In this document: one piece after another, positions 1-50,208 of the stretch
How the letters are laid out: every line of letters starts with the position of its first letter
How positions within the stretch are numbered: position 1 is the stretch's first letter
Origin: Gammaproteobacteria bacterium
GTDB taxonomy: Bacteria > Pseudomonadota > Gammaproteobacteria > Steroidobacterales > Woeseiaceae
DNA: 50,208 nucleotides
Assembly: GCA_003331585.1 (NCBI GenBank)
Contig: QOPG01000001.1
Span: forward strand, 1 to 50,208
Direction of reading: 5' to 3'
Position numbers and translations under genes: made by a program
Notes under the pieces: generated by a model
The model's database searches: none
What the model saw: only the letters and a program-made list of their open reading frames with translations
What the model was told of the DNA's origin: nothing

Positions 1-2
1 AA

Positions 3-317
3 TTAATATGATTGAAACAAAGAATTTGATGGATTGAGAGAGGGGTGATCTGAATCCAAGCATCTAAATTCAAGTATCAAACCAGTCATCGGGACATCCC
101 CTCCACTGCCTCGGGTGCTAATCTCAGTCTGCAAGAATGTCTTTTCTTGTTGTGAGCACACTTCCTTAGCTTTTTCATAAACTTTCTCTAGGCCATCATT
201 GATACTTATTGAAGATTCAGAAGAAATAACATAGGAACTTGGCCCCGTTAGAATGGCTTCACTTGTGGTGGTGCATCCAGTGATAAATATAATTAATAGT
301 AATAAATTTTTATACAT
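3..317 (-). CDS. small hypothetical lipoprotein
   Basis: This is a short protein of about 104 residues of unknown function. The ATG at 315-317 is preferred because it puts a textbook lipoprotein signal at the very N-terminus: MYKNLLLLIIFITGC, with the lipobox cysteine at residue 15. The longer frame upstream would need a TTG start and would run into the preceding gene. The mature part is small, with two further cysteines, and has no domain I recognise. It begins 4 bases after the stop of the upstream membrane-anchored gene, so the two are probably cotranscribed. Lipidation and envelope location are inferred from the signal only. Confidence 0.6.
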   Translation of the reverse strand: MYKNLLLLIIFITGCTTTSEAILTGPSSYVISSESSISINDGLEKVYEKAKEVCSQQEKTFLQTEISTRGSGGDVPMTGLILEFRCLDSDHPSLNPSNSLFQSY

Positions 318-321
318 TTGA

Positions 322-828
322 TTATTTCTCCATTTGATCGCAGGGAACTGATAATGAATCAATTAATTGAGTAAACTCTGGTTGAAAATTATTTTTCCTT
401 ACATCCCATACTTCTTTCGAGATGATGCATTCCAAATAATTTTTTCCATTAACATTTCGTGCCATCGGGCCATTTTTTTTCGCCTCAAATAAATCTTCTT
501 GCATTAAACCTGATTTATATTGACTGTAATCATTATTGTATATCCACCAAGCCATGTGCTTATAGGTAGCAATAAGATCCTCATCTTCCTCTTCTATGCC
601 TTGCTTTAACCATTCATGGTATGGCAATCCATTTTCATAAAAAAACTCTGCTGTACGAATTAATGTTTCTGTTCTTGCTTGGTTTTGAGAGTTAAGTGCA
701 ATCTTTTGAGTCTGCCTAAGCTCCATACCAACAAAGATGAGTGATGCAATTATCCCTAGTGCACCTAAAGTCTGTAAAAAACTATTCAGTTTAGTCATAC
801 TGCCAATAGAAAAAATATTCTTATTCAT
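322..828 (-). CDS. membrane-anchored hypothetical protein
   Basis: The protein has 168 residues (158 if the internal ATG at 796-798 is used). It has one N-terminal transmembrane helix, roughly residues 14-35 (LGALGIIASLIFVGMEL), followed directly by a charged, Gln/Ala/Arg-rich helix (RQTQKIALNSQNQARTE) and a soluble domain rich in Trp, Tyr and acidic residues. This N-terminal arrangement resembles a group of uncharacterised single-pass proteins that I associate with marine proteobacteria; no function is known to me. It is followed after 4 bases by the small lipoprotein gene. No clear ribosome binding site is visible at either candidate start. Confidence 0.6.
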   Translation of the reverse strand: MNKNIFSIGSMTKLNSFLQTLGALGIIASLIFVGMELRQTQKIALNSQNQARTETLIRTAEFFYENGLPYHEWLKQGIEEEDEDLIATYKHMAWWIYNNDYSQYKSGLMQEDLFEAKKNGPMARNVNGKNYLECIISKEVWDVRKNNFQPEFTQLIDSLSVPCDQMEK

Positions 829-876
829 AATAAAAAATTAAATTATGAGATTGATATTACAGTTATATATACAAAT

Positions 877-903
877 AAAAAAGGCTCCAATAAATGAAGC
901 CTT
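877..903 (-). terminator. rho-independent terminator downstream of csrA
   Basis: Read on the minus strand, the stem AAGGCT (903-898) pairs with AGCCTT (886-881), extended by one pair beyond a mismatch, with a loop of about a dozen bases. It is followed by a run of six T. It lies 112 bases past the csrA stop and 49 bases before the next minus-strand start, so it would end the csrA transcript. Confidence 0.65.
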
Positions 904-1015
904 AAATATTGATACTTTTTAGCGTTTGATGATCCCTGCGATACAATGCATGAATATAGAGAAGCACTCGTAAAACAGGCAAAAGAATATAGAAAATTCG
1001 AGCTAAAGTATTACT

Positions 1016-1198
1016 TTATTCGAGTTCCTGATCGTCATCGCCTTGAATACGATCATAAATTTCTTCTCTATGAACTGCCACTTCCTTTGGCGCATCGATA
1101 CCAATTCTAACTTGATTCCCTTTTACGCCAAGAACTGTGATCGATACATCCTCACCGATCATGAGCGATTCTCCCGCTCTTCTGGTTAATATGAGCAT
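1016..1198 (-). CDS. csrA: carbon storage regulator CsrA
   Basis: CsrA is a small dimeric RNA-binding protein that binds GGA motifs in mRNA leaders and alters translation or stability. At 60 residues the length is typical, and the opening [15 protein letters not shown] and the central [21 protein letters not shown] are the family signature, including the C-terminal RNA-contacting Val-His-Arg-Glu. The start ATG at 1196-1198 is preceded on the minus strand by a very strong purine-rich site, GAGGGGGGG at 1201-1209. It lies downstream of alaS, the order seen in many gammaproteobacteria. The usual tRNA genes that follow csrA in enterics are not visible here. Confidence 0.96.
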
Positions 1199-1307
1199 TA
1201 CCCCCCCTCGTAAATCTCATCTGAATCATAAGATTTGCATAAAATACCAAAAAAAACAAAGAATTATATCCACGATTCTTTTGTATCTTTTTAAAATTGA
1301 GAAAAAA

Positions 1308-3902
1308 TTATATTTTAGAAGTTATGAATTCTTTTGCATGCTCAAGGGCTTGATCTAGTTTTTCTGCTTCTGGCCCACCTGCTTGGGCAAAATCTGGTCT
1401 GCCACCGCCTTTACCTCCGACAATTTCAGCTACGATTTTTATTAGGTCGCCGGCATGGATTAAATCCGTATTATGTTTAGTTACACCAATGGCTATTTTC
1501 GCTTTTCCTTCTTCAACCACACCTAATACGATTATGGCATTTTCTAGTTTGTTCTTATAACGATCTATAGATACTCTAAGGTCATTCGCACTAAATCCTT
1601 CTAAACGCTGGATTAATATGCTTGTGTCTTTAATTTTTGTGACTTTTTCTGAGATATCTTCAGAAGAACTGCTAAACATTTTCTGTCTTGATTCTATGAG
1701 TTCCTTTTCTAATGCTTTATTTTTAACCAGTAGTTGCTCAACTTTGGTAAAAATTTTATCGTTAGAGCTTTTTAGGAGTGCCGCTACTTCCTCTACATTC
1801 GTTTTGTAAGTTGATAACCATTTCTCAGCTGCTTCTGCCGTTAGCGCCTCAATTCGTCTAATACCTGACGCGACACCGCTCTCAGAGATAATCTTAAAAA
1901 GACCAATATCACCTGTCCTGTTGACATGCGTCCCTCCACAAAGCTCAATGGAATATTCATCAAAGTTAAGTACTCTCACCTCATCTTCGTATTTTTCGCC
2001 AAACAAAGCCATTGCACCCGACTCAATGGCTTCCTCATAAGCCATTAGATCTATCTTGGCCGCACTATTTTTTCTAATTTCGCTATTTACTTGCTCCTCA
2101 ATCAGAGATATCTCTTCACTTGATAGGGGCTGATTGTGCGAGAAATCAAAACGCAGACGATCCGCATCAACTAATGAGCCTTTCTGGGTTACATGTTTAC
2201 CTAAAATATTCCTTAATGCCGCATGCATTAGATGTGTCGCGGAATGATTTGCTGCGATCTTTAGTCTTTTTTTATCATCGATTGTCATGGTTACTTTTTT
2301 ATCAATCTCTAACTTTCCTTTCTCTAAGATACCATGATGAATAATAGAATTATTCTGTTTTTGCGTGTCCTTAACCCTAAAGATTGCATCTTTCGACTCA
2401 ATGGTGCCTGTATCTCCGACTTGACCGCCTGATTCAGCATAAAAAGGAGTGACGTCGGTCACCACAAACCCTTCTTGTCCATTCGCTAGAGATTTGATTG
2501 TGCTCCCTTCGAAGAATAATTCTTTTATCTGGGCCGCATTTTTTATCTGATCGTAACCAATAAACTTTGAGATTGTATTTACCTTAAGATCATTGTCTGC
2601 AGTTTTTGAAAACTTATTTGCTTTTCTCGCTCGATCTCTTTGAGATGCCATGTTTTTCTCAAAACCCTTATGATCAATTGTGAAATTTCTCTCTCTGGCA
2701 ATATCATTGGTTAAGTCAACTGGGAATCCATAGGTATCATAAAGCTTAAAAACAATATCGCCTGGCAGAATGTCATTTTTCATAACCTTGATGGCTTCCT
2801 CTAGTATCTCAATTCCTTGATCTAAAGTAATAGCAAAACGAATTTCTTCTTGTTTAATGATATCTTCAATCTGTTCTTTCTGACTCAACAATGCGGGGTA
2901 TGCTTCGCCCATTTCTTTCGCGAGAGGTTCCAGTAATTTATAAAAGAAAGGTTCATTAATTTTTAATTTTTTTCCATGACGTATGGCCCTTCTCATGATT
3001 CTTCTGAGAACGTAACTTCTTCCTTCATTTCCCGGTATGACGCCATCCACAATTAAAAAAGAACAAGCTCTAATATGATCTACGATTACATTCAGAGAAC
3101 TCGAAGAAGATGATTTTAAATCAAGGATCTTAGCGGTGGATTGAATAAGATTATCAAATAGATCTATCTCATAATTACTGTGAACAGACTGCATCACAGC
3201 GGCTAGCCTTTCAAGACCCATTCCCGTGTCAACTGAAGGTTTTGGAAGAGGCGTCATATCCCCATTCTCAGAACGATCAAATTGCATGAAGACTAAATTC
3301 CAGATCTCAATAAATCTATCCCCGTCTTCATCCGCAGAACCCGGTGGACCTCCTTCAATATCTGCGCCATGATCATAAAATATTTCACTACATGGCCCAC
3401 AGGGGCCTGTATCACCCATAGACCAGAAATTATCCTTCTCTCCCATTCTTGAGAATCTCTCCGGATCTACCTTAACTTCATTAAGCCAAATATCTGCAGC
3501 CTCATCGTCTTCCTCAAAAACAGTAACCCATAATTTTTCTTTTGGGAGTTCTAGGGTGTTCGTTAAAAAGTCCCAAGCCTGAATGATAGCTGTCTCTTTA
3601 AAATAATCACCAAAACTGAAATTACCCAGCATTTCGAAAAAAGTATGATGTCTTGCCGTGTACCCAACATTTTCGAGATCATTATGCTTTCCACCGGCTC
3701 TGAGGCATCTTTGAGACGTCACCGCTCGATTATAAGATCTTTTTTCATTCCCAAGGAAAACGTCTTTGAATTGCACCATTCCAGCGTTAGTGAATAACAA
3801 CGTCGCGTCATTATCAGGCACTAATGGAGAGCTCTCTACTATTTCATGGTCTCTATCATTGAAATAATTAAGGAACTGTTGACGTAACTCATTACTGGTC
3901 AT
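1308..3902 (-). CDS. alaS: alanyl-tRNA synthetase
   Basis: Charges tRNA-Ala with alanine in the cytoplasm and edits mischarged Ser/Gly. The N-terminal class II catalytic core contains LVPDNDATLLFTNAGM and the RSYVLRRIMRRAIRHG segment. The editing domain has the zinc motif NHSATHLMH (near residue 555) and the second half ELCGGTH (near residue 655). The C-Ala domain ends with GGKGGGRPDFAQAGG. Full length is about 864 residues, close to the E. coli enzyme. I chose the ATG at 3900-3902 (MTSNELRQQF) by homology; an in-frame ATG at 3911 would add three residues and a TTG at 3917 two more. It sits between recX and csrA, the conserved gammaproteobacterial order. Confidence 0.96.
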   Translation of the reverse strand: MTSNELRQQFLNYFNDRDHEIVESSPLVPDNDATLLFTNAGMVQFKDVFLGNEKRSYNRAVTSQRCLRAGGKHNDLENVGYTARHHTFFEMLGNFSFGDYFKETAIIQAWDFLTNTLELPKEKLWVTVFEEDDEAADIWLNEVKVDPERFSRMGEKDNFWSMGDTGPCGPCSEIFYDHGADIEGGPPGSADEDGDRFIEIWNLVFMQFDRSENGDMTPLPKPSVDTGMGLERLAAVMQSVHSNYEIDLFDNLIQSTAKILDLKSSSSSSLNVIVDHIRACSFLIVDGVIPGNEGRSYVLRRIMRRAIRHGKKLKINEPFFYKLLEPLAKEMGEAYPALLSQKEQIEDIIKQEEIRFAITLDQGIEILEEAIKVMKNDILPGDIVFKLYDTYGFPVDLTNDIARERNFTIDHKGFEKNMASQRDRARKANKFSKTADNDLKVNTISKFIGYDQIKNAAQIKELFFEGSTIKSLANGQEGFVVTDVTPFYAESGGQVGDTGTIESKDAIFRVKDTQKQNNSIIHHGILEKGKLEIDKKVTMTIDDKKRLKIAANHSATHLMHAALRNILGKHVTQKGSLVDADRLRFDFSHNQPLSSEEISLIEEQVNSEIRKNSAAKIDLMAYEEAIESGAMALFGEKYEDEVRVLNFDEYSIELCGGTHVNRTGDIGLFKIISESGVASGIRRIEALTAEAAEKWLSTYKTNVEEVAALLKSSNDKIFTKVEQLLVKNKALEKELIESRQKMFSSSSEDISEKVTKIKDTSILIQRLEGFSANDLRVSIDRYKNKLENAIIVLGVVEEGKAKIAIGVTKHNTDLIHAGDLIKIVAEIVGGKGGGRPDFAQAGGPEAEKLDQALEHAKEFITSKI

Positions 3903-4002
3903 GGATTTCATAATCAATTATTTTATAGATAAATTTTATTCTTTACATTGTTTTAAATGTAAATATGTATTTACCGCAGTTTTATTACTCTAAATTTAAT
4001 GA

Positions 4003-4497
4003 TTAATTAAGTATTTTTCTGATGATTTCATTCTCAAAGCCCCTCGATTGGAGAAATCGTATTTGTTTGGCTTTTTTATTGAAATCGGCTGGAAGATTGT
4101 TCCCAAATTTTTTAATTCTTACTTCATGTGCTAACTCTAACCAGTTCATATCCAAATTATCCAATGCGCGAAAAATTGATTGAGATGGTAGGTTTTTTTG
4201 TTCTAGTTCTTGAGTTATTTTAAGCTGCCCTTTTCCTTGCTTGATTCTAGATCTTATAAATGACTCGATGAAGCGACTGTCATTTTGGAGGCCATCTTCG
4301 GTTAATCGCTCAACGACTGATGACGATACTTCATCAGAAAAGCCTTTGGAACGCAGTTTATTGATGAGTTCTTTTTGCCCATATTCTCGTAATGCAAGAA
4401 AATCCATAGCTTTCTTTCTAGCATACTTAGGATCTAAAAACTTACTGTCTTTAGAATCAAAAAGATCCGAATTAAGATCGCGAAATGATTTGCTCAC
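4003..4497 (-). CDS. recX: RecA regulator RecX
   Basis: RecX binds RecA filaments and limits recombinase activity. The protein has 164 residues and is built of three-helix RecX repeats: an ALREYGQKELINKLRSKGF segment, a FIRSRIKQGKGQLKITQEL segment and a C-terminal RFLQSRGFENEIIRKIL segment. The start is GTG at 4497-4495, giving MSKSFRDLNSD. It begins 11 bases after the recA stop, so it is almost certainly translated from the recA transcript, as in E. coli where read-through from recA sets the RecX level. alaS follows 100 bases downstream of its stop. Confidence 0.9.
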   Translation of the reverse strand: MSKSFRDLNSDLFDSKDSKFLDPKYARKKAMDFLALREYGQKELINKLRSKGFSDEVSSSVVERLTEDGLQNDSRFIESFIRSRIKQGKGQLKITQELEQKNLPSQSIFRALDNLDMNWLELAHEVRIKKFGNNLPADFNKKAKQIRFLQSRGFENEIIRKILN

Positions 4498-4508
4498 ATT
4501 AATATGAA

Positions 4509-5558
4509 CTATGCCTTATCATCCGCGTTTTCTTTTTCTTCAGATTCCTTGTCAGATTCAGCATCTTCATTTGGAAGTAATTTTGCACGAATCTGATCTT
4601 CTATTTCTTTTGCTATTTCTGGATTTGATCGAAGAAATGCACGAACATTTTCTTTACCTTGGCCAATCCGATCTTCTTTATAACTGTACCAAGAACCGGA
4701 TTTTTCAATAAGCTCTTGATCTACACCATAATCGATTATTTCTCCTTCCCTAGAAATACCTTCTCCATACAATATTTCAAACTCAGCCATTCTAAATGGA
4801 GGAGAAACTTTATTTTTTACAACTTTAACTCGTGTTTGGTTTCCAATAATTTCGTCACCTTTTTTTATAGCTCCAATTCGACGAATATCCAACCTCACTG
4901 AAGAATAAAATTTGAGTGCATTACCGCCCGTTGTTGTCTCTGGACTTCCAAACATCACGCCTATTTTCATTCTGATTTGATTAATAAAGATAACCATGGT
5001 GTTAGAACGCTTAATATTTCCTGTTAGTTTCCTGAGCGCTTGTGACATAAGTCTGGCTTGCAGGCCCATGTGTGAATCGCCCATATCACCCTCAATTTCT
5101 GCCTTGGGAGTCAACGCAGCAACTGAATCGACAACAATAATGTCTACAGCACTGGACCTGACTAACATATCTGTTATCTCAAGTGCTTGTTCGCCTGTAT
5201 CTGGCTGAGAAACGAGCAACTCATCAACATCCACCCCTAATTTCTCTGCATACTTTGGATCAAGAGCATGTTCAGCATCAACAAAGGCTGCTGTTCCACC
5301 TGCTTTTTGCGCTTCGGCGATCACCTGGAGGGTCAAAGTAGTCTTACCAGAAGATTCGGGCCCATATATCTCAACTACTCTCCCCTTGGGAAGGCCGCCA
5401 ATCCCTAGCGCGACATCCAAACCAATGGATCCAGTTGAGATGGACTCAAAGAATTTCACAGCCTCGTTATCTCCTAACCGCATCACTGAGCCTTTACCAA
5501 ACTGTTTATCTATCTGGCCAAGTGCTGCATCTAGCGCACGTTTTCTTTCATCATCCAT
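4509..5558 (-). CDS. recA: DNA recombinase RecA
   Basis: RecA forms filaments on single-stranded DNA, performs ATP-dependent strand exchange and triggers LexA cleavage where LexA is present. Visible motifs are the Walker [10 protein letters not shown], the Walker B-like [12 protein letters not shown], the L2 loop region [15 protein letters not shown] and a very acidic C-terminal tail ([14 protein letters not shown]), which is typical of the family. The ATG at 5556-5558 ([13 protein letters not shown]) matches the usual RecA N-terminus; a GTG four codons upstream is possible. It lies 64 bases downstream of pncC from this start and is followed by recX. No CTGT-N8-ACAG LexA operator is visible in the spacer. 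Confidence 0.98.
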
Positions 5559-5622
5559 AGTATTTTTCACTCGTTTATTTTTTTGATTAGATCACTATTA
5601 TTTCATATTTAAAAATAATTAG

Positions 5623-6138
5623 TTAGACAGATTTAGAGATTTTTATTCTTTCATTTATACCCAGAAGTGCCATTATCGCTGATTGATTTCGTATCTCATT
5701 TCTATCTCCCGAAAAAACAAATAATTCAGATTCTAAAGCAAATTTATCTTGGATTTTTACTCCCCATGCAATCCAAACTGTCCCGACTGGTTTTTCGACA
5801 GTGCCTCCCGTAGGCCCTGCAATCCCTGTAACAGCAAGGGAAAAATCAGAATTATTTATTTTTGCGACGCGCTCAGCCATTTTTTTTGCTGTGAACTCGC
5901 TTACTGCGCCAAACCTCAAAAGATCCTCTGTATTTATTCCAAGTAATTTAGTCTTTGCATCGTCACTGTATGTCACTAACCCTTGAGAAAAACAATTCGA
6001 ACTTCCTGGAATATCGGTAATCAATTTAGATATAAGTCCACCAGTACATGATTCTGCAACCGACAAATTAACTTTACAATTGATTGCATTTTTTACGACA
6101 TTTCGAGCGATGTCTTGCATTGAATTATTGTCTGCCAT
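5623..6138 (-). CDS. pncC: nicotinamide-nucleotide amidohydrolase PncC (CinA C-terminal domain type)
   Basis: Hydrolyses nicotinamide mononucleotide to nicotinate mononucleotide, recycling pyridine nucleotides. The 171-residue protein corresponds to the CinA C-terminal domain alone, the usual gammaproteobacterial form, without the N-terminal MoaB-like domain. The signature VAESCTGGLISKLITDIPGSS, the segment GAVSEFTAKKMAERV and the AVTGIAGPTGG loop are present. Its ATG overlaps the stop of the upstream glycosyltransferase by one base (TAATG), indicating translational coupling. It precedes recA, as in many relatives. NadE at 13564 acts later in the same NAD economy. Confidence 0.9.
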   Translation of the reverse strand: MADNNSMQDIARNVVKNAINCKVNLSVAESCTGGLISKLITDIPGSSNCFSQGLVTYSDDAKTKLLGINTEDLLRFGAVSEFTAKKMAERVAKINNSDFSLAVTGIAGPTGGTVEKPVGTVWIAWGVKIQDKFALESELFVFSGDRNEIRNQSAIMALLGINERIKISKSV

Positions 6139-7217
6139 TAAATTAAATTCTCATATAACTTTGTGTGTTTATCAATCATCTCATCAATTGAAAATTGGTT
6201 CTTTATCCATTCTTTTGCATTAATTGAGCATGTTAATCTGAATTTTTTGTTTACAATAAAATATTCAATATTCTTTTGCAGAGATTCTTTGTCTCCCAAT
6301 TCAGACAATAGTCCTGTTTCTTTGTGATGAACCACCTCTGGAATACCCCCTACCCTAAAAGCCGCAATTGGTACTCCAACAGCAGCAGCTTTGAGAAGTG
6401 AGACGCCAAGACCTTCTCTGACCGCACAATGAACTACCAAATCAAAATGTGAAAAGTAATTATCTAAGTCATAAAGAAAACCACAAAATTTTATACTTTT
6501 ACTGAGATTGTTTTCGGCTGATATTTTTCGTAAATGAGCTTCTAATTTCCCCTGCCCGAATACCAGTAATTTAATTCTTGAATTCGATCTTTTTAGCTCA
6601 GAAAAAATCTCAATCAGTTGCTCATGTCCTTTTCGAGGAATGAGTTGACCAACAGTCGCAATCACAAAATCATCATCTTCAAGGTTAAATTTTTCTAGAA
6701 AAACAGATTTACTCTCTTGCTTACTGAGCTGATTTAGATCGACTGCACTTTTTATTAAGGTTAACTTATTCTTATCAATGCCTACCTCAGAGGTCTCGTC
6801 ATATATTTTCTTAGAAATCGCAATTATTTTTTTAAACAAGCTGCATCTTATCTTGGATATAATATTAGGCTCATAACTGTCCACTCTTCTGGATAGCACA
6901 TTTGAAACTGACATTGATTTAGCGATAAACCCTGATAAAAAGTCAGCACCCTTGCGACTATGACAATGAATAATATCCGGTTTTTCACGGCGAATAATTT
7001 TATATAAATTTAAAGCAAAAATAAGATCGAAATCACTTTTGCAAGCCAGTCCAATCACTTTAATACCTATTTTTTCTAACTGGTTTTTCAGGAATGATTC
7101 AGGGTGACATATAACGATATTTTTAATTCCTTTTTGATCTAACCCTGAGCAAAGATAGAGAACCTGCTGAGGGCCGCCATAAAAATTTCTTCCATTTTCG
7201 ATATGTAATATCTTCAT
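6138..7217 (-). CDS. GT4-family glycosyltransferase
   Basis: Probable GT-B fold, retaining glycosyltransferase of 359 residues using a nucleotide sugar. The N-terminal acceptor domain opens MKILHIENGRNFYGGPQQVLYL, with the GGxQQ loop common in GT4 enzymes, and contains the HCHSRKGAD segment. The C-terminal donor domain has VIATVGQLIPRKGHEQL and the EGLGVSLLKAAAVGVPIAAFRVGGIPEVV region, with the E-x7-E pair altered to E-x7-A. The product may be lipopolysaccharide core or another envelope glycan, but the acceptor is unknown. It is coupled to pncC by a one-base overlap and lies between the recA and aspS gene blocks, which are separate in most relatives. Confidence 0.8.
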   Translation of the reverse strand: MKILHIENGRNFYGGPQQVLYLCSGLDQKGIKNIVICHPESFLKNQLEKIGIKVIGLACKSDFDLIFALNLYKIIRREKPDIIHCHSRKGADFLSGFIAKSMSVSNVLSRRVDSYEPNIISKIRCSLFKKIIAISKKIYDETSEVGIDKNKLTLIKSAVDLNQLSKQESKSVFLEKFNLEDDDFVIATVGQLIPRKGHEQLIEIFSELKRSNSRIKLLVFGQGKLEAHLRKISAENNLSKSIKFCGFLYDLDNYFSHFDLVVHCAVREGLGVSLLKAAAVGVPIAAFRVGGIPEVVHHKETGLLSELGDKESLQKNIEYFIVNKKFRLTCSINAKEWIKNQFSIDEMIDKHTKLYENLI

Positions 7218-7276
7218 TGAATCAATATTTTATATAAATTGAATTAAAGCAAGTAAAAATTTGAGGTAAATTTATG

Positions 7277-7708
7277 TTATGAATTCAAGCTAAGTTTTTT
7301 AAGTGATTCTTTGTTTGTCCAAGACCAAACCATTTGAATTGCATCTTCAATGTTGACCCACTCATAATTACTGTGCTCCTTCGAGTTCAATTTAATCGTA
7401 AGAGGCCGTTCCAATTCATAATAAAACTCATATTCAATATTTTCTTTAGTATTATTATCGTATTTATGCTTCCATCTTTGATCTATGGTGAAAGTTCGAT
7501 AGACGCCTGTGGAAATCATAGTTCCTTCATTGGTCAGCCCTGTTTCCTCCTGCAATTCTCGTAGAGCTGCATCGTATTTTTTTTCACTATTATTGAGGCT
7601 ACCGGTTATCGATTGCCAACAAGGAAAAGGATCGGTTCTTTTTATAACTAAAATCTTTAGATCTTTTGTATAAACAACCACGAGAACTGATTCGGGTCGA
7701 CGATACAT
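7277..7708 (-). CDS. nudB: dihydroneopterin triphosphate diphosphatase NudB
   Basis: A Nudix hydrolase of 143 residues that removes pyrophosphate from dihydroneopterin triphosphate in folate synthesis. The Nudix box is intact: G-SLNNS-E-KKYDAAL-REL-Q-EE-T-GL. The N-terminus YRRPESVLVVVY, the CWQSITGSL stretch before the box and the C-terminal YEWV...WSWTNKESL follow E. coli NudB closely. It starts 5 bases after the aspS stop, the same aspS-nudB pairing as in enterics. The yebC-ruvC genes that follow in E. coli are absent; the glycosyltransferase comes next instead. Confidence 0.88.
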   Translation of the reverse strand: MYRRPESVLVVVYTKDLKILVIKRTDPFPCWQSITGSLNNSEKKYDAALRELQEETGLTNEGTMISTGVYRTFTIDQRWKHKYDNNTKENIEYEFYYELERPLTIKLNSKEHSNYEWVNIEDAIQMVWSWTNKESLKKLSLNS

Positions 7709-7713
7709 CTAGT

Positions 7714-9492
7714 TCATTTTGTTTCAGTTATGACTGGTCTTAATCTGATGCCAGTTTCTTTTAATTGTTCAGGGGAAACTTCGCCTGGTGCATCAGTTAA
7801 AGGGCAACTCGCTGACTGTGTTTTTGGAAATGCAATAACATCTCTAATGCTCTCTGCTCCAGACATCAGCATAATCATCCTATCTAACCCAAATGCTATG
7901 CCACCGTGAGGTGGGCATCCATATTCTAGAGCATGCAATAAGAAGCCAAATTTTTCCTGCGCCTCCTCATCACTGATATCTAAAAGTTTAAATACTGCTG
8001 CTTGCATTGCTTTATTGTGAATCCTTATCGATCCACCTCCGATCTCAGAGCCATTTAAAACCATGTCATAAGCTTTAGATAGGACCGTTCCAGGATTCTT
8101 CTCTAATTCCTTCACACTATCTATTGATGGCGCTGTAAAAGGATGATGTAACGATGTCCATCTATTGGAATTTTTATCTTGTTCAAACATTGGAAAGTCT
8201 ACTATCCATAGCGGCTTCCATCCCTCTTCAATAAACCCAAAATCTTCTCCAATTTTAACTCTTAATGCGCCAAGTGAATCATTAACAATGTTAGATTTGT
8301 CTGCTCCAAAGAAAACAATATCTCCATTTTCAATACTGAGTTTTTGGATTAACTCATCGACAACTGCGTCTGGCAGAAATTTCAAAATTGGAGATTGTAA
8401 TCCTTCTTTCTTTTTGGAGATATCTTCAGCTTTTATATAAGCCAACCCTTTTGCGCCATATCTCCCAACAAATTTTGTGTAATCATCAATTTCTTTTCTA
8501 CTGAGTTTGCTTCCCTGTGGAATTTTTAATGCAGCAACTCTTCCTTCTTTATCTTGTGCGGGTCCTGAAAAAACTTTAAATTCGACATTAGTCATTAGAT
8601 CCGAAATATCGATTAATTCCATAGGAATTCTTAAATCAGGCTTATCAGAGCCAAATCTATGCATTGCTTCGGCATAGGACATTCTTGGAAATTCATCAGG
8701 CAGAGCAATATCCATAACTTTCTTGAAAACGAACCTCATCAATGCTTCCATTTTGCTCATCACTGAATCTTGATCCACAAAACTCATTTCAATATCAAGT
8801 TGAGTAAACTCTGGTTGGCGATCAGCTCTTAAATCTTCATCACGAAAACAACGAACTATCTGATAGTAACGATCAAATCCTGACATCATTAATAATTGTT
8901 TAAATATTTGCGGAGATTGAGGTAAAGCGAAAAATTTTCCCTGATGTGTCCTACTTGGAACAATATAATCGCGAGCACCTTCTGGAGTGGCCCTAGTTAA
9001 CATTGGTGTTTCGGTATCGATAAAACCATTTTCATCAAGAAATATTCGAAGCGCCTGAGTCACTTTATGTCTCAGGCGAAGATTAAATTGCATATTATCT
9101 CGTCTTAAATCGAGATAACGATACTTTAATCTGATTTCTTCATTCGTATTCTCATCATGATGAAAAGGTGGAGTAAGTGAATCATTTAATGTGTCTAATG
9201 CAGTTGCAACTACTTCAATTTCTCCGGTCTTCATATTTGGATTTTTCGTACCGTCAGGTCTCGATCTTACTTTCCCTTTAACAGCCAGAACATACTCACT
9301 TCTTATACGCTCCGCTTCAGAAAAAATATCCTTATTTTCTGGATTAAAAACAACTTGCACTAAACCTTCGCGATCTCTCAAATCAACAAAAATTACACCG
9401 CCATGATCACGTCTTCGATGAACCCATCCAGCAATCGAGACTTCTTGACCTTCATCTTGAATATCTATGTCTCCACAATATTTAGTTCGCAT
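7714..9492 (-). CDS. aspS: aspartyl-tRNA synthetase
   Basis: Charges tRNA-Asp. The 592-residue bacterial-type enzyme has an N-terminal anticodon-binding OB fold ([19 protein letters not shown]), the class II motif 2 region ([21 protein letters not shown]), the bacterial GAD insertion in the middle and motif 3 near the C-terminus ([15 protein letters not shown]). Whether it is discriminating or also charges tRNA-Asn depends on gatCAB, which is not in this window. It is preceded by a strong bidirectional terminator at 9513-9537, so it probably has its own promoter in the short spacer, and nudB follows. Confidence 0.97.
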
Positions 9493-9510
9493 GTTGCCCT
9501 TCTTTCGTTT

Positions 9511-9537
9511 AAAAAAATGAGATATTACCTCATTTTT
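9511..9537 (-). terminator. rho-independent terminator between the DUF502 gene and aspS
   Basis: A perfect 9-base inverted repeat, AAAAATGAG (9513-9521) and CTCATTTTT (9529-9537), encloses the 7-base loop ATATTAC. On the minus strand it ends in a run of seven T, and on the plus strand in five T, so it could act both ways. It would end the rluD-pgeF-fmdB-DUF502 transcript 26 bases past the DUF502 stop. Confidence 0.75.
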
Positions 9538-9563
9538 ATTGTTTAATTTATATTTTATTCAAC

Positions 9564-10193
9564 TTACTTTGAGAGTGTCTCAAGTTCCTCTTTTTTCCAT
9601 TCAGGAACCACCACTCCCAGTGAAACAATCATTTTAAAGGCTTCATCAACTTCCATGTCCATCTCTATAACATCCTCTTTTGGGATAATAATGATAAAAC
9701 CGGAGGTGGGATTAGGTGTTGTAGGTACAAACGTGCAAACCACATCTGAACCCGTCTTCTTCTGCACCTCCCCCAAATTCGTTGATGTTTGAAAAGCAAG
9801 ACTGTAGACACCTTTTCTTGGGTATTGTATGAGCAGAACCTTTTTAAAAGATTGCCCTGTATCAGAGAAAACAATATCCGCAAAATTCTTTGCAGCACTA
9901 TAAACAGATCTCACAATCGGTATCTTTTTAAATATTTTTTCCCCAAAATTAACCATAGATTTTCCAACAAAGTTGGCGGCAAAAATACCTGTAACAATCA
10001 ATACCAATAATGTCAGTATTAAGCCTAATCCTGGTAATTTGAATCCTATAACTGCTTCAGGTCTTATTTGAGATGGCAGCAATATCAGAGTTTGATCCAT
10101 CAAAGTGATAAGGAATCGGAATAACAAGACCGTAACCACTATTGGTAACCAAACTAATAAACCAGCAATCAGATATTTTTGTAATTTTTTCAT
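9564..10193 (-). CDS. DUF502 family inner-membrane protein
   Basis: The 209-residue membrane protein has two hydrophobic segments: residues about 8-26 (AGLLVWLPIVVTVLLFRFL) and about 52-72 (LGLILTLLVLIVTGIFAAN). The rest is a soluble domain containing KKIPIVRSVYSAAKNFADI and FVPTTPNPTSGFIIIIPKED, which are hallmarks of DUF502. The molecular function of the family is not known. The ATG overlaps the fmdB stop by four bases (ATGA), and the order fmdB-DUF502-aspS is common in proteobacteria, often with aspS and nudB after it. Here a terminator separates it from aspS. Confidence 0.85.
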   Translation of the reverse strand: MKKLQKYLIAGLLVWLPIVVTVLLFRFLITLMDQTLILLPSQIRPEAVIGFKLPGLGLILTLLVLIVTGIFAANFVGKSMVNFGEKIFKKIPIVRSVYSAAKNFADIVFSDTGQSFKKVLLIQYPRKGVYSLAFQTSTNLGEVQKKTGSDVVCTFVPTTPNPTSGFIIIIPKEDVIEMDMEVDEAFKMIVSLGVVVPEWKKEELETLSK

Positions 10194-10519
10194 TTTGATG
10201 ATTTTGTTTTTTTCGATTCTGTTTTTGGGGAATTTTTCACATTATTATCTTTAACTTTACTGCCACTATCTTCTTTTTTGTTTGAAGTTTTTTTCTTATC
10301 GTTATCGGAGTCACTTTTAACTATATTGCGTTGATTCTCTTTCTTAAAATCAGTTTCATACCAGCCACCACCTTTTAACCTAAAACTTGGCGCTGAAAGC
10401 AATCTTTTTAATTTTGGTTTATGACATTTCGGGCAATCCTTTAAAGGTTCGTCACTCATTTTTTGCAACTCATCTAAATAATGGTTGCAATCCATACATT
10501 CATATTCGTAAATTGGCAC
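10190..10519 (-). CDS. FmdB-type zinc ribbon protein
   Basis: The 109-residue protein opens MPIYEYECMDC, the typical FmdB/CxxC_CXXC_SSSS start, and has four zinc-binding cysteines, C8-x2-C11 and C29-x2-C32. It then has the KRLLSAPSFRLKGGGWYETD segment and ends in about 45 residues of Lys/Ser/Asp/Asn-rich low-complexity sequence that is likely disordered. The role is unknown; some members have been proposed as regulatory proteins. The start is GTG at 10519-10517, chosen because it gives the family N-terminus. It is translationally coupled to the DUF502 gene by ATGA. Confidence 0.85.
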   Translation of the reverse strand: MPIYEYECMDCNHYLDELQKMSDEPLKDCPKCHKPKLKRLLSAPSFRLKGGGWYETDFKKENQRNIVKSDSDNDKKKTSNKKEDSGSKVKDNNVKNSPKTESKKTKSSK

Positions 10520-10587
10520 AATAAACTCCGACTAATCCAAAAATCTCAAAGATTTAATTTTATTCAAATCAAACTGCATAATACTTG

Positions 10588-11325
10588 TTATTTAATATAA
10601 ATAATACTCGCCATCCTGCCGCATTTATTTTCTCTTCTATAGGAAAAGAACAAATCTGCATCTCCCATCGTGCAATATTCACCACCATAAATATTCTTAA
10701 TACCCAGTGAATTGAGCTTTATTCTTGCTAGTGAATAAATATCGGCTTGCCAACGTTTGTTTTTATTTGATTGAAAGCATCCCTTATTTTTTTTATCAAT
10801 ATTAATAAATATTTCTCTTACTTCATTGCCTACTTCAAAGGCGGATTGGGATATCGCTGGGCCCATCCAAGCCATTATTTCCCCAGAATTGCAATTAATT
10901 GAAGAGATGGTTTTTTCTATTACACCGTCTGCCATCCCTCGCCAGCCCGCATGAATTGCTGCGACCATAGTTTGATTTGAATTTGTTAACAAAATTGGTA
11001 GACAGTCAGCGGTCATTACGACACAGACAGTTTTTCGATTATAAGAGATTGAAGCGTCGCCTTCTTGAGTTTCATCTTGTTTTGGCTCAATAATTACATT
11101 AGTTCCATGAATTTGATTAAGCCATAGAGGTTCATTAGGTAAATTAAGATCACATTTTAGTTTTTTGCGATTTTTATCTACTGAACTTGATAAATCACCA
11201 ACGTGTTTTGCCAAATTCAATTGCCCAAATCCAAATTCACTGTATCCGGATAATCGTGTTGTAGAAAATGCAATCACTTTATCTAGGCCAGGCCAGCTTG
11301 CTGGTATTATTTCAATTTTACTCAT
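10588..11325 (-). CDS. pgeF: peptidoglycan editing factor PgeF (YfiH, laccase-domain family)
   Basis: The 245-residue YfiH-family protein was long annotated as a polyphenol oxidase. E. coli PgeF is reported to remove wrongly incorporated amino acids from peptidoglycan precursors. The copper/zinc-site motifs are visible: MTADCLPILL (catalytic Cys) and AAIHAGWRGMADGVIE (His), with LNQIHGTNV upstream and a C-terminal YCTMGDADLFFSYRRE. Its start overlaps the rluD stop by 8 bases, and rluD-pgeF is the conserved order in gammaproteobacteria. The E. coli neighbour clpB is missing and fmdB follows. Several Mur enzymes of the same pathway lie in the dcw cluster. Confidence 0.9.
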   Translation of the reverse strand: MSKIEIIPASWPGLDKVIAFSTTRLSGYSEFGFGQLNLAKHVGDLSSSVDKNRKKLKCDLNLPNEPLWLNQIHGTNVIIEPKQDETQEGDASISYNRKTVCVVMTADCLPILLTNSNQTMVAAIHAGWRGMADGVIEKTISSINCNSGEIMAWMGPAISQSAFEVGNEVREIFINIDKKNKGCFQSNKNKRWQADIYSLARIKLNSLGIKNIYGGEYCTMGDADLFFSYRRENKCGRMASIIYIK

Positions 11326-12271
11326 TATTCATATTATCTTTTTTTAACGCATCTAATAAGTCAATGAAATCAGATGCAATGTCAGTTTTGATAATAATCT
11401 TTTTACTGGTTCTAGGGTGACAAAGCTCGAGTTTAGTTGCACATAGAGCCTGCCTCCTAAAACTTCTAATTTTACTTTCAAGTATTTCTGTACAGCCTGA
11501 TGGAATCTTTAATCTAGCATAAGTTGGATCGCCTAGTAACGCGTTCTTTTTGAAAGCAAAATGCACTCTTATTTGATGGGTTCTTCCGGTTTCTAAATTA
11601 ACTTTTATATGAGTATGTGCTCTAAATCTCTTAATTACCCGATAATTTGTGATTGCACGTTTTCCATCTTCTCTTACTGCCATTTTGGTTCGATTCTTAT
11701 GATGCCTTCCTATGGGTTTATCAATGACTCCACCACCCGTTAGAACCCCGCAACAAATTGCTTCGTATTCTCTGGAAATTTCCCGATTTGATAACTGTTG
11801 AACTAAATGATTATGCGCTTGAATATTTTTAGCAATAATCATTAATCCTGAAGTATCTTTATCTAAGCGATGAATGATTCCTGCCCTAGGAACCTCTCTT
11901 AATTTTGGCCACTGGTGTATTAGGCCATTAAGAAGAGTGCCATTTGGATTTCCTGCTCCTGGATGCACCACCAGGCCTACAGGTTTATTAATTACAATTA
12001 TTTCATCGTCTTCATACTCAATATTAAATTTTATAGATTCTGCTTCATTTTCTACGCTTTCATCGACTATGACATCAATTGAAACTAACTCGCCGCCAGT
12101 AACAAAATCTCTCGGTCGTAATACTTTCCCATCAACCAAAATAAAACCATCAATAATCCAATTTTTTAGTCTACTGCGTGAGAATTCTGGAAAGATATTA
12201 GCCAAAACCACATCCAAGCGCTTACCTGCTTGTTCTTCGGGTATAATCTTTTCTGTATTATAATTAGTCAT
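11318..12271 (-). CDS. rluD: 23S rRNA pseudouridine synthase RluD
   Basis: Makes pseudouridines in helix 69 of 23S rRNA (E. coli positions 1911, 1915 and 1917). An N-terminal S4 RNA-binding domain (GKRLDVVLANIFPEFSRSRL) is followed by the catalytic RluA/RluD domain with HRLDKDTSGLMI, whose Asp is the nucleophile, and ETGRTHQIRVHF. I start at the ATG 12271-12269 (MTNYNTEKIIPEE), which gives 317 residues and the normal length; upstream in-frame codons would add an unconserved stretch reaching the bamD promoter region. It is divergent from bamD, exactly as rluD and bamD are in E. coli. Confidence 0.93.
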   Translation of the reverse strand: MTNYNTEKIIPEEQAGKRLDVVLANIFPEFSRSRLKNWIIDGFILVDGKVLRPRDFVTGGELVSIDVIVDESVENEAESIKFNIEYEDDEIIVINKPVGLVVHPGAGNPNGTLLNGLIHQWPKLREVPRAGIIHRLDKDTSGLMIIAKNIQAHNHLVQQLSNREISREYEAICCGVLTGGGVIDKPIGRHHKNRTKMAVREDGKRAITNYRVIKRFRAHTHIKVNLETGRTHQIRVHFAFKKNALLGDPTYARLKIPSGCTEILESKIRSFRRQALCATKLELCHPRTSKKIIIKTDIASDFIDLLDALKKDNMNNE

Positions 12272-12405
12272 TGTTACCAAAGTGAGTTTCATTATAGAGC
12301 AATGCTTTTGACTTAAATTCACGGTAGTATTAACTTATTCGCTAATAAAACTGAAACAATTATAAATCAGGCTATTAAAATTTTTTCATAATAAATTCAT
12401 TCATC

Positions 12406-13557
12406 ATGATAAAACATTTCAAGTATTTTTCATTCTTATTGGTCATATCTTTTCTAGTGGGCTGTGCGAATAACGAAGAGACAGCAGAAGAAGCCTATAT
12501 AAATGATGTTGTCAGGGCATATGAAACTGCACAAACCGCTGTCACCTCCGGTAACTACCGAAGAGCGATTGGATTATTCGAAAATATCCAATCCAGATTT
12601 CCATTCAGTGATCTATCCACTCAGATTCAACTTGAATTAATGTATGCATATTACAAGAGTGGCGCAAAAGAACAAACGATTGATCAAACCGAAGCATTTA
12701 TAAGAGAGAATCCAACAAGCCCAAATATTGATTACGCGCTCTATATTCAAGCTCTGGCTCACTTCGAAGAAGAGCCAGATATTCTAGAAAAAACATTTAA
12801 TAAAGATATGAATAAAAGACCACCATCTGATGTTGAAACATCATTCTCTATACTCGAGAGATTGGTAACGAGATATCCAGCCAGTGATTATGCTGCAGAT
12901 GCTGAGTTAAGGATGATATATCTAAAAAATAGGTTGGCCGCCTATGAAAATATCGTCGCTGATTATTATATTCGAAGTGGGGCTTATGTTGCCGCATTAA
13001 ATAGGTCAAAAGATGCATTAGAAAAATACAATGGAGTCCCAAGTAATGAGGAATCCCTTCAGATTATGCTCAAAGCATACCAAGCGTTGGGTATGACTGA
13101 TTTAGCAAATGACACGAGAAGTGTACTCATCAATAATTACGGCAGTTCTCAAGAAAGATTCAATAGCTCTCAAGATACATTCATCGGTCCTCAAGAAACA
13201 CTCAATAGCTCTCAAGATACATTCATCGGTGCTCAAGAAAGACTCAATAGCTCTCAAGATGTATTCATAAGTCCTCAAGAAAGACTCAATAGCTCTCAAG
13301 ATACATTCATCGGTCACCAAGAAACACTCAATAGCTCTCAAGATACATTCATCGGTGCTCAAGAAAGACTCAATAGCTCTCAAGATACATTCATCGGTGC
13401 TCAAGAAAGACTCAATAGCTCTCAAGATACATTCATCAGTCCTCAAGAAAGAGAGTTATCAGAAAATAAACAAAATGACCAACCGCAAAAAGAAGCGCCA
13501 AAATTTTGGCAAAGAATCAAAACCCTCTTACCAAAAACACTAAATAGAAATAAATAG
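12406..13557 (+). CDS. bamD: outer membrane assembly lipoprotein BamD with repeat-bearing C-terminal tail
   Basis: BamD is the essential lipoprotein of the BAM complex that inserts beta-barrel proteins into the outer membrane. The signal MIKHFKYFSFLLVISFLVGC has a lipobox with Cys20. Residues about 28-245 are the TPR domain, with ETAQTAVTSGNYRRAIGLFE and RFPFSDLSTQIQLELMYAYY typical of the first repeats. The protein is 383 residues long against roughly 245-280 for most BamD. The excess is a tail of seven 14-residue repeats (residues about 247-350, consensus NSSQDTFIGAQERL) and a final charged segment. It is divergent from rluD and convergent with nadE, which ends 7 bases away. Confidence 0.92.
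   Translation: MIKHFKYFSFLLVISFLVGCANNEETAEEAYINDVVRAYETAQTAVTSGNYRRAIGLFENIQSRFPFSDLSTQIQLELMYAYYKSGAKEQTIDQTEAFIRENPTSPNIDYALYIQALAHFEEEPDILEKTFNKDMNKRPPSDVETSFSILERLVTRYPASDYAADAELRMIYLKNRLAAYENIVADYYIRSGAYVAALNRSKDALEKYNGVPSNEESLQIMLKAYQALGMTDLANDTRSVLINNYGSSQERFNSSQDTFIGPQETLNSSQDTFIGAQERLNSSQDVFISPQERLNSSQDTFIGHQETLNSSQDTFIGAQERLNSSQDTFIGAQERLNSSQDTFISPQERELSENKQNDQPQKEAPKFWQRIKTLLPKTLNRNK
13143..13454 (+). repeat. tandem 42-base coding repeat, about 7.4 copies, within bamD
   Basis: Copies start with CAAT at 13161, 13203, 13245, 13287, 13329, 13371 and 13413, an exact 42-base spacing, with a partial copy before. The unit encodes NSSQDTFIGAQERL with changes at a few residues (A/P/S/H, R/T). 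Copies are nearly identical even at third codon positions, pointing to recent expansion. Each unit is itself two related 21-base halves (SSQDTFI and GAQERLN), so the ancestral unit is seven residues. Since 42 is a multiple of three, copy changes keep the frame. Confidence 0.95.
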
Positions 13558-13563
13558 AAATTA

Positions 13564-15195
13564 TCACTCAGGAAATGTGTACCCAGATGTAATTGGATAA
13601 CGCCAATCCCTTCCAAATGCTCTGTTACTTATTCTAACTCCAGGTGGTGCTTGACGCCTTTTGTATTCGTTTCGCTTTACCATCTCTAGTATTGAGGTTA
13701 CCGTTTCTCTTTCAAATCCTCGCTCAACAATTTCCTCTACAGATAGATCTTCTTCGATAAAAGCCTCTAAAATAGGATCCAATACATCATAAGGAGGAAG
13801 GCTATCACTATCATGCTGATTTTCCCTTAATTCAGCTGAAGGTTCTCTCTCAATAACCCTATTTGGTATGACTTCTGAAATCGTATTTCTATATTTAGCC
13901 AATTTTTTGACCATAGTTTTTGTGCAATCTTTAATAGGTGCAAATCCACCAGCCATATCACCATAGAGAGTTGCATAGCCAACTGCCATTTCACTTTTAT
14001 TCCCAGTTGTAAGTAACATTGATCCAGTTTTATTGGATATAGCCATAAGGAGTAATCCTCTGGCACGAGATTGAATGTTTTCTTCGGTAGAATCTTTTTC
14101 AGAATTCAAGAAAATTGGTTGCAAGAGATCTACTGTTGAATCATAAAGGGAAGATATTGGTAAAATATCGTATTTAATATTTAAAGTATCAGCTTGACAT
14201 TGAGCATCCTCCAGACTCATGGCGCTTGTAAAGAAATAAGGCATCATAACTGCTCTAACTTTATCGCTTCCAATTGCATCGCACGCTATTGAGAGTGTTA
14301 ATGCTGAATCAATACCGCCTGATAAACCCATTACCACACCAGAGAACTTATGTTTTTCAATATAGTCTTTTGTTCCTCTAACGAGAGCTTTATAAACACT
14401 TTCTGCTACACTCAATTTCGAAGAAATATTTGATTTGATAGGAACGCATTCATTATTTATAAGATCAAACTCAAATAGATCCATTGATTCTTCAAAAGAG
14501 GTTGCTCTGTATTTAATTTCTCCATTTTTACTCATGACAAAAGATGCGCCATCAAAAACTAATTCATCTTGCCCTCCAATCATATTTAGATAAACAATTG
14601 GCAAGTCTGTTTGCAACGCTCTTTGTTTGACAATGTTTTCCCTTTTTGATTGTCCATCTTTTTCGTAAGGGGAGCCATTAATGACTATTATGATCTCAGC
14701 TCCCGACTCTTTTGCCTTCATTGCCGCTGATTTATGCCAGATATCCTCGCATATATTGATTCCTATTTTTTTTCCTTTTAGCTCAAAAACAGTCGGTTGT
14801 TCATCTGAAGTAAAATACCTTTTTTCATCAAAGACACTGTAATTTGGTAAAGCTTCCTTTCGATATTTTACAATTTCTTCTTTGTCTCGAAAAACTGCAC
14901 AAGCATTGTATATGGAATCATCACTGTAATCCGGAAAACCAATTAAGGCTGAGATTCCTGCTACTTCATCTTTAATGCTATTAAGGGCATCATTTATTCG
15001 TCTTTTGAAGCCAGAATGAAGCAATAAATCTTCTGGGGGATACCCAGATATCGATAATTCAGGAAAAATTATTAAATCAGCATTATGTTGATTTTTTGCT
15101 TTTTCACATGAATCTATGATGAGCTTTGTATTACCGGAAATATCACCAACTGCTAGATCTAGCTGCGCCAATACAATGGAAATTTTATTTTTCAT
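13564..15195 (-). CDS. nadE: glutamine-dependent NAD+ synthetase
   Basis: Amidates deamido-NAD to NAD+, using glutamine through its own amidase domain. The 543-residue protein has an N-terminal carbon-nitrogen hydrolase domain with the catalytic triad visible as FPELSISGYPPEDLL (Glu), KYRKEALPNY (Lys) and GINICEDIWH (Cys). The C-terminal ATP-pyrophosphatase synthetase domain has the P-loop GLSGGIDSAL and the TTGNKSEMAVGYATLYGDMAGG segment. The end, SNRAFGRDWRYPI, is typical. It starts 16 bases after sucD, suggesting a sucC-sucD-nadE transcript, and it ends 7 bases from the end of convergent bamD without a visible terminator. Confidence 0.95.
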   Translation of the reverse strand: MKNKISIVLAQLDLAVGDISGNTKLIIDSCEKAKNQHNADLIIFPELSISGYPPEDLLLHSGFKRRINDALNSIKDEVAGISALIGFPDYSDDSIYNACAVFRDKEEIVKYRKEALPNYSVFDEKRYFTSDEQPTVFELKGKKIGINICEDIWHKSAAMKAKESGAEIIIVINGSPYEKDGQSKRENIVKQRALQTDLPIVYLNMIGGQDELVFDGASFVMSKNGEIKYRATSFEESMDLFEFDLINNECVPIKSNISSKLSVAESVYKALVRGTKDYIEKHKFSGVVMGLSGGIDSALTLSIACDAIGSDKVRAVMMPYFFTSAMSLEDAQCQADTLNIKYDILPISSLYDSTVDLLQPIFLNSEKDSTEENIQSRARGLLLMAISNKTGSMLLTTGNKSEMAVGYATLYGDMAGGFAPIKDCTKTMVKKLAKYRNTISEVIPNRVIEREPSAELRENQHDSDSLPPYDVLDPILEAFIEEDLSVEEIVERGFERETVTSILEMVKRNEYKRRQAPPGVRISNRAFGRDWRYPITSGYTFPE

Positions 15196-15211
15196 GTTTT
15201 AAAAAAGAATT

Positions 15212-16081
15212 TTAATCAACTAACCTTAAAATTGCTTCCCCAAGTAACGCTGGAGATTTAACAGTAGACACACCTGCCTTATCAAGGGCTTTATATTTTT
15301 CATCAGCTGTTCCCTTTCCTCCAGCAACAATTGCTCCCGCATGCCCCATTCTCTTTCCCTTGGGTGCTGTTACACCTGCAATATAACCTACCACAGGTTT
15401 TGTAACATCGCTTTTTATAAACTCAGCTGCAGCTTCCTCGTCAGTTCCACCTATCTCTCCAACCATAATAATTCCTTCAGTTTCAGGATCGTTTTGAAAT
15501 AACTTTAAACAATCAATGAAACTCATACCTCTCACCGGGTCACCACCAATACCGATACAAGTTGTTTGTCCGAGTCCATTTTTAGTGGTTTGATATACCG
15601 CCTCATAAGTCAGAGTTCCCGAACGTGATATTACTCCAATTTTCCCTTTTTTATGAATAAAGCCTGGCATGATGCCTATCTTACACTCATCAGGCGTTAT
15701 TATTCCCGGGCAATTGGGACCCAACAGACGGCATCCGTTTCCTTTTAAGGCGGCCTTAACTCGCACCATATCATTTATCGGAATACCTTCCGTTATACAT
15801 ACAATAAAGGATATTCCCGCTTCAGCAGCTTCTATTATTGCATCGGCTGAATACGCTGCAGGCACATAAATCATGCTAATTTGAGCGTCAGAATGTATTT
15901 TTGCTTCTTTCACACTATCAAAAACAGGTATTCCTAGATGCTCGGTACCTCCCGACCCCGGCTTAACTCCAGCGAGTACTTGGCTTCCATAATCAATACA
16001 CTGTTTAGTGTGAAACGAACCTTGTTTTCCAGTAATGCCTTGACAAATTATCTTACTGTCTTTGTTAATTAAAATACTCAT
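15212..16081 (-). CDS. sucD: succinyl-CoA synthetase alpha subunit
   Basis: Alpha subunit of the TCA-cycle enzyme that converts succinyl-CoA to succinate with ATP or GTP formation. The 289-residue protein has the CoA-binding Rossmann start ([20 protein letters not shown]), the [20 protein letters not shown] stretch, the NAD/CoA-ligase [13 protein letters not shown]-like region (here [16 protein letters not shown]) and the phosphohistidine loop [15 protein letters not shown]. Its ATG overlaps the sucC stop by four bases (ATGA), the standard coupling for this heterodimer. Confidence 0.97.
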
Positions 16082-17241
16082 TTTGTAACCGCAGCAACTG
16101 CTTTTTTTGCAGCATCTGTTAAATCAGATGCTGATAATATTTTTAATCCACTTTCTTTGAGTAGAACTCTGCCTTTCTCAACATTCGTACCCTCTAGACG
16201 AACTATAACAGGTACCTTGACATCAATTTCTTTGACCGCCTCAATCACCCCTTCAGCAATTAAATCACATCTCACAATACCACCAAATATATTAACCAAA
16301 ATCGCTTTTACATTTTTATTTGATAATATTAATTTTAGTGCGAATGTTACTTTTTCTGCTGTAGCTCCTCCACCGACATCAAGAAAATTGGCTGGTTCAC
16401 CCCCATGAAGTTTAATCAGATCCATAGTTGCCATAGCTAGTCCGGCACCATTAACCATACATGCAATATCTCCATCCAGAGAAATATAATTAAGACCTTT
16501 TTCAGCCGCATCATTTTCTGATGGATCTTCTTGACTAGAATCTCTTAAGCTCAAAAGACCTGGTTGTCTAAATAGAGCATTTGTATCAATATTAATTTTT
16601 GCATCCAGTGCTAACAATTCTCCTTTTTTTGTTATTATCAGCGGGTTAACTTCAATTAAACTTGCATCCTTATCCAAGAAGAGTTTATACATTTTTTTTG
16701 TAATTTCAGAAAACTCTTTGCCTTGCTTCTTATCAAGTTCTAAACCATGAATTAACTCTCTGGTCTGGAATGGCATTAAACCAAGTGCTGGATTGATTGT
16801 GATCTTCAAAATGCTTTCAGGTTCTTTTTCGGCAACTTCCTCTATATTCATTCCCCCTGCTTTCGATGCAACAAATGAAATCATCTCATTTTCTCGATCC
16901 AAGAGAATGCTTAAGTAAATCTCTTTTTGAATTTCTGAGGCGGATTCAACATAAACTGAATTAACTGGTAGACCGTCAGGTCCTGTTTGATTTGTAACCA
17001 TTTTTCTGCCGAGCATTTCTTTTGAAAATCTCGATACTTCATCGATGGTTTTGGCGACTTTAACTCCTCCTACTTTACCTCTTCCTCCGCTATGAATCTG
17101 TGCTTTTATAACCCACAATTCACCATCTATTTTCTTTGAAACAGACATCGCTTCATCAGTTGACCTAGCGATGTATCCTTGAGGAACAGGAATACCATAC
17201 TCCCTAAATAGTTCTTTTGATTGATATTCATGAAGATTCAT
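16078..17241 (-). CDS. sucC: succinyl-CoA synthetase beta subunit (ADP-forming)
   Basis: Beta subunit carrying the ATP-grasp nucleotide site and the succinate site. The 387-residue protein starts [20 protein letters not shown], as in E. coli, with [19 protein letters not shown] in the grasp domain and the C-terminal [13 protein letters not shown] and [19 protein letters not shown] segments. The sucAB and sdh genes that often precede sucCD are not here. Upstream on the other strand is the pilin remnant, so its promoter should lie in 17242-17410. Confidence 0.97.
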
Positions 17242-17410
17242 TAGTAGTGCACACCCGCGGATATTTAATTGATTTTAGTTTCGTTAAAATGGGAATTCTT
17301 TCATAAGATAGAAATAAATGGAACTGATTACTTGTTATTATTTTCTTGAGCTTGTAAAAAGTTCATATTAAGCTTTTTCCTAATATCAACTAGTCTAATA
17401 AAATTTAATA

Positions 17411-17557
17411 ATGAATAAGAATAATGACGCATTTACATTAATAGAATTTCTGGTAGCTATCGTAATTGCAGTAATTATAATTTCAATAGCAATTCCAGCA
17501 TATCGCGATTATACAAATAGATCGATCGTTACATTCAATCAAATAAAGAGCTCCTGA
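17411..17557 (+). pseudogene. truncated type IV prepilin gene
   Basis: The frame encodes 48 residues: a short leader MNKNNDA, then FTLIEFLVAIVIAVIIIS and IAIPAYRDYTNRS, which is the N-terminal helix of a type IV pilin with Glu5 (FTLIE) intact. The residue before the cleavage point is Ala instead of the nearly invariant Gly. The frame stops at 17555-17557. A second frame (-1 relative) is open from 17521 and encodes NKELLIENLTQLLEAKSK, ending in a TGA (17596-17598) that overlaps the pilD ATG as ATGA. This suggests a shortened pilin gene broken by a frameshift. Even restored it would be only about 62 residues, far below a working pilin. Confidence 0.7.
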
Positions 17558-17594
17558 TTGAAAATTTAACTCAATTATTGGAGGCAAAATCAAA

Positions 17595-18410
17595 ATGATA
17601 ATTTTCGATGCTTTATTTATCATTATGATTGGTCTAATTCTTGGAAGTTTTCTTAATGTCATTATCTACCGTATGCCGATAATGCTGGAGAAAAAAAGAT
17701 CATTTATTAATGATTTCAATTTACTTGTTCCCCGCTCGCATTGCAGAAATTGCAAAAAAACAATAAAAATTTATCAAAATATCCCGGTATTTAGTTATCT
17801 TTTTTTAAAAGGAAAATGTTCGAATTGCAATCATATAATCAGTGTGCAATATCCTTTTATCGAATTATTGACCTCAATTTATACAGTGCATGCTTTTCTT
17901 TATTTCAATTTTAGTCCAGAACTATTTGCAATTTTAATTTTCATATATGCGCTTATAGTAATAAGTGTTATTGATTTTAATCATAAGATTATCCCTGACT
18001 CCCTCTCATTAATTTTGTTAATTTCAGGCCTCATATATAGTTTCATTTTCTCATCGCAAAGTGTAACGAGTTTTTTTATTGAGCCTGTCGATAGTATAAG
18101 TGGTATTTTTATGGGTTATTGTCTCCTCTTTATAATCTACAAAATCCATTTCACTCTTACTGGAAAAGAAGGTCTTGGTTTTGGCGATATTAAACTTTTA
18201 GCAGCATTAGGGGCTTGGATTGGTTGGAAATTAATTCCATTAGTACTATTTTTAGCGGCAGTCTTTGGTTTGATATATGCTTTATCAATAATGTTTATCA
18301 AAAAAATTAATATAAATGAATCAATTCCTTTTGGGCCATTTTTGGCGTTATCAGCATGGGTAACATTATTTTATAATACAAAAATACTTGAAATTGTTAC
18401 TTTTTTCTAA
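17595..18410 (+). CDS. pilD: type IV prepilin leader peptidase / N-methyltransferase PilD
   Basis: Inner-membrane aspartyl protease that cleaves prepilins before Phe1 and methylates the new N-terminus. The 271-residue protein has the N-terminal motif GLILGSFLNVIIYRMP, a cytoplasmic zinc-type cysteine set (HCRNC near residue 53 and CSNC near 76) and both catalytic aspartates (VISVIDFNHKIIPD and GLGFGDIKLLAALG). It has about eight hydrophobic segments. A GGAGG site at 17580-17584 lies 10 bases before the ATG. It precedes coaE and zapD as in other gammaproteobacteria, but pilB and pilC, normally just upstream, are missing; only the pilin remnant remains. Confidence 0.93.
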   Translation: MIIFDALFIIMIGLILGSFLNVIIYRMPIMLEKKRSFINDFNLLVPRSHCRNCKKTIKIYQNIPVFSYLFLKGKCSNCNHIISVQYPFIELLTSIYTVHAFLYFNFSPELFAILIFIYALIVISVIDFNHKIIPDSLSLILLISGLIYSFIFSSQSVTSFFIEPVDSISGIFMGYCLLFIIYKIHFTLTGKEGLGFGDIKLLAALGAWIGWKLIPLVLFLAAVFGLIYALSIMFIKKININESIPFGPFLALSAWVTLFYNTKILEIVTFF

Positions 18411-18435
18411 TGATTGAGATTGAAAGGAATAATAT

Positions 18436-19047
18436 ATGACACAGAATCTTCATATAGCACTTTCAGGGGGTATTGCTTCTGGCAAAACTTATGTAAGCGA
18501 TAAGTTTAGCTCATTAGGGGCAGATATTATTGATACAGATATCATCGCTCATGAAATAGTCTTACCTGGGAGATCGGCTTTAGAAGAAATCACTGATAAT
18601 TTTGGAAAATCTGTTCTTCAAAAAGATGGTGCTCTGAACAGAAAATTGATGAGAAGCATTGTTTTCGAAGACAGTAAAAAAAGACTTATACTAGAATCAA
18701 TACTTCATCCAAAAATTCAAAATGAAGTAAAAAATAAGATAACATCCTTAAATGGACCATATCAAATTATTGTGGTGCCTCTTTTAGCTAAATCTCCGAT
18801 TTTGAAACAAGTAAATCGCGTACTCATAATAGATTGCGATGAAAAGAAACAGCTAAAAAGACTAATAAAAAGAGATGAGATTTCAACGAAACTTGCAAGA
18901 CAAATAATATCAAGTCAATCAGATCGCAAGGAAAGATTGTCAATAGCAGATGACATTATCTTAAATGACAATGATTTTGATAGTTTAGACACGCAAATTA
19001 TGAATTTACATAGATACTATCTTGACCTAACAAAAGAAGTTACTTAA
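18436..19047 (+). CDS. coaE: dephospho-CoA kinase
   Basis: Catalyses the last step of coenzyme A synthesis, phosphorylating the 3'-hydroxyl of dephospho-CoA. The 203-residue P-loop kinase has GGIASGKTYVSDKF (Walker A), the LGADIIDTDIIAHE segment with the DTD motif and the LHPKIQNEV region. The C-terminus RKERLSIADDIILND matches the family. It follows pilD after 25 bases and precedes zapD, the standard pilD-coaE-zapD arrangement. The small yacG gene that often follows zapD is absent. Confidence 0.94.
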   Translation: MTQNLHIALSGGIASGKTYVSDKFSSLGADIIDTDIIAHEIVLPGRSALEEITDNFGKSVLQKDGALNRKLMRSIVFEDSKKRLILESILHPKIQNEVKNKITSLNGPYQIIVVPLLAKSPILKQVNRVLIIDCDEKKQLKRLIKRDEISTKLARQIISSQSDRKERLSIADDIILNDNDFDSLDTQIMNLHRYYLDLTKEVT

Positions 19048-19103
19048 GCCATTAAATAGAAACTCATTTGAAGTTCAAATAATCTCAGTGCAGAATAGAG
19101 ACG

Positions 19104-19901
19104 ATGAAATACAAGATAGAGCAATTTGATCCAACAACAAGAAGATCACCTGAGTATGAATTACCTCTCAGCGAGAGAATGAGAACTTTCCTTAGAATCG
19201 AATTTCTATATCAGCAATACAATTATTTTATAAACCTTGATACAGATTGGTCATCGAGGTCAGGTGTCTCAAGTTTGCTTGAAATGATGTCAATACTCTC
19301 AAGAGGAGATATCAGAAGTGATGTTCATAAAGAATTAGATAGGCATATAGGAATCTTAACCAGCTATCACAGTCAACCAGCTGTTGATGCCAATATACTT
19401 GAAAAAATGGTAGAAAATTTAACGCATCGAAGAAATGCTCTTCGATCAGCTGGAACTAATTTCATACAACCACTAAGAGATAATGAGTTCTTAAGTGCAA
19501 TAAGGCATAGGAGCACAATTCCAGGAGGTACATGTGAATTTGATTTACCGGAATTTGGTCATTGGTTGAGACAACCGCTTGAGAGAAGGAGTCAAGATTT
19601 TCAGAAATGGTTATCGATGATTGAACCGGTCTGCAATGCTGTTATTGAGTTACTTTGGTTAATTCGTGAAAGTACTGAACCTTCAGAAAAATCAGCAATT
19701 AATGGCATGTATCAACATAAAATGCCACCCTATTCTCATGATCAACTTGTCCGGGTAACATTGTCTGAGGGAAGCCATCTTTTCCCTGAAATAAGTGGCA
19801 ATCAACATAGATTTACAGTGAGATTTTTAGAGTGGTGCGATATTAACCAAAGAGCAATTCAAACTCATGATGACGTTCTTTTTAGAATCTCAATCTGTTA
19901 A
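19104..19901 (+). CDS. zapD: cell division protein ZapD
   Basis: ZapD (YacF, DUF1342) binds the C-terminal tail of FtsZ and bundles protofilaments at the Z ring. The 265-residue protein opens with YELPLSERMRTFLRIEFLYQQ, the conserved start of the family, and is mainly alpha-helical; the C-terminal part holds the beta-rich VRVTLSEGSHLFPEISGNQHRFTVRF region. Its presence fits with the intact FtsZ tail encoded at 39363. It is the last gene of the plus-strand run and ends 10 bases from the end of convergent mutT. Confidence 0.9.
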   Translation: MKYKIEQFDPTTRRSPEYELPLSERMRTFLRIEFLYQQYNYFINLDTDWSSRSGVSSLLEMMSILSRGDIRSDVHKELDRHIGILTSYHSQPAVDANILEKMVENLTHRRNALRSAGTNFIQPLRDNEFLSAIRHRSTIPGGTCEFDLPEFGHWLRQPLERRSQDFQKWLSMIEPVCNAVIELLWLIRESTEPSEKSAINGMYQHKMPPYSHDQLVRVTLSEGSHLFPEISGNQHRFTVRFLEWCDINQRAIQTHDDVLFRISIC

Positions 19902-19911
19902 TAAATATTTT

Positions 19912-20307
19912 TTAACGCAATAATTCCTGAAGTTCCTCAATTACAGGATTGTCTGCAGCCAAGATGGGAAGATCTCTTAAATCTCGGACAGAAAACCATC
20001 TTACTAATTGTCCTTCTTCTCCTGATAACTCTCCAGACCATGAATCCACTAAGAAAAATTCTATATTGGCTGTAAAGGAATCATAATAATGCTCTATTCT
20101 TTTAAATAAATATGAGTTGTCTATATCAATACCAAGCTCTTCCTTTAATTCCCTTATAAGAGCCTCATGAGCCGTCTCTGATGATTCGATTTTACCACCA
20201 GGAAACTCCCATTGACCTGGAAAACTTTTATCTGCAGTTCTTTGTGATAGCAAAATTTGATTATCATTGTTGATTAGGATCCCTGCAGAGACAGATATTT
20301 GTTTCAA
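19912..20307 (-). CDS. mutT: 8-oxo-dGTP diphosphatase MutT
   Basis: Nudix hydrolase that removes oxidised dGTP from the nucleotide pool and so prevents A:T to C:G changes. The 131-residue protein has an intact Nudix box: G-KIESS-E-TAHEALI-REL-K-EE-L-GI. The N-terminal VSAGILINNDNQILLSQR and SFPGQWEFPGGK are classic MutT. It starts 11 bases after the secA stop, matching the secA-mutT pairing in E. coli and relatives. Another Nudix specificity is possible, but position and sequence both favour MutT. Confidence 0.92.
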   Translation of the reverse strand: MKQISVSAGILINNDNQILLSQRTADKSFPGQWEFPGGKIESSETAHEALIRELKEELGIDIDNSYLFKRIEHYYDSFTANIEFFLVDSWSGELSGEEGQLVRWFSVRDLRDLPILAADNPVIEELQELLR

Positions 20308-20318
20308 GTCAAATAATC

Positions 20319-23009
20319 CTAATTAATCTTTCCACAACATTGTTTGTATTTTTTTCCTGAGCCACATGGGCAAGGATCATTTCTACCTATTTTTTTGTCC
20401 TTTCTGACAAACGTAGAAGCAGACATCTTACTTTCATTATCTTCTTTTTCATCGTTAAATGAATTGATTTTGCTCAATTGATTTATATCTTTAGATTGTT
20501 CAGAACGTCTTTGTTCTTCCATTCTCGCGATATCTTGCTCACTTTGAATTCTTATTCTGGCAAGGGTACTGATTGTGTCATGCTTGACTTGATCTAGCAT
20601 CTCACTGAACATTAAAAATGCTTCTTGCTTATATTCTTGTTTTGGGTTTTTTTGAGCATATCCTCTCAAACCAATACCTTGACGCAAGTAATCCATTGCT
20701 GCTAAGTGCTCTTTCCAATGAAGATCCAGTTGTTTTAACATAATTTCTTTTTCAACCATTCGCATTAGATCTGCCCCAACCGCCTCTTCTTTTTCTTGAC
20801 TTGCTAATTCTATTTTCTCGATGCATCTATCTCTTATCATTTCAGTATTTAACTGGGAATCTTGTTTAATCCATTGAGGTATTTTCAATGGGAGTAAAAA
20901 ATCCTTCTCTAACGCATTCATTAGTCCTTCCGGATCCCAATCTTCTTCATGACTTTCAGCTGGAATGAATTGATCAACTGTCATTTCTACAACTTCTTCT
21001 CTGATACTTTTGATTGAATCTCTGACATCATCTGCACTCATAAGTTCATTTCTTTGGTGATATACAACTTTTCGTTGATCATTAGAAACATCATCGTATT
21101 CAAGTAGATTTTTTCTTATATCAAAATTGTGTGACTCTACCTTACGTTGCGCTTTTTCAATTTGTCTGCTTAATAATTTACTTTCAATGGCCTCACCCTC
21201 TTGCATTCCAGCGCGAGATAATAATGATTTTGTTCTATCTGGATCACCAAATATACGCATTAAATTATCTTCCATTGATAAATAGAAGCGACTTGAGCCA
21301 GCATCTCCTTGTCTCCCAGATCTTCCTCTCAACTGGTTGTCTATTCTCCTGGACTCATGACGCTCTGTTCCGATAATGTGCAATCCACCAGCTTCAATAA
21401 CTTCTTTTTGTCTTTGCTTCCAGTTTTCTGTAATGTCATCAGGAGATTGATTGCTACTTTCCAATTCTGCTTCCAGATTTCCGCCTAAAACTATATCAGT
21501 TCCTCGGCCAGCCATATTTGTTGCGATAGTAATAGCACCTGGTTTACCAGCTTGCTGTACAATGACTGCTTCCCTCTCATGCTGTTTTGCATTCAAAACC
21601 TCATGCTTAATATTCATCTTTTTTAATTTATTGGACAGTAATTCAGATGTTTCTATTGATGTGGTTCCGACTAATGTTGGTTGACCTTTCTCTCTACAAT
21701 CAATTATGTCTTTAATAATTGCATTGAATTTACCCTCTTCATTCAAATAGACTAAATCTGAAAAGTCATTACGAATCATTGGTTTATGAGTAGGAATAAC
21801 AATTACCTCCAAACCGTAAATTGATTGAAATTCATATGCTTCAGTATCTGCAGTTCCAGTCATACCGGATAGATTCTCATAGAGCCTAAAATAATTTTGA
21901 AATGTTATTGATGCTACGGTTTGATTTTCTTGTTTTACTGAAACATTCTCTTTCGCTTCAACAGCTTGATGCAATCCATCTGACCATCTTCTTCCAGGCA
22001 TCGTTCTCCCAGTAAACTCATCGACTATGACTACTTCACCTTCTTTAACAATATAATCAACATCTTTATTAAACATTGCATGCGCCCTTAGAGCAGCATT
22101 TAGATGATGTAACAATCTAATGTTACCTGCATCATAAAGACTCTCATTTTCTTGAATTAATCCTGCATTTATCATTAATTCTTCTATATGTTGATGACCA
22201 GATTCAGTGATAAAAATTTGTTTTGATTTTTCATCTTTCGTGTAATCTCCCTCATCTTCTTCAGTCTCAGATTTTAACTTCGGTATTAACTTGTTAATTT
22301 TTTGGTATAAATCAATATTTTCGTCGACTGGCCCAGAAATAATTAATGGAGTCCTCGCCTCATCAATTAATATCGAGTCAACCTCATCCACAATAGCAAA
22401 ATTTAATTCTCTTTGAACTTTATCCTTCGAGGAGAAAGCTAAATTATCTCTAAGATAGTCAAAACCCAATTCATTATTTGTTGTGTATGTTATGTCTGCT
22501 TCATACGCTAATTTTTTTTCTTCATGAGACTGATTGCTTGAGGTAACACCTACAGTAAGTTCTAGGAACTCATAAATTGGAGACATCCATTCAGAATCCC
22601 TTTTGGCTAGATATTCATTGACCGTGACTACATGCACACCCTTGTCACTTAGTGCGTTTAGATAGGCAGGTAACGTAGCCACTAACGTTTTACCTTCCCC
22701 TGTTCTCATTTCAGCAATATCGCCCTGGTGGAGCACCATACCTCCAATTAATTGGACATCGAACGGCCTCATACCAAGAGTTCTAACAGAAGTTTCTCTG
22801 ACTACAGCAAATGCTTCAACTAAAAGATCGTCAAGTGTCTCGCCAGTTTTCAGTCTCTCACGAAACTCATTAGTTTTGGAACGAAGTGCTTCATCAGACA
22901 GTGTCTTAATATCAGATTCAAAATTATTTATTTCAGATACTTTTTTTGAAAGCTTTTTCAGAATTCTCTGATTTCGACTACCAAATATACTTGTAAGAAA
23001 ATTTGCCAT
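20319..23009 (-). CDS. secA: preprotein translocase ATPase SecA
   Basis: Motor of the Sec pathway that drives unfolded proteins through SecYEG. The protein has about 896 residues from the ATG at 23007-23009 ([16 protein letters not shown]); the longer frame would need a TTG. Visible motifs are Walker A ([20 protein letters not shown]), the DEAD-type [31 protein letters not shown] and [15 protein letters not shown]. The C-terminal zinc motif [13 protein letters not shown] for SecB and membrane contact is intact. It is divergent from dciA across a 90-base spacer that should hold both promoters. No secM is present, as in most non-enteric relatives. Confidence 0.98.
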
Positions 23010-23099
23010 GTTCAATTTCCATAATTTCTGATTATTTAGCTAAACCAATTTCAGGTTCTATTATAGAATGTATTCACATTCTCCAAACTAACAAAACAT

Positions 23100-23411
23100 A
23101 TGTCATTCAATAAATTAAAAAACATTCTCAATTCTAAAGGACATGATAACCTAGAAAATCTTTTGCAACGAGCGAAAGATATTGAGATTTTAAATAAATT
23201 TCTTATCAAAAATCTTGATGATGACATGTCATCCCATATTGTTAGTTGCAGCCTAAATAAAAATGGCAATCTCACAGTTTTTTGTGATTCAAGTGCATGG
23301 CTAGCTAAATTGAGATATCAAAAGAATTCAATACTAGAAATTGTGAGAAAAAAATATCCTCATGCAGCAAGTTGTGAGATCAAAATTACAGGTAATACAG
23401 CTAAGAAATGA
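23100..23411 (+). CDS. dciA: DciA-like DUF721 protein (replicative helicase loader)
   Basis: DUF721/DciA proteins load or activate the DnaB helicase in bacteria lacking DnaC. The 103-residue protein has the fold expected: a helical N-terminus, the SHIVSCSLNKNGNLTVFCDS strand region and the SAWLAKLRYQKNSILEIVRK helix, the most conserved part of the family. The position, divergent from secA and facing lpxC, is where the gene sits in many gammaproteobacteria. It is short and its sequence is weakly conserved, so the call rests on the SxWLxxLR-like motif together with its location. Confidence 0.82.
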   Translation: MSFNKLKNILNSKGHDNLENLLQRAKDIEILNKFLIKNLDDDMSSHIVSCSLNKNGNLTVFCDSSAWLAKLRYQKNSILEIVRKKYPHAASCEIKITGNTAKK

Positions 23412-23416
23412 ATAAT

Positions 23417-24325
23417 TTACCCATACGCCTCAGTTACGAAGGATATTGGCGCTTTCTTCTCGTTTTCAAAAGAAACTTCTTCCCAAGCAGTTTCATCCTC
23501 AAGAAGGGCTCTCATTAATTTATTGTTTAATCCATGACCTGATTTTTTTGCAGAGTATTTGCCAATCAAGCTATGTCCCAAGAGATAAGAATCGCCGATA
23601 GCATCTAATATCTTATGAATTACAAATTCATTAGAATATCTTAAACCATCAACATTCATTATCCTAAAATCGTCAAGAACAATGGCATTATCCATGCTTC
23701 CACCTAATGTTAAATTATTCTCTCTTAGTTTTTCAATATCTCTAAGAAACCCAAAAGTTCTTGCTCGACTGATTTCTTTTAAAAACGATGTTGATGAAAA
23801 ATCAATTGATGCTTTTTGATCTTGCTTATTGAAAACTGGATGATTAAATCCAATTTCAAAATCAACTTTGAATCCTTTGAATGGAGATAATTCTGCCCAT
23901 TTATCATCTTCCTCTACTCTGACTGTTTTATTTATTTTGATAAATTTTTTGGGAGCATTTTGCTCTTCTATTCCTGCTGATTGAATCAAGAAGACAAAAG
24001 GTCCTGCGCTTCCATCCATAATTGGAACTTCAGCAGCTGATAATTCTACTATTATATTATCGATTCCCAAGCCCGCTAATGCAGACATTAAGTGCTCGAT
24101 AGTTGCAACCTTGGTATTATTCTTGATTAAGGTTGTGCCTAGATTTGTTTCGCCAACTGATTTGGCATCTGCAGGTATATCTACAAAAGGATCGATATCG
24201 ACTCTTCTGAAAATGATTCCCATGTTGATACCCGCCGGCCTCAGAGTCATTAAGACTTTCTTTCCAGTATGCAAACCAACACCGGTTGCTTTCATTGTGG
24301 TTTTTATAGTTCTTTGTCTAAACAT
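23417..24325 (-). CDS. lpxC: UDP-3-O-acyl-N-acetylglucosamine deacetylase LpxC
   Basis: Zinc-dependent deacetylase for the committed step of lipid A synthesis, so the cell has lipopolysaccharide. The 302-residue protein opens [24 protein letters not shown]. Zinc ligands are visible in [16 protein letters not shown] (His) and in [17 protein letters not shown] (His and Asp), with the catalytic [19 protein letters not shown] end (the second His as general acid). It follows ftsA across 83 bases; in nearly all relatives ftsZ lies in this spot. It ends 5 bases from the end of convergent dciA. Confidence 0.97.
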
Positions 24326-24360
24326 AAGTTATTGTCCAGATATTATTCTATAGAAATCAA

Positions 24361-24385
24361 TAATATAATTATAACAATTATATTA
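24361..24385. repeat. perfect AT-only inverted repeat at the ftsA-lpxC junction
   Basis: TAATATAATT (24361-24370) and AATTATATTA (24376-24385) are exact complements around the 5-base centre ATAAC. There is no clear T tract after it on the minus strand, so a terminator is unlikely; it may be a protein-binding dyad or lie near the lpxC promoter. It sits in the 83-base spacer where ftsZ would be expected. Confidence 0.6.
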
Positions 24386-24408
24386 ATTTATACAAAGATA
24401 TAATACGA

Positions 24409-25647
24409 TCAAAATTGATTCTGTATCCAGCTCTTTACTGATTCCCACTTTTCTTTCACATCATTTTTTATCGATAGGCGATTATAGTTAACTCTATTTT
24501 GGGATTCCCTTCCATAAAGGAGCAGACCAACTCCAGTAGCATGAATTGGGTTTCGAACAACATTCACAAGACCTTCAACATATTGAGGCGCACCAAGACG
24601 AACTGGAACATGAAAAATCTCTTCAGCTAATTCAACAGCTCCTTCCATCTTCGAGCTTCCTCCTGTTATAACAAGCCCTGCAGGTATTGATTCTTCAAAA
24701 CCACTTCTTCTTAGTTCGTTTCTAATTAAGCTAAATAATTCTTCAAATCTGGGCTCGACTATTTCAGCGAGTGTTTGCCTTGCGAGGCGTCTCGGAGGTC
24801 TATCTCCAGTACTTGGAACTTCAATAGTCTCGTCAGGATTAGCCAACTGTGATAAAGCGCATGCATATTTAATTTTAATTTCTTCAGCATACTGAGTAGG
24901 AGTTCTCATTGAAACTGCAATATCATTTGTTACTTGGTCACCTGCAATAGGTATAACAGCAGTGTGCTGAATAGCTCCTCTTTGAAAAACAGCAATATCA
25001 GTTGTTCCGCCTCCAATATCCACTAGACAAGAGCCTAGATCTTTTTCATCTTCTGTTAAAACAGAATAACTAGATGCAAGTTGTTCAAGGACGATATCAT
25101 CTACCTCCAAGTCACAACGCTCTATACACTTGATTATATTCTGAGCCGCACTTTCTGCGCCGGTGACCATGTGAACTTTTGCCTCCATTCTTATACCTGA
25201 CATTCCTGTTGGATCAAGAATCCCTTCCTGACTGTCAATGATAAATTCTTGAGGAAGAATATGTAAAATCTTTTGATCAGCTGGTATTGCAACCGCCCTT
25301 GCTGCATCTATAACCCTCTCCACATCATTAGAGCTGACCTCATTATCTTGGATTGCGACAATTCCATGAGAGTTGAGACTTCTTATATGATTACCGGCTA
25401 TACCTGCATAAACCGAATTAATATCACACCCCGCCATGAGTTCGGCTTCTTCTATAGCTTTTTGGATTGAATGTACAGTAGATTCTATGTTGACAACGAC
25501 ACCTCTGCTCAAGCCTTTAGAAGGATGAGATCCGATACCAATAACTTCTATTTCATTATCCTCATTCACTTCACCGACAATGGCAACAATTTTAGATGTT
25601 CCTATATCGAGTCCTACGATAAAATCTTTTTCACCATTTTTTCTCAC
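24409..25647 (-). CDS. ftsA: cell division protein FtsA
   Basis: Actin-like ATPase that tethers FtsZ to the membrane and recruits later divisome proteins. The 412-residue protein has phosphate 1 (IVGLDIGTSKIVAIVGE), phosphate 2 (CLVDIGGGTTDIAVF) and adenosine (GLVITGGSSKMEG) motifs. The 1C domain lies between, and a C-terminal amphipathic helix (KWESVKSWIQNQF) is the membrane-targeting sequence. The start is GTG at 25647-25645. It lies 31 bases after ftsQ. The next gene is lpxC, not ftsZ, which is unusual. Confidence 0.96.
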   Translation of the reverse strand: MRKNGEKDFIVGLDIGTSKIVAIVGEVNEDNEIEVIGIGSHPSKGLSRGVVVNIESTVHSIQKAIEEAELMAGCDINSVYAGIAGNHIRSLNSHGIVAIQDNEVSSNDVERVIDAARAVAIPADQKILHILPQEFIIDSQEGILDPTGMSGIRMEAKVHMVTGAESAAQNIIKCIERCDLEVDDIVLEQLASSYSVLTEDEKDLGSCLVDIGGGTTDIAVFQRGAIQHTAVIPIAGDQVTNDIAVSMRTPTQYAEEIKIKYACALSQLANPDETIEVPSTGDRPPRRLARQTLAEIVEPRFEELFSLIRNELRRSGFEESIPAGLVITGGSSKMEGAVELAEEIFHVPVRLGAPQYVEGLVNVVRNPIHATGVGLLLYGRESQNRVNYNRLSIKNDVKEKWESVKSWIQNQF

Positions 25648-25678
25648 AGAATAAAATCCTATAATCTATTTATTAAAT

Positions 25679-26428
25679 TCATTTTTTTAATAGTAGCGTA
25701 AAACCATTATCATATCTCATATCAATTGATTCTATTTCATCGGATTCACTAGAAATAATATTTTTCGCAATATCCACAAACAAATCAAATCTTTTTTTCA
25801 CATCTTTTTTCCCAAAATTTACAACTGTTCCATTATATAATTTTATTCTCCATGCACCTCTTTTGTCTAAATCCACGGCTGTAATATTTATTCCATAAGG
25901 AACTAATCTTTCTTTTAATGATAAATAGCGCTGCGCAACCTCATAGGATTTGTCATTAGGTCCATTTAATTGTGAGAGATTTGATGGTATGAGATTTTGG
26001 TTAGTTATTTCTGTAAATAACTCGCCACGATTATTTAATAGTCCATTATCACCCCACCTGGCTACAGGATGATGTTCATATATTTTTAACTCTAATCTAT
26101 CTGGCCATTTCCTTGAAATTGAAACTTTATCTATCCACTCAATATCAAGAATCTTTGAATATAACTTTGAAGTATCAAGATTTAAAATACCATTTTCAAT
26201 TTCAGTAAAAATTGCATCTTTTATCTGATTTTCTTTTACATTTTGAAAGGAACTCTCGATTGAAATGTATTTGATTTTTTGATTAAGTCCACTAAGAATG
26301 AGTGTGTATATTAACCAAAATATCACGGAGAGAAATAAAGCTTTAAACAATCTATTTTTAAAACTTTTGGATAAAATCCATTTGTTACTTTCTCTTTTTT
26401 TCCTATTTTTTGTTCTGGATGTTGACAT
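25679..26428 (-). CDS. ftsQ: cell division protein FtsQ
   Basis: Bitopic inner-membrane divisome protein that links FtsK with the FtsBL complex. The 249-residue protein has a basic cytoplasmic N-terminus (SRTKNRKKRESNKW), one transmembrane helix at about 29-47 (ALFLSVIFWLIYTLILSGL), a POTRA domain (KYISIESSFQNVKENQIKD) and a beta domain with WIDKVSISRKWPDRLELKIYE, the best-conserved part. It is located between ddlB and ftsA in the normal order, 14 bases after ddlB. Confidence 0.92.
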   Translation of the reverse strand: MSTSRTKNRKKRESNKWILSKSFKNRLFKALFLSVIFWLIYTLILSGLNQKIKYISIESSFQNVKENQIKDAIFTEIENGILNLDTSKLYSKILDIEWIDKVSISRKWPDRLELKIYEHHPVARWGDNGLLNNRGELFTEITNQNLIPSNLSQLNGPNDKSYEVAQRYLSLKERLVPYGINITAVDLDKRGAWRIKLYNGTVVNFGKKDVKKRFDLFVDIAKNIISSESDEIESIDMRYDNGFTLLLKK

Positions 26429-26442
26429 TAATCTTCAAAAAT

Positions 26443-27381
26443 TTAGAAACTAGTCTCAAGAATAGTCCAGCATAGCGTTTCAAAATTAATACCTTTACAC
26501 TGAGCAGACATTGGAACGAGACTTTTTTTTGTCATTCCCGGAACTGTATTTATTTCAAGGATTTTAGGGATACTATTTTTTTCGCACATAAAATCAACAC
26601 GCCCCCATCCACGACAATGAAGTGCTTCAAATGCTTCTAATGCAATATCTGCATAAATTTTTTCCTCAGATATATCTGAGGTTCCAGGACAAATATATTC
26701 TGTTTTATTGGATTTGTATTTAGCAAAATAATCATAAAAAGTTCTATTAGTTTTTACCCTTATAGTCGGAAGCGTTTTATTTTTTAAAATAGTTACTGTG
26801 ATTTCTTTTCCCTGAATAAACTCTTCTGCAAGCAATACATCATCAAATTCAGTCGCTGCTTTGTAAGCATCCTCTAACTCATTTAATTTGGATATTTTAC
26901 TCATTCCAAGACTGGAACCCTCTGAATTTGGTTTGAGAACAATAGGAAAACCAAATATATCTGTAGCTTTTTTCAAATCTTTTAATGTTCTTATCACTTT
27001 AAATTTTGGAGTTGGTAAATTATGCTCTAAAAATATTTTTTTACTTAGAACCTTGCTCATGGCAATTGCAGAAGAAAACATTCCACTACCAGTAAAAGGA
27101 ATATTAAGAAAATCCAGTAAACCTTGTATCCTCCCATCCTCTCCATTTGCACCATGAAGTGCAATAAATGCTCTGTCTATATCTTGATTGAGAATATATT
27201 TGATGGATTCTTGATTGGGATCCCATCCAAATGCGTCAATTCCGCTTTTTTTTAGTGAAGAAAGAACAGATTGTCCACTCTCTAGGGAAATTTCACGTTC
27301 ATTTGAATTTCCTCCATAAATAACAACAACCTTTCCAAAGTCTTCAGGATTTCTTATGTGTGAATCACTTTTATATGTCAT
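26443..27381 (-). CDS. ddlB: D-alanine--D-alanine ligase
   Basis: ATP-grasp enzyme joining two D-Ala for the peptidoglycan stem. The 312-residue protein has VVIYGGNSNEREISLESGQ at the N-terminus (with Glu for substrate binding), FIALHGANGEDGRIQGLLD, the grasp loop VLKPNSEGSSLGMSK and the metal-binding C-terminal ILEINTVPGMTKKSLVPMSA. The gene lies between murB and ftsQ with 2 and 14 base gaps, the ddlB position of the cluster. Confidence 0.96.
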   Translation of the reverse strand: MTYKSDSHIRNPEDFGKVVVIYGGNSNEREISLESGQSVLSSLKKSGIDAFGWDPNQESIKYILNQDIDRAFIALHGANGEDGRIQGLLDFLNIPFTGSGMFSSAIAMSKVLSKKIFLEHNLPTPKFKVIRTLKDLKKATDIFGFPIVLKPNSEGSSLGMSKISKLNELEDAYKAATEFDDVLLAEEFIQGKEITVTILKNKTLPTIRVKTNRTFYDYFAKYKSNKTEYICPGTSDISEEKIYADIALEAFEALHCRGWGRVDFMCEKNSIPKILEINTVPGMTKKSLVPMSAQCKGINFETLCWTILETSF

Positions 27382-27383
27382 CT

Positions 27384-28286
27384 TTATAAGTTACCAACAA
27401 TTTTTACTTCACATTCAAGTTGAATATCAAACTTCTCAATAATTTTCTTCTGAATATAATTGATTAATCGCTCAATATCTTCTGCTGAAGCTTTTTGATC
27501 ATTAATAATAAAGTTTGCATGTTTTGTTGATATATGAGCTCCTCCTATTCTAAATCCTTTGAGCCCAGAATCTTGGATGAGTTTTGCAGCAAAATTCCCT
27601 TCAGGATTTCTAAATACTGAACCACAACTTGGTTTTCCTAGTGGTTGAGAATTTTTCCTTTTGCTTAGCATCTCTTTTTGCTTTTCCAAAGAAGACGACT
27701 TATTCGGATCAAAAATCAAATTTGCGCTTATAAACCATTCATCTGGAGGACCTACTACACTCCTATAATTAATCTTATATTCTGATGGTTTTCTAGTATG
27801 ATATCCCCCTAAACGATCAACAATCTTAACTGAATCAACCCTTTCCCATGTTTCATGCCCATATGCACCTGCATTCATAGCTAGTGCACCTCCAATTGAA
27901 CCTGGTATACCTGAAAAAAACTCAGAAGGAGCCATTCCCCATCTTATACATTGCTTTGCAAGCATTGTACAAGGAACATTTGCGCCAACTTTGATTGAGT
28001 TATTATCAATTTTTTCTATTTTTTTTGAGATCAAGGATGATGAAATTACAACTCCTGAAATCCCTCCATCTCTGACAAGAATATTACTTCCTCTTCCTAA
28101 CCAAAATATGGGGATATCATTGTCGATATTTGATAAAAATAAACCTAATTCATCCAAGTCTGATGGTTGAAAATAAATCTCAGCAGGCCCCCCTACCTTG
28201 AGTGAGGTATGCTTTTTCATTGGCTCAAAAAATTTTATTTTACTTTTTAGCGGTTCTAATGAAACAGATAATTTATGTTTTTTCAT
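27384..28286 (-). CDS. murB: UDP-N-acetylenolpyruvoylglucosamine reductase MurB
   Basis: FAD enzyme that reduces UDP-GlcNAc-enolpyruvate to UDP-MurNAc. From the ATG at 28284-28286 the protein has 300 residues and starts 4 bases after the murC stop; a GTG at 28304 would overlap murC. Motifs are TSLKVGGPAEIYFQP, WLGRGSNILVRDGG and FFSGIPGSIGGALAMNAGAYG in the FAD-binding part, with the catalytic serine in PSCGSVFRNPEG. The sequence resembles the shorter type II MurB. In E. coli murB is elsewhere; here it is inside the dcw cluster, as in several other gammaproteobacteria. Confidence 0.94.
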   Translation of the reverse strand: MKKHKLSVSLEPLKSKIKFFEPMKKHTSLKVGGPAEIYFQPSDLDELGLFLSNIDNDIPIFWLGRGSNILVRDGGISGVVISSSLISKKIEKIDNNSIKVGANVPCTMLAKQCIRWGMAPSEFFSGIPGSIGGALAMNAGAYGHETWERVDSVKIVDRLGGYHTRKPSEYKINYRSVVGPPDEWFISANLIFDPNKSSSLEKQKEMLSKRKNSQPLGKPSCGSVFRNPEGNFAAKLIQDSGLKGFRIGGAHISTKHANFIINDQKASAEDIERLINYIQKKIIEKFDIQLECEVKIVGNL

Positions 28287-28290
28287 GGAT

Positions 28291-29697
28291 TTACAACGCA
28301 ACACGAATTAATTTTGGTAAATCTTTTACGAATGAGCCAATATCCCCTGCGCCCATAATTAAGAGAATATCTCCATCATTTACTATCTGGTTTATTATAT
28401 TTATTGAATCTTCAAGTGAATTTATATAAATAGGGTTAATTTTCTTTTCTTTTTTAATTGTTTTTACCAAACTCTCACCATTGAATCCTTTTATTGGTGC
28501 TTCACCTGCTGCATAGATCTTTGTCACAATTAATTGATCCGACATAGAAAGAGCATCAACAAAATCAGTAAACAGATCTTTAGTTCTTGTGTATCGATGC
28601 GGTTGAAATAGAAGTGTTATTTTTTTATCCCCCCACCCTGATCGAATTGCATTCAGTGTTGCCAGAATCTCAGTAGGATGATGACCATAATCATCGATAA
28701 GAGTCACTTTGCCATTTTTTATTGGTAGATTTTCTGTAACTTGAAATCTTCTATCAATACCAGAGAACGTTTTCAGCGCTTTTTTAATGGAAGTGTTACT
28801 GACATTTAATTCAGTCGCAACAGCAATAGCGGCTAGAGCATTATGTACATTGTGTAATCCAGGTAAATTTATCTTTATGTTTACTCTTTCTGTTTTATTT
28901 TTTCTAATTAAATCAAATGTTGTATATGTATTTTTAAATTCGATATTTTCAGCTCGAATATCAGCTTTTTCTGATATGCCATATGTAATCACCGAGCGAG
29001 CGATTCTATGTTTAATTTTTTTCACTCCTTTATCATCAATACAAATTATTGCTAATCCATAGAATGGAAGATTATGCAAAAATTCTATAAATCCAGAATT
29101 CAATTTCTCGATATTATTTTCATAAGTTGACATGTGATCTAAGTCGATATTTGTTACAACAGAAATCATTGGCTTTAAATGAGCAAAAGATGCATCGCTT
29201 TCATCTGCTTCTGCAACAAGATATTCACCTGCGCCAAGCTTTGCATGAGAATTGGAGCTTTTAAGACATCCACCTATTATATAAGTTGGATCTAAGTTGC
29301 CTTCAGCTAAAAGAGTAGCAACAAGACTTGTTGTGGTTGTTTTTCCGTGTGTACCTGATATAGCAATTGAATAATAAAAACGCATCAACTCGGCAAGCAT
29401 CTCAGCTCGGGCAACAACAGGTAACATTTTTTTCTTAGCCTCTATAACTTCACTATTTTTTTCGCTTATAGCGCTTGAAACTACTAGGGCATCTGCATTT
29501 TTTATATTTAAAGGTGAGTGTGATATATATATTTTTGCTCCAAGGGATCTTAACCTTTCTAATTGATCACTCATCTTTATATCTGAACCTTGAACTTTAT
29601 AACCAAGACCAATCATGACCTCTGCAATCCCTGACATACCAGATCCGCCAATGCCTACAAAATGTACATTTTTCAATCTTTTCATTTTTCTATTCAT
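28291..29697 (-). CDS. murC: UDP-N-acetylmuramate--L-alanine ligase MurC
   Basis: Adds L-Ala to UDP-MurNAc, the first amino-acid step. The protein is about 468 residues. VHFVGIGGSGMSGIAEVMIGLG is the N-terminal nucleotide-binding loop, AISGTHGKTTTTSLVA the ATP loop, and DDYGHHPTEI the Mur ligase C-terminal signature. The start is uncertain: ATGs at 29697 and 29685 are both plausible, with the latter lying just past the murG stop at 29690. It overlaps or abuts murG. Confidence 0.95.
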   Translation of the reverse strand: MNRKMKRLKNVHFVGIGGSGMSGIAEVMIGLGYKVQGSDIKMSDQLERLRSLGAKIYISHSPLNIKNADALVVSSAISEKNSEVIEAKKKMLPVVARAEMLAELMRFYYSIAISGTHGKTTTTSLVATLLAEGNLDPTYIIGGCLKSSNSHAKLGAGEYLVAEADESDASFAHLKPMISVVTNIDLDHMSTYENNIEKLNSGFIEFLHNLPFYGLAIICIDDKGVKKIKHRIARSVITYGISEKADIRAENIEFKNTYTTFDLIRKNKTERVNIKINLPGLHNVHNALAAIAVATELNVSNTSIKKALKTFSGIDRRFQVTENLPIKNGKVTLIDDYGHHPTEILATLNAIRSGWGDKKITLLFQPHRYTRTKDLFTDFVDALSMSDQLIVTKIYAAGEAPIKGFNGESLVKTIKKEKKINPIYINSLEDSINIINQIVNDGDILLIMGAGDIGSFVKDLPKLIRVAL

Positions 29698-30778
29698 TTT
29701 GATCCACATAATTCAAACAGGTTTCAACGATTGCATTTGTCGCCTCAGATTTGGAACTAGATCTGGCTAAGCAAGATCTCCTTTTAAGGATAGCTCTATC
29801 CTGAATCCAGTCCCTTAAAATCAAGGACAAAGCACCTTTTTCAATTTCGTTTTCACTTACAATCTCAGCCGCACCAATTTCTTTCATAAATTTTGCATTC
29901 TCAGTTTGGTGGTCATCTGTGGCCAAAGAAAAAGGTATAAAAATAGCAGGTAATCCTGCGGCTAATAGTTCACTCACAGTCATTGCTCCAGCTCTGCATA
30001 TTACGATATCAGCCCACTGATAAGCGTCGGCAATTTCATCAATAAATTCGACTAAATATAATCCAACAGGAACATTTTCATATGACTTTTGAGCTTCTTT
30101 GATAGTTTTAGATCCAGCTTGGTGGAGGACTTCTAATTTTGCAATAGATGCAATTTCTTTTATTGAATTGGGTACAGACTTGTTAAGAACAAGAGATCCC
30201 TGACTCCCCCCAAGAATCAAAATTCTTATTGGGAAATCACGCCCATCTAATCTTTCTTTTGGTTGCTCTATGGAAATGATCTCATTTCTTATTGGATTAC
30301 CAACCGTCTTTGCGTTAACTTTTTTTTCAAAACTATTGGGAAAAGCCTCCAAAACAGATGAAGCTATTTTTGATAGAAGTTTATTGGTCGTACCAGGAAT
30401 TGAGTTCTGCTCATGAATTATCAAAGGATACCTCATTAAGAATCCCGCAATACCCCCTGGTCCACTAACATAGCCTCCCATACCAAGTATTACATCTGGA
30501 CGTTGCTCTTTTAAAATAGAAAAACACTGAAACAAGGCCTTAAATAATTTTTTTAATGAGGTGATTATATTCTTCAAATTCTTTCCTCGAAGACCCGCTA
30601 CAGTTATATACTCAATTTTTATATTTGCTTTAGGAACTAATTTTTCCTCAATTCCTCCTCTTACTCCAAGCCAAACAACAGTACAACCAGAGTCTTCTAA
30701 TGCCTTGGCAATAGTAAGTCCAGGGATTACATGCCCACCAGTACCACCTGCCATTATCATCACTTTTGCTCGACTCAT
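29690..30778 (-). CDS. murG: lipid II synthase MurG
   Basis: GT28 glycosyltransferase at the inner face of the membrane that adds GlcNAc to lipid I. The 362-residue protein has the N-terminal MAGGTGGHVIPGLTIAKAL loop, GMGGYVSGPGGIAG, HEQNSIPGTTNK and the UDP-GlcNAc-binding ILILGGSQGS and CRAGAMTVSELLAAGLPAIF segments, all diagnostic. Its ATG overlaps the ftsW stop by 4 bases (ATGA). It is followed by murC in the standard order. Confidence 0.96.
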   Translation of the reverse strand: MSRAKVMIMAGGTGGHVIPGLTIAKALEDSGCTVVWLGVRGGIEEKLVPKANIKIEYITVAGLRGKNLKNIITSLKKLFKALFQCFSILKEQRPDVILGMGGYVSGPGGIAGFLMRYPLIIHEQNSIPGTTNKLLSKIASSVLEAFPNSFEKKVNAKTVGNPIRNEIISIEQPKERLDGRDFPIRILILGGSQGSLVLNKSVPNSIKEIASIAKLEVLHQAGSKTIKEAQKSYENVPVGLYLVEFIDEIADAYQWADIVICRAGAMTVSELLAAGLPAIFIPFSLATDDHQTENAKFMKEIGAAEIVSENEIEKGALSLILRDWIQDRAILKRRSCLARSSSKSEATNAIVETCLNYVDQNE

Positions 30779-31974
30779 GGGTTTCTCTTTTTAGTCTTTA
30801 TTTGTGATTTATAATTATAATTTGAATGCACTTCATGATAAATCCTCATAAGAATACTAATTGTAATCATGGTTAGAATTAAACTACTTCTACCATAACT
30901 AATAAGAGGTAACGTTAATCCTTTTGTTGGAAGAATTCCCATACTGACACCAAGATTTATTATAACCTGCAGAGCTAGCCATGTTCCTGCACCGATACAA
31001 AAATATGCCTCAAAAAAACGATCTGCTTTAGCTGATCTAATTGCTAATCGAAAAATTCTCCATACTAGTAACACAAATAATGTTATCAATACTCCAGATC
31101 CCAATAAACCAAACTCTTCGGAAAAAACAGCAAAAATAAAATCCGTATGAGCTTCTGGCAGATAAAATAGCTTCTGGATACTGTTACCCATTCCAACACC
31201 AAACCATTCACCTCTTCCAATGGCAATGAGCGATTGCGTTAATTGATATCCTGATCCAAAAACCACATCTTTATCCCACGGATCAAGGAATCCTGTAAAT
31301 CTTCTCATCGCATAGGGGAAAAATTGCATCAGAGTGGCTAGAGACAAAGAAATAGCAAGCAAAAATGAAAAGAAATCTCTAATTCTAGCTCCGGCAACTA
31401 GAAGCATCGACAATACTGTTGCCAATAAAACAGCTGTGGCACCAAAATCTGTTTCCATGAGCAATAATAATGCCGCAAAACCTAACACAAGCATCGGTCT
31501 AAGAAAACCAACAAAACCCTCTCTTAATTGTTTATTTCTCCTAACAAGATACCCAGCAACATAAATCATAATACATAATCTGGCTGGATCAGATACTTGA
31601 ACATTAAGTATTCCTCCAAACTTGATCCATCGAGTTGATCCATTCACCTCATTACCTATTCCTGGTATCAAAACTAAAATTAATAAAGTAATACCAAAGA
31701 TTAAAAGCAATGGCCCAATATTCTTCCAATAATCAATAGGTACAAAAAAACAGAATAAGCCCGAAAAAAACCCTAAAACAACCGCAAAAATTTGCCTATT
31801 AAGATAAAAAAATGGAGAACCTGAAATACTCTCAGATATCGAGCTTGAAGCTGAAGAGAGGGCTATTAAGCCAATCATCAACAACATTAATACTATTGTT
31901 AAAAAAGTGAAATCGAAGCTTACAGGTTTTTGGATTGTTTCTTTTATATTTTGAAAATAATGATATATATTCAT
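30775..31974 (-). CDS. ftsW: SEDS peptidoglycan polymerase FtsW
   Basis: Division-specific glycosyltransferase that works with FtsI to build septal peptidoglycan. The 399-residue polytopic protein has about ten hydrophobic segments. GSTRWIKFGGILNVQVSDPARLC and the GVGMGNSIQKLFYLPEAHTDFIF region are SEDS signatures, and the C-terminal ISYGRSSLILTM is the conserved end motif (usually SYGGSS; the second Gly is Arg here). It overlaps both murD and murG by four bases (ATGA at each). Confidence 0.95.
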   Translation of the reverse strand: MNIYHYFQNIKETIQKPVSFDFTFLTIVLMLLMIGLIALSSASSSISESISGSPFFYLNRQIFAVVLGFFSGLFCFFVPIDYWKNIGPLLLIFGITLLILVLIPGIGNEVNGSTRWIKFGGILNVQVSDPARLCIMIYVAGYLVRRNKQLREGFVGFLRPMLVLGFAALLLLMETDFGATAVLLATVLSMLLVAGARIRDFFSFLLAISLSLATLMQFFPYAMRRFTGFLDPWDKDVVFGSGYQLTQSLIAIGRGEWFGVGMGNSIQKLFYLPEAHTDFIFAVFSEEFGLLGSGVLITLFVLLVWRIFRLAIRSAKADRFFEAYFCIGAGTWLALQVIINLGVSMGILPTKGLTLPLISYGRSSLILTMITISILMRIYHEVHSNYNYKSQIKTKKRNP

Positions 31975-33314
31975 TTTGTTATTTCACCAACTATTCTCTC
32001 AAATTCCTTGCCACGGTGAATGAAACTGTCAAACTGATCAAAACTAGCGCAAGCAGGTGATAGTAGGATTACGTCACCTGGTGAGCTTGATTTTTTTGCT
32101 AAGATAACTGCATCTTCAAGATTATCAACAAAAACCACTGGTACAAACTTATTAAGCTCATTACCAATAATCTTAGCATCCTCTCCGAATAAATATGCTC
32201 TTTTGACCTTATTCTTTATAGCTTCAGCAAATTGCTCAAAATTACCACCTTTTGATTGACCTCCAGCTAATAATATTACTTTCTTTTTAAGAGAGCTAAT
32301 TGATGCAATGGCGGCATCTACATTGGTTCCTTTTGAGTCATTTATATATTCAATTGAATTATGATTACTTATTGATTGCATCCGATGGGGTAAGCCCTGA
32401 AAACTGCATATTGCATCAAGAGCATCAGATAAATCTATCCCGATTAATCGAGATGCTGCAAGTGCTGCCAATATATTTTCATAGTTGTGGTTTCCATTAA
32501 GCTTTAATTTATTGCAATTTATTAATTTCTCTTTGCCATAACAAAGATAAAATGAATTATTTTCTTCTAAAATACCAAAACTTTTTTCCTTAACCTCTGC
32601 ACCAAAACCTACATTAATATTTGAATTTAAATATTTACCAATATCATTGATACCATGATTATAGACTGATGAATTAGCATCTCTAAGAATGCGAAATTTA
32701 CATTTCTTATAGTGATCTTCATTCCTATGCCAGTCCAAGTGATCCCTTGAAATATTTAAAAGCACTGCAACTTTGGATGGAAGATAGTCACATCTATGCA
32801 GATGAAAACTAGATAGCTCGAGTATATGAAGTTCAGCATCATCTGACAAAAGGTCAAGAGCTGGTATACCAAGGTTACCTCCAGCTGATGCTTTTATTTT
32901 AGATTTATTACAGATATAACTGATTAGCTCCGTAACAGTACTTTTCCCATTGGTGCCCGTGACGGTAACAAAATCTCTAGAAGAGCTCTCCACATATAAA
33001 TCAATATCAGAGATAATTTTTATATTTTTCTTTAACCCCAGTTTAAGAAGTTTATTTTGATCACTGATACCCGGAGATACCACAATAGCAGTTACATTTT
33101 CTAGAATACTCTCTTCGTAATCAGCTAAGAATATGTTTTCTTTTCCAAAAAGCTCTTCGAACAATTCTTTTTCAGGTGGTTCGCTTCTTGAATCATAATA
33201 GATAGCATCTATATTTTCTTTAAAGAGATGACGAGCAATAGATAATCCTGTCTTCCCTAAACCAAATACTAAATATTTGGAATTGATTTCATCGCTTATG
33301 TCCAAGGATACCAC
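31971..33314 (-). CDS. murD: UDP-N-acetylmuramoylalanine--D-glutamate ligase MurD
   Basis: Adds D-Glu to UDP-MurNAc-L-Ala. The 447-residue protein has VFGLGKTGLSIARHL at the N-terminus, the ATP loop VTVTGTNGKSTVTELI, HLDWH, and the C-terminal YINDSKGTNVDAAIASI and SPACASFDQFDSFIHRGKEF, the last being a strong MurD signature. The start is GTG at 33314-33312, 5 bases after mraY. The stop overlaps the ftsW start. Confidence 0.95.
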   Translation of the reverse strand: MVSLDISDEINSKYLVFGLGKTGLSIARHLFKENIDAIYYDSRSEPPEKELFEELFGKENIFLADYEESILENVTAIVVSPGISDQNKLLKLGLKKNIKIISDIDLYVESSSRDFVTVTGTNGKSTVTELISYICNKSKIKASAGGNLGIPALDLLSDDAELHILELSSFHLHRCDYLPSKVAVLLNISRDHLDWHRNEDHYKKCKFRILRDANSSVYNHGINDIGKYLNSNINVGFGAEVKEKSFGILEENNSFYLCYGKEKLINCNKLKLNGNHNYENILAALAASRLIGIDLSDALDAICSFQGLPHRMQSISNHNSIEYINDSKGTNVDAAIASISSLKKKVILLAGGQSKGGNFEQFAEAIKNKVKRAYLFGEDAKIIGNELNKFVPVVFVDNLEDAVILAKKSSSPGDVILLSPACASFDQFDSFIHRGKEFERIVGEITK

Positions 33315-33319
33315 TTAAT

Positions 33320-34402
33320 TTATCTGATTTTGAGACTAGCCAGGCCGATTAACACCAATACCACAGTTACAATCCAAAAACGAACTATAATTTTTGGTTC
33401 TTTCCAACCTTTTAGCTCATAGTGATGATGAAGAGGCGCCATTCTAAAAATTCTCTTACCGGTGAGTTTAAATGATATTACTTGAATCATGACCGACAAT
33501 GTTTCGACAACAAATACTCCGCCCATAATTGCAAGAACAATTTCTTGCTTAATAATAACAGCTACCACCCCAAGAGCTGCTCCCAATGAAAGTGATCCGA
33601 CATCCCCCATAAATACTTGTGCTGGATAAGTATTGAACCAAAGAAAACCCAAACCAGCGCCGGCTATGGAGGCACAAAATACAAAAATTTCACCGGCTCC
33701 CTCGACATATGGTATTTCTAGATAGGAGGAAAAATTAATATTTCCGGTAACGTATGCAAATATACCAAGAGCTCCGCCAACAAGAACGGTTGGCATAATT
33801 GCTAAGCCATCCAATCCGTCTGTTAAGTTAACTGCATTACTAAAACCAATAATAAAAAAGAATGAAATCACTAGATGTAATATACCTATCTCTATGAATG
33901 TATTTTTAAGATAAGGAATAAGCAATGATGTAGCATGAATATCTGTATTGGATTTATAAATCCAAATTACAGCAACTAAGGCTATTACTGATTGCCAAAA
34001 TATTTTTGTTTTTGCTGAGATTCCAGCAGAATTATTTTTGATAATTTTCCGATAATCATCAATATAACCAAGTATGCCAAAACTTACGGTTACAAATAAA
34101 ATTACCCAAATAAAATAATTTGACAGCTCAGCCCAGAGAAGAGTGCTTAATGAAACTGACATTAAAATTAAAGCACCTCCCATGGTGGGAGTACCAACTT
34201 TACTTTTGTGAGTTTCCGGACCGTCATCTCTTACTGGCTGATTGAGTTGAATAGCATGAAATTTAGCTATCATTTTCGGTCCGAGCACAAGAGAAACTAT
34301 CAAAGCTGTTAACGCGCCGAGGATCGCCCTAATTGTTATATAATTGAAAACAAAAAAACCAGAATCAAATTTTGCTAGATATTCAGTTAGATATAGCAAC
34401 AT
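33320..34402 (-). CDS. mraY: phospho-N-acetylmuramoyl-pentapeptide transferase MraY
   Basis: Integral membrane enzyme that transfers phospho-MurNAc-pentapeptide to undecaprenyl phosphate, making lipid I. The 360-residue protein has about ten transmembrane segments. Signatures are [15 protein letters not shown], the aspartates in GYIDDYRK and [30 protein letters not shown], and the cytoplasmic [12 protein letters not shown] loop. It starts 15 bases after murF ends. Confidence 0.97.
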
Positions 34403-34417
34403 TGCTTTAGTCCTTTT

Positions 34418-35764
34418 TTATTTTATAATTTCTTGTATCACTCTTTCCATTCTCATAGATCGAGATCCCTTTACTAATATAGTCATATCATTTCCCTCAA
34501 GCATTAACTCTTTCAAATCCTTTATCAATAAATTTATATCTTCATACCATAATCCGTGATTATCAAATTGATTAACAGTGTATTTAGCCATCCCACCAAA
34601 TCCAAAAAGATAATCAATGTCAGCTTCGTTTAATTTTTCTCCAATCATATTATGCATTTGTTCCTTATTTATGCCCAATTCCAGCATATCGCCAAAAACA
34701 AATACCTTGGTATTACTGTTTACTTTTAAGTAATCAATTGCGGCTAGGGTACTTTTTGGATTTGCATTATATGTGTCATTAATTATTTCATGACCTGATG
34801 CCAATGAAATGAATTCAAGGCGACCAGTGACAGGAGTTACAGACTCTAATCCTTTTTTAATCTCTGATATATCTTTTGATAAAGAATACATTACCGCTGA
34901 AGCAGCGCATGCATTTATAATATTATGCATACCTGGCAAATTTAGATTTATAGTTTCTGAACCATGAGGGCAATTTAAGTCAAAAGAACAATGATTCTTT
35001 TCCAGAACAATATTTTTTGGATAAACCATTGCCTTTGAGTCACTTCCAAATGAGATAATTTCGGATTGCTTGCCCATATTACTCCATAAATCAAAATAAT
35101 TATCATCGCGATTTAAAATTGCAAAATTTGGACTCTTACTTCCCTGTAATATCTCTCCTTTGGCTCTGGCTACTCCATCAATATTTATAAATCCATCTAG
35201 ATGAGCTAACGCCGCATTATTTATTACAACAATATCTGGGCTTGCAATTTCAACAAGATGTTCAATCTCATGTTCTTTATTTGCACCCATTTCGAGAACA
35301 GCAAATTCATAAGAATTATTTATTTCTAAGATCATCAGTGGCAATCCAATATCATTGTTAAAATTACCTTTAGTACTAAATGTTTTATGATTGATTGATA
35401 AACAATTACCCAGGATCTCTTTTAATGTTGTTTTACCATTACTTCCTGTGACAGCAATAATCTGAGAAGAAAGCTTATGTTTCCATAATCTAGCCAATTC
35501 CCCCAGAGCTGACTTTGCATTTGAAACTAGAATTTTCTGTTTATTACTAATATCAGGATTATCAATAATTGCTGCGGAAGCACCCTTATTTAGTGCTTCA
35601 CTAGCATAATCATTTCCATCAAAGTTAGGACCTTTAACGGCAAAAAATAATTCATCTTTTTTAATACTTCTTGTATCAATAGATACGCCTTTAATTATTT
35701 GATCAGATCCATTGAACTCTCCATTCAAAGATTTAGCTATTTCTGTCAATTTCATGCTAATCAT
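34418..35764 (-). CDS. murF: UDP-N-acetylmuramoyl-tripeptide--D-alanyl-D-alanine ligase MurF
   Basis: Adds D-Ala-D-Ala, completing the pentapeptide. The 448-residue protein starts MISMKLTEIAKSLNGEF, closely like the E. coli MurF N-terminus, so the ATG at 35764 (overlapping the murE end by 8 bases) is preferred over the one at 35755. The ATP loop is AVTGSNGKTTLKEIL. Further motifs are FNNDIGLPLMILE and the C-terminal INDTYNANPKSTLAAI and VFGDMLELG. Confidence 0.95.
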   Translation of the reverse strand: MISMKLTEIAKSLNGEFNGSDQIIKGVSIDTRSIKKDELFFAVKGPNFDGNDYASEALNKGASAAIIDNPDISNKQKILVSNAKSALGELARLWKHKLSSQIIAVTGSNGKTTLKEILGNCLSINHKTFSTKGNFNNDIGLPLMILEINNSYEFAVLEMGANKEHEIEHLVEIASPDIVVINNAALAHLDGFINIDGVARAKGEILQGSKSPNFAILNRDDNYFDLWSNMGKQSEIISFGSDSKAMVYPKNIVLEKNHCSFDLNCPHGSETINLNLPGMHNIINACAASAVMYSLSKDISEIKKGLESVTPVTGRLEFISLASGHEIINDTYNANPKSTLAAIDYLKVNSNTKVFVFGDMLELGINKEQMHNMIGEKLNEADIDYLFGFGGMAKYTVNQFDNHGLWYEDINLLIKDLKELMLEGNDMTILVKGSRSMRMERVIQEIIK

Positions 35765-37259
35765 TTTGAATATTATCCAGTTTTTTCTTCAGCGCTTCTG
35801 ATGATATATCTTGATCTGAAAATTCTATCGTTTTATTTTTAGTAATTTGGAAGTTTTCATGCCCTTTACCAGCAATTAAAATTATATCTTTCTCGTCAGC
35901 TGACATTACCGCATACTCAATTGCTTCTGATCTATTTTTAATGGTTCGAACGTCTGTGCTAATCCCTTCTAGTATGTTCAAAATAATAGTATCAGGATCT
36001 TCATTCCTTGGGTTATCACTTGTAACCACAATATAATCAGCATTTTCTTCAGCTATTTTTCCCATTAGTTTTCTTTTTCCTCTATCGCGATTTCCTCCGC
36101 AACCAAAAACACACCATATTTTTCTATTATGAAAATGATCACGAATTGCATTAATTGCTAAATTTAATGAACTTGGTGTATGAGAAAAATCAACAATCAC
36201 TTTTGGAAGATCATAATTTTTATTTAATTGTATTAATTGCATTCTTCCTGGTGGTGGATTGCATTTTTTGATTGCATCAGATACCTCATTAAGAGAAAAA
36301 TTATAACTGAGCAGTAAAGCAGTTGCTTGAATTGAATTCTCGATATTAAATTCACCAATGAATGGTAAAAAAATTTCTTTATTACCCCATGAACTATTTA
36401 TTCTGATTGTATAGCCAAACTCCTCTAACTTTTTTTCTTCTAGTGAGATAAATTTTTCATAATTTGAAGATTCTATATTTTTTATGGATGAAGCAATAAC
36501 ATCCTCTTTTATCTGATTACTTAAAGATTTTCCAAATGAATCACTTATATTAATTATTTTGACTTTTGATTTAATTTTTGTGAACAGTCTCGCCTTGATT
36601 GCACCGTATTCTTCCATTGAATTATGGTAATCGATATGATCTCTGGAAAGATTGGTAAAGATTACAGAATCAAATTCAATACCAGCAATTCTATTTTGCT
36701 CAATTGCATGAGATGAAACCTCAATGGCAGAATATTTTGCTCCAGATTTAGATAGATTGAATAATATTTTATGCAAACTTATGCAAGATGGTGTTGTAAG
36801 TGATATCTTTTTTAAACTTTCTATACCGTAGCCTAATGTTCCAACATAGCCGCATGTGTATCCCATATTATTCAGACAACTCTTGATAAGCCATGCAACT
36901 GTTGTTTTTCCATTTGTTCCAGTTATCCCAACTATATTCATGGACTTTGAAGGGTAATCATAATGTCTATTTGCAATTTCGCCTAAAAGGCATCGCAAAT
37001 TATCAACTGGTATAATTGGAATCCTATTTTCTGAGTAAGCTAGCTCATATGGTGGTTCATAGATGATAGCTGCAGCATTTGAATCAATTACCGAATCTAT
37101 GAAATCACATCCATGAGACTCGATGCCTTTAAGAGCAAAAAAAACATCCCCTTTATTCACTAACCTACTGTCATCACAGATATCATTAAAAGCAATAGGA
37201 GGTGCATCGATTATCCCCGATAAAAGGTCTTTTAAATTTAATTTATGTTGATTGCTCAT
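35757..37259 (-). CDS. murE: UDP-N-acetylmuramoyl-tripeptide synthetase MurE
   Basis: Adds the third stem residue, meso-diaminopimelate in Gram-negatives. From the ATG at 37257-37259 (MSNQHKLNLKDLL) the protein is 500 residues and begins 13 bases past the ftsI stop; the longer frame would overlap ftsI. Motifs are VGITGTNGKTTVAWLI, TTPSCISLH and HIDYHNSMEEY. DNPRNEDP is the meso-DAP-selecting signature DNPR, so meso-DAP is the likely substrate. Confidence 0.95.
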   Translation of the reverse strand: MSNQHKLNLKDLLSGIIDAPPIAFNDICDDSRLVNKGDVFFALKGIESHGCDFIDSVIDSNAAAIIYEPPYELAYSENRIPIIPVDNLRCLLGEIANRHYDYPSKSMNIVGITGTNGKTTVAWLIKSCLNNMGYTCGYVGTLGYGIESLKKISLTTPSCISLHKILFNLSKSGAKYSAIEVSSHAIEQNRIAGIEFDSVIFTNLSRDHIDYHNSMEEYGAIKARLFTKIKSKVKIINISDSFGKSLSNQIKEDVIASSIKNIESSNYEKFISLEEKKLEEFGYTIRINSSWGNKEIFLPFIGEFNIENSIQATALLLSYNFSLNEVSDAIKKCNPPPGRMQLIQLNKNYDLPKVIVDFSHTPSSLNLAINAIRDHFHNRKIWCVFGCGGNRDRGKRKLMGKIAEENADYIVVTSDNPRNEDPDTIILNILEGISTDVRTIKNRSEAIEYAVMSADEKDIILIAGKGHENFQITKNKTIEFSDQDISSEALKKKLDNIQND

Positions 37260-37272
37260 ACTCTTGAATCGA

Positions 37273-39015
37273 TCAGTTACTCGACTCTGCCAGCAAAACT
37301 GATTCAATTACATTCTCGTTTGGAGGTATAGCTAATAATTGAAGTGATTCTGAAATAATTTCAGAAAAAACTGGTGCTGCAACATCACCTCCATAGTAAA
37401 ACTCTCCTGTTGGTTCATCTATGAGAACTACTGCAACAAGTCTGGGGTTTTCTATTGGAGCAACGCCGGCAAATATTGCTCTGTATCTATCATTGCTGTA
37501 TCCGCCAGTGCCAGAAATCTTCCAAACGGTACCTGATTTTCCACCTACTCTATAACCTTCAACTTTAGCTTTTTTTGATGTTCCATCAACTACTACTTTC
37601 TCTAACATCTTGAGAATTTTTGATGCTGTTTCCTCTTTGATTATTCTTTTGCCTTCATTTTGATTGTTTTTTCTTAAAGATAGTGGTTTGTTAACCCCTT
37701 TGTTTGCTATTGCAGCATATGCCTGAGCTAACTGAATTGGGGTTACACTTATCCCATAACCATAAGACATAGTAGCTTTTCCAATTTCCCCCCATTCTGA
37801 ATGATGATGAAGTTGACCTCTTGACTCACCAGGAAATCCGTCTGTGGCATATGAACCAAACCCAAAATCACTCATCAAACCCCAGAGTTTATCTGACTCT
37901 AGGCTTAGAGCAATTCTACTCATTCCTGCATTTGATGATCGCATTAAAACAGTGGGAAGATCCACAAAACCTAGATCGCTAGCGTCACTTATATTTCTTG
38001 AGCCTATTCTGACAGGAGAAGTATCTATAATACTAGAGTTATCATAATCACCAGTTTCAATCGCTCTTGCAATTATAAATGGCTTTATACTTGAGCCGGG
38101 CTCATACATATCAATAATGGCTCGATTCCTCATTAAGGCCGGAATCATCGAGCGTCTTTTGTTATTGTCATAAGTAGGATGATTTGCAATTGCCAAGATT
38201 TCGCTATTTAAAACATCAACAAGAATTGCGCTTCCCGATATTGCTTGATTCTTGATAACTGCTGATTCAAGTGCTTTGTATGCAATATGTTGAAGTCTCA
38301 GATCTATACTTAAGGTTAAATCCATGCCAGCTTGTGGAGATTTTATAATTTCTATATTTTCTATCTGCCTCTTGTACCGATCTCTCAAAACAGTCTTCTT
38401 ACCACTTACCCCCTTTAATGAACCATCGTATTGACGCTCAATACCCTCTAAACCTTTTTGACGCTCAATACCCTCTAAACCTTTTTCATCTGATGTCAAA
38501 CCCAGTAATTGAGAGACAATCTTACCGGCCGGATATGAACGTTTGTAATTTCTCTCTAGTTCTAAATTAGGTATCTCTAGAATCTTGATCTTATTAGAAA
38601 TACTCGTCTCAACATTTTTTTTTATATAAAGAAAAGTTTTATTCCCATTTAAAGCATTTTGAATTGATTTTCTTAACTCATTAGGATCTTTTTCTATAAG
38701 AATGGCTAATTCATTGAACTCTTCAGTATTTTTATCAAATTTTTTAGGATAAATCTTTATATGATCCACTGGTATGCTTATTGCCAGAGTTTTATTATTC
38801 CTGTCTGTTATAGTCCCTCGGTAAGCGGCAATATCAACTGTCTTAAGTTGTCTTAGATTTCCTTGATGAATTAGAAAATCTTTGTTTAGCACTTGGAGAT
38901 AACTGGATCTTAATATCAAAATAATCGAGAAAAATACAAAAAAACCAAATATCCAGAATGACCTCACAATAAATCTTTTTGAGATATCTTCTCTAGTTTC
39001 TGCCCCTCTTCTCAT
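37273..39015 (-). CDS. ftsI: septal peptidoglycan transpeptidase FtsI (PBP3)
   Basis: Class B penicillin-binding protein that cross-links septal peptidoglycan with FtsW. The 580-residue protein has a short basic cytoplasmic tail, one transmembrane helix at about 18-38 (FWIFGFFVFFSIILILR), a pedestal domain, and a transpeptidase domain with the three active-site motifs: SSIK in YEPGSSIKPF, SSN in MRSSNAGMS and KSGT in VGGKSGTVWK. Residues about 178-195 contain KGLEGIERQ twice in a row from an exact 27-base duplication. The start overlaps the ftsL stop by one base (TAATG). Confidence 0.96.
   Translation of the reverse strand: MRRGAETREDISKRFIVRSFWIFGFFVFFSIILILRSSYLQVLNKDFLIHQGNLRQLKTVDIAAYRGTITDRNNKTLAISIPVDHIKIYPKKFDKNTEEFNELAILIEKDPNELRKSIQNALNGNKTFLYIKKNVETSISNKIKILEIPNLELERNYKRSYPAGKIVSQLLGLTSDEKGLEGIERQKGLEGIERQYDGSLKGVSGKKTVLRDRYKRQIENIEIIKSPQAGMDLTLSIDLRLQHIAYKALESAVIKNQAISGSAILVDVLNSEILAIANHPTYDNNKRRSMIPALMRNRAIIDMYEPGSSIKPFIIARAIETGDYDNSSIIDTSPVRIGSRNISDASDLGFVDLPTVLMRSSNAGMSRIALSLESDKLWGLMSDFGFGSYATDGFPGESRGQLHHHSEWGEIGKATMSYGYGISVTPIQLAQAYAAIANKGVNKPLSLRKNNQNEGKRIIKEETASKILKMLEKVVVDGTSKKAKVEGYRVGGKSGTVWKISGTGGYSNDRYRAIFAGVAPIENPRLVAVVLIDEPTGEFYYGGDVAAPVFSEIISESLQLLAIPPNENVIESVLLAESSN
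38431..38484 (-). repeat. exact 27-base tandem duplication inside ftsI
   Basis: The 27-base unit starting TTGACGCTCAATACCC on the plus strand occurs at 38431-38457 and again, unchanged, at 38458-38484. It encodes KGLEGIERQ twice in frame. Other FtsI proteins have a single such segment (of the type GxGIEGVE) ahead of the RKDRYGR region, so one copy is extra. Confidence 0.95.
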
Positions 39016-39278
39016 TATTTTTTATATATTCTCATTTCATCTACAGCTGGTTTTTTCAATTCAAGAGCTTCTATTGCTTGTTGCTCAATTCTAGCTGGAT
39101 TACCTAATCGAATTTCTTCTGATTTGAGTTCGTTCCATTCAATATTTAATTGATCTCTATGTTTTTTATGTGCCTCGAGTTCAATAAAAAGTTCTCGTGA
39201 TTCATGCTTGATGAAAATCAAGCCTATCGCTGAACTCCCACAAATCAAAATAATCAAAAACAACTTAAATGAACTCAT
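39015..39278 (-). CDS. ftsL: cell division protein FtsL
   Basis: Small bitopic divisome protein that forms a coiled coil with FtsB and activates FtsWI. The 87-residue protein has one transmembrane helix at residues about 5-23 (LFLIILICGSSAIGLIFI) and a heptad-rich periplasmic part (ELFIELEAHKKHRDQLNIEWNELKSEE). It ends with ARIEQQAIEALEL, which matches the FtsL end. It is coupled to ftsI by TAATG. It normally follows rsmH directly; here ftsZ is between, with an 84-base spacer. Confidence 0.88.
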   Translation of the reverse strand: MSSFKLFLIILICGSSAIGLIFIKHESRELFIELEAHKKHRDQLNIEWNELKSEEIRLGNPARIEQQAIEALELKKPAVDEMRIYKK

Positions 39279-39362
39279 TTTTAAATATCGCCCTGATTTG
39301 GAATATCTGAGAAACTCCCATTTTTATGGAAAACAGTTTTTTAACTTTAAATGACTATTCTC

Positions 39363-40508
39363 TTAATCAGCTTGCCTTCTGAGAAAGGCAGGAACATTTA
39401 ACAAATCTTCAGAAGAGTCGTCATCTTCAATGTCATCTCCTACTGCCTTGTTTCTTTGTGTTATAGGTTTACTTAAAGTGTCATAATCGGGTGCTTCATT
39501 AGATTTATCATCATTTTTCTTAATTATTCTCATTGGAGATGATTGAGAAACATTTTTACCCAAACCCGTTGCGACGACAGTGACTCTCACCTCATCTTGC
39601 ATTGATTGGTCAAGTGCAGATCCAATAATTACAGTGGCATCTGATGCTGCAAACTCTTTTATTGTGTCACCAATTTCTGAAAATTCTCCAATTGTTAGAT
39701 TGAGATCAGAAGTAACATTTACGAGAATACCATTAGCCCCTGAGAGATTAACATCTTCCAATAGAGGGCTTGAAATTGCAGCTTCAGCTGCTTCTCTTGC
39801 TCTTCCTTCACCAGATGATACTCCGGAACCCATCATTGCCATCCCCATTTCAGACATGACTGTTCTGACATCAGCAAAATCTACATTCATCGTACCAGGA
39901 GTTGTTATCAACTCGGCTATACCTTGAACTGCACCCTGAAGTACTTCATTTGCAGATTGAAATGCATCAATTAATGTTGTATCTGAACCGAGAACAGCAA
40001 GAAGTTTCTCATTCGGAATGGTTATTAAAGAGTCAACATATTTTCCAAGTTCAGCTATCCCATGATCAGCAATTGTCATTCGTTTGGATCCTTCCAACTC
40101 AAAAGGTTTAGTAACGACGGCAACTGTTAAAATTCCGAGTTCTTTGGCAACTTGAGCAACTACAGGAGCTGCTCCTGTTCCTGTTCCTCCTCCCATTCCA
40201 GCAGTAATAAATAACATGTCAGCACCTTCAATTACCTCAACAATTCTATCTCGATCTTCCATTGCAGCCTGTCGACCAATATCAGGATCAGCGCCAGCTC
40301 CTAGACCTTTTGTTATATTGCAGCCTATTTGAAGCGCCGTTTTAACTCTTGCAGTATTGAGTGCCTGTGCATCAGTATTGGCACAAACAAAATCAACGCC
40401 CTCAATACCAGTATTAACCATATGTGAGACAGCATTTCCTCCGCCGCCTCCAACTCCAATTACCTTTATGACCGCGCTTTGACTATGTGCATCCATTAAT
40501 TCAAACAT
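39363..40508 (-). CDS. ftsZ: cell division GTPase FtsZ (at an unusual position)
   Basis: Tubulin-like GTPase that forms the Z ring. The 381-residue protein has the nucleotide-binding start [17 protein letters not shown], the tubulin signature [13 protein letters not shown], and the T7 loop [12 protein letters not shown] linker rich in charged residues leads to the conserved C-terminal peptide [13 protein letters not shown] that binds FtsA, ZipA and ZapD. A GGAGG site at 40516-40520 is 7 bases before the ATG. It lies 33 bases after rsmH and 84 before ftsL, not between ftsA and lpxC as in nearly all relatives. The gene looks complete and functional. Confidence 0.98.
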
Positions 40509-40541
40509 CGATAATCCTCCGTTTATTTGTTCATTTAATAA

Positions 40542-41483
40542 TTAAATTCTTTCAGCTATTCTTAATACAGCACTTCTACTTCTTACGTTATCTTGTATCT
40601 CATCTACTGACGCTTTAATTGCCTTACCAATTTTTTTTAATTTTGGTTTAAACTCATCTGGTACATCAGGCATCCCTCTGTATTGTTCAGACTCATTCGA
40701 AAAATTTCTAATAAATCTTTTTACAATTCGATCTTCGAGTGAATGAAAACTTATCACACAGAGTCTTCCACCTTTTTTTAGTATCTCAAGACTCGAATCA
40801 AGAGCATTCTCAAGTTGTTTTAACTCATCATTAATAAAGATACGAATTGCTTGAAATGTTTTAGTTGCTGGGTGTTTTTTTTGATGAGTATTTGGATAAA
40901 CTTTTTTTACTATCTCAGCAAGTTCTAATGTGGTTAAAATTGGCTTTTCGGCCCTAGATTTGATTATCGATCTCGCAATCCTTGACGAAAATCGCTCTTC
41001 TCCATATTTAAATAATACTTCTCTTAGTTTCTTTTCACTGACTCTTGCCAACCAATCTGCAGCACTTAATCCATTTATGGGGTCCATTCTCATATCTAGC
41101 GGACCATCTTTCTGAAAACTAAATCCTCGAGAAGCGCAATCCAATTGGGGTGACGAAACACCTAAATCAAGAAGAATTCCGTGAATTTTTGACGAATCGT
41201 AATTTTTTTGTGAAACTAATTTTATATTTTTCATCTCATCTTTATCTAGATTGAAGCGAATATCCCCATCAAATATTTTTTTTGAATCACTAATTGCCTC
41301 GGGATCTCTATCAATTGCGACAAGTCTCCCTTTCTCTCCTAGTCTTTCAAGAATTTCTCTACTGTGACCTCCTCTGCCGAATGTCCCATCGATATAGAGA
41401 CCATCTTTTTTTACATCTAGTGCATCAATTGCCTCTTTAAGTAATACGGGCATATGACCATTTATGTTTTTTTTGTCTATCAA
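40542..41483 (-). CDS. rsmH: 16S rRNA m4C1402 methyltransferase RsmH (MraW)
   Basis: Methylates N4 of C1402 in 16S rRNA, using S-adenosylmethionine. The 313-residue protein starts with TTG at 41483-41481 (MIDKKNINGHMPVLLKEAID), needed to include the conserved His before PVLL; the next ATG would cut it. SAM-site motifs are YIDGTFGRGGHSREIL and LLDLGVSSPQLD, and later segments are FSFQKDGPLDMRMD, ATKTFQAIRIFINDEL and VISFHSLEDRIVKRF. It follows mraZ by 5 bases. Confidence 0.95.
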   Translation of the reverse strand: MIDKKNINGHMPVLLKEAIDALDVKKDGLYIDGTFGRGGHSREILERLGEKGRLVAIDRDPEAISDSKKIFDGDIRFNLDKDEMKNIKLVSQKNYDSSKIHGILLDLGVSSPQLDCASRGFSFQKDGPLDMRMDPINGLSAADWLARVSEKKLREVLFKYGEERFSSRIARSIIKSRAEKPILTTLELAEIVKKVYPNTHQKKHPATKTFQAIRIFINDELKQLENALDSSLEILKKGGRLCVISFHSLEDRIVKRFIRNFSNESEQYRGMPDVPDEFKPKLKKIGKAIKASVDEIQDNVRSRSAVLRIAERI

Positions 41484-41488
41484 AATAA

Positions 41489-41938
41489 TTACAACGAGAG
41501 AGTATCGAGCTCTCCCGACAGCCCGATTTCATCTTCCATGTTAAGCCAAGAATCACGTTTATCGCTCCATGATTTGTCATTCCATAGTTCAAACTTTTTT
41601 CCTTGACCGAGTAAAATTGCTTGGCGATCAAGATTTGCAAATTCTCTTAACTCTTTAGATATTAGAATTCTCCCATTGCCATCTAATTCCATCTCGGTAG
41701 CATATCCCACCATAAGTCTTTGAAGACGTCTCGCTTGTTTATTCATTGTAGGTAATCGTATTAATTTTCTTTCAATTTCCTCCCAGTCAGGATAAGGATA
41801 AATTAATAGACAGTAATCCCGATCAACAGTTACTACTACCTCCCCATTGGAACGCGAGAGAATTCGATCTCGATACCTTGTGGGAATAGCGAGCCTCCCT
41901 TTTGCGTCTAAAGTTACTTTTGTTGCTCCACGAAACAT
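41489..41938 (-). CDS. mraZ: transcriptional regulator MraZ
   Basis: AbrB/SpoVT-like DNA-binding protein that represses its own operon by binding short repeats near the promoter. The 149-residue protein has two related halves, MFRGATKVTLDAKGRLAIPTR and ATEMELDGNGRILISKELRE, each with the DxxGR motif. I chose the second of two adjacent ATGs (41936-41938), which gives the standard MFRGA start. It is the first gene of the dcw cluster, and its operator and promoter are visible upstream. Confidence 0.95.
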   Translation of the reverse strand: MFRGATKVTLDAKGRLAIPTRYRDRILSRSNGEVVVTVDRDYCLLIYPYPDWEEIERKLIRLPTMNKQARRLQRLMVGYATEMELDGNGRILISKELREFANLDRQAILLGQGKKFELWNDKSWSDKRDSWLNMEDEIGLSGELDTLSL

Positions 41939-41978
41939 CATTTTCTTTTATTATTTGTTGGTATAGTTGCATCTATTA

Positions 41979-42002
41979 ACCAATAAAACCCACATTTATC
42001 CA
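41979..42002 (-). promoter_or_regulatory. MraZ operator (three TGG repeats at 10-base spacing)
   Basis: On the minus strand the sequence reads TGGATAAATG, TGGGTTTTAT, TGGT, so three TGG-N boxes start exactly 10 bases apart. This matches the known MraZ box, three TGGG-type repeats with 5-6 base spacers found just downstream of the mraZ promoter in E. coli. It lies 10 bases downstream of the predicted -10 and 40 bases upstream of the mraZ start. Confidence 0.75.
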
Positions 42003-42004
42003 CA
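41996..42004 (+). promoter_or_regulatory. consensus DnaA box over the mraZ promoter
   Basis: TTATCCACA at 41996-42004 is an exact match to the strongest DnaA box. It overlaps the distal MraZ repeat (41999-42002) and lies at about the predicted transcription start of mraZ. A single 9-mer can occur by chance, so function is inferred from position only. Confidence 0.45.
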
Positions 42005-42011
42005 TAATGAC

Positions 42012-42040
42012 ACTATATTGATGCCTATAATTAGCGTCAA
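42012..42040 (-). promoter_or_regulatory. sigma70-type promoter of mraZ and the dcw cluster
   Basis: On the minus strand TTGACG (42040-42035) and TATAGT (42017-42012) are separated by exactly 17 bases. Both hexamers are 5 of 6 or better to consensus. Transcription would start near 42005, leaving a leader of about 65 bases that begins at the MraZ boxes. It is the clearest promoter in the window and probably drives mraZ, rsmH and ftsZ at least. Confidence 0.8.
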
Positions 42041-42319
42041 CAATAAAAAAAGTATATTTCCTTTAAGCTCAGTAACTTAGGATGATTTTACGAAAAATAA
42101 AATCGAATATTTAGATAGATTTGAAACTAAAAATCAATCACTTAAAGATTATATCTAAAGCATAATATTTAATTGATTTTGTTGAAAAAAAATATTTTTT
42201 ATAAAATACACTGGAGAATAGTTTTTTCAGTTTTTCGCGCTAAAATAGTAAATAATTTATTAAAAATATTCAATAAAGTATTGATAAATATGTTTTTATT
42301 TATAAAGATCAATTATAAA
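42041..42319. other. AT-rich spacer between rnpB and the mraZ promoter
   Basis: This stretch has no open frame of note and is extremely rich in A and T, with several runs of T and A. It should contain the end of rnpB transcription: just past the RNA, TTTATAA and TTATAAA (minus strand, about 42299-42319) could form a weak AT stem, but a convincing terminator is not visible. I see no RNA gene or repeat array in it. Confidence 0.5.
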
Positions 42320-42685
42320 GTAAGAGTTGAACATAAGCCGGGTTCTGTTTAAGCAATCATTCATCTAGGATAATTGTCACCAATTACCTCTTGCAACCTA
42401 CCCAGAAGTTCGTTCGGAAAAGACGATATGAAATTAATCAAATACTTCTCTATTTGGTCTTGCTCCCAGCGGGGTTTACCAAGCCATAAATGTTGCCATT
42501 TATGCGGTGCGCTCTTACCGCACCATTTCAACCTTGCCATTACATAAGTAATTTGGCGGTATATTTTCTGTTGCACTTTCCATGGGTTCGCACCCTCCAG
42601 GTGTTACCTGGCACTCTATCCGATGGAGCCCGGACTTTCCTCTGATAATCTCATTATTACCAGCGATTGCCTGTTCAACTCTTAC
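42320..42685 (-). ncRNA. rnpB: RNase P RNA (type A)
   Basis: Catalytic RNA that cuts the 5' leader from tRNA precursors. Read on the minus strand, it opens with GTAAGAGTTGAACAGG and has GAGGAAAGTCCGGGCTCCAT (the P4/J region), AGGGTGCGAACCCATGG and the closing AACAGAACCCGGCTTATG. The first and last 14 bases (42685-42672 and 42333-42320) are perfect complements, forming helix P1, which sets the ends. The length is about 366 bases, normal for type A. rnpB next to mraZ is also seen in Pseudomonas; rsmI, usually on its other side, is absent. Confidence 0.95.
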
Positions 42686-42750
42686 CAACCAAAGATTACA
42701 TTTTATTTTAGGAAATATATACATTTTTAATGCACCAAATGATCGAGTTT

Positions 42751-43377
42751 TTATTTTTGTTTGCATAAAAAATTAAATACCTCATTCTCTGACACAACAT
42801 CAGCATATTTTGCATTCATATCAAATAAATTAGCAATATGAGGTTTCTCATGTCTATCACCACATGCATCTTTCACGACTATCGGTCTAAAACCATATGA
42901 AATAGCATCTACGCATGTCGCCCTAATACAGCCACTTGTTGTTAAACCTGTAATTATAAGAGTATCAATTTCTAAATTATTTAGTTTCTTTGAAAGACAA
43001 GTTTCAAAAAAAGCGCTTGGATATTGTTTTGTTATTACGATTTCATTCGGATCAATATCTAATTTGGATGGCCAGCCAGCGGTCTTGGCACCCTCGATAA
43101 AGCAACTCAAAACAGGAAGCTTTTCAAAGAATACCCCTCCATTTTTGCCATCTTTTTGATAACTGACATTGGTGTAAATGATTGGAATATTTTTTTCTCT
43201 TCCTTTGTTACGAATTCGAATTGCAGATAAGAGGGCTTTTTCGACATCTGCATACAATGGAGAATTTTCATCAAAATATGCTGCAACAAAATCAACCAAT
43301 ATTATTGCAGGATTTTTTCCAAAACCGAGCCTCTTATTGAAGACAGCTTTATAATTTTGATCTAAGTCTTTATTCAT
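42751..43377 (-). CDS. isochorismatase-family cysteine hydrolase
   Basis: The 208-residue protein belongs to the isochorismatase-like amidohydrolases. The catalytic triad is visible: Asp in AIILVDFVAAYF (near residue 29), Lys in VITKQYPSAFF, and the nucleophilic Cys in GLTTSGCIRATCVDAISYGF. The length and the Ser-Gly-Cys-Ile-Arg-Ala-Thr motif fit best with N-carbamoylsarcosine amidase or maleamate amidohydrolase relatives rather than nicotinamidase. The substrate cannot be settled. It ends 66 bases before rnpB on the same strand and is divergent from the symporter gene. Confidence 0.85.
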   Translation of the reverse strand: MNKDLDQNYKAVFNKRLGFGKNPAIILVDFVAAYFDENSPLYADVEKALLSAIRIRNKGREKNIPIIYTNVSYQKDGKNGGVFFEKLPVLSCFIEGAKTAGWPSKLDIDPNEIVITKQYPSAFFETCLSKKLNNLEIDTLIITGLTTSGCIRATCVDAISYGFRPIVVKDACGDRHEKPHIANLFDMNAKYADVVSENEVFNFLCKQK

Positions 43378-43534
43378 TTTTACTTTTAAGTTATATATTC
43401 AGATATTCTAAATTATTAAAATTGATTTCAATAAACGACATTGATATTACTTTAATATATTCTAAATACACAAAAATAATCTCAAGTAGATATTTTTAAA
43501 TTACTAATATCCGATTTCTTGTAGCATAAATATT

Positions 43535-44995
43535 ATGGGTCAATCAGAAGTTATAGCGATTACACTTATTTTTTATCAAGTACTTTTGATTTCAATTGGT
43601 ATTTGGGCATCAAAAAAAATAAAAAATAATACAGATTTTCTTCTGGGAGGCAGGCAACTCGGAGCATGGGTTGCTGGTTTATCATATGCAGCAAGCACAT
43701 CTTCGGCATGGGTACTTCTTGGTTTTAGCGGCTTTGTTTTTTCTTATGGATATTCAGCATTATGGATGATGCCGGGTATTTGGATTGGTTACGTCATAAT
43801 GTGGTTAAATCTTGGACCTACTATTCGGATTCAATCTAGTAAAAATCAATGGGTAACGCCAACAGATTTCATTAGTGCGAACGTTGATTCAAGTAAGAAA
43901 AAAAATATCGCTATTCTCGCTGCTTTTTTAATCACATTTTGCTTTATATTTTATATCGCCGCTCAATTCGATGCGGCAGCGAGTGCTTTCTCTAGTAATT
44001 TTGATATTTCTCTTGGATCAAGTTTGCTTTTGGGTGCATTAATTATTTTAATTTATTGTTTGTTAGGTGGTTTCTGGGCGGCTAGCTTAACCGATACAAT
44101 GCAAGCAATCGTCATGGTCTGTGCAGCAATTTCTGTATCTACAGTTACTTACATTGAAGCTGGTGGTTATGAAATTATAATAAAATCATTAAAATCATAT
44201 GATAAGAATTACACGGATTGGTTTGGTGGATATGCAGGTTTCACCTTGATTGGATTTCTCGCTGGTTTAATTGGAATAGGGAGTGGAACATTTGGCCAAC
44301 CTCACCTTCTGGCAAGGTTAATGGCTGTTAAAGGTGAAAAAGAACTAATAACAGGATTTAAAATTGCTTTTTTTTGGGTAATTATTATTTATTGCGCTAT
44401 GGCAATTTTAGGTCTTTCAGCAAGAAGTATTATCACTGAGATTAATTCAGGTGAACAGGTGTTTTATATAATGGCAGAGAATTTACTTCCGCCTATTTTA
44501 GCGGGAATTGTTATCGCTTCTATATTATCTGCTGTAATGTCAACTGTGGATTCGCTACTTCTCGCATCTTCCTCAGCAATTTCTCATGATCTGCAGTTAT
44601 ATAAATTTTTTAAAATAGAAAAATTAATAATCTCAAGAATTGTAATGACTGCTATTGTTTGTCTCTCAACAATGCTTGCTTGGATGATCCCGGACAGTAT
44701 TTTCAATAGAGTACTGTTTGCATGGAGTGCATTAGGTGCCGCATTTGGAGCGATAGTTATAGCCAGGGTATTCGGCTTTGAACCATCATATAAAGCAAGG
44801 GTATGGAGCATCTTAACAGGTTTCTTCAGTACGGTGATATTCTATACCTTTGGAAATATCAAGCCAGGAACAAGTAACAATTCGATATATGAATCTTTGT
44901 CTTATTTGGGCAATCTTCCTGGTGACCCATTTGAAAGATTAGCGCCATTCATCTTGTCATGTTCTGTTATTTTCTTGTTTTCTAGAAAAAAATAA
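43535..44995 (+). CDS. sodium:solute symporter of the PutP (proline) group
   Basis: The 486-residue member of the SSS family has about 13 transmembrane segments and imports a small solute with Na+. FLLGGRQLGAWVAGLSYAAS, LLGGFWAASLTDTMQA, GIGSGTFGQPHLLARLMAVK and ASILSAVMSTVDSLLLASSS follow the proline carrier PutP closely, so proline or a related compound is the likely cargo. The upstream 157 bases contain a possible promoter (TTGATA then TAAATA at about 43440-43470), which is weak. It is divergent from the isochorismatase-like gene and convergent with the MFS gene. Confidence 0.88.
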   Translation: MGQSEVIAITLIFYQVLLISIGIWASKKIKNNTDFLLGGRQLGAWVAGLSYAASTSSAWVLLGFSGFVFSYGYSALWMMPGIWIGYVIMWLNLGPTIRIQSSKNQWVTPTDFISANVDSSKKKNIAILAAFLITFCFIFYIAAQFDAAASAFSSNFDISLGSSLLLGALIILIYCLLGGFWAASLTDTMQAIVMVCAAISVSTVTYIEAGGYEIIIKSLKSYDKNYTDWFGGYAGFTLIGFLAGLIGIGSGTFGQPHLLARLMAVKGEKELITGFKIAFFWVIIIYCAMAILGLSARSIITEINSGEQVFYIMAENLLPPILAGIVIASILSAVMSTVDSLLLASSSAISHDLQLYKFFKIEKLIISRIVMTAIVCLSTMLAWMIPDSIFNRVLFAWSALGAAFGAIVIARVFGFEPSYKARVWSILTGFFSTVIFYTFGNIKPGTSNNSIYESLSYLGNLPGDPFERLAPFILSCSVIFLFSRKK

Positions 44996-45034
44996 TTAAA
45001 TATTTTAGATAAATTATATTTAATTTAATGCTAA

Positions 45035-46276
45035 TTAATTTTTTGCAAAGTCCCTATATTTTCCAAGAAAAAGCAAAGGAAGAGCGCCAATAATAAATAA
45101 TACTGCTGAGATTTTTAACATGGTATCGTAACTTCCTGTCGCAGAATAGGATCTAGCAAAAACCCAAGGGCCAAAACCTGAACCAATTGCAAAAAATCCA
45201 TAAATCAATCCATAAATAGATGAATAGTTTAGTTGTCCAAAATACCGGGACACAAGATATGCCATCAAATCATACTCAACTCCAGCAGCTAGACCTAATA
45301 AGAACATTGAAAAAAAAGCTATCGTCAGAGACAAATCGGGTTGTACTATCAGAAATAATGACAATGCTGGCAAACTAAGAATTATTGCAGCGACTGCTGG
45401 CGCCCAAAAATAATCCAGCAAATAACCGCCTAAAACTCTACCCACAATAACAGATGGAAATCCAACAAAGCTTGCAAGAGCTATGGCTTCTGTTGTTAAG
45501 AACCCCTTTGAGCTAAACATAGCTTCCAGGTTGGGTATGGGCCCTCCAACTGCAAAAGAAACCGGAAGAAAACAAAATCCTATTAACCAAAAACGCCAAT
45601 CAGTTAATGCCTGTGAAGCGGTCATGCCTCCAAGAGCGTTGATTTCACTTTTATCTTTTTTGTCATTGTCAAAAGCTAAGTCATCATCTGTCGCCTCATA
45701 GAGCAGAAACCAAGCAACAGGAAATGCAATTAATAATGGTAATAAACCAACGCCAATATAAGCAAACCGCCACCCAAATTGCTCTATTAATGTAGCCGCA
45801 AATATTTTTGCTAGAGGTCCAAATAACCCAGTACCAATTAAAGACATTCCTAATGCCAACCCTCTTCTTTTCATAAACCAGCTATTTACTGCTCGTGTCC
45901 ATGTTACAGGGAGTGTTCCTGCACCTGTTACTGCGATAGATATCCAGCAAAAAAGATAGATACTCATAGATCCATCATTCAGAGAAAAACTCATCATGGC
46001 TAACGAAAAGAGAGGTATAGATGTTAGAACAACTTTTCTTACACCGTATTTATCTGCTAAGAATCCTGCTACTGGACTCATAATTAGAGCTCCTAATATT
46101 AATATAGGTAAACCCCTCATAATTTGCTCAACAGTCCATCCAAACTCCTGCATAAAAGGAGCAACAAATACGCCTATTGTATAGAAAGGAAGAGGTGACA
46201 AACCAAAACCAATACCCAAAGCGGATGCAAAAACAGATTTCCATCCTAAACGAAATTCGCCGTATCCTACTGTCAT
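45035..46276 (-). CDS. MFS transporter (OFA/monocarboxylate-like)
   Basis: The 413-residue protein has 12 hydrophobic segments in two halves. The loop 2-3 motif AGFLADKYGVRKVVL and the mid-protein hydrophilic linker (ATDDDLAFDNDKKDKSEIN) are typical MFS features. The general pattern, including GMSLIGTGLFGPLAKIFA, resembles transporters for organic acids, but the cargo is not known. A strong AAGGAG site lies 6 bases before the ATG. It follows the CopD-like membrane gene by 22 bases, so it is probably the last gene of a transcript that begins at 48376. Confidence 0.85.
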   Translation of the reverse strand: MTVGYGEFRLGWKSVFASALGIGFGLSPLPFYTIGVFVAPFMQEFGWTVEQIMRGLPILILGALIMSPVAGFLADKYGVRKVVLTSIPLFSLAMMSFSLNDGSMSIYLFCWISIAVTGAGTLPVTWTRAVNSWFMKRRGLALGMSLIGTGLFGPLAKIFAATLIEQFGWRFAYIGVGLLPLLIAFPVAWFLLYEATDDDLAFDNDKKDKSEINALGGMTASQALTDWRFWLIGFCFLPVSFAVGGPIPNLEAMFSSKGFLTTEAIALASFVGFPSVIVGRVLGGYLLDYFWAPAVAAIILSLPALSLFLIVQPDLSLTIAFFSMFLLGLAAGVEYDLMAYLVSRYFGQLNYSSIYGLIYGFFAIGSGFGPWVFARSYSATGSYDTMLKISAVLFIIGALPLLFLGKYRDFAKN

Positions 46277-46298
46277 GAACTACTCCTTAAATGCATCA

Positions 46299-46967
46299 TT
46301 AAAAAATTGGTTTAAATACGCCAAACCAAGCAACCGAAGCAATTCCAATCCAATAGAAATAAGCTAAGAGCCTTCCAAAAGCTAATGATTTGGAAAGTTT
46401 GTTTTCAACCTGTGTATTTGATCCTTCTGTATCCAGTATCCTAAATAAAATTACCCACTCCTTCATAATAAACCTAAGAAGTAAACCAATAACGAGAAGT
46501 AAGGCGTATATAATTGCTTTGGCTGCATACCAAGATGTTGTGAAAGGCCAACCAGTAATAAGGGAATACACACCAAAACCAATCAAAAGTGGAATAATTA
46601 CATATCGAAATGATTCGTCTATTCGTGTGTAAAATAATCCTTTATCTGTGCCTCTATGCCTAAAAGCAGTAAAAGTAATTGATAGCCAAAATGCCACAAA
46701 GATCCACATCGGCAGCACCCAATTTGAACCAAGTGGGTGATAAGTCATAATGCTTCCCATATGAAGACCTAATGGTAAGAGTAATATAATTGCAGATCTA
46801 GGTAGAATATCAATTAGATAAGCTGTTTCCATATGGCGACGTCTCTCCTCTAGACTTAGATTTATGTTAGTAACAGGTCTGGAGGCATTAAATACTCCCC
46901 ACTCCCCGCCAAGCCAATACGCCATCGCCAGAATATGCGCCCATTTCAAAAAAAGATATGTATCCAT
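46299..46967 (-). CDS. polytopic membrane protein, CopD/DUF2269-like
   Basis: The 222-residue protein has six predicted transmembrane segments. The start MDTYLFLKWAHILAMAYWLGGEWGVF carries the WxHxLxxxxWxGG pattern seen in CopD- and DUF2269-type putative haem-binding membrane proteins; a second His lies in GLHMGS. A loop with RHRGTDKGLFYTRIDE joins the halves. The function is unknown. It lies 10 bases after the VOC gene with an AGGGGA ribosome site, inside the same operon. Confidence 0.6.
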   Translation of the reverse strand: MDTYLFLKWAHILAMAYWLGGEWGVFNASRPVTNINLSLEERRRHMETAYLIDILPRSAIILLLPLGLHMGSIMTYHPLGSNWVLPMWIFVAFWLSITFTAFRHRGTDKGLFYTRIDESFRYVIIPLLIGFGVYSLITGWPFTTSWYAAKAIIYALLLVIGLLLRFIMKEWVILFRILDTEGSNTQVENKLSKSLAFGRLLAYFYWIGIASVAWFGVFKPIF

Positions 46968-46977
46968 TCAGATCCCC

Positions 46978-48012
46978 TCAATCATTATTTTCATAAAATT
47001 CTAACCAAACTCCTCCTGGCCCCTTAACAGCCATCAAATCAATTTCACCATAAGGATCAAGCCCGACTTTCATTGGAGGAAAGATGACTTCAATATTTTT
47101 ATCAATTGATAATTGATGGATATCATCAATATCATAAACTGGAAATCTTAGCATTAGAATCCCTAAATTTGGTGGCACAGCCAATGCAGAAAAGTCTCTT
47201 CCTACCGCTCCATCAAAACTTAATATTTCAACTGAGCCCTCATTAACACCAGTAGGATGGAGGATATATACCTCTCGGTCAATTTTGGTTGTTAGGTTAT
47301 GCGGAAGCCCAAGAACATTCGGCCCCTCCTTACTACTTGCACCTTTGTGTTCGAGATAAATTTTAAAGCCTAATTTATCTATATAAAAATCTTTTGCCTC
47401 TTCGATATCGGCGACAACTTGAGTAGCATTGAATAGTCTGCTCATTTCTCTTAAGTTCGGCCATCCTTCGAGGGGAGGTTGAACTCGCTCAATCATTGCA
47501 AATACTATTCCGTCAGGTCCCCGAGGTAGCCACTCTTTAACAACGAAAGGACCAAAACTGAATTCAACTGGGTCACTTGCTGATTGCCAGTCGTATTTTT
47601 GCATCTCTTTAAATTTTTCTTGCATGCTCAGGACACGAAAATTCACATCGAAGATGCCCCCCGTATCCCAGCTTTGAGCACTGGACCTAATCTGCACCTG
47701 ATCAACATCAACAAATTCAATCAGACGAATGAAGCCTCTCTTTGTTCCTGAGTTACCCATGACCACTTCTCTAGCATTCGTATTTTTGGGCAAAGAATAA
47801 GCTTCGATTAATCGTTGAGAAACATTTCCCTCGCTCAGGATCTCCCACCCTGCAACTTCAGTATAAAATTTAACCTGAGCTTCGATATCTGAAACACTGA
47901 AAACCGCTTCCTGATATCCTCCAGCAAAGATAGGATGTGTTTCTAGTTCATTTGCCTTAATCGCGAATGAGAAAAAAAAAGATATAATTATAAGTATATA
48001 TCTAAGATGCAT
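46978..48012 (-). CDS. exported protein with two VOC (glyoxalase-like) domains
   Basis: From the ATG at 48010-48012 the protein is 344 residues. It opens with a cleavable signal peptide (MHLRYILIIISFFFSFAIKA, then NELETHP). It contains two vicinal-oxygen-chelate modules: one starts at AVFSVSDIEAQVKFYTEVAGW and the second at QVVADIEEAKDFYIDKLGF. An AGGAGA site at 48024-48029 supports this start. VOC domains occur in glyoxalases, dioxygenases and other metal enzymes; here the substrate is unknown. Export to the periplasm is unusual for this fold. The gene overlaps the end of the YciI-like gene by 11 bases. Confidence 0.75.
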   Translation of the reverse strand: MHLRYILIIISFFFSFAIKANELETHPIFAGGYQEAVFSVSDIEAQVKFYTEVAGWEILSEGNVSQRLIEAYSLPKNTNAREVVMGNSGTKRGFIRLIEFVDVDQVQIRSSAQSWDTGGIFDVNFRVLSMQEKFKEMQKYDWQSASDPVEFSFGPFVVKEWLPRGPDGIVFAMIERVQPPLEGWPNLREMSRLFNATQVVADIEEAKDFYIDKLGFKIYLEHKGASSKEGPNVLGLPHNLTTKIDREVYILHPTGVNEGSVEILSFDGAVGRDFSALAVPPNLGILMLRFPVYDIDDIHQLSIDKNIEVIFPPMKVGLDPYGEIDLMAVKGPGGVWLEFYENND

Positions 48013-48376
48013 TTGGTCTGATCTCCTCAACATTGTTCCATATTACTCCACCCATCCAAGAACCAGCGGCAGGAGTTGCGTTCAATATTCTAATTTTCTC
48101 ATATAGTTCGTTTTTAAAATATGGATCCTGGCTAAGAAATGCATTCAATACTTGCTCATTTTCAGCACAAACCATAAAAAAGCTTCCAATTATTTTTTTT
48201 TCTTCAGGCAGTCGAAGTGGTCCGCATGTCAGATATCGTTTGTAGTTCATTTCAATAAACTTTAGATGCTCATCAAGATGTGACTCTCTGACTGCCCTAT
48301 TGCTCTCATCATCATAAGCCAAAACAAGGTAGACTTTTTCTGATAATTTTTCTATTGACGGTGCAAATTTTGCCAT
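48002..48376 (-). CDS. YciI-like protein
   Basis: The 124-residue protein has the ferredoxin-like YCII fold pattern: YLVLAYDDESNRAVRESHLDEHLKF, then LTCGPLRLPEEKKIIGSFFMV and a C-terminal DPYFKNELYEKIRI. YCII proteins include chlorohydroquinone-type dehydrochlorinases and muconolactone isomerase relatives; the catalytic His and Asp usually lie in the segments HLDEH and DPY, both present. It is the first gene of the minus-strand set and is divergent from the alpha/beta hydrolase over an 88-121 base spacer. Confidence 0.8.
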   Translation of the reverse strand: MAKFAPSIEKLSEKVYLVLAYDDESNRAVRESHLDEHLKFIEMNYKRYLTCGPLRLPEEKKIIGSFFMVCAENEQVLNAFLSQDPYFKNELYEKIRILNATPAAGSWMGGVIWNNVEEIRPNAS

Positions 48377-48497
48377 ATTGATATCTGAGTTCCAAAATTT
48401 TTTAAAGATGGCATAATGTTATAACAAAATACTATTTAATATAAAACTACAATAATAATTTTATTTGGTGTTTTTCTTGATCGCACCGGAGACGCTA

Positions 48498-49313
48498 TTG
48501 ATAAAGAAGAGCTATACAACCTGGAAATATGGACAACTTCATTGCAGAGGAGTATTTCCCTCAAATCCATGCAAACCACCTATCGTCTGCCTTCATATGA
48601 GTCCGAAGTCAGGACGTTCTTATCATGAAATACTTCCCTATTTATCCAATAAAGAGAGAATTGTTATCGCGCCTGATTATCCTGGACATGGTGAGTCTTC
48701 CCTCCCACCATCTGATCCTCATGTAACAATAGAGGATTTTTCTGAAGCAATATGGTGTGTTGTAGATGATTTGATTGGAGAGGTTCCTATGCATCTAATT
48801 GGGCATCATACTGGATCGATGGTTTCTGTTAAGATGACAGAGCAAAAAACAGATCGTGTTCTGAGCCTGATAAATATTGCTGCACCATTATTCACTGATG
48901 AGGAATTGGCTGAATTTTGTAACATGTTCAAACCAATACCTATAGATAAAGAGGGAAATCGCTTTAGGATCATGTGGGAAAGAATAATGTTCCACCGTGG
49001 TCCGGGGATGACACTTCAGATGTGTGCTGACTCTATGGCAGAGAATCTAAGAGCTGGAGATGATTATGAATGGGGGCATGAAGCAGCCTTTGCTTATGCA
49101 AAAGAATACATCTCATACCTTACAAAAATAGAACAGCCAGTCTTTGTTATGAATGTGAATGATGATACTTATGAGCATACCAAACGAATTGATCCCATAC
49201 TAAATAACGGTGAACGAATTGATTATCCACAATGGGGTCATGGTTTTTTGAGTGCTTATCCAGATAAAGTTGCTCACGAGATAAAAAAATTTCATCATAA
49301 GGTGGAAGGATAA
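48498..49313 (+). CDS. alpha/beta hydrolase with Thr at the nucleophile elbow
   Basis: From the TTG at 48498-48500, which has GGAG 6 bases upstream, the protein is 271 residues; an earlier TTG at 48465 has no such site. The fold's motifs are present: oxyanion region VCLHMSPKSG, APDYPGHGES, the elbow LIGHHTGSMVS, a late Asp in NVNDDTYEHT and the catalytic His in WGHGFL. The elbow reads G-H-H-T-G instead of G-x-S-x-G, so a Thr replaces the Ser. The family includes C-C bond hydrolases and esterases. It precedes the aldehyde dehydrogenase by 7 bases. Confidence 0.85.
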   Translation: MIKKSYTTWKYGQLHCRGVFPSNPCKPPIVCLHMSPKSGRSYHEILPYLSNKERIVIAPDYPGHGESSLPPSDPHVTIEDFSEAIWCVVDDLIGEVPMHLIGHHTGSMVSVKMTEQKTDRVLSLINIAAPLFTDEELAEFCNMFKPIPIDKEGNRFRIMWERIMFHRGPGMTLQMCADSMAENLRAGDDYEWGHEAAFAYAKEYISYLTKIEQPVFVMNVNDDTYEHTKRIDPILNNGERIDYPQWGHGFLSAYPDKVAHEIKKFHHKVEG

Positions 49314-49320
49314 ATTCGAT

Positions 49321-50208
49321 ATGAAGATTCGTAATCCTCGAACAGGTGACTGTGATTTTGAAATAAATATAACTGACAGCGATAGATTATCTGAGCAGGT
49401 CAATAAAAGCAGAGTAGCTCAGCAAAAATGGTCGGATAAAACGCTAGATGAGAGAATCTCGGTCCTACAAGAGCTAAAAAACAGTTTAATAAAAAATGGT
49501 GAGGTTATCGTTCAAGCCTTGAGCATTGATACGGGCAGAACGACGATTTCAAAAAGAGAGTTGGACGGACTTTGCGGAAGTATCGATAGATGGTGTGAAG
49601 ACGCCATCCGCTGCATTGATGATAGTGAGCGACAATCAAAAGTCATTCCAAGTATTGCAATAAAAAAACACCGTGATCCATATCCTGTTCTTGGTGTGAT
49701 AAGCCCTTGGAACTTTCCATTGCTTCTCTCATTTATTGATGCTGTGCCAGCGTTACTGGCTGGATGCACTGTAATTATAAAACCCAGTGAAATAACACCC
49801 AGATTTGTAGAGCCTCTTATGACGGCAATAAATGAGGTTGATGAGCTAGAAAATATAATTTCTTTTGCTCATGGTGACGGTTCAACGGGTGCCAATTTGA
49901 TTCAATACGTTGACATCGTAGCTTTCACTGGAAGTGTATCAACAGGAAAAAAGGTCGCTGCCGCTGCTGCAAAAGCATTTATACCGGTATGTCTTGAACT
50001 TGGTGGAAAAGATCCCGCTATTGTGATGAAGGATAGTGATATTGAGAGAGCTACAACTTCGATACTCAGAGCATCAATAATTGCAACGGGTCAGGCGTGT
50101 CAGTCACTTGAAAGAATTTATGTTGATGCTGTAATTTATGATGAATTTACGAATCTGCTTACCGAAAAATCAAAAAAAATAGAGCTCAGTCTCAAAGATG
50201 GTGACGGT
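49321..50208 (+). CDS. aldehyde dehydrogenase (5' part; runs off the window)
   Basis: NAD(P)-dependent oxidation of an aldehyde to an acid. The 296 codons visible are uninterrupted to the last base, so the C-terminal third lies beyond the window. The N-terminal segment is followed by the substrate/cofactor motifs VISPWNFPLLLSF, IIKPSEITPRF and FTGSVSTGKKVA. The catalytic Glu lies in CLELGGKDPAIV and the catalytic Cys in ATGQACQSLERI. It starts 7 bases after the alpha/beta hydrolase stop, so the two are cotranscribed. The substrate is unknown. Confidence 0.92.
   Translation, partial: MKIRNPRTGDCDFEINITDSDRLSEQVNKSRVAQQKWSDKTLDERISVLQELKNSLIKNGEVIVQALSIDTGRTTISKRELDGLCGSIDRWCEDAIRCIDDSERQSKVIPSIAIKKHRDPYPVLGVISPWNFPLLLSFIDAVPALLAGCTVIIKPSEITPRFVEPLMTAINEVDELENIISFAHGDGSTGANLIQYVDIVAFTGSVSTGKKVAAAAAKAFIPVCLELGGKDPAIVMKDSDIERATTSILRASIIATGQACQSLERIYVDAVIYDEFTNLLTEKSKKIELSLKDGDG

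Follow-up and report, generated by a model that had tools for sequence, protein, structure and literature searches.

In the draft genome of an uncultured marine bacterium of the family Woeseiaceae (1.31 Mb in 29 contigs, 81% complete), a gene with the appearance of bamD continues past its TPR core into a run of near-identical 42-bp units. BamD, an essential protein of outer-membrane assembly, is usually viewed as a compact TPR protein, and the locus raises the questions of whether the product is a BamD at all, whether the repeat is a true feature of the gene, and what a repetitive tail would do for the protein. The gene was analysed within a window of 50,208 bp, by which we mean the whole stretch of DNA under study, and consists of the following parts.

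12406..13557, plus strand: bamD (yfiO), 383 codons and a stop, assigned from TIGR03302, PF13525, Foldseek and the neighbouring rluD and NAD synthase genes.
12406..12465, plus strand: lipoprotein signal peptide and lipobox FLVGC with Cys20 and Ala at +2, read from the sequence.
12466..13152, plus strand: TPR core, residues 21-249, from the HMM match, AF2 and the alignment of relatives.
13148..13452, plus strand: 42-bp x 7.3 tandem array, about 102 residues and 14 heptads, from Tandem Repeats Finder, the unit table and 71-mers.
13453..13497, plus strand: non-repeated rest of the linker, ELSENKQNDQPQKEA, from the translation, which aligns with the charged linker end of two same-genus relatives (L009 and L010).
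13498..13554, plus strand: conserved C-terminal aromatic and basic motif, PKFWQRIKTLLPKTLNRNK, kept in six complete same-genus bamD genes.

The product of this reading frame is a genuine BamD lipoprotein, as had been proposed from the sequence. It matches TIGR03302 at 7.3e-69 (231.9 bits, BamD cut-off 81.4) and PF13525 at 1.8e-57 (194.8 bits, cut-off 25), solved BamDs are matched by phmmer with a best value of 1e-47, and the best Foldseek matches of the AF2 model are all BamD, including those of E. coli and Neisseria; the match to 7ttc_D (E=6.8e-13, target TM 0.85) shows the TPR fold of BamD. The gene is adjoined by rluD and the NAD synthase gene. The protein shares lipobox, TPR core, HMM score and fold with BamD/YfiO of E. 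coli, of Neisseria and of the PDB entry 9pxg_D, although E. coli BamD is without such a tail. Cys20 of the lipobox is invariant among 31 aligned BamDs, and under the +2 rule for lipoprotein sorting the alanine that follows it predicts retention at the outer membrane. The core ends close to residue 250: the HMM match reaches residue 249, relatives align up to residues 245-248, and AF2 pLDDT is mostly >90 up to about residue 240. Genes for BamA, BamB and BamE are present in the same genome; a role of the protein with BamA in outer-membrane protein assembly is putative. On the other strand, an open reading frame of 114 codons with a TTG start (13102-13446, minus) was considered as a gene and set aside, having no support beyond the open frame itself, which is open because the array reads through on that strand.

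Tandem Repeats Finder places the array at 13148-13452, with a period of 42, 7.3 copies, 91% matches, a score of 519 and no indels. The original prediction, which described some 100 residues made of seven near-identical 42-base units past the TPR domain at 13143-13454, is thus borne out by the repeat finder and the translation alike, and its coordinates are correct to within a few bases. The unit length is a multiple of 3, and the array is in frame throughout bamD without stops. In a codon alignment the seven full units have the sequence [S/P/A/H]QE[R/T][F/L]NSSQD[T/V]FI[G/S], that is, two heptads each, and in 14 of 14 successive heptads Q is followed by D or E at the next position and by F or L two further on, a perfect heptad periodicity that spans 98 residues. 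The two heptads within a unit are 63% identical in DNA, and both conform strictly to Q-[DE]-x-[FL], a regularity that might reflect a structural function and not spacing only. No other array in the window, or in the 436 kb of the genome sampled for this tandem-repeat comparison, comes near it in strength. It is present once in its own 1.31-Mb genome and absent from the other 106 Woeseiaceae genomes searched; these results, together with the finding of no IMG/VR contig with the unit, led us to reject a repeat that is mobile or dispersed. No known domain was recognised in the tail either (a Sec8_N match is under its cut-off, and PDB matches to the tail have E >0.5), and a phage-derived tail was rejected, phage-protein matches being of low identity only, with a best E of 0.002.

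The tail itself is older than the repeat. All six complete bamD genes from the same genus (L009-L014; a further one, L008, runs off its contig and was left out) have a repeat-free tail of about 33-68 residues, made of a variable linker followed by P-x-F/I-W-xx-I/L-K-x-L, and since all six are tailed without repeats, the tail and its end motif are a trait of the genus. These relatives resemble the window protein in their core (79-83% identical) and their C-terminal motif, and their flanking nadE sequence aligns downstream, but their linker is shorter and repeat-free. The window protein still has the end motif, PKFWQRIKTLLPK, after its array, a feature missing from the original prediction, and the whole tail comes to about 135 residues. 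At the DNA level the end motif aligns across relatives and the linker does not. By these comparisons the repeats did not create the tail, and in the window species the linker was replaced or expanded by the array. A derivation of the unit from the linker DNA of relatives was tried, and the alignment was unconvincing. In other Woeseiaceae genera, BamD mostly ends within a few residues of position 250.

The array was said to be young, with its copies alike even at silent positions, and this holds for every silent position but one: the seven copies have a single clear silent difference (ATC/ATA), and their remaining differences nearly all change an amino acid. With about 9 distinct changes between copies and 1 of them silent, silent changes are no fewer than by chance (P=0.42). 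This is the proportion expected of unconstrained sequence, and therefore the array looks young and not visibly constrained; judged from these changes, purifying selection between the copies is not detectable. Units 5-6 repeat units 2-3 (69 bp identical, 126 bp apart), and thus growth included a multi-unit step.

We consider it probable that a young, in-frame minisatellite has recently lengthened a tolerant tether of BamD, and that the array is mainly spacer in front of the end motif. The starting point would be the pre-existing, fast-evolving C-terminal linker, in which a 42-bp minisatellite would have expanded in frame by slippage or unequal recombination, with at least one multi-unit (126-bp) step, and the tail, once some 35-65 residues long, would have reached about 135. 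A unit of 42 bp being a whole number of codons, its gain or loss would alter the length of the tether and leave the gene unbroken. The main task of the array would be to space the TPR core from the end motif. This short, conserved motif is basic and amphipathic and contains Trp, and its probable docking site is the outer membrane's inner leaflet or a partner in the envelope.

Several other explanations have to be weighed against a lengthened tether. That the array is an error of assembly, the true genome having fewer units or another number, is very unlikely. Such an error might be suspected in a fragmented draft of 29 contigs and 81% completeness in which other arrays lie at contig ends, and short k-mers would collapse an array whose longest exact repeat is 70 bp. 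With no longer exact repeat in the region, however, an assembler with k >70 could pass through the array; every 71-mer of it is unique, which argues against an artefact, and its units carry distinct variants in order. The array is also internal to a long contig, and beyond it the conserved end of bamD and the NAD synthase gene align with relatives. It is hardly credible that the tail substitutes for BamC, which wraps BamD in E. coli. BamC was undetectable with PF06804 in a genome that does encode BamA, BamB and BamE, so that the machine would depart from an E. coli-type BamABCDE in this one member; yet BamC was undetectable in 107 of 107 Woeseiaceae genomes by a search that found the E. coli control and could miss a divergent BamC, and the BamDs of the other genera are mostly tailless. 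BamC may have been lost or have strongly diverged in the family as a whole. Since it is undetectable also where BamD has no tail, its loss does not explain the tail, and the proposed link between the tail and a missing bamC or bamE fails on both counts, BamE being present. We accordingly rejected loss of either protein as the cause.

The remaining alternatives concern what the array does. A helical, coiled-coil-like rod reaching into the periplasm, with F or L at position a and A or S at d and a selected structural role, resembles in concept the long helices of TolA and Lpp and is suggested by the perfect heptad periodicity over 98 residues, by AF2 of the tail alone as a single sequence, which draws residues 3-97 as a single helix with parts reaching pLDDT 92, and by a weak tblastn match to a phage tail-needle protein. 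We regard it as unlikely. Only one position of each heptad is strongly hydrophobic and the other core position is taken by Pro, His, Ala or Ser, whereas a canonical coiled coil is hydrophobic at a as well as at d; the five models made from the single sequence are far apart (31.9 to 71.7), and AF2 tends to draw spurious helices for regular repeats. When the whole protein was modelled with 31 aligned sequences, the tail had a pLDDT of about 40-50 and was drawn largely as coil; helices at 312-332 and, in the end motif, at 367-374 were of low confidence. Mean helix propensity is also poorer in the array than in Lpp (0.55 vs 0.40). We lean towards a tether that is flexible or weakly helical. That the array is mere baggage, neutral or slightly harmful, from a passing expansion in a tolerant tail and without effect on BamD, would fit an array found in one species only, copies without purifying selection and other sporadic duplications in the same genome, but neither the reading frame nor the end motif is broken and all units keep the frame with their 42-bp period, and we hold this explanation to be quite improbable. 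A more active version of the tether is a hypermutable, in-frame length dial, in which repeat number would differ between cells, set the reach of the end motif and so tune outer-membrane assembly or its coupling to a further layer of the envelope; we give it a small chance. The analysis covered one genome of the window species. There is a precedent in E. coli tolA, whose in-frame repeat number differs between strains and alters envelope stress tolerance, and whose repeat contractions are RecA-dependent (PMC3477136). The two cases have in common coding repeats in frame in an envelope protein and a change of length without frameshift; they differ in that strain variation and an effect on stress are shown for tolA (PMC3477136), and its sequence is unrelated to the bamD array.

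How unusual such a tail is depends on which part of it is compared. Tandem arrays were sought in 146 other bamD loci (some fetched twice), and none had more than 2.1 tandem copies of anything; the survey took in 80 further loci from class- and order-level searches, mostly picked for long open frames. The array is thus without a match among the BamDs examined (0 of 146), but the accompanying statement that no tailed BamD was known does not hold, since the same-genus relatives, 9pxg_D and an alphaproteobacterial BamD (PMC3359395) are all tailed. The BamD of 9pxg_D has 341 residues, some 95 of them in a tail beyond the core, and is like the window protein in that this long tail ends in an aromatic motif, RSWWSYMTFGLFD; 341 residues is also the length of P. 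aeruginosa BamD. The alphaproteobacterial BamD has a C-terminal extension of 60 residues and is thus alike in its added tail; it belongs to another lineage, and the passage on it mentions no repeat (PMC3359395).

A Trp-rich aromatic and basic C-terminus past a variable linker was also seen in other BamDs (L099, L118, L085, L086, L159, L120, L134 and others), with ends such as RSWWKFWNRL, DDPWYKFW, ERSWWRRLFL and KESWWKLW. In 39 closed gammaproteobacterial BamD tails of at least 16 residues, six of them from the same genus, Trp clusters in the last 14 residues (36/546 vs 8/676, Fisher P=5e-7), and it does so without the same-genus tails (34/462 vs 4/492, P=1e-7), figures that serve as a guide and not as a measurement because the sample is biased towards long frames and the sequences are related. 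By this concentration at tail ends, a linker closed by an aromatic C-terminal motif is a design that recurs among BamDs. Literature searches found no paper on repeats in BamD, on a Trp-containing amphipathic BamD C-terminus or on PDB 9pxg.

What is new here is the place at which a known mutational process has expanded a tail of a familiar sort, one where it was unseen in the BamDs examined: a real but modest variant, most likely working as a longer tether. The wider point is a recurrent gammaproteobacterial layout of TPR core, linker of variable length and Trp-rich end motif, for which no paper was found, and the window species is an example of how little limits the growth of the linker. Should the number of repeats vary, nature would have set up at this locus a test of tether length in an essential assembly machine, much like tolA in E. 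coli; even a neutral array would suggest that the C-terminus of BamD tolerates about 100 extra residues.

Other repeats occur in this genome and in a relative. A 42-bp x 3.2 array coding EEAKAEEPAAEEPK lies at the start of another contig of the same genome (C10; L181 1-133), in the tail of a gene just upstream of rimM that is probably rpsP (S16), and being at a contig end it may be longer than these 3.2 copies. A 21-bp array of SGSSGGM repeats is found at contig ends both in this genome (start of C5; L176 1-133) and in the relative G002 (L203 1-91), which has comparable arrays. Given these other in-frame arrays, the bamD array is the most striking case of a general tendency and not a singular one. 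Genomes of water-column Woeseiaceae are small (PMC12175321). Within the window, ftsI (37273-39015, minus strand) carries an exact 27-bp x 2.1 tandem duplication at 38431-38486, which gives KGLEGIERQKGLEGIERQYDGSL in PBP3/FtsI; the 27-bp stretch is single copy in five same-genus relatives where readable.

Follow-up and report, generated by a model that had tools for sequence, protein, structure and literature searches.

In the canonical gammaproteobacterial dcw cluster (mraZ...ftsQ-ftsA-ftsZ-lpxC) ftsZ directly follows ftsA, with repeats at the mraZ promoter and with lpxC and secA at the end. A different arrangement is described for the reduced genome of Mycoplasma genitalium, where wall genes have been lost, the order is mraZ-mraW-MG_223-ftsZ and ftsZ, lying close behind mraZ, rises in an mraZ mutant, so that MraZ controls it by repression (PMC8475190). 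MraZ has the opposite action in Neisseria elongata, where as an activator it alters the first five dcw genes behind mraZ (PMC9395523), and ftsZ of E. coli has many promoters, a strain with the gene under a foreign promoter being viable (PMC5061873), all as given in the available portions of these three papers.

The stretch analysed here (the window: 50,208 nucleotides of contig QOPG01000001.1, assembly GCA_003331585.1, from a gammaproteobacterium of the Woeseiaceae) resembles the canonical cluster in its genes, strand and order, and also in the promoter repeats and the lpxC and secA end, except that ftsZ is third and away from ftsA, and ftsA leads to lpxC. It resembles the M. genitalium locus in coming from a reduced genome and in having ftsZ near mraZ and rsmH, but differs from it in that ftsZ itself has moved, whereas wall-gene loss of the Mycoplasma type is not seen, with murE, murF, mraY, murD, murG, murC, murB and ddl all present in the window cluster; MraZ control, reported for M. 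genitalium, is for the window a prediction from the sequence. The window dcw is a variant of a known cluster, and its interest lies in its recurrence and in an RNA element. Megrian et al. 2022, reportedly a study of dcw evolution, may include such moves of ftsZ, and the novelty of the move is therefore not established. No published report of it appears in the titles or abstract beginnings among the matches listed, nor is one described in the available parts of PMC8871954, PMC9438474, PMC8475190, PMC4498754, PMC5061873 and PMC9395523.

The relocated ftsZ and its neighbours

The cluster consists of the following features, with coordinates being those of the window.

42012..42040, minus strand: promoter TTGACG-17-TATAGT upstream of mraZ, best site of the promoter scan (10 of 12)
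41980..42002, minus strand: three TGG repeats of 10-nt period, MraZ-box-like, right after the mraZ promoter
41489..41941, minus strand: mraZ, transcriptional regulator of the cluster (TIGR00242, 152.8 bits, above cut-off)
40542..41483, minus strand: rsmH (mraW) (TIGR00006, 378.1 bits, above cut-off)
40509..40541, minus strand: 33-bp spacer between rsmH and ftsZ, carrying the Shine-Dalgarno CGGAGGA (energy -9.5)
39363..40508, minus strand: ftsZ in its new place, third in the cluster
39279..39362, minus strand: ftsZ-ftsL spacer, 84 bp
39015..39278, minus strand: ftsL, 87 aa (TIGR02209, 65.2 bits, above cut-off)
37273..39015, minus strand: ftsI (expected family, score under the FtsI model cut-off)
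25679..37307, minus strand: murE, murF, mraY, murD, ftsW, murG, murC, murB, ddl and ftsQ, in the usual order
24409..25647, minus strand: ftsA, here the final division gene in the cluster (TIGR01174, 520.7 bits, above cut-off)
24326..24408, minus strand: vacated ftsA-lpxC site, 83 bp, with a conserved TATAAT
23417..24325, minus strand: lpxC (TIGR00325, 392.9 bits, above cut-off)

The 381 aa product of ftsZ scored 423.8 bits against the NCBIfam ftsZ equivalog TIGR00065 (cut-off 295.2) and keeps both GGGTGTG, the GTP-binding loop of FtsZ, and the C-terminal tail that is conserved in the protein. On the curated cut-off and these motifs the product of 39363-40508 is confidently assigned as FtsZ, and the earlier sequence-only reading of an intact gene with its key motifs and tail holds. 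That reading had also placed ftsZ third from the mraZ promoter, between rsmH and ftsL and missing at the ftsA-lpxC junction, in a cluster otherwise of ancestral order, all of which was borne out: the coordinates are exact and the neighbours identified by profile, the gene set from mraZ to lpxC is contiguous on one strand with every gene but ftsZ in its usual place, and ftsA runs directly to lpxC, ftsZ lying behind rsmH. The ftsQ product matched its expected NCBIfam family with a score under that model's cut-off. No ftsZ remnant was seen at the old ftsA-lpxC site in eight spacers, the window's own included. The TATAAT of this site occurs in 7 of 8 genomes of the window genus (TATACT in G003), and on the minus strand the promoter scan listed no site wholly within it and no promoter-like site in the ftsZ-ftsL spacer.

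Elsewhere in the window, zapD (PF07072, 221 bits; 19104-19901, plus strand) lies near the lpxC-secA end, its product being described as an FtsZ-binding protein in the available part of PMC4498754, and a YfiO/BamD-like lipoprotein (PF13525, 195 bits) is encoded at 12406-13557 (plus strand), carrying at its C terminus an array of nearly identical repeats of the SQDTFIGAQERLN type.

Distribution and origin of the arrangement in the window genus

Comparison of the mraZ-rsmH-ftsZ-ftsL order among relatives showed it to be fixed across the readable window genus, the rsmH-ftsZ and ftsZ-ftsL junctions being read in 8 of 9 genomes (the window and G002-G008); the ninth, G001, is a draft without rsmH and ftsZ in which ftsA ends at a contig end. 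In the 8/8 genomes readable there (G001 being cut) ftsA meets lpxC with no ftsZ between them. The sequence-only reading had allowed for failed junctions, a second ftsZ or a normal ftsA-ftsZ-lpxC copy; at assembly level the junctions hold in eight genomes and neither kind of extra copy was found. The window's own genome (81% complete) has one tubulin/FtsZ match, and no second ftsZ gene was found in the genomes of the genus, including G003 (99% complete) and G007 (93%). Two FtsZ matches in G003 come from a single gene split between two contig ends, its contigs breaking inside ftsZ and its junctions being read from two contigs, and a second copy was rejected, one FtsZ gene having been found in each of the eight readable genomes of the genus. 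The old ftsA-lpxC site has closed up. An assembly artefact might be suspected from the incomplete draft behind the window and from the broken contigs of G003, but it is a wholly improbable explanation of the ftsZ position, as the congeners repeat the identical gene order (8 genomes) together with the closed site (8/8 readable), and misassembly was set aside on these grounds.

Outside the genus ftsA lies directly before ftsZ in 32 of 33 loci, the exception being G048 of family f13; a further 46 loci comprise 35 canonical ones, 7 of f13 and 4 contig edges, and among 80 others, some of which repeat genomes already counted in other locus sets, 76 have ftsA before ftsZ, 2 belong to the window genus and 2 are edges. 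The other genera of the Woeseiaceae retain ftsA-ftsZ-lpxC. In a 46-row tree built from nine cluster proteins the window genus was nested in the family beside g3, then g2, then g6 (SH-aLRT 91, 99 and 99), its stem measuring 0.45 changes per site and the tree program flagging unlike amino-acid composition in these rows; an FtsZ-only tree agreed in placing it inside the family (SH-aLRT 91). Because the genus nests among ftsA-ftsZ-lpxC genera in these trees, the native ftsZ moved within the genome, on the stem branch of the genus. Acquisition of ftsZ from another lineage, with loss of the native copy, would also give a position unlike that in relatives, but it is very improbable, since the FtsZ proteins of the genus group within the family in their own tree, as do the other cluster proteins, and both trees disfavour a horizontal origin.

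In six relatives from five other genera, rsmH and ftsL are separated by <=20 nt by aligned start, the start codon overlapping the rsmH stop; the insertion of ftsZ thus came between two closely packed genes. The upstream limit of the transferred piece probably lay just ~15 bases before the ftsZ start codon, since CGGAGGA just upstream of the ATG is common to the window, three congeners, g2 and g3. GC of the stretches read is ~35% in the window genus compared to 56-64% in four relatives, and assembly sizes are 1.1-2.0 Mb compared to 2.4-5.4 Mb in the same-family genomes compared; genus g10 provides four further genomes of 1.4-2.0 Mb.

Recurrence in other lineages with small genomes

Family f13, of the same order, has mraZ-ftsZ-rsmH in 9/9 genomes with an FtsZ match (11 genomes in total), the ftsZ frame being in two pieces in G105. 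It is like the window in its small genomes, in having ftsZ at the mraZ end and in having ftsA followed by lpxC (3/3 genomes read at the far end), but unlike it in that ftsZ precedes rsmH, the triple TGG is absent and the part of the dcw cluster that was read showed no murC, murD, murE or murF (L066 of G048, L235 of G101 and L242 of G256). G256 has 6 Mur-ligase matches, three of them together on another contig, and the other f13 genomes searched have 2 or 3, compared to 5-6 in the window genus. The FtsZ tree places f13 poorly; the f13 move is taken to be a separate event because its insertion point differs and the relatives between are canonical.

Sampling a single genome from each family across the class gave 114 genomes, 106 of them with FtsZ, from which 103 loci were used after the window genome, G045 (same order) and G258 (fragments) had been set aside; ftsA precedes ftsZ in 95, ftsZ is at the mraZ end in 4, and 4 are edges, masked or other. 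G305 (1.9 Mb, one contig) has mraZ-rsmH-ftsZ-ftsL-ftsI-murE exactly as in the window, G343 (1.9 Mb) has ftsZ-mraZ-rsmH and G291 (1.1 Mb) has mraZ-rsmH-ftsL-ftsI-ftsZ-murE, ftsA being followed by lpxC in all three, while G285 (0.9 Mb) has ftsZ-rsmH and a gene after ftsA that was not recognised. Unlike in the window, ftsA of G305 is far from ftsZ on the contig (197,744 and 1,534,226 of 1,932,455), and because its cluster is also broken the ftsZ move there may have another cause. In G324 (1.7 Mb; L284 and L350) neither ftsZ nor ftsA has recognisable dcw genes beside it, the cluster being scattered.

Among the class genomes ftsZ had moved in 4 of 22 readable ones of <=2.0 Mb compared to 0 of 77 larger ones (Fisher P 0.002), the 2.0 Mb line having been drawn after the data were seen, with sizes rounded and 8 genomes without an FtsZ match uncounted. 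The old order is kept in 18 small class genomes and in three 1.4-1.5 Mb genomes of the window's family and, as most small genomes keep it, genome reduction permits or favours the ftsZ move without demanding it. That such moves recur in other reduced genomes suggests an arrangement repeatedly reached and not a single accident, and suggests that shrinking genomes can repeatedly rewire the production of the division-ring protein.

Control of ftsZ in the genus and in its relatives

The mraZ promoter is preserved as TTGACGCT...TATAGT in 8/8 genomes of the window genus, and the triple TGG at 10-nt period was found in 8/8 genomes of the genus (~0 expected in shuffles) and in 6/6 relatives. We take TGG-type repeats of this period at an mraZ promoter to fit the MraZ-box consensus, and those before the window mraZ fit putative MraZ boxes. 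Only 5 bp separate mraZ from rsmH and 33 bp rsmH from ftsZ, and the Shine-Dalgarno energy of ftsZ is the strongest among 18 genes scored (the next being -6.1). The scan gave no promoter-like site between mraZ and ftsZ stronger than the mraZ promoter; other such sites in the region reach 9 of 12, with 9 sites in total compared to 14.2 in shuffles. A terminator-like hairpin where the mraZ gene ends (41517-41495) was dropped, as no conserved fold was seen in congeners. The earlier claims that ftsZ had come under MraZ control and that FtsZ was separated from FtsA are thus consistent with the promoter, repeats, gaps and gene order, while the control itself and its consequence for expression are predictions.

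RNase P RNA (RF00010, 325 bits) is encoded at 42319-42682 of the window (minus strand), directly upstream of mraZ on the same strand, and an Rfam scan of window 20000-44000 gave nothing else up to E 1. A strong hairpin, TTATTGAGCAGCA...TGCTGCTCAATAA, without a T run, directly follows ftsZ in the ftsZ-ftsL spacer of the congener loci L033 and L034 (also L031); it was not seen as such in the window and may be a processing site or attenuator.

In Woeseiaceae relatives the ftsZ leader often carries GAGUGAG (in a hairpin loop in some) and a AGCGGAGG Shine-Dalgarno, and the ftsZ 3'UTR has a hairpin with a ACUCACUC loop, then CCUCCGCU and then often a GC-rich hairpin (ftsZ leader and ftsZ-lpxC spacer of L038-L056, L131-L140, L148, L149 and L154-L160). 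The leader Shine-Dalgarno and GAGUGAG loop are complementary to CCUCCGC and the hairpin loop of the 3'UTR. The Shine-Dalgarno region matched its own 3'UTR over at least 7 bases in 25 of 31 relatives' loci (4.0 expected, these loci being interrelated so that expected counts are a guide only, and the 31-locus tests of perfect-match length, Shine-Dalgarno region and loop hairpin having been chosen after the motifs were seen), in 1 of 7 loci of the window genus (1.1 expected) and in 17 of 99 loci of other families (7.4 expected), the last somewhat above chance. Excluded from the 31 were L050 and L053, which extend too little on the 3' side, L153 and L155, which come from the genomes of L047 and L052, L161, in which the leader is cut, and L159 and L162, which showed no motif and could not be assigned to a family; L154, L156, L157 and L160 were included on FtsZ identity (75-77%) and gene order. 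The longest perfect match between leader and 3'UTR averaged 8.55 for own, 7.76 for swapped and 6.58 for shuffled pairs, and paired changes on both sides were seen (GAGTGAGC in L043, GAGTGAAT in L056, GGTGAGTGC in L148, GTGAGTAGC in L160 and TCAGTGAGT in L140). Of the 20 loci with CUCAC, 15 have it in a hairpin loop closed by at least 6 pairs (4.65 expected; 20 different stems), and it is missing within 150 nt in 11/31 loci. Whole-duplex energy separated weakly (family means: own -35.4, swapped -34.3, shuffled -32.3 kcal/mol), and few loci beat all 100 shuffles when leader and 3'UTR were scored as a single duplex; of the comparisons made, only those of perfect-match length, Shine-Dalgarno region and loop hairpin stood out. 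No Rfam family matched the element in 7 loci scanned. This complementarity marks a candidate autoregulatory RNA element of ftsZ, which is absent from the window genus and present in relatives among which the genus nests. A review of 3'-end sRNAs treats OppZ and CarZ as autoregulators and DicF as a repressor of ftsZ and, in its available part, does not describe an ftsZ 3'UTR RNA (PMC9438474).

Two other gammaproteobacterial loci, L173 and L175, show matches of 12 and 9 bases between the ftsZ Shine-Dalgarno region and the 3'UTR of the same gene, possibly a similar element, and c-di-GMP-I (or -GGC) riboswitches lie <=6 kb from ftsZ in 5 of 7 relatives scanned (L038, L040, L041, L045 and L051, with two in L051).

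We lean, with some caution, towards the reading that through the relocation FtsZ is now produced early on the mraZ-promoted message, in an excess over FtsA that would depend on how near the gene is to the promoter and how strongly its translation initiates. FtsZ would then be the third cistron of a message probably regulated by MraZ and would be translated from a very strong ribosome-binding site, with FtsA made last, and position would replace dedicated distal control of ftsZ, such as internal promoters of the E. coli kind or the relatives' 3'UTR element pairing with the Shine-Dalgarno. Counting against this, the sign of MraZ action differs between N. elongata and M. genitalium, f13 lacks the triple TGG (0/7, a pair only) and the order is unchanged in 18 of the 22 readable small genomes of the class. 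It is possible, though we think it less than probable, that selection on gene order is weak in reduced genomes and that ftsZ simply drifts, a move being survivable only where this essential gene lands within the same co-transcribed cluster, so that a non-adaptive process looks directed. The variety of landing sites among lineages (before mraZ, after mraZ, after rsmH, after ftsI), the isolation of both ftsZ and ftsA in G324 and the unmoved ftsZ of most small genomes would suit such drift, but in all 6 lineages whose moved ftsZ lies in or beside the cluster it is at the mraZ end, and in none in the middle or the distal part beyond murE, and in the window it has the strongest Shine-Dalgarno of the genes scored. 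An ftsZ promoter of its own inside rsmH, without MraZ control and with the new neighbours incidental, is unlikely; two weak promoter-like sites are found there (41248-41219 and 41214-41185), but they score 9 of 12 like others nearby, in a scan whose total falls below that of shuffles.

A wider proposal, which we regard as tentative and rather doubtful, is that reduced gammaproteobacteria have repeatedly and convergently swapped dedicated distal control of ftsZ, by promoter or RNA (for the Woeseiaceae, the 3'UTR element pairing with the Shine-Dalgarno and with a leader loop), for positional control at the mraZ head; if true, selection guards FtsZ dosage and not FtsA-FtsZ adjacency. The study of the ftsZ move also led to the candidate RNA element, which could autoregulate FtsZ in relatives. 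The ftsA-ftsZ pair is a textbook case of selection maintaining gene order, and lineages that have broken it likewise more than once are natural experiments on why the order exists, candidate reasons being co-translation, a fixed FtsZ:FtsA ratio and shared regulation; the reading towards which we lean predicts that FtsZ would respond to MraZ in these bacteria.
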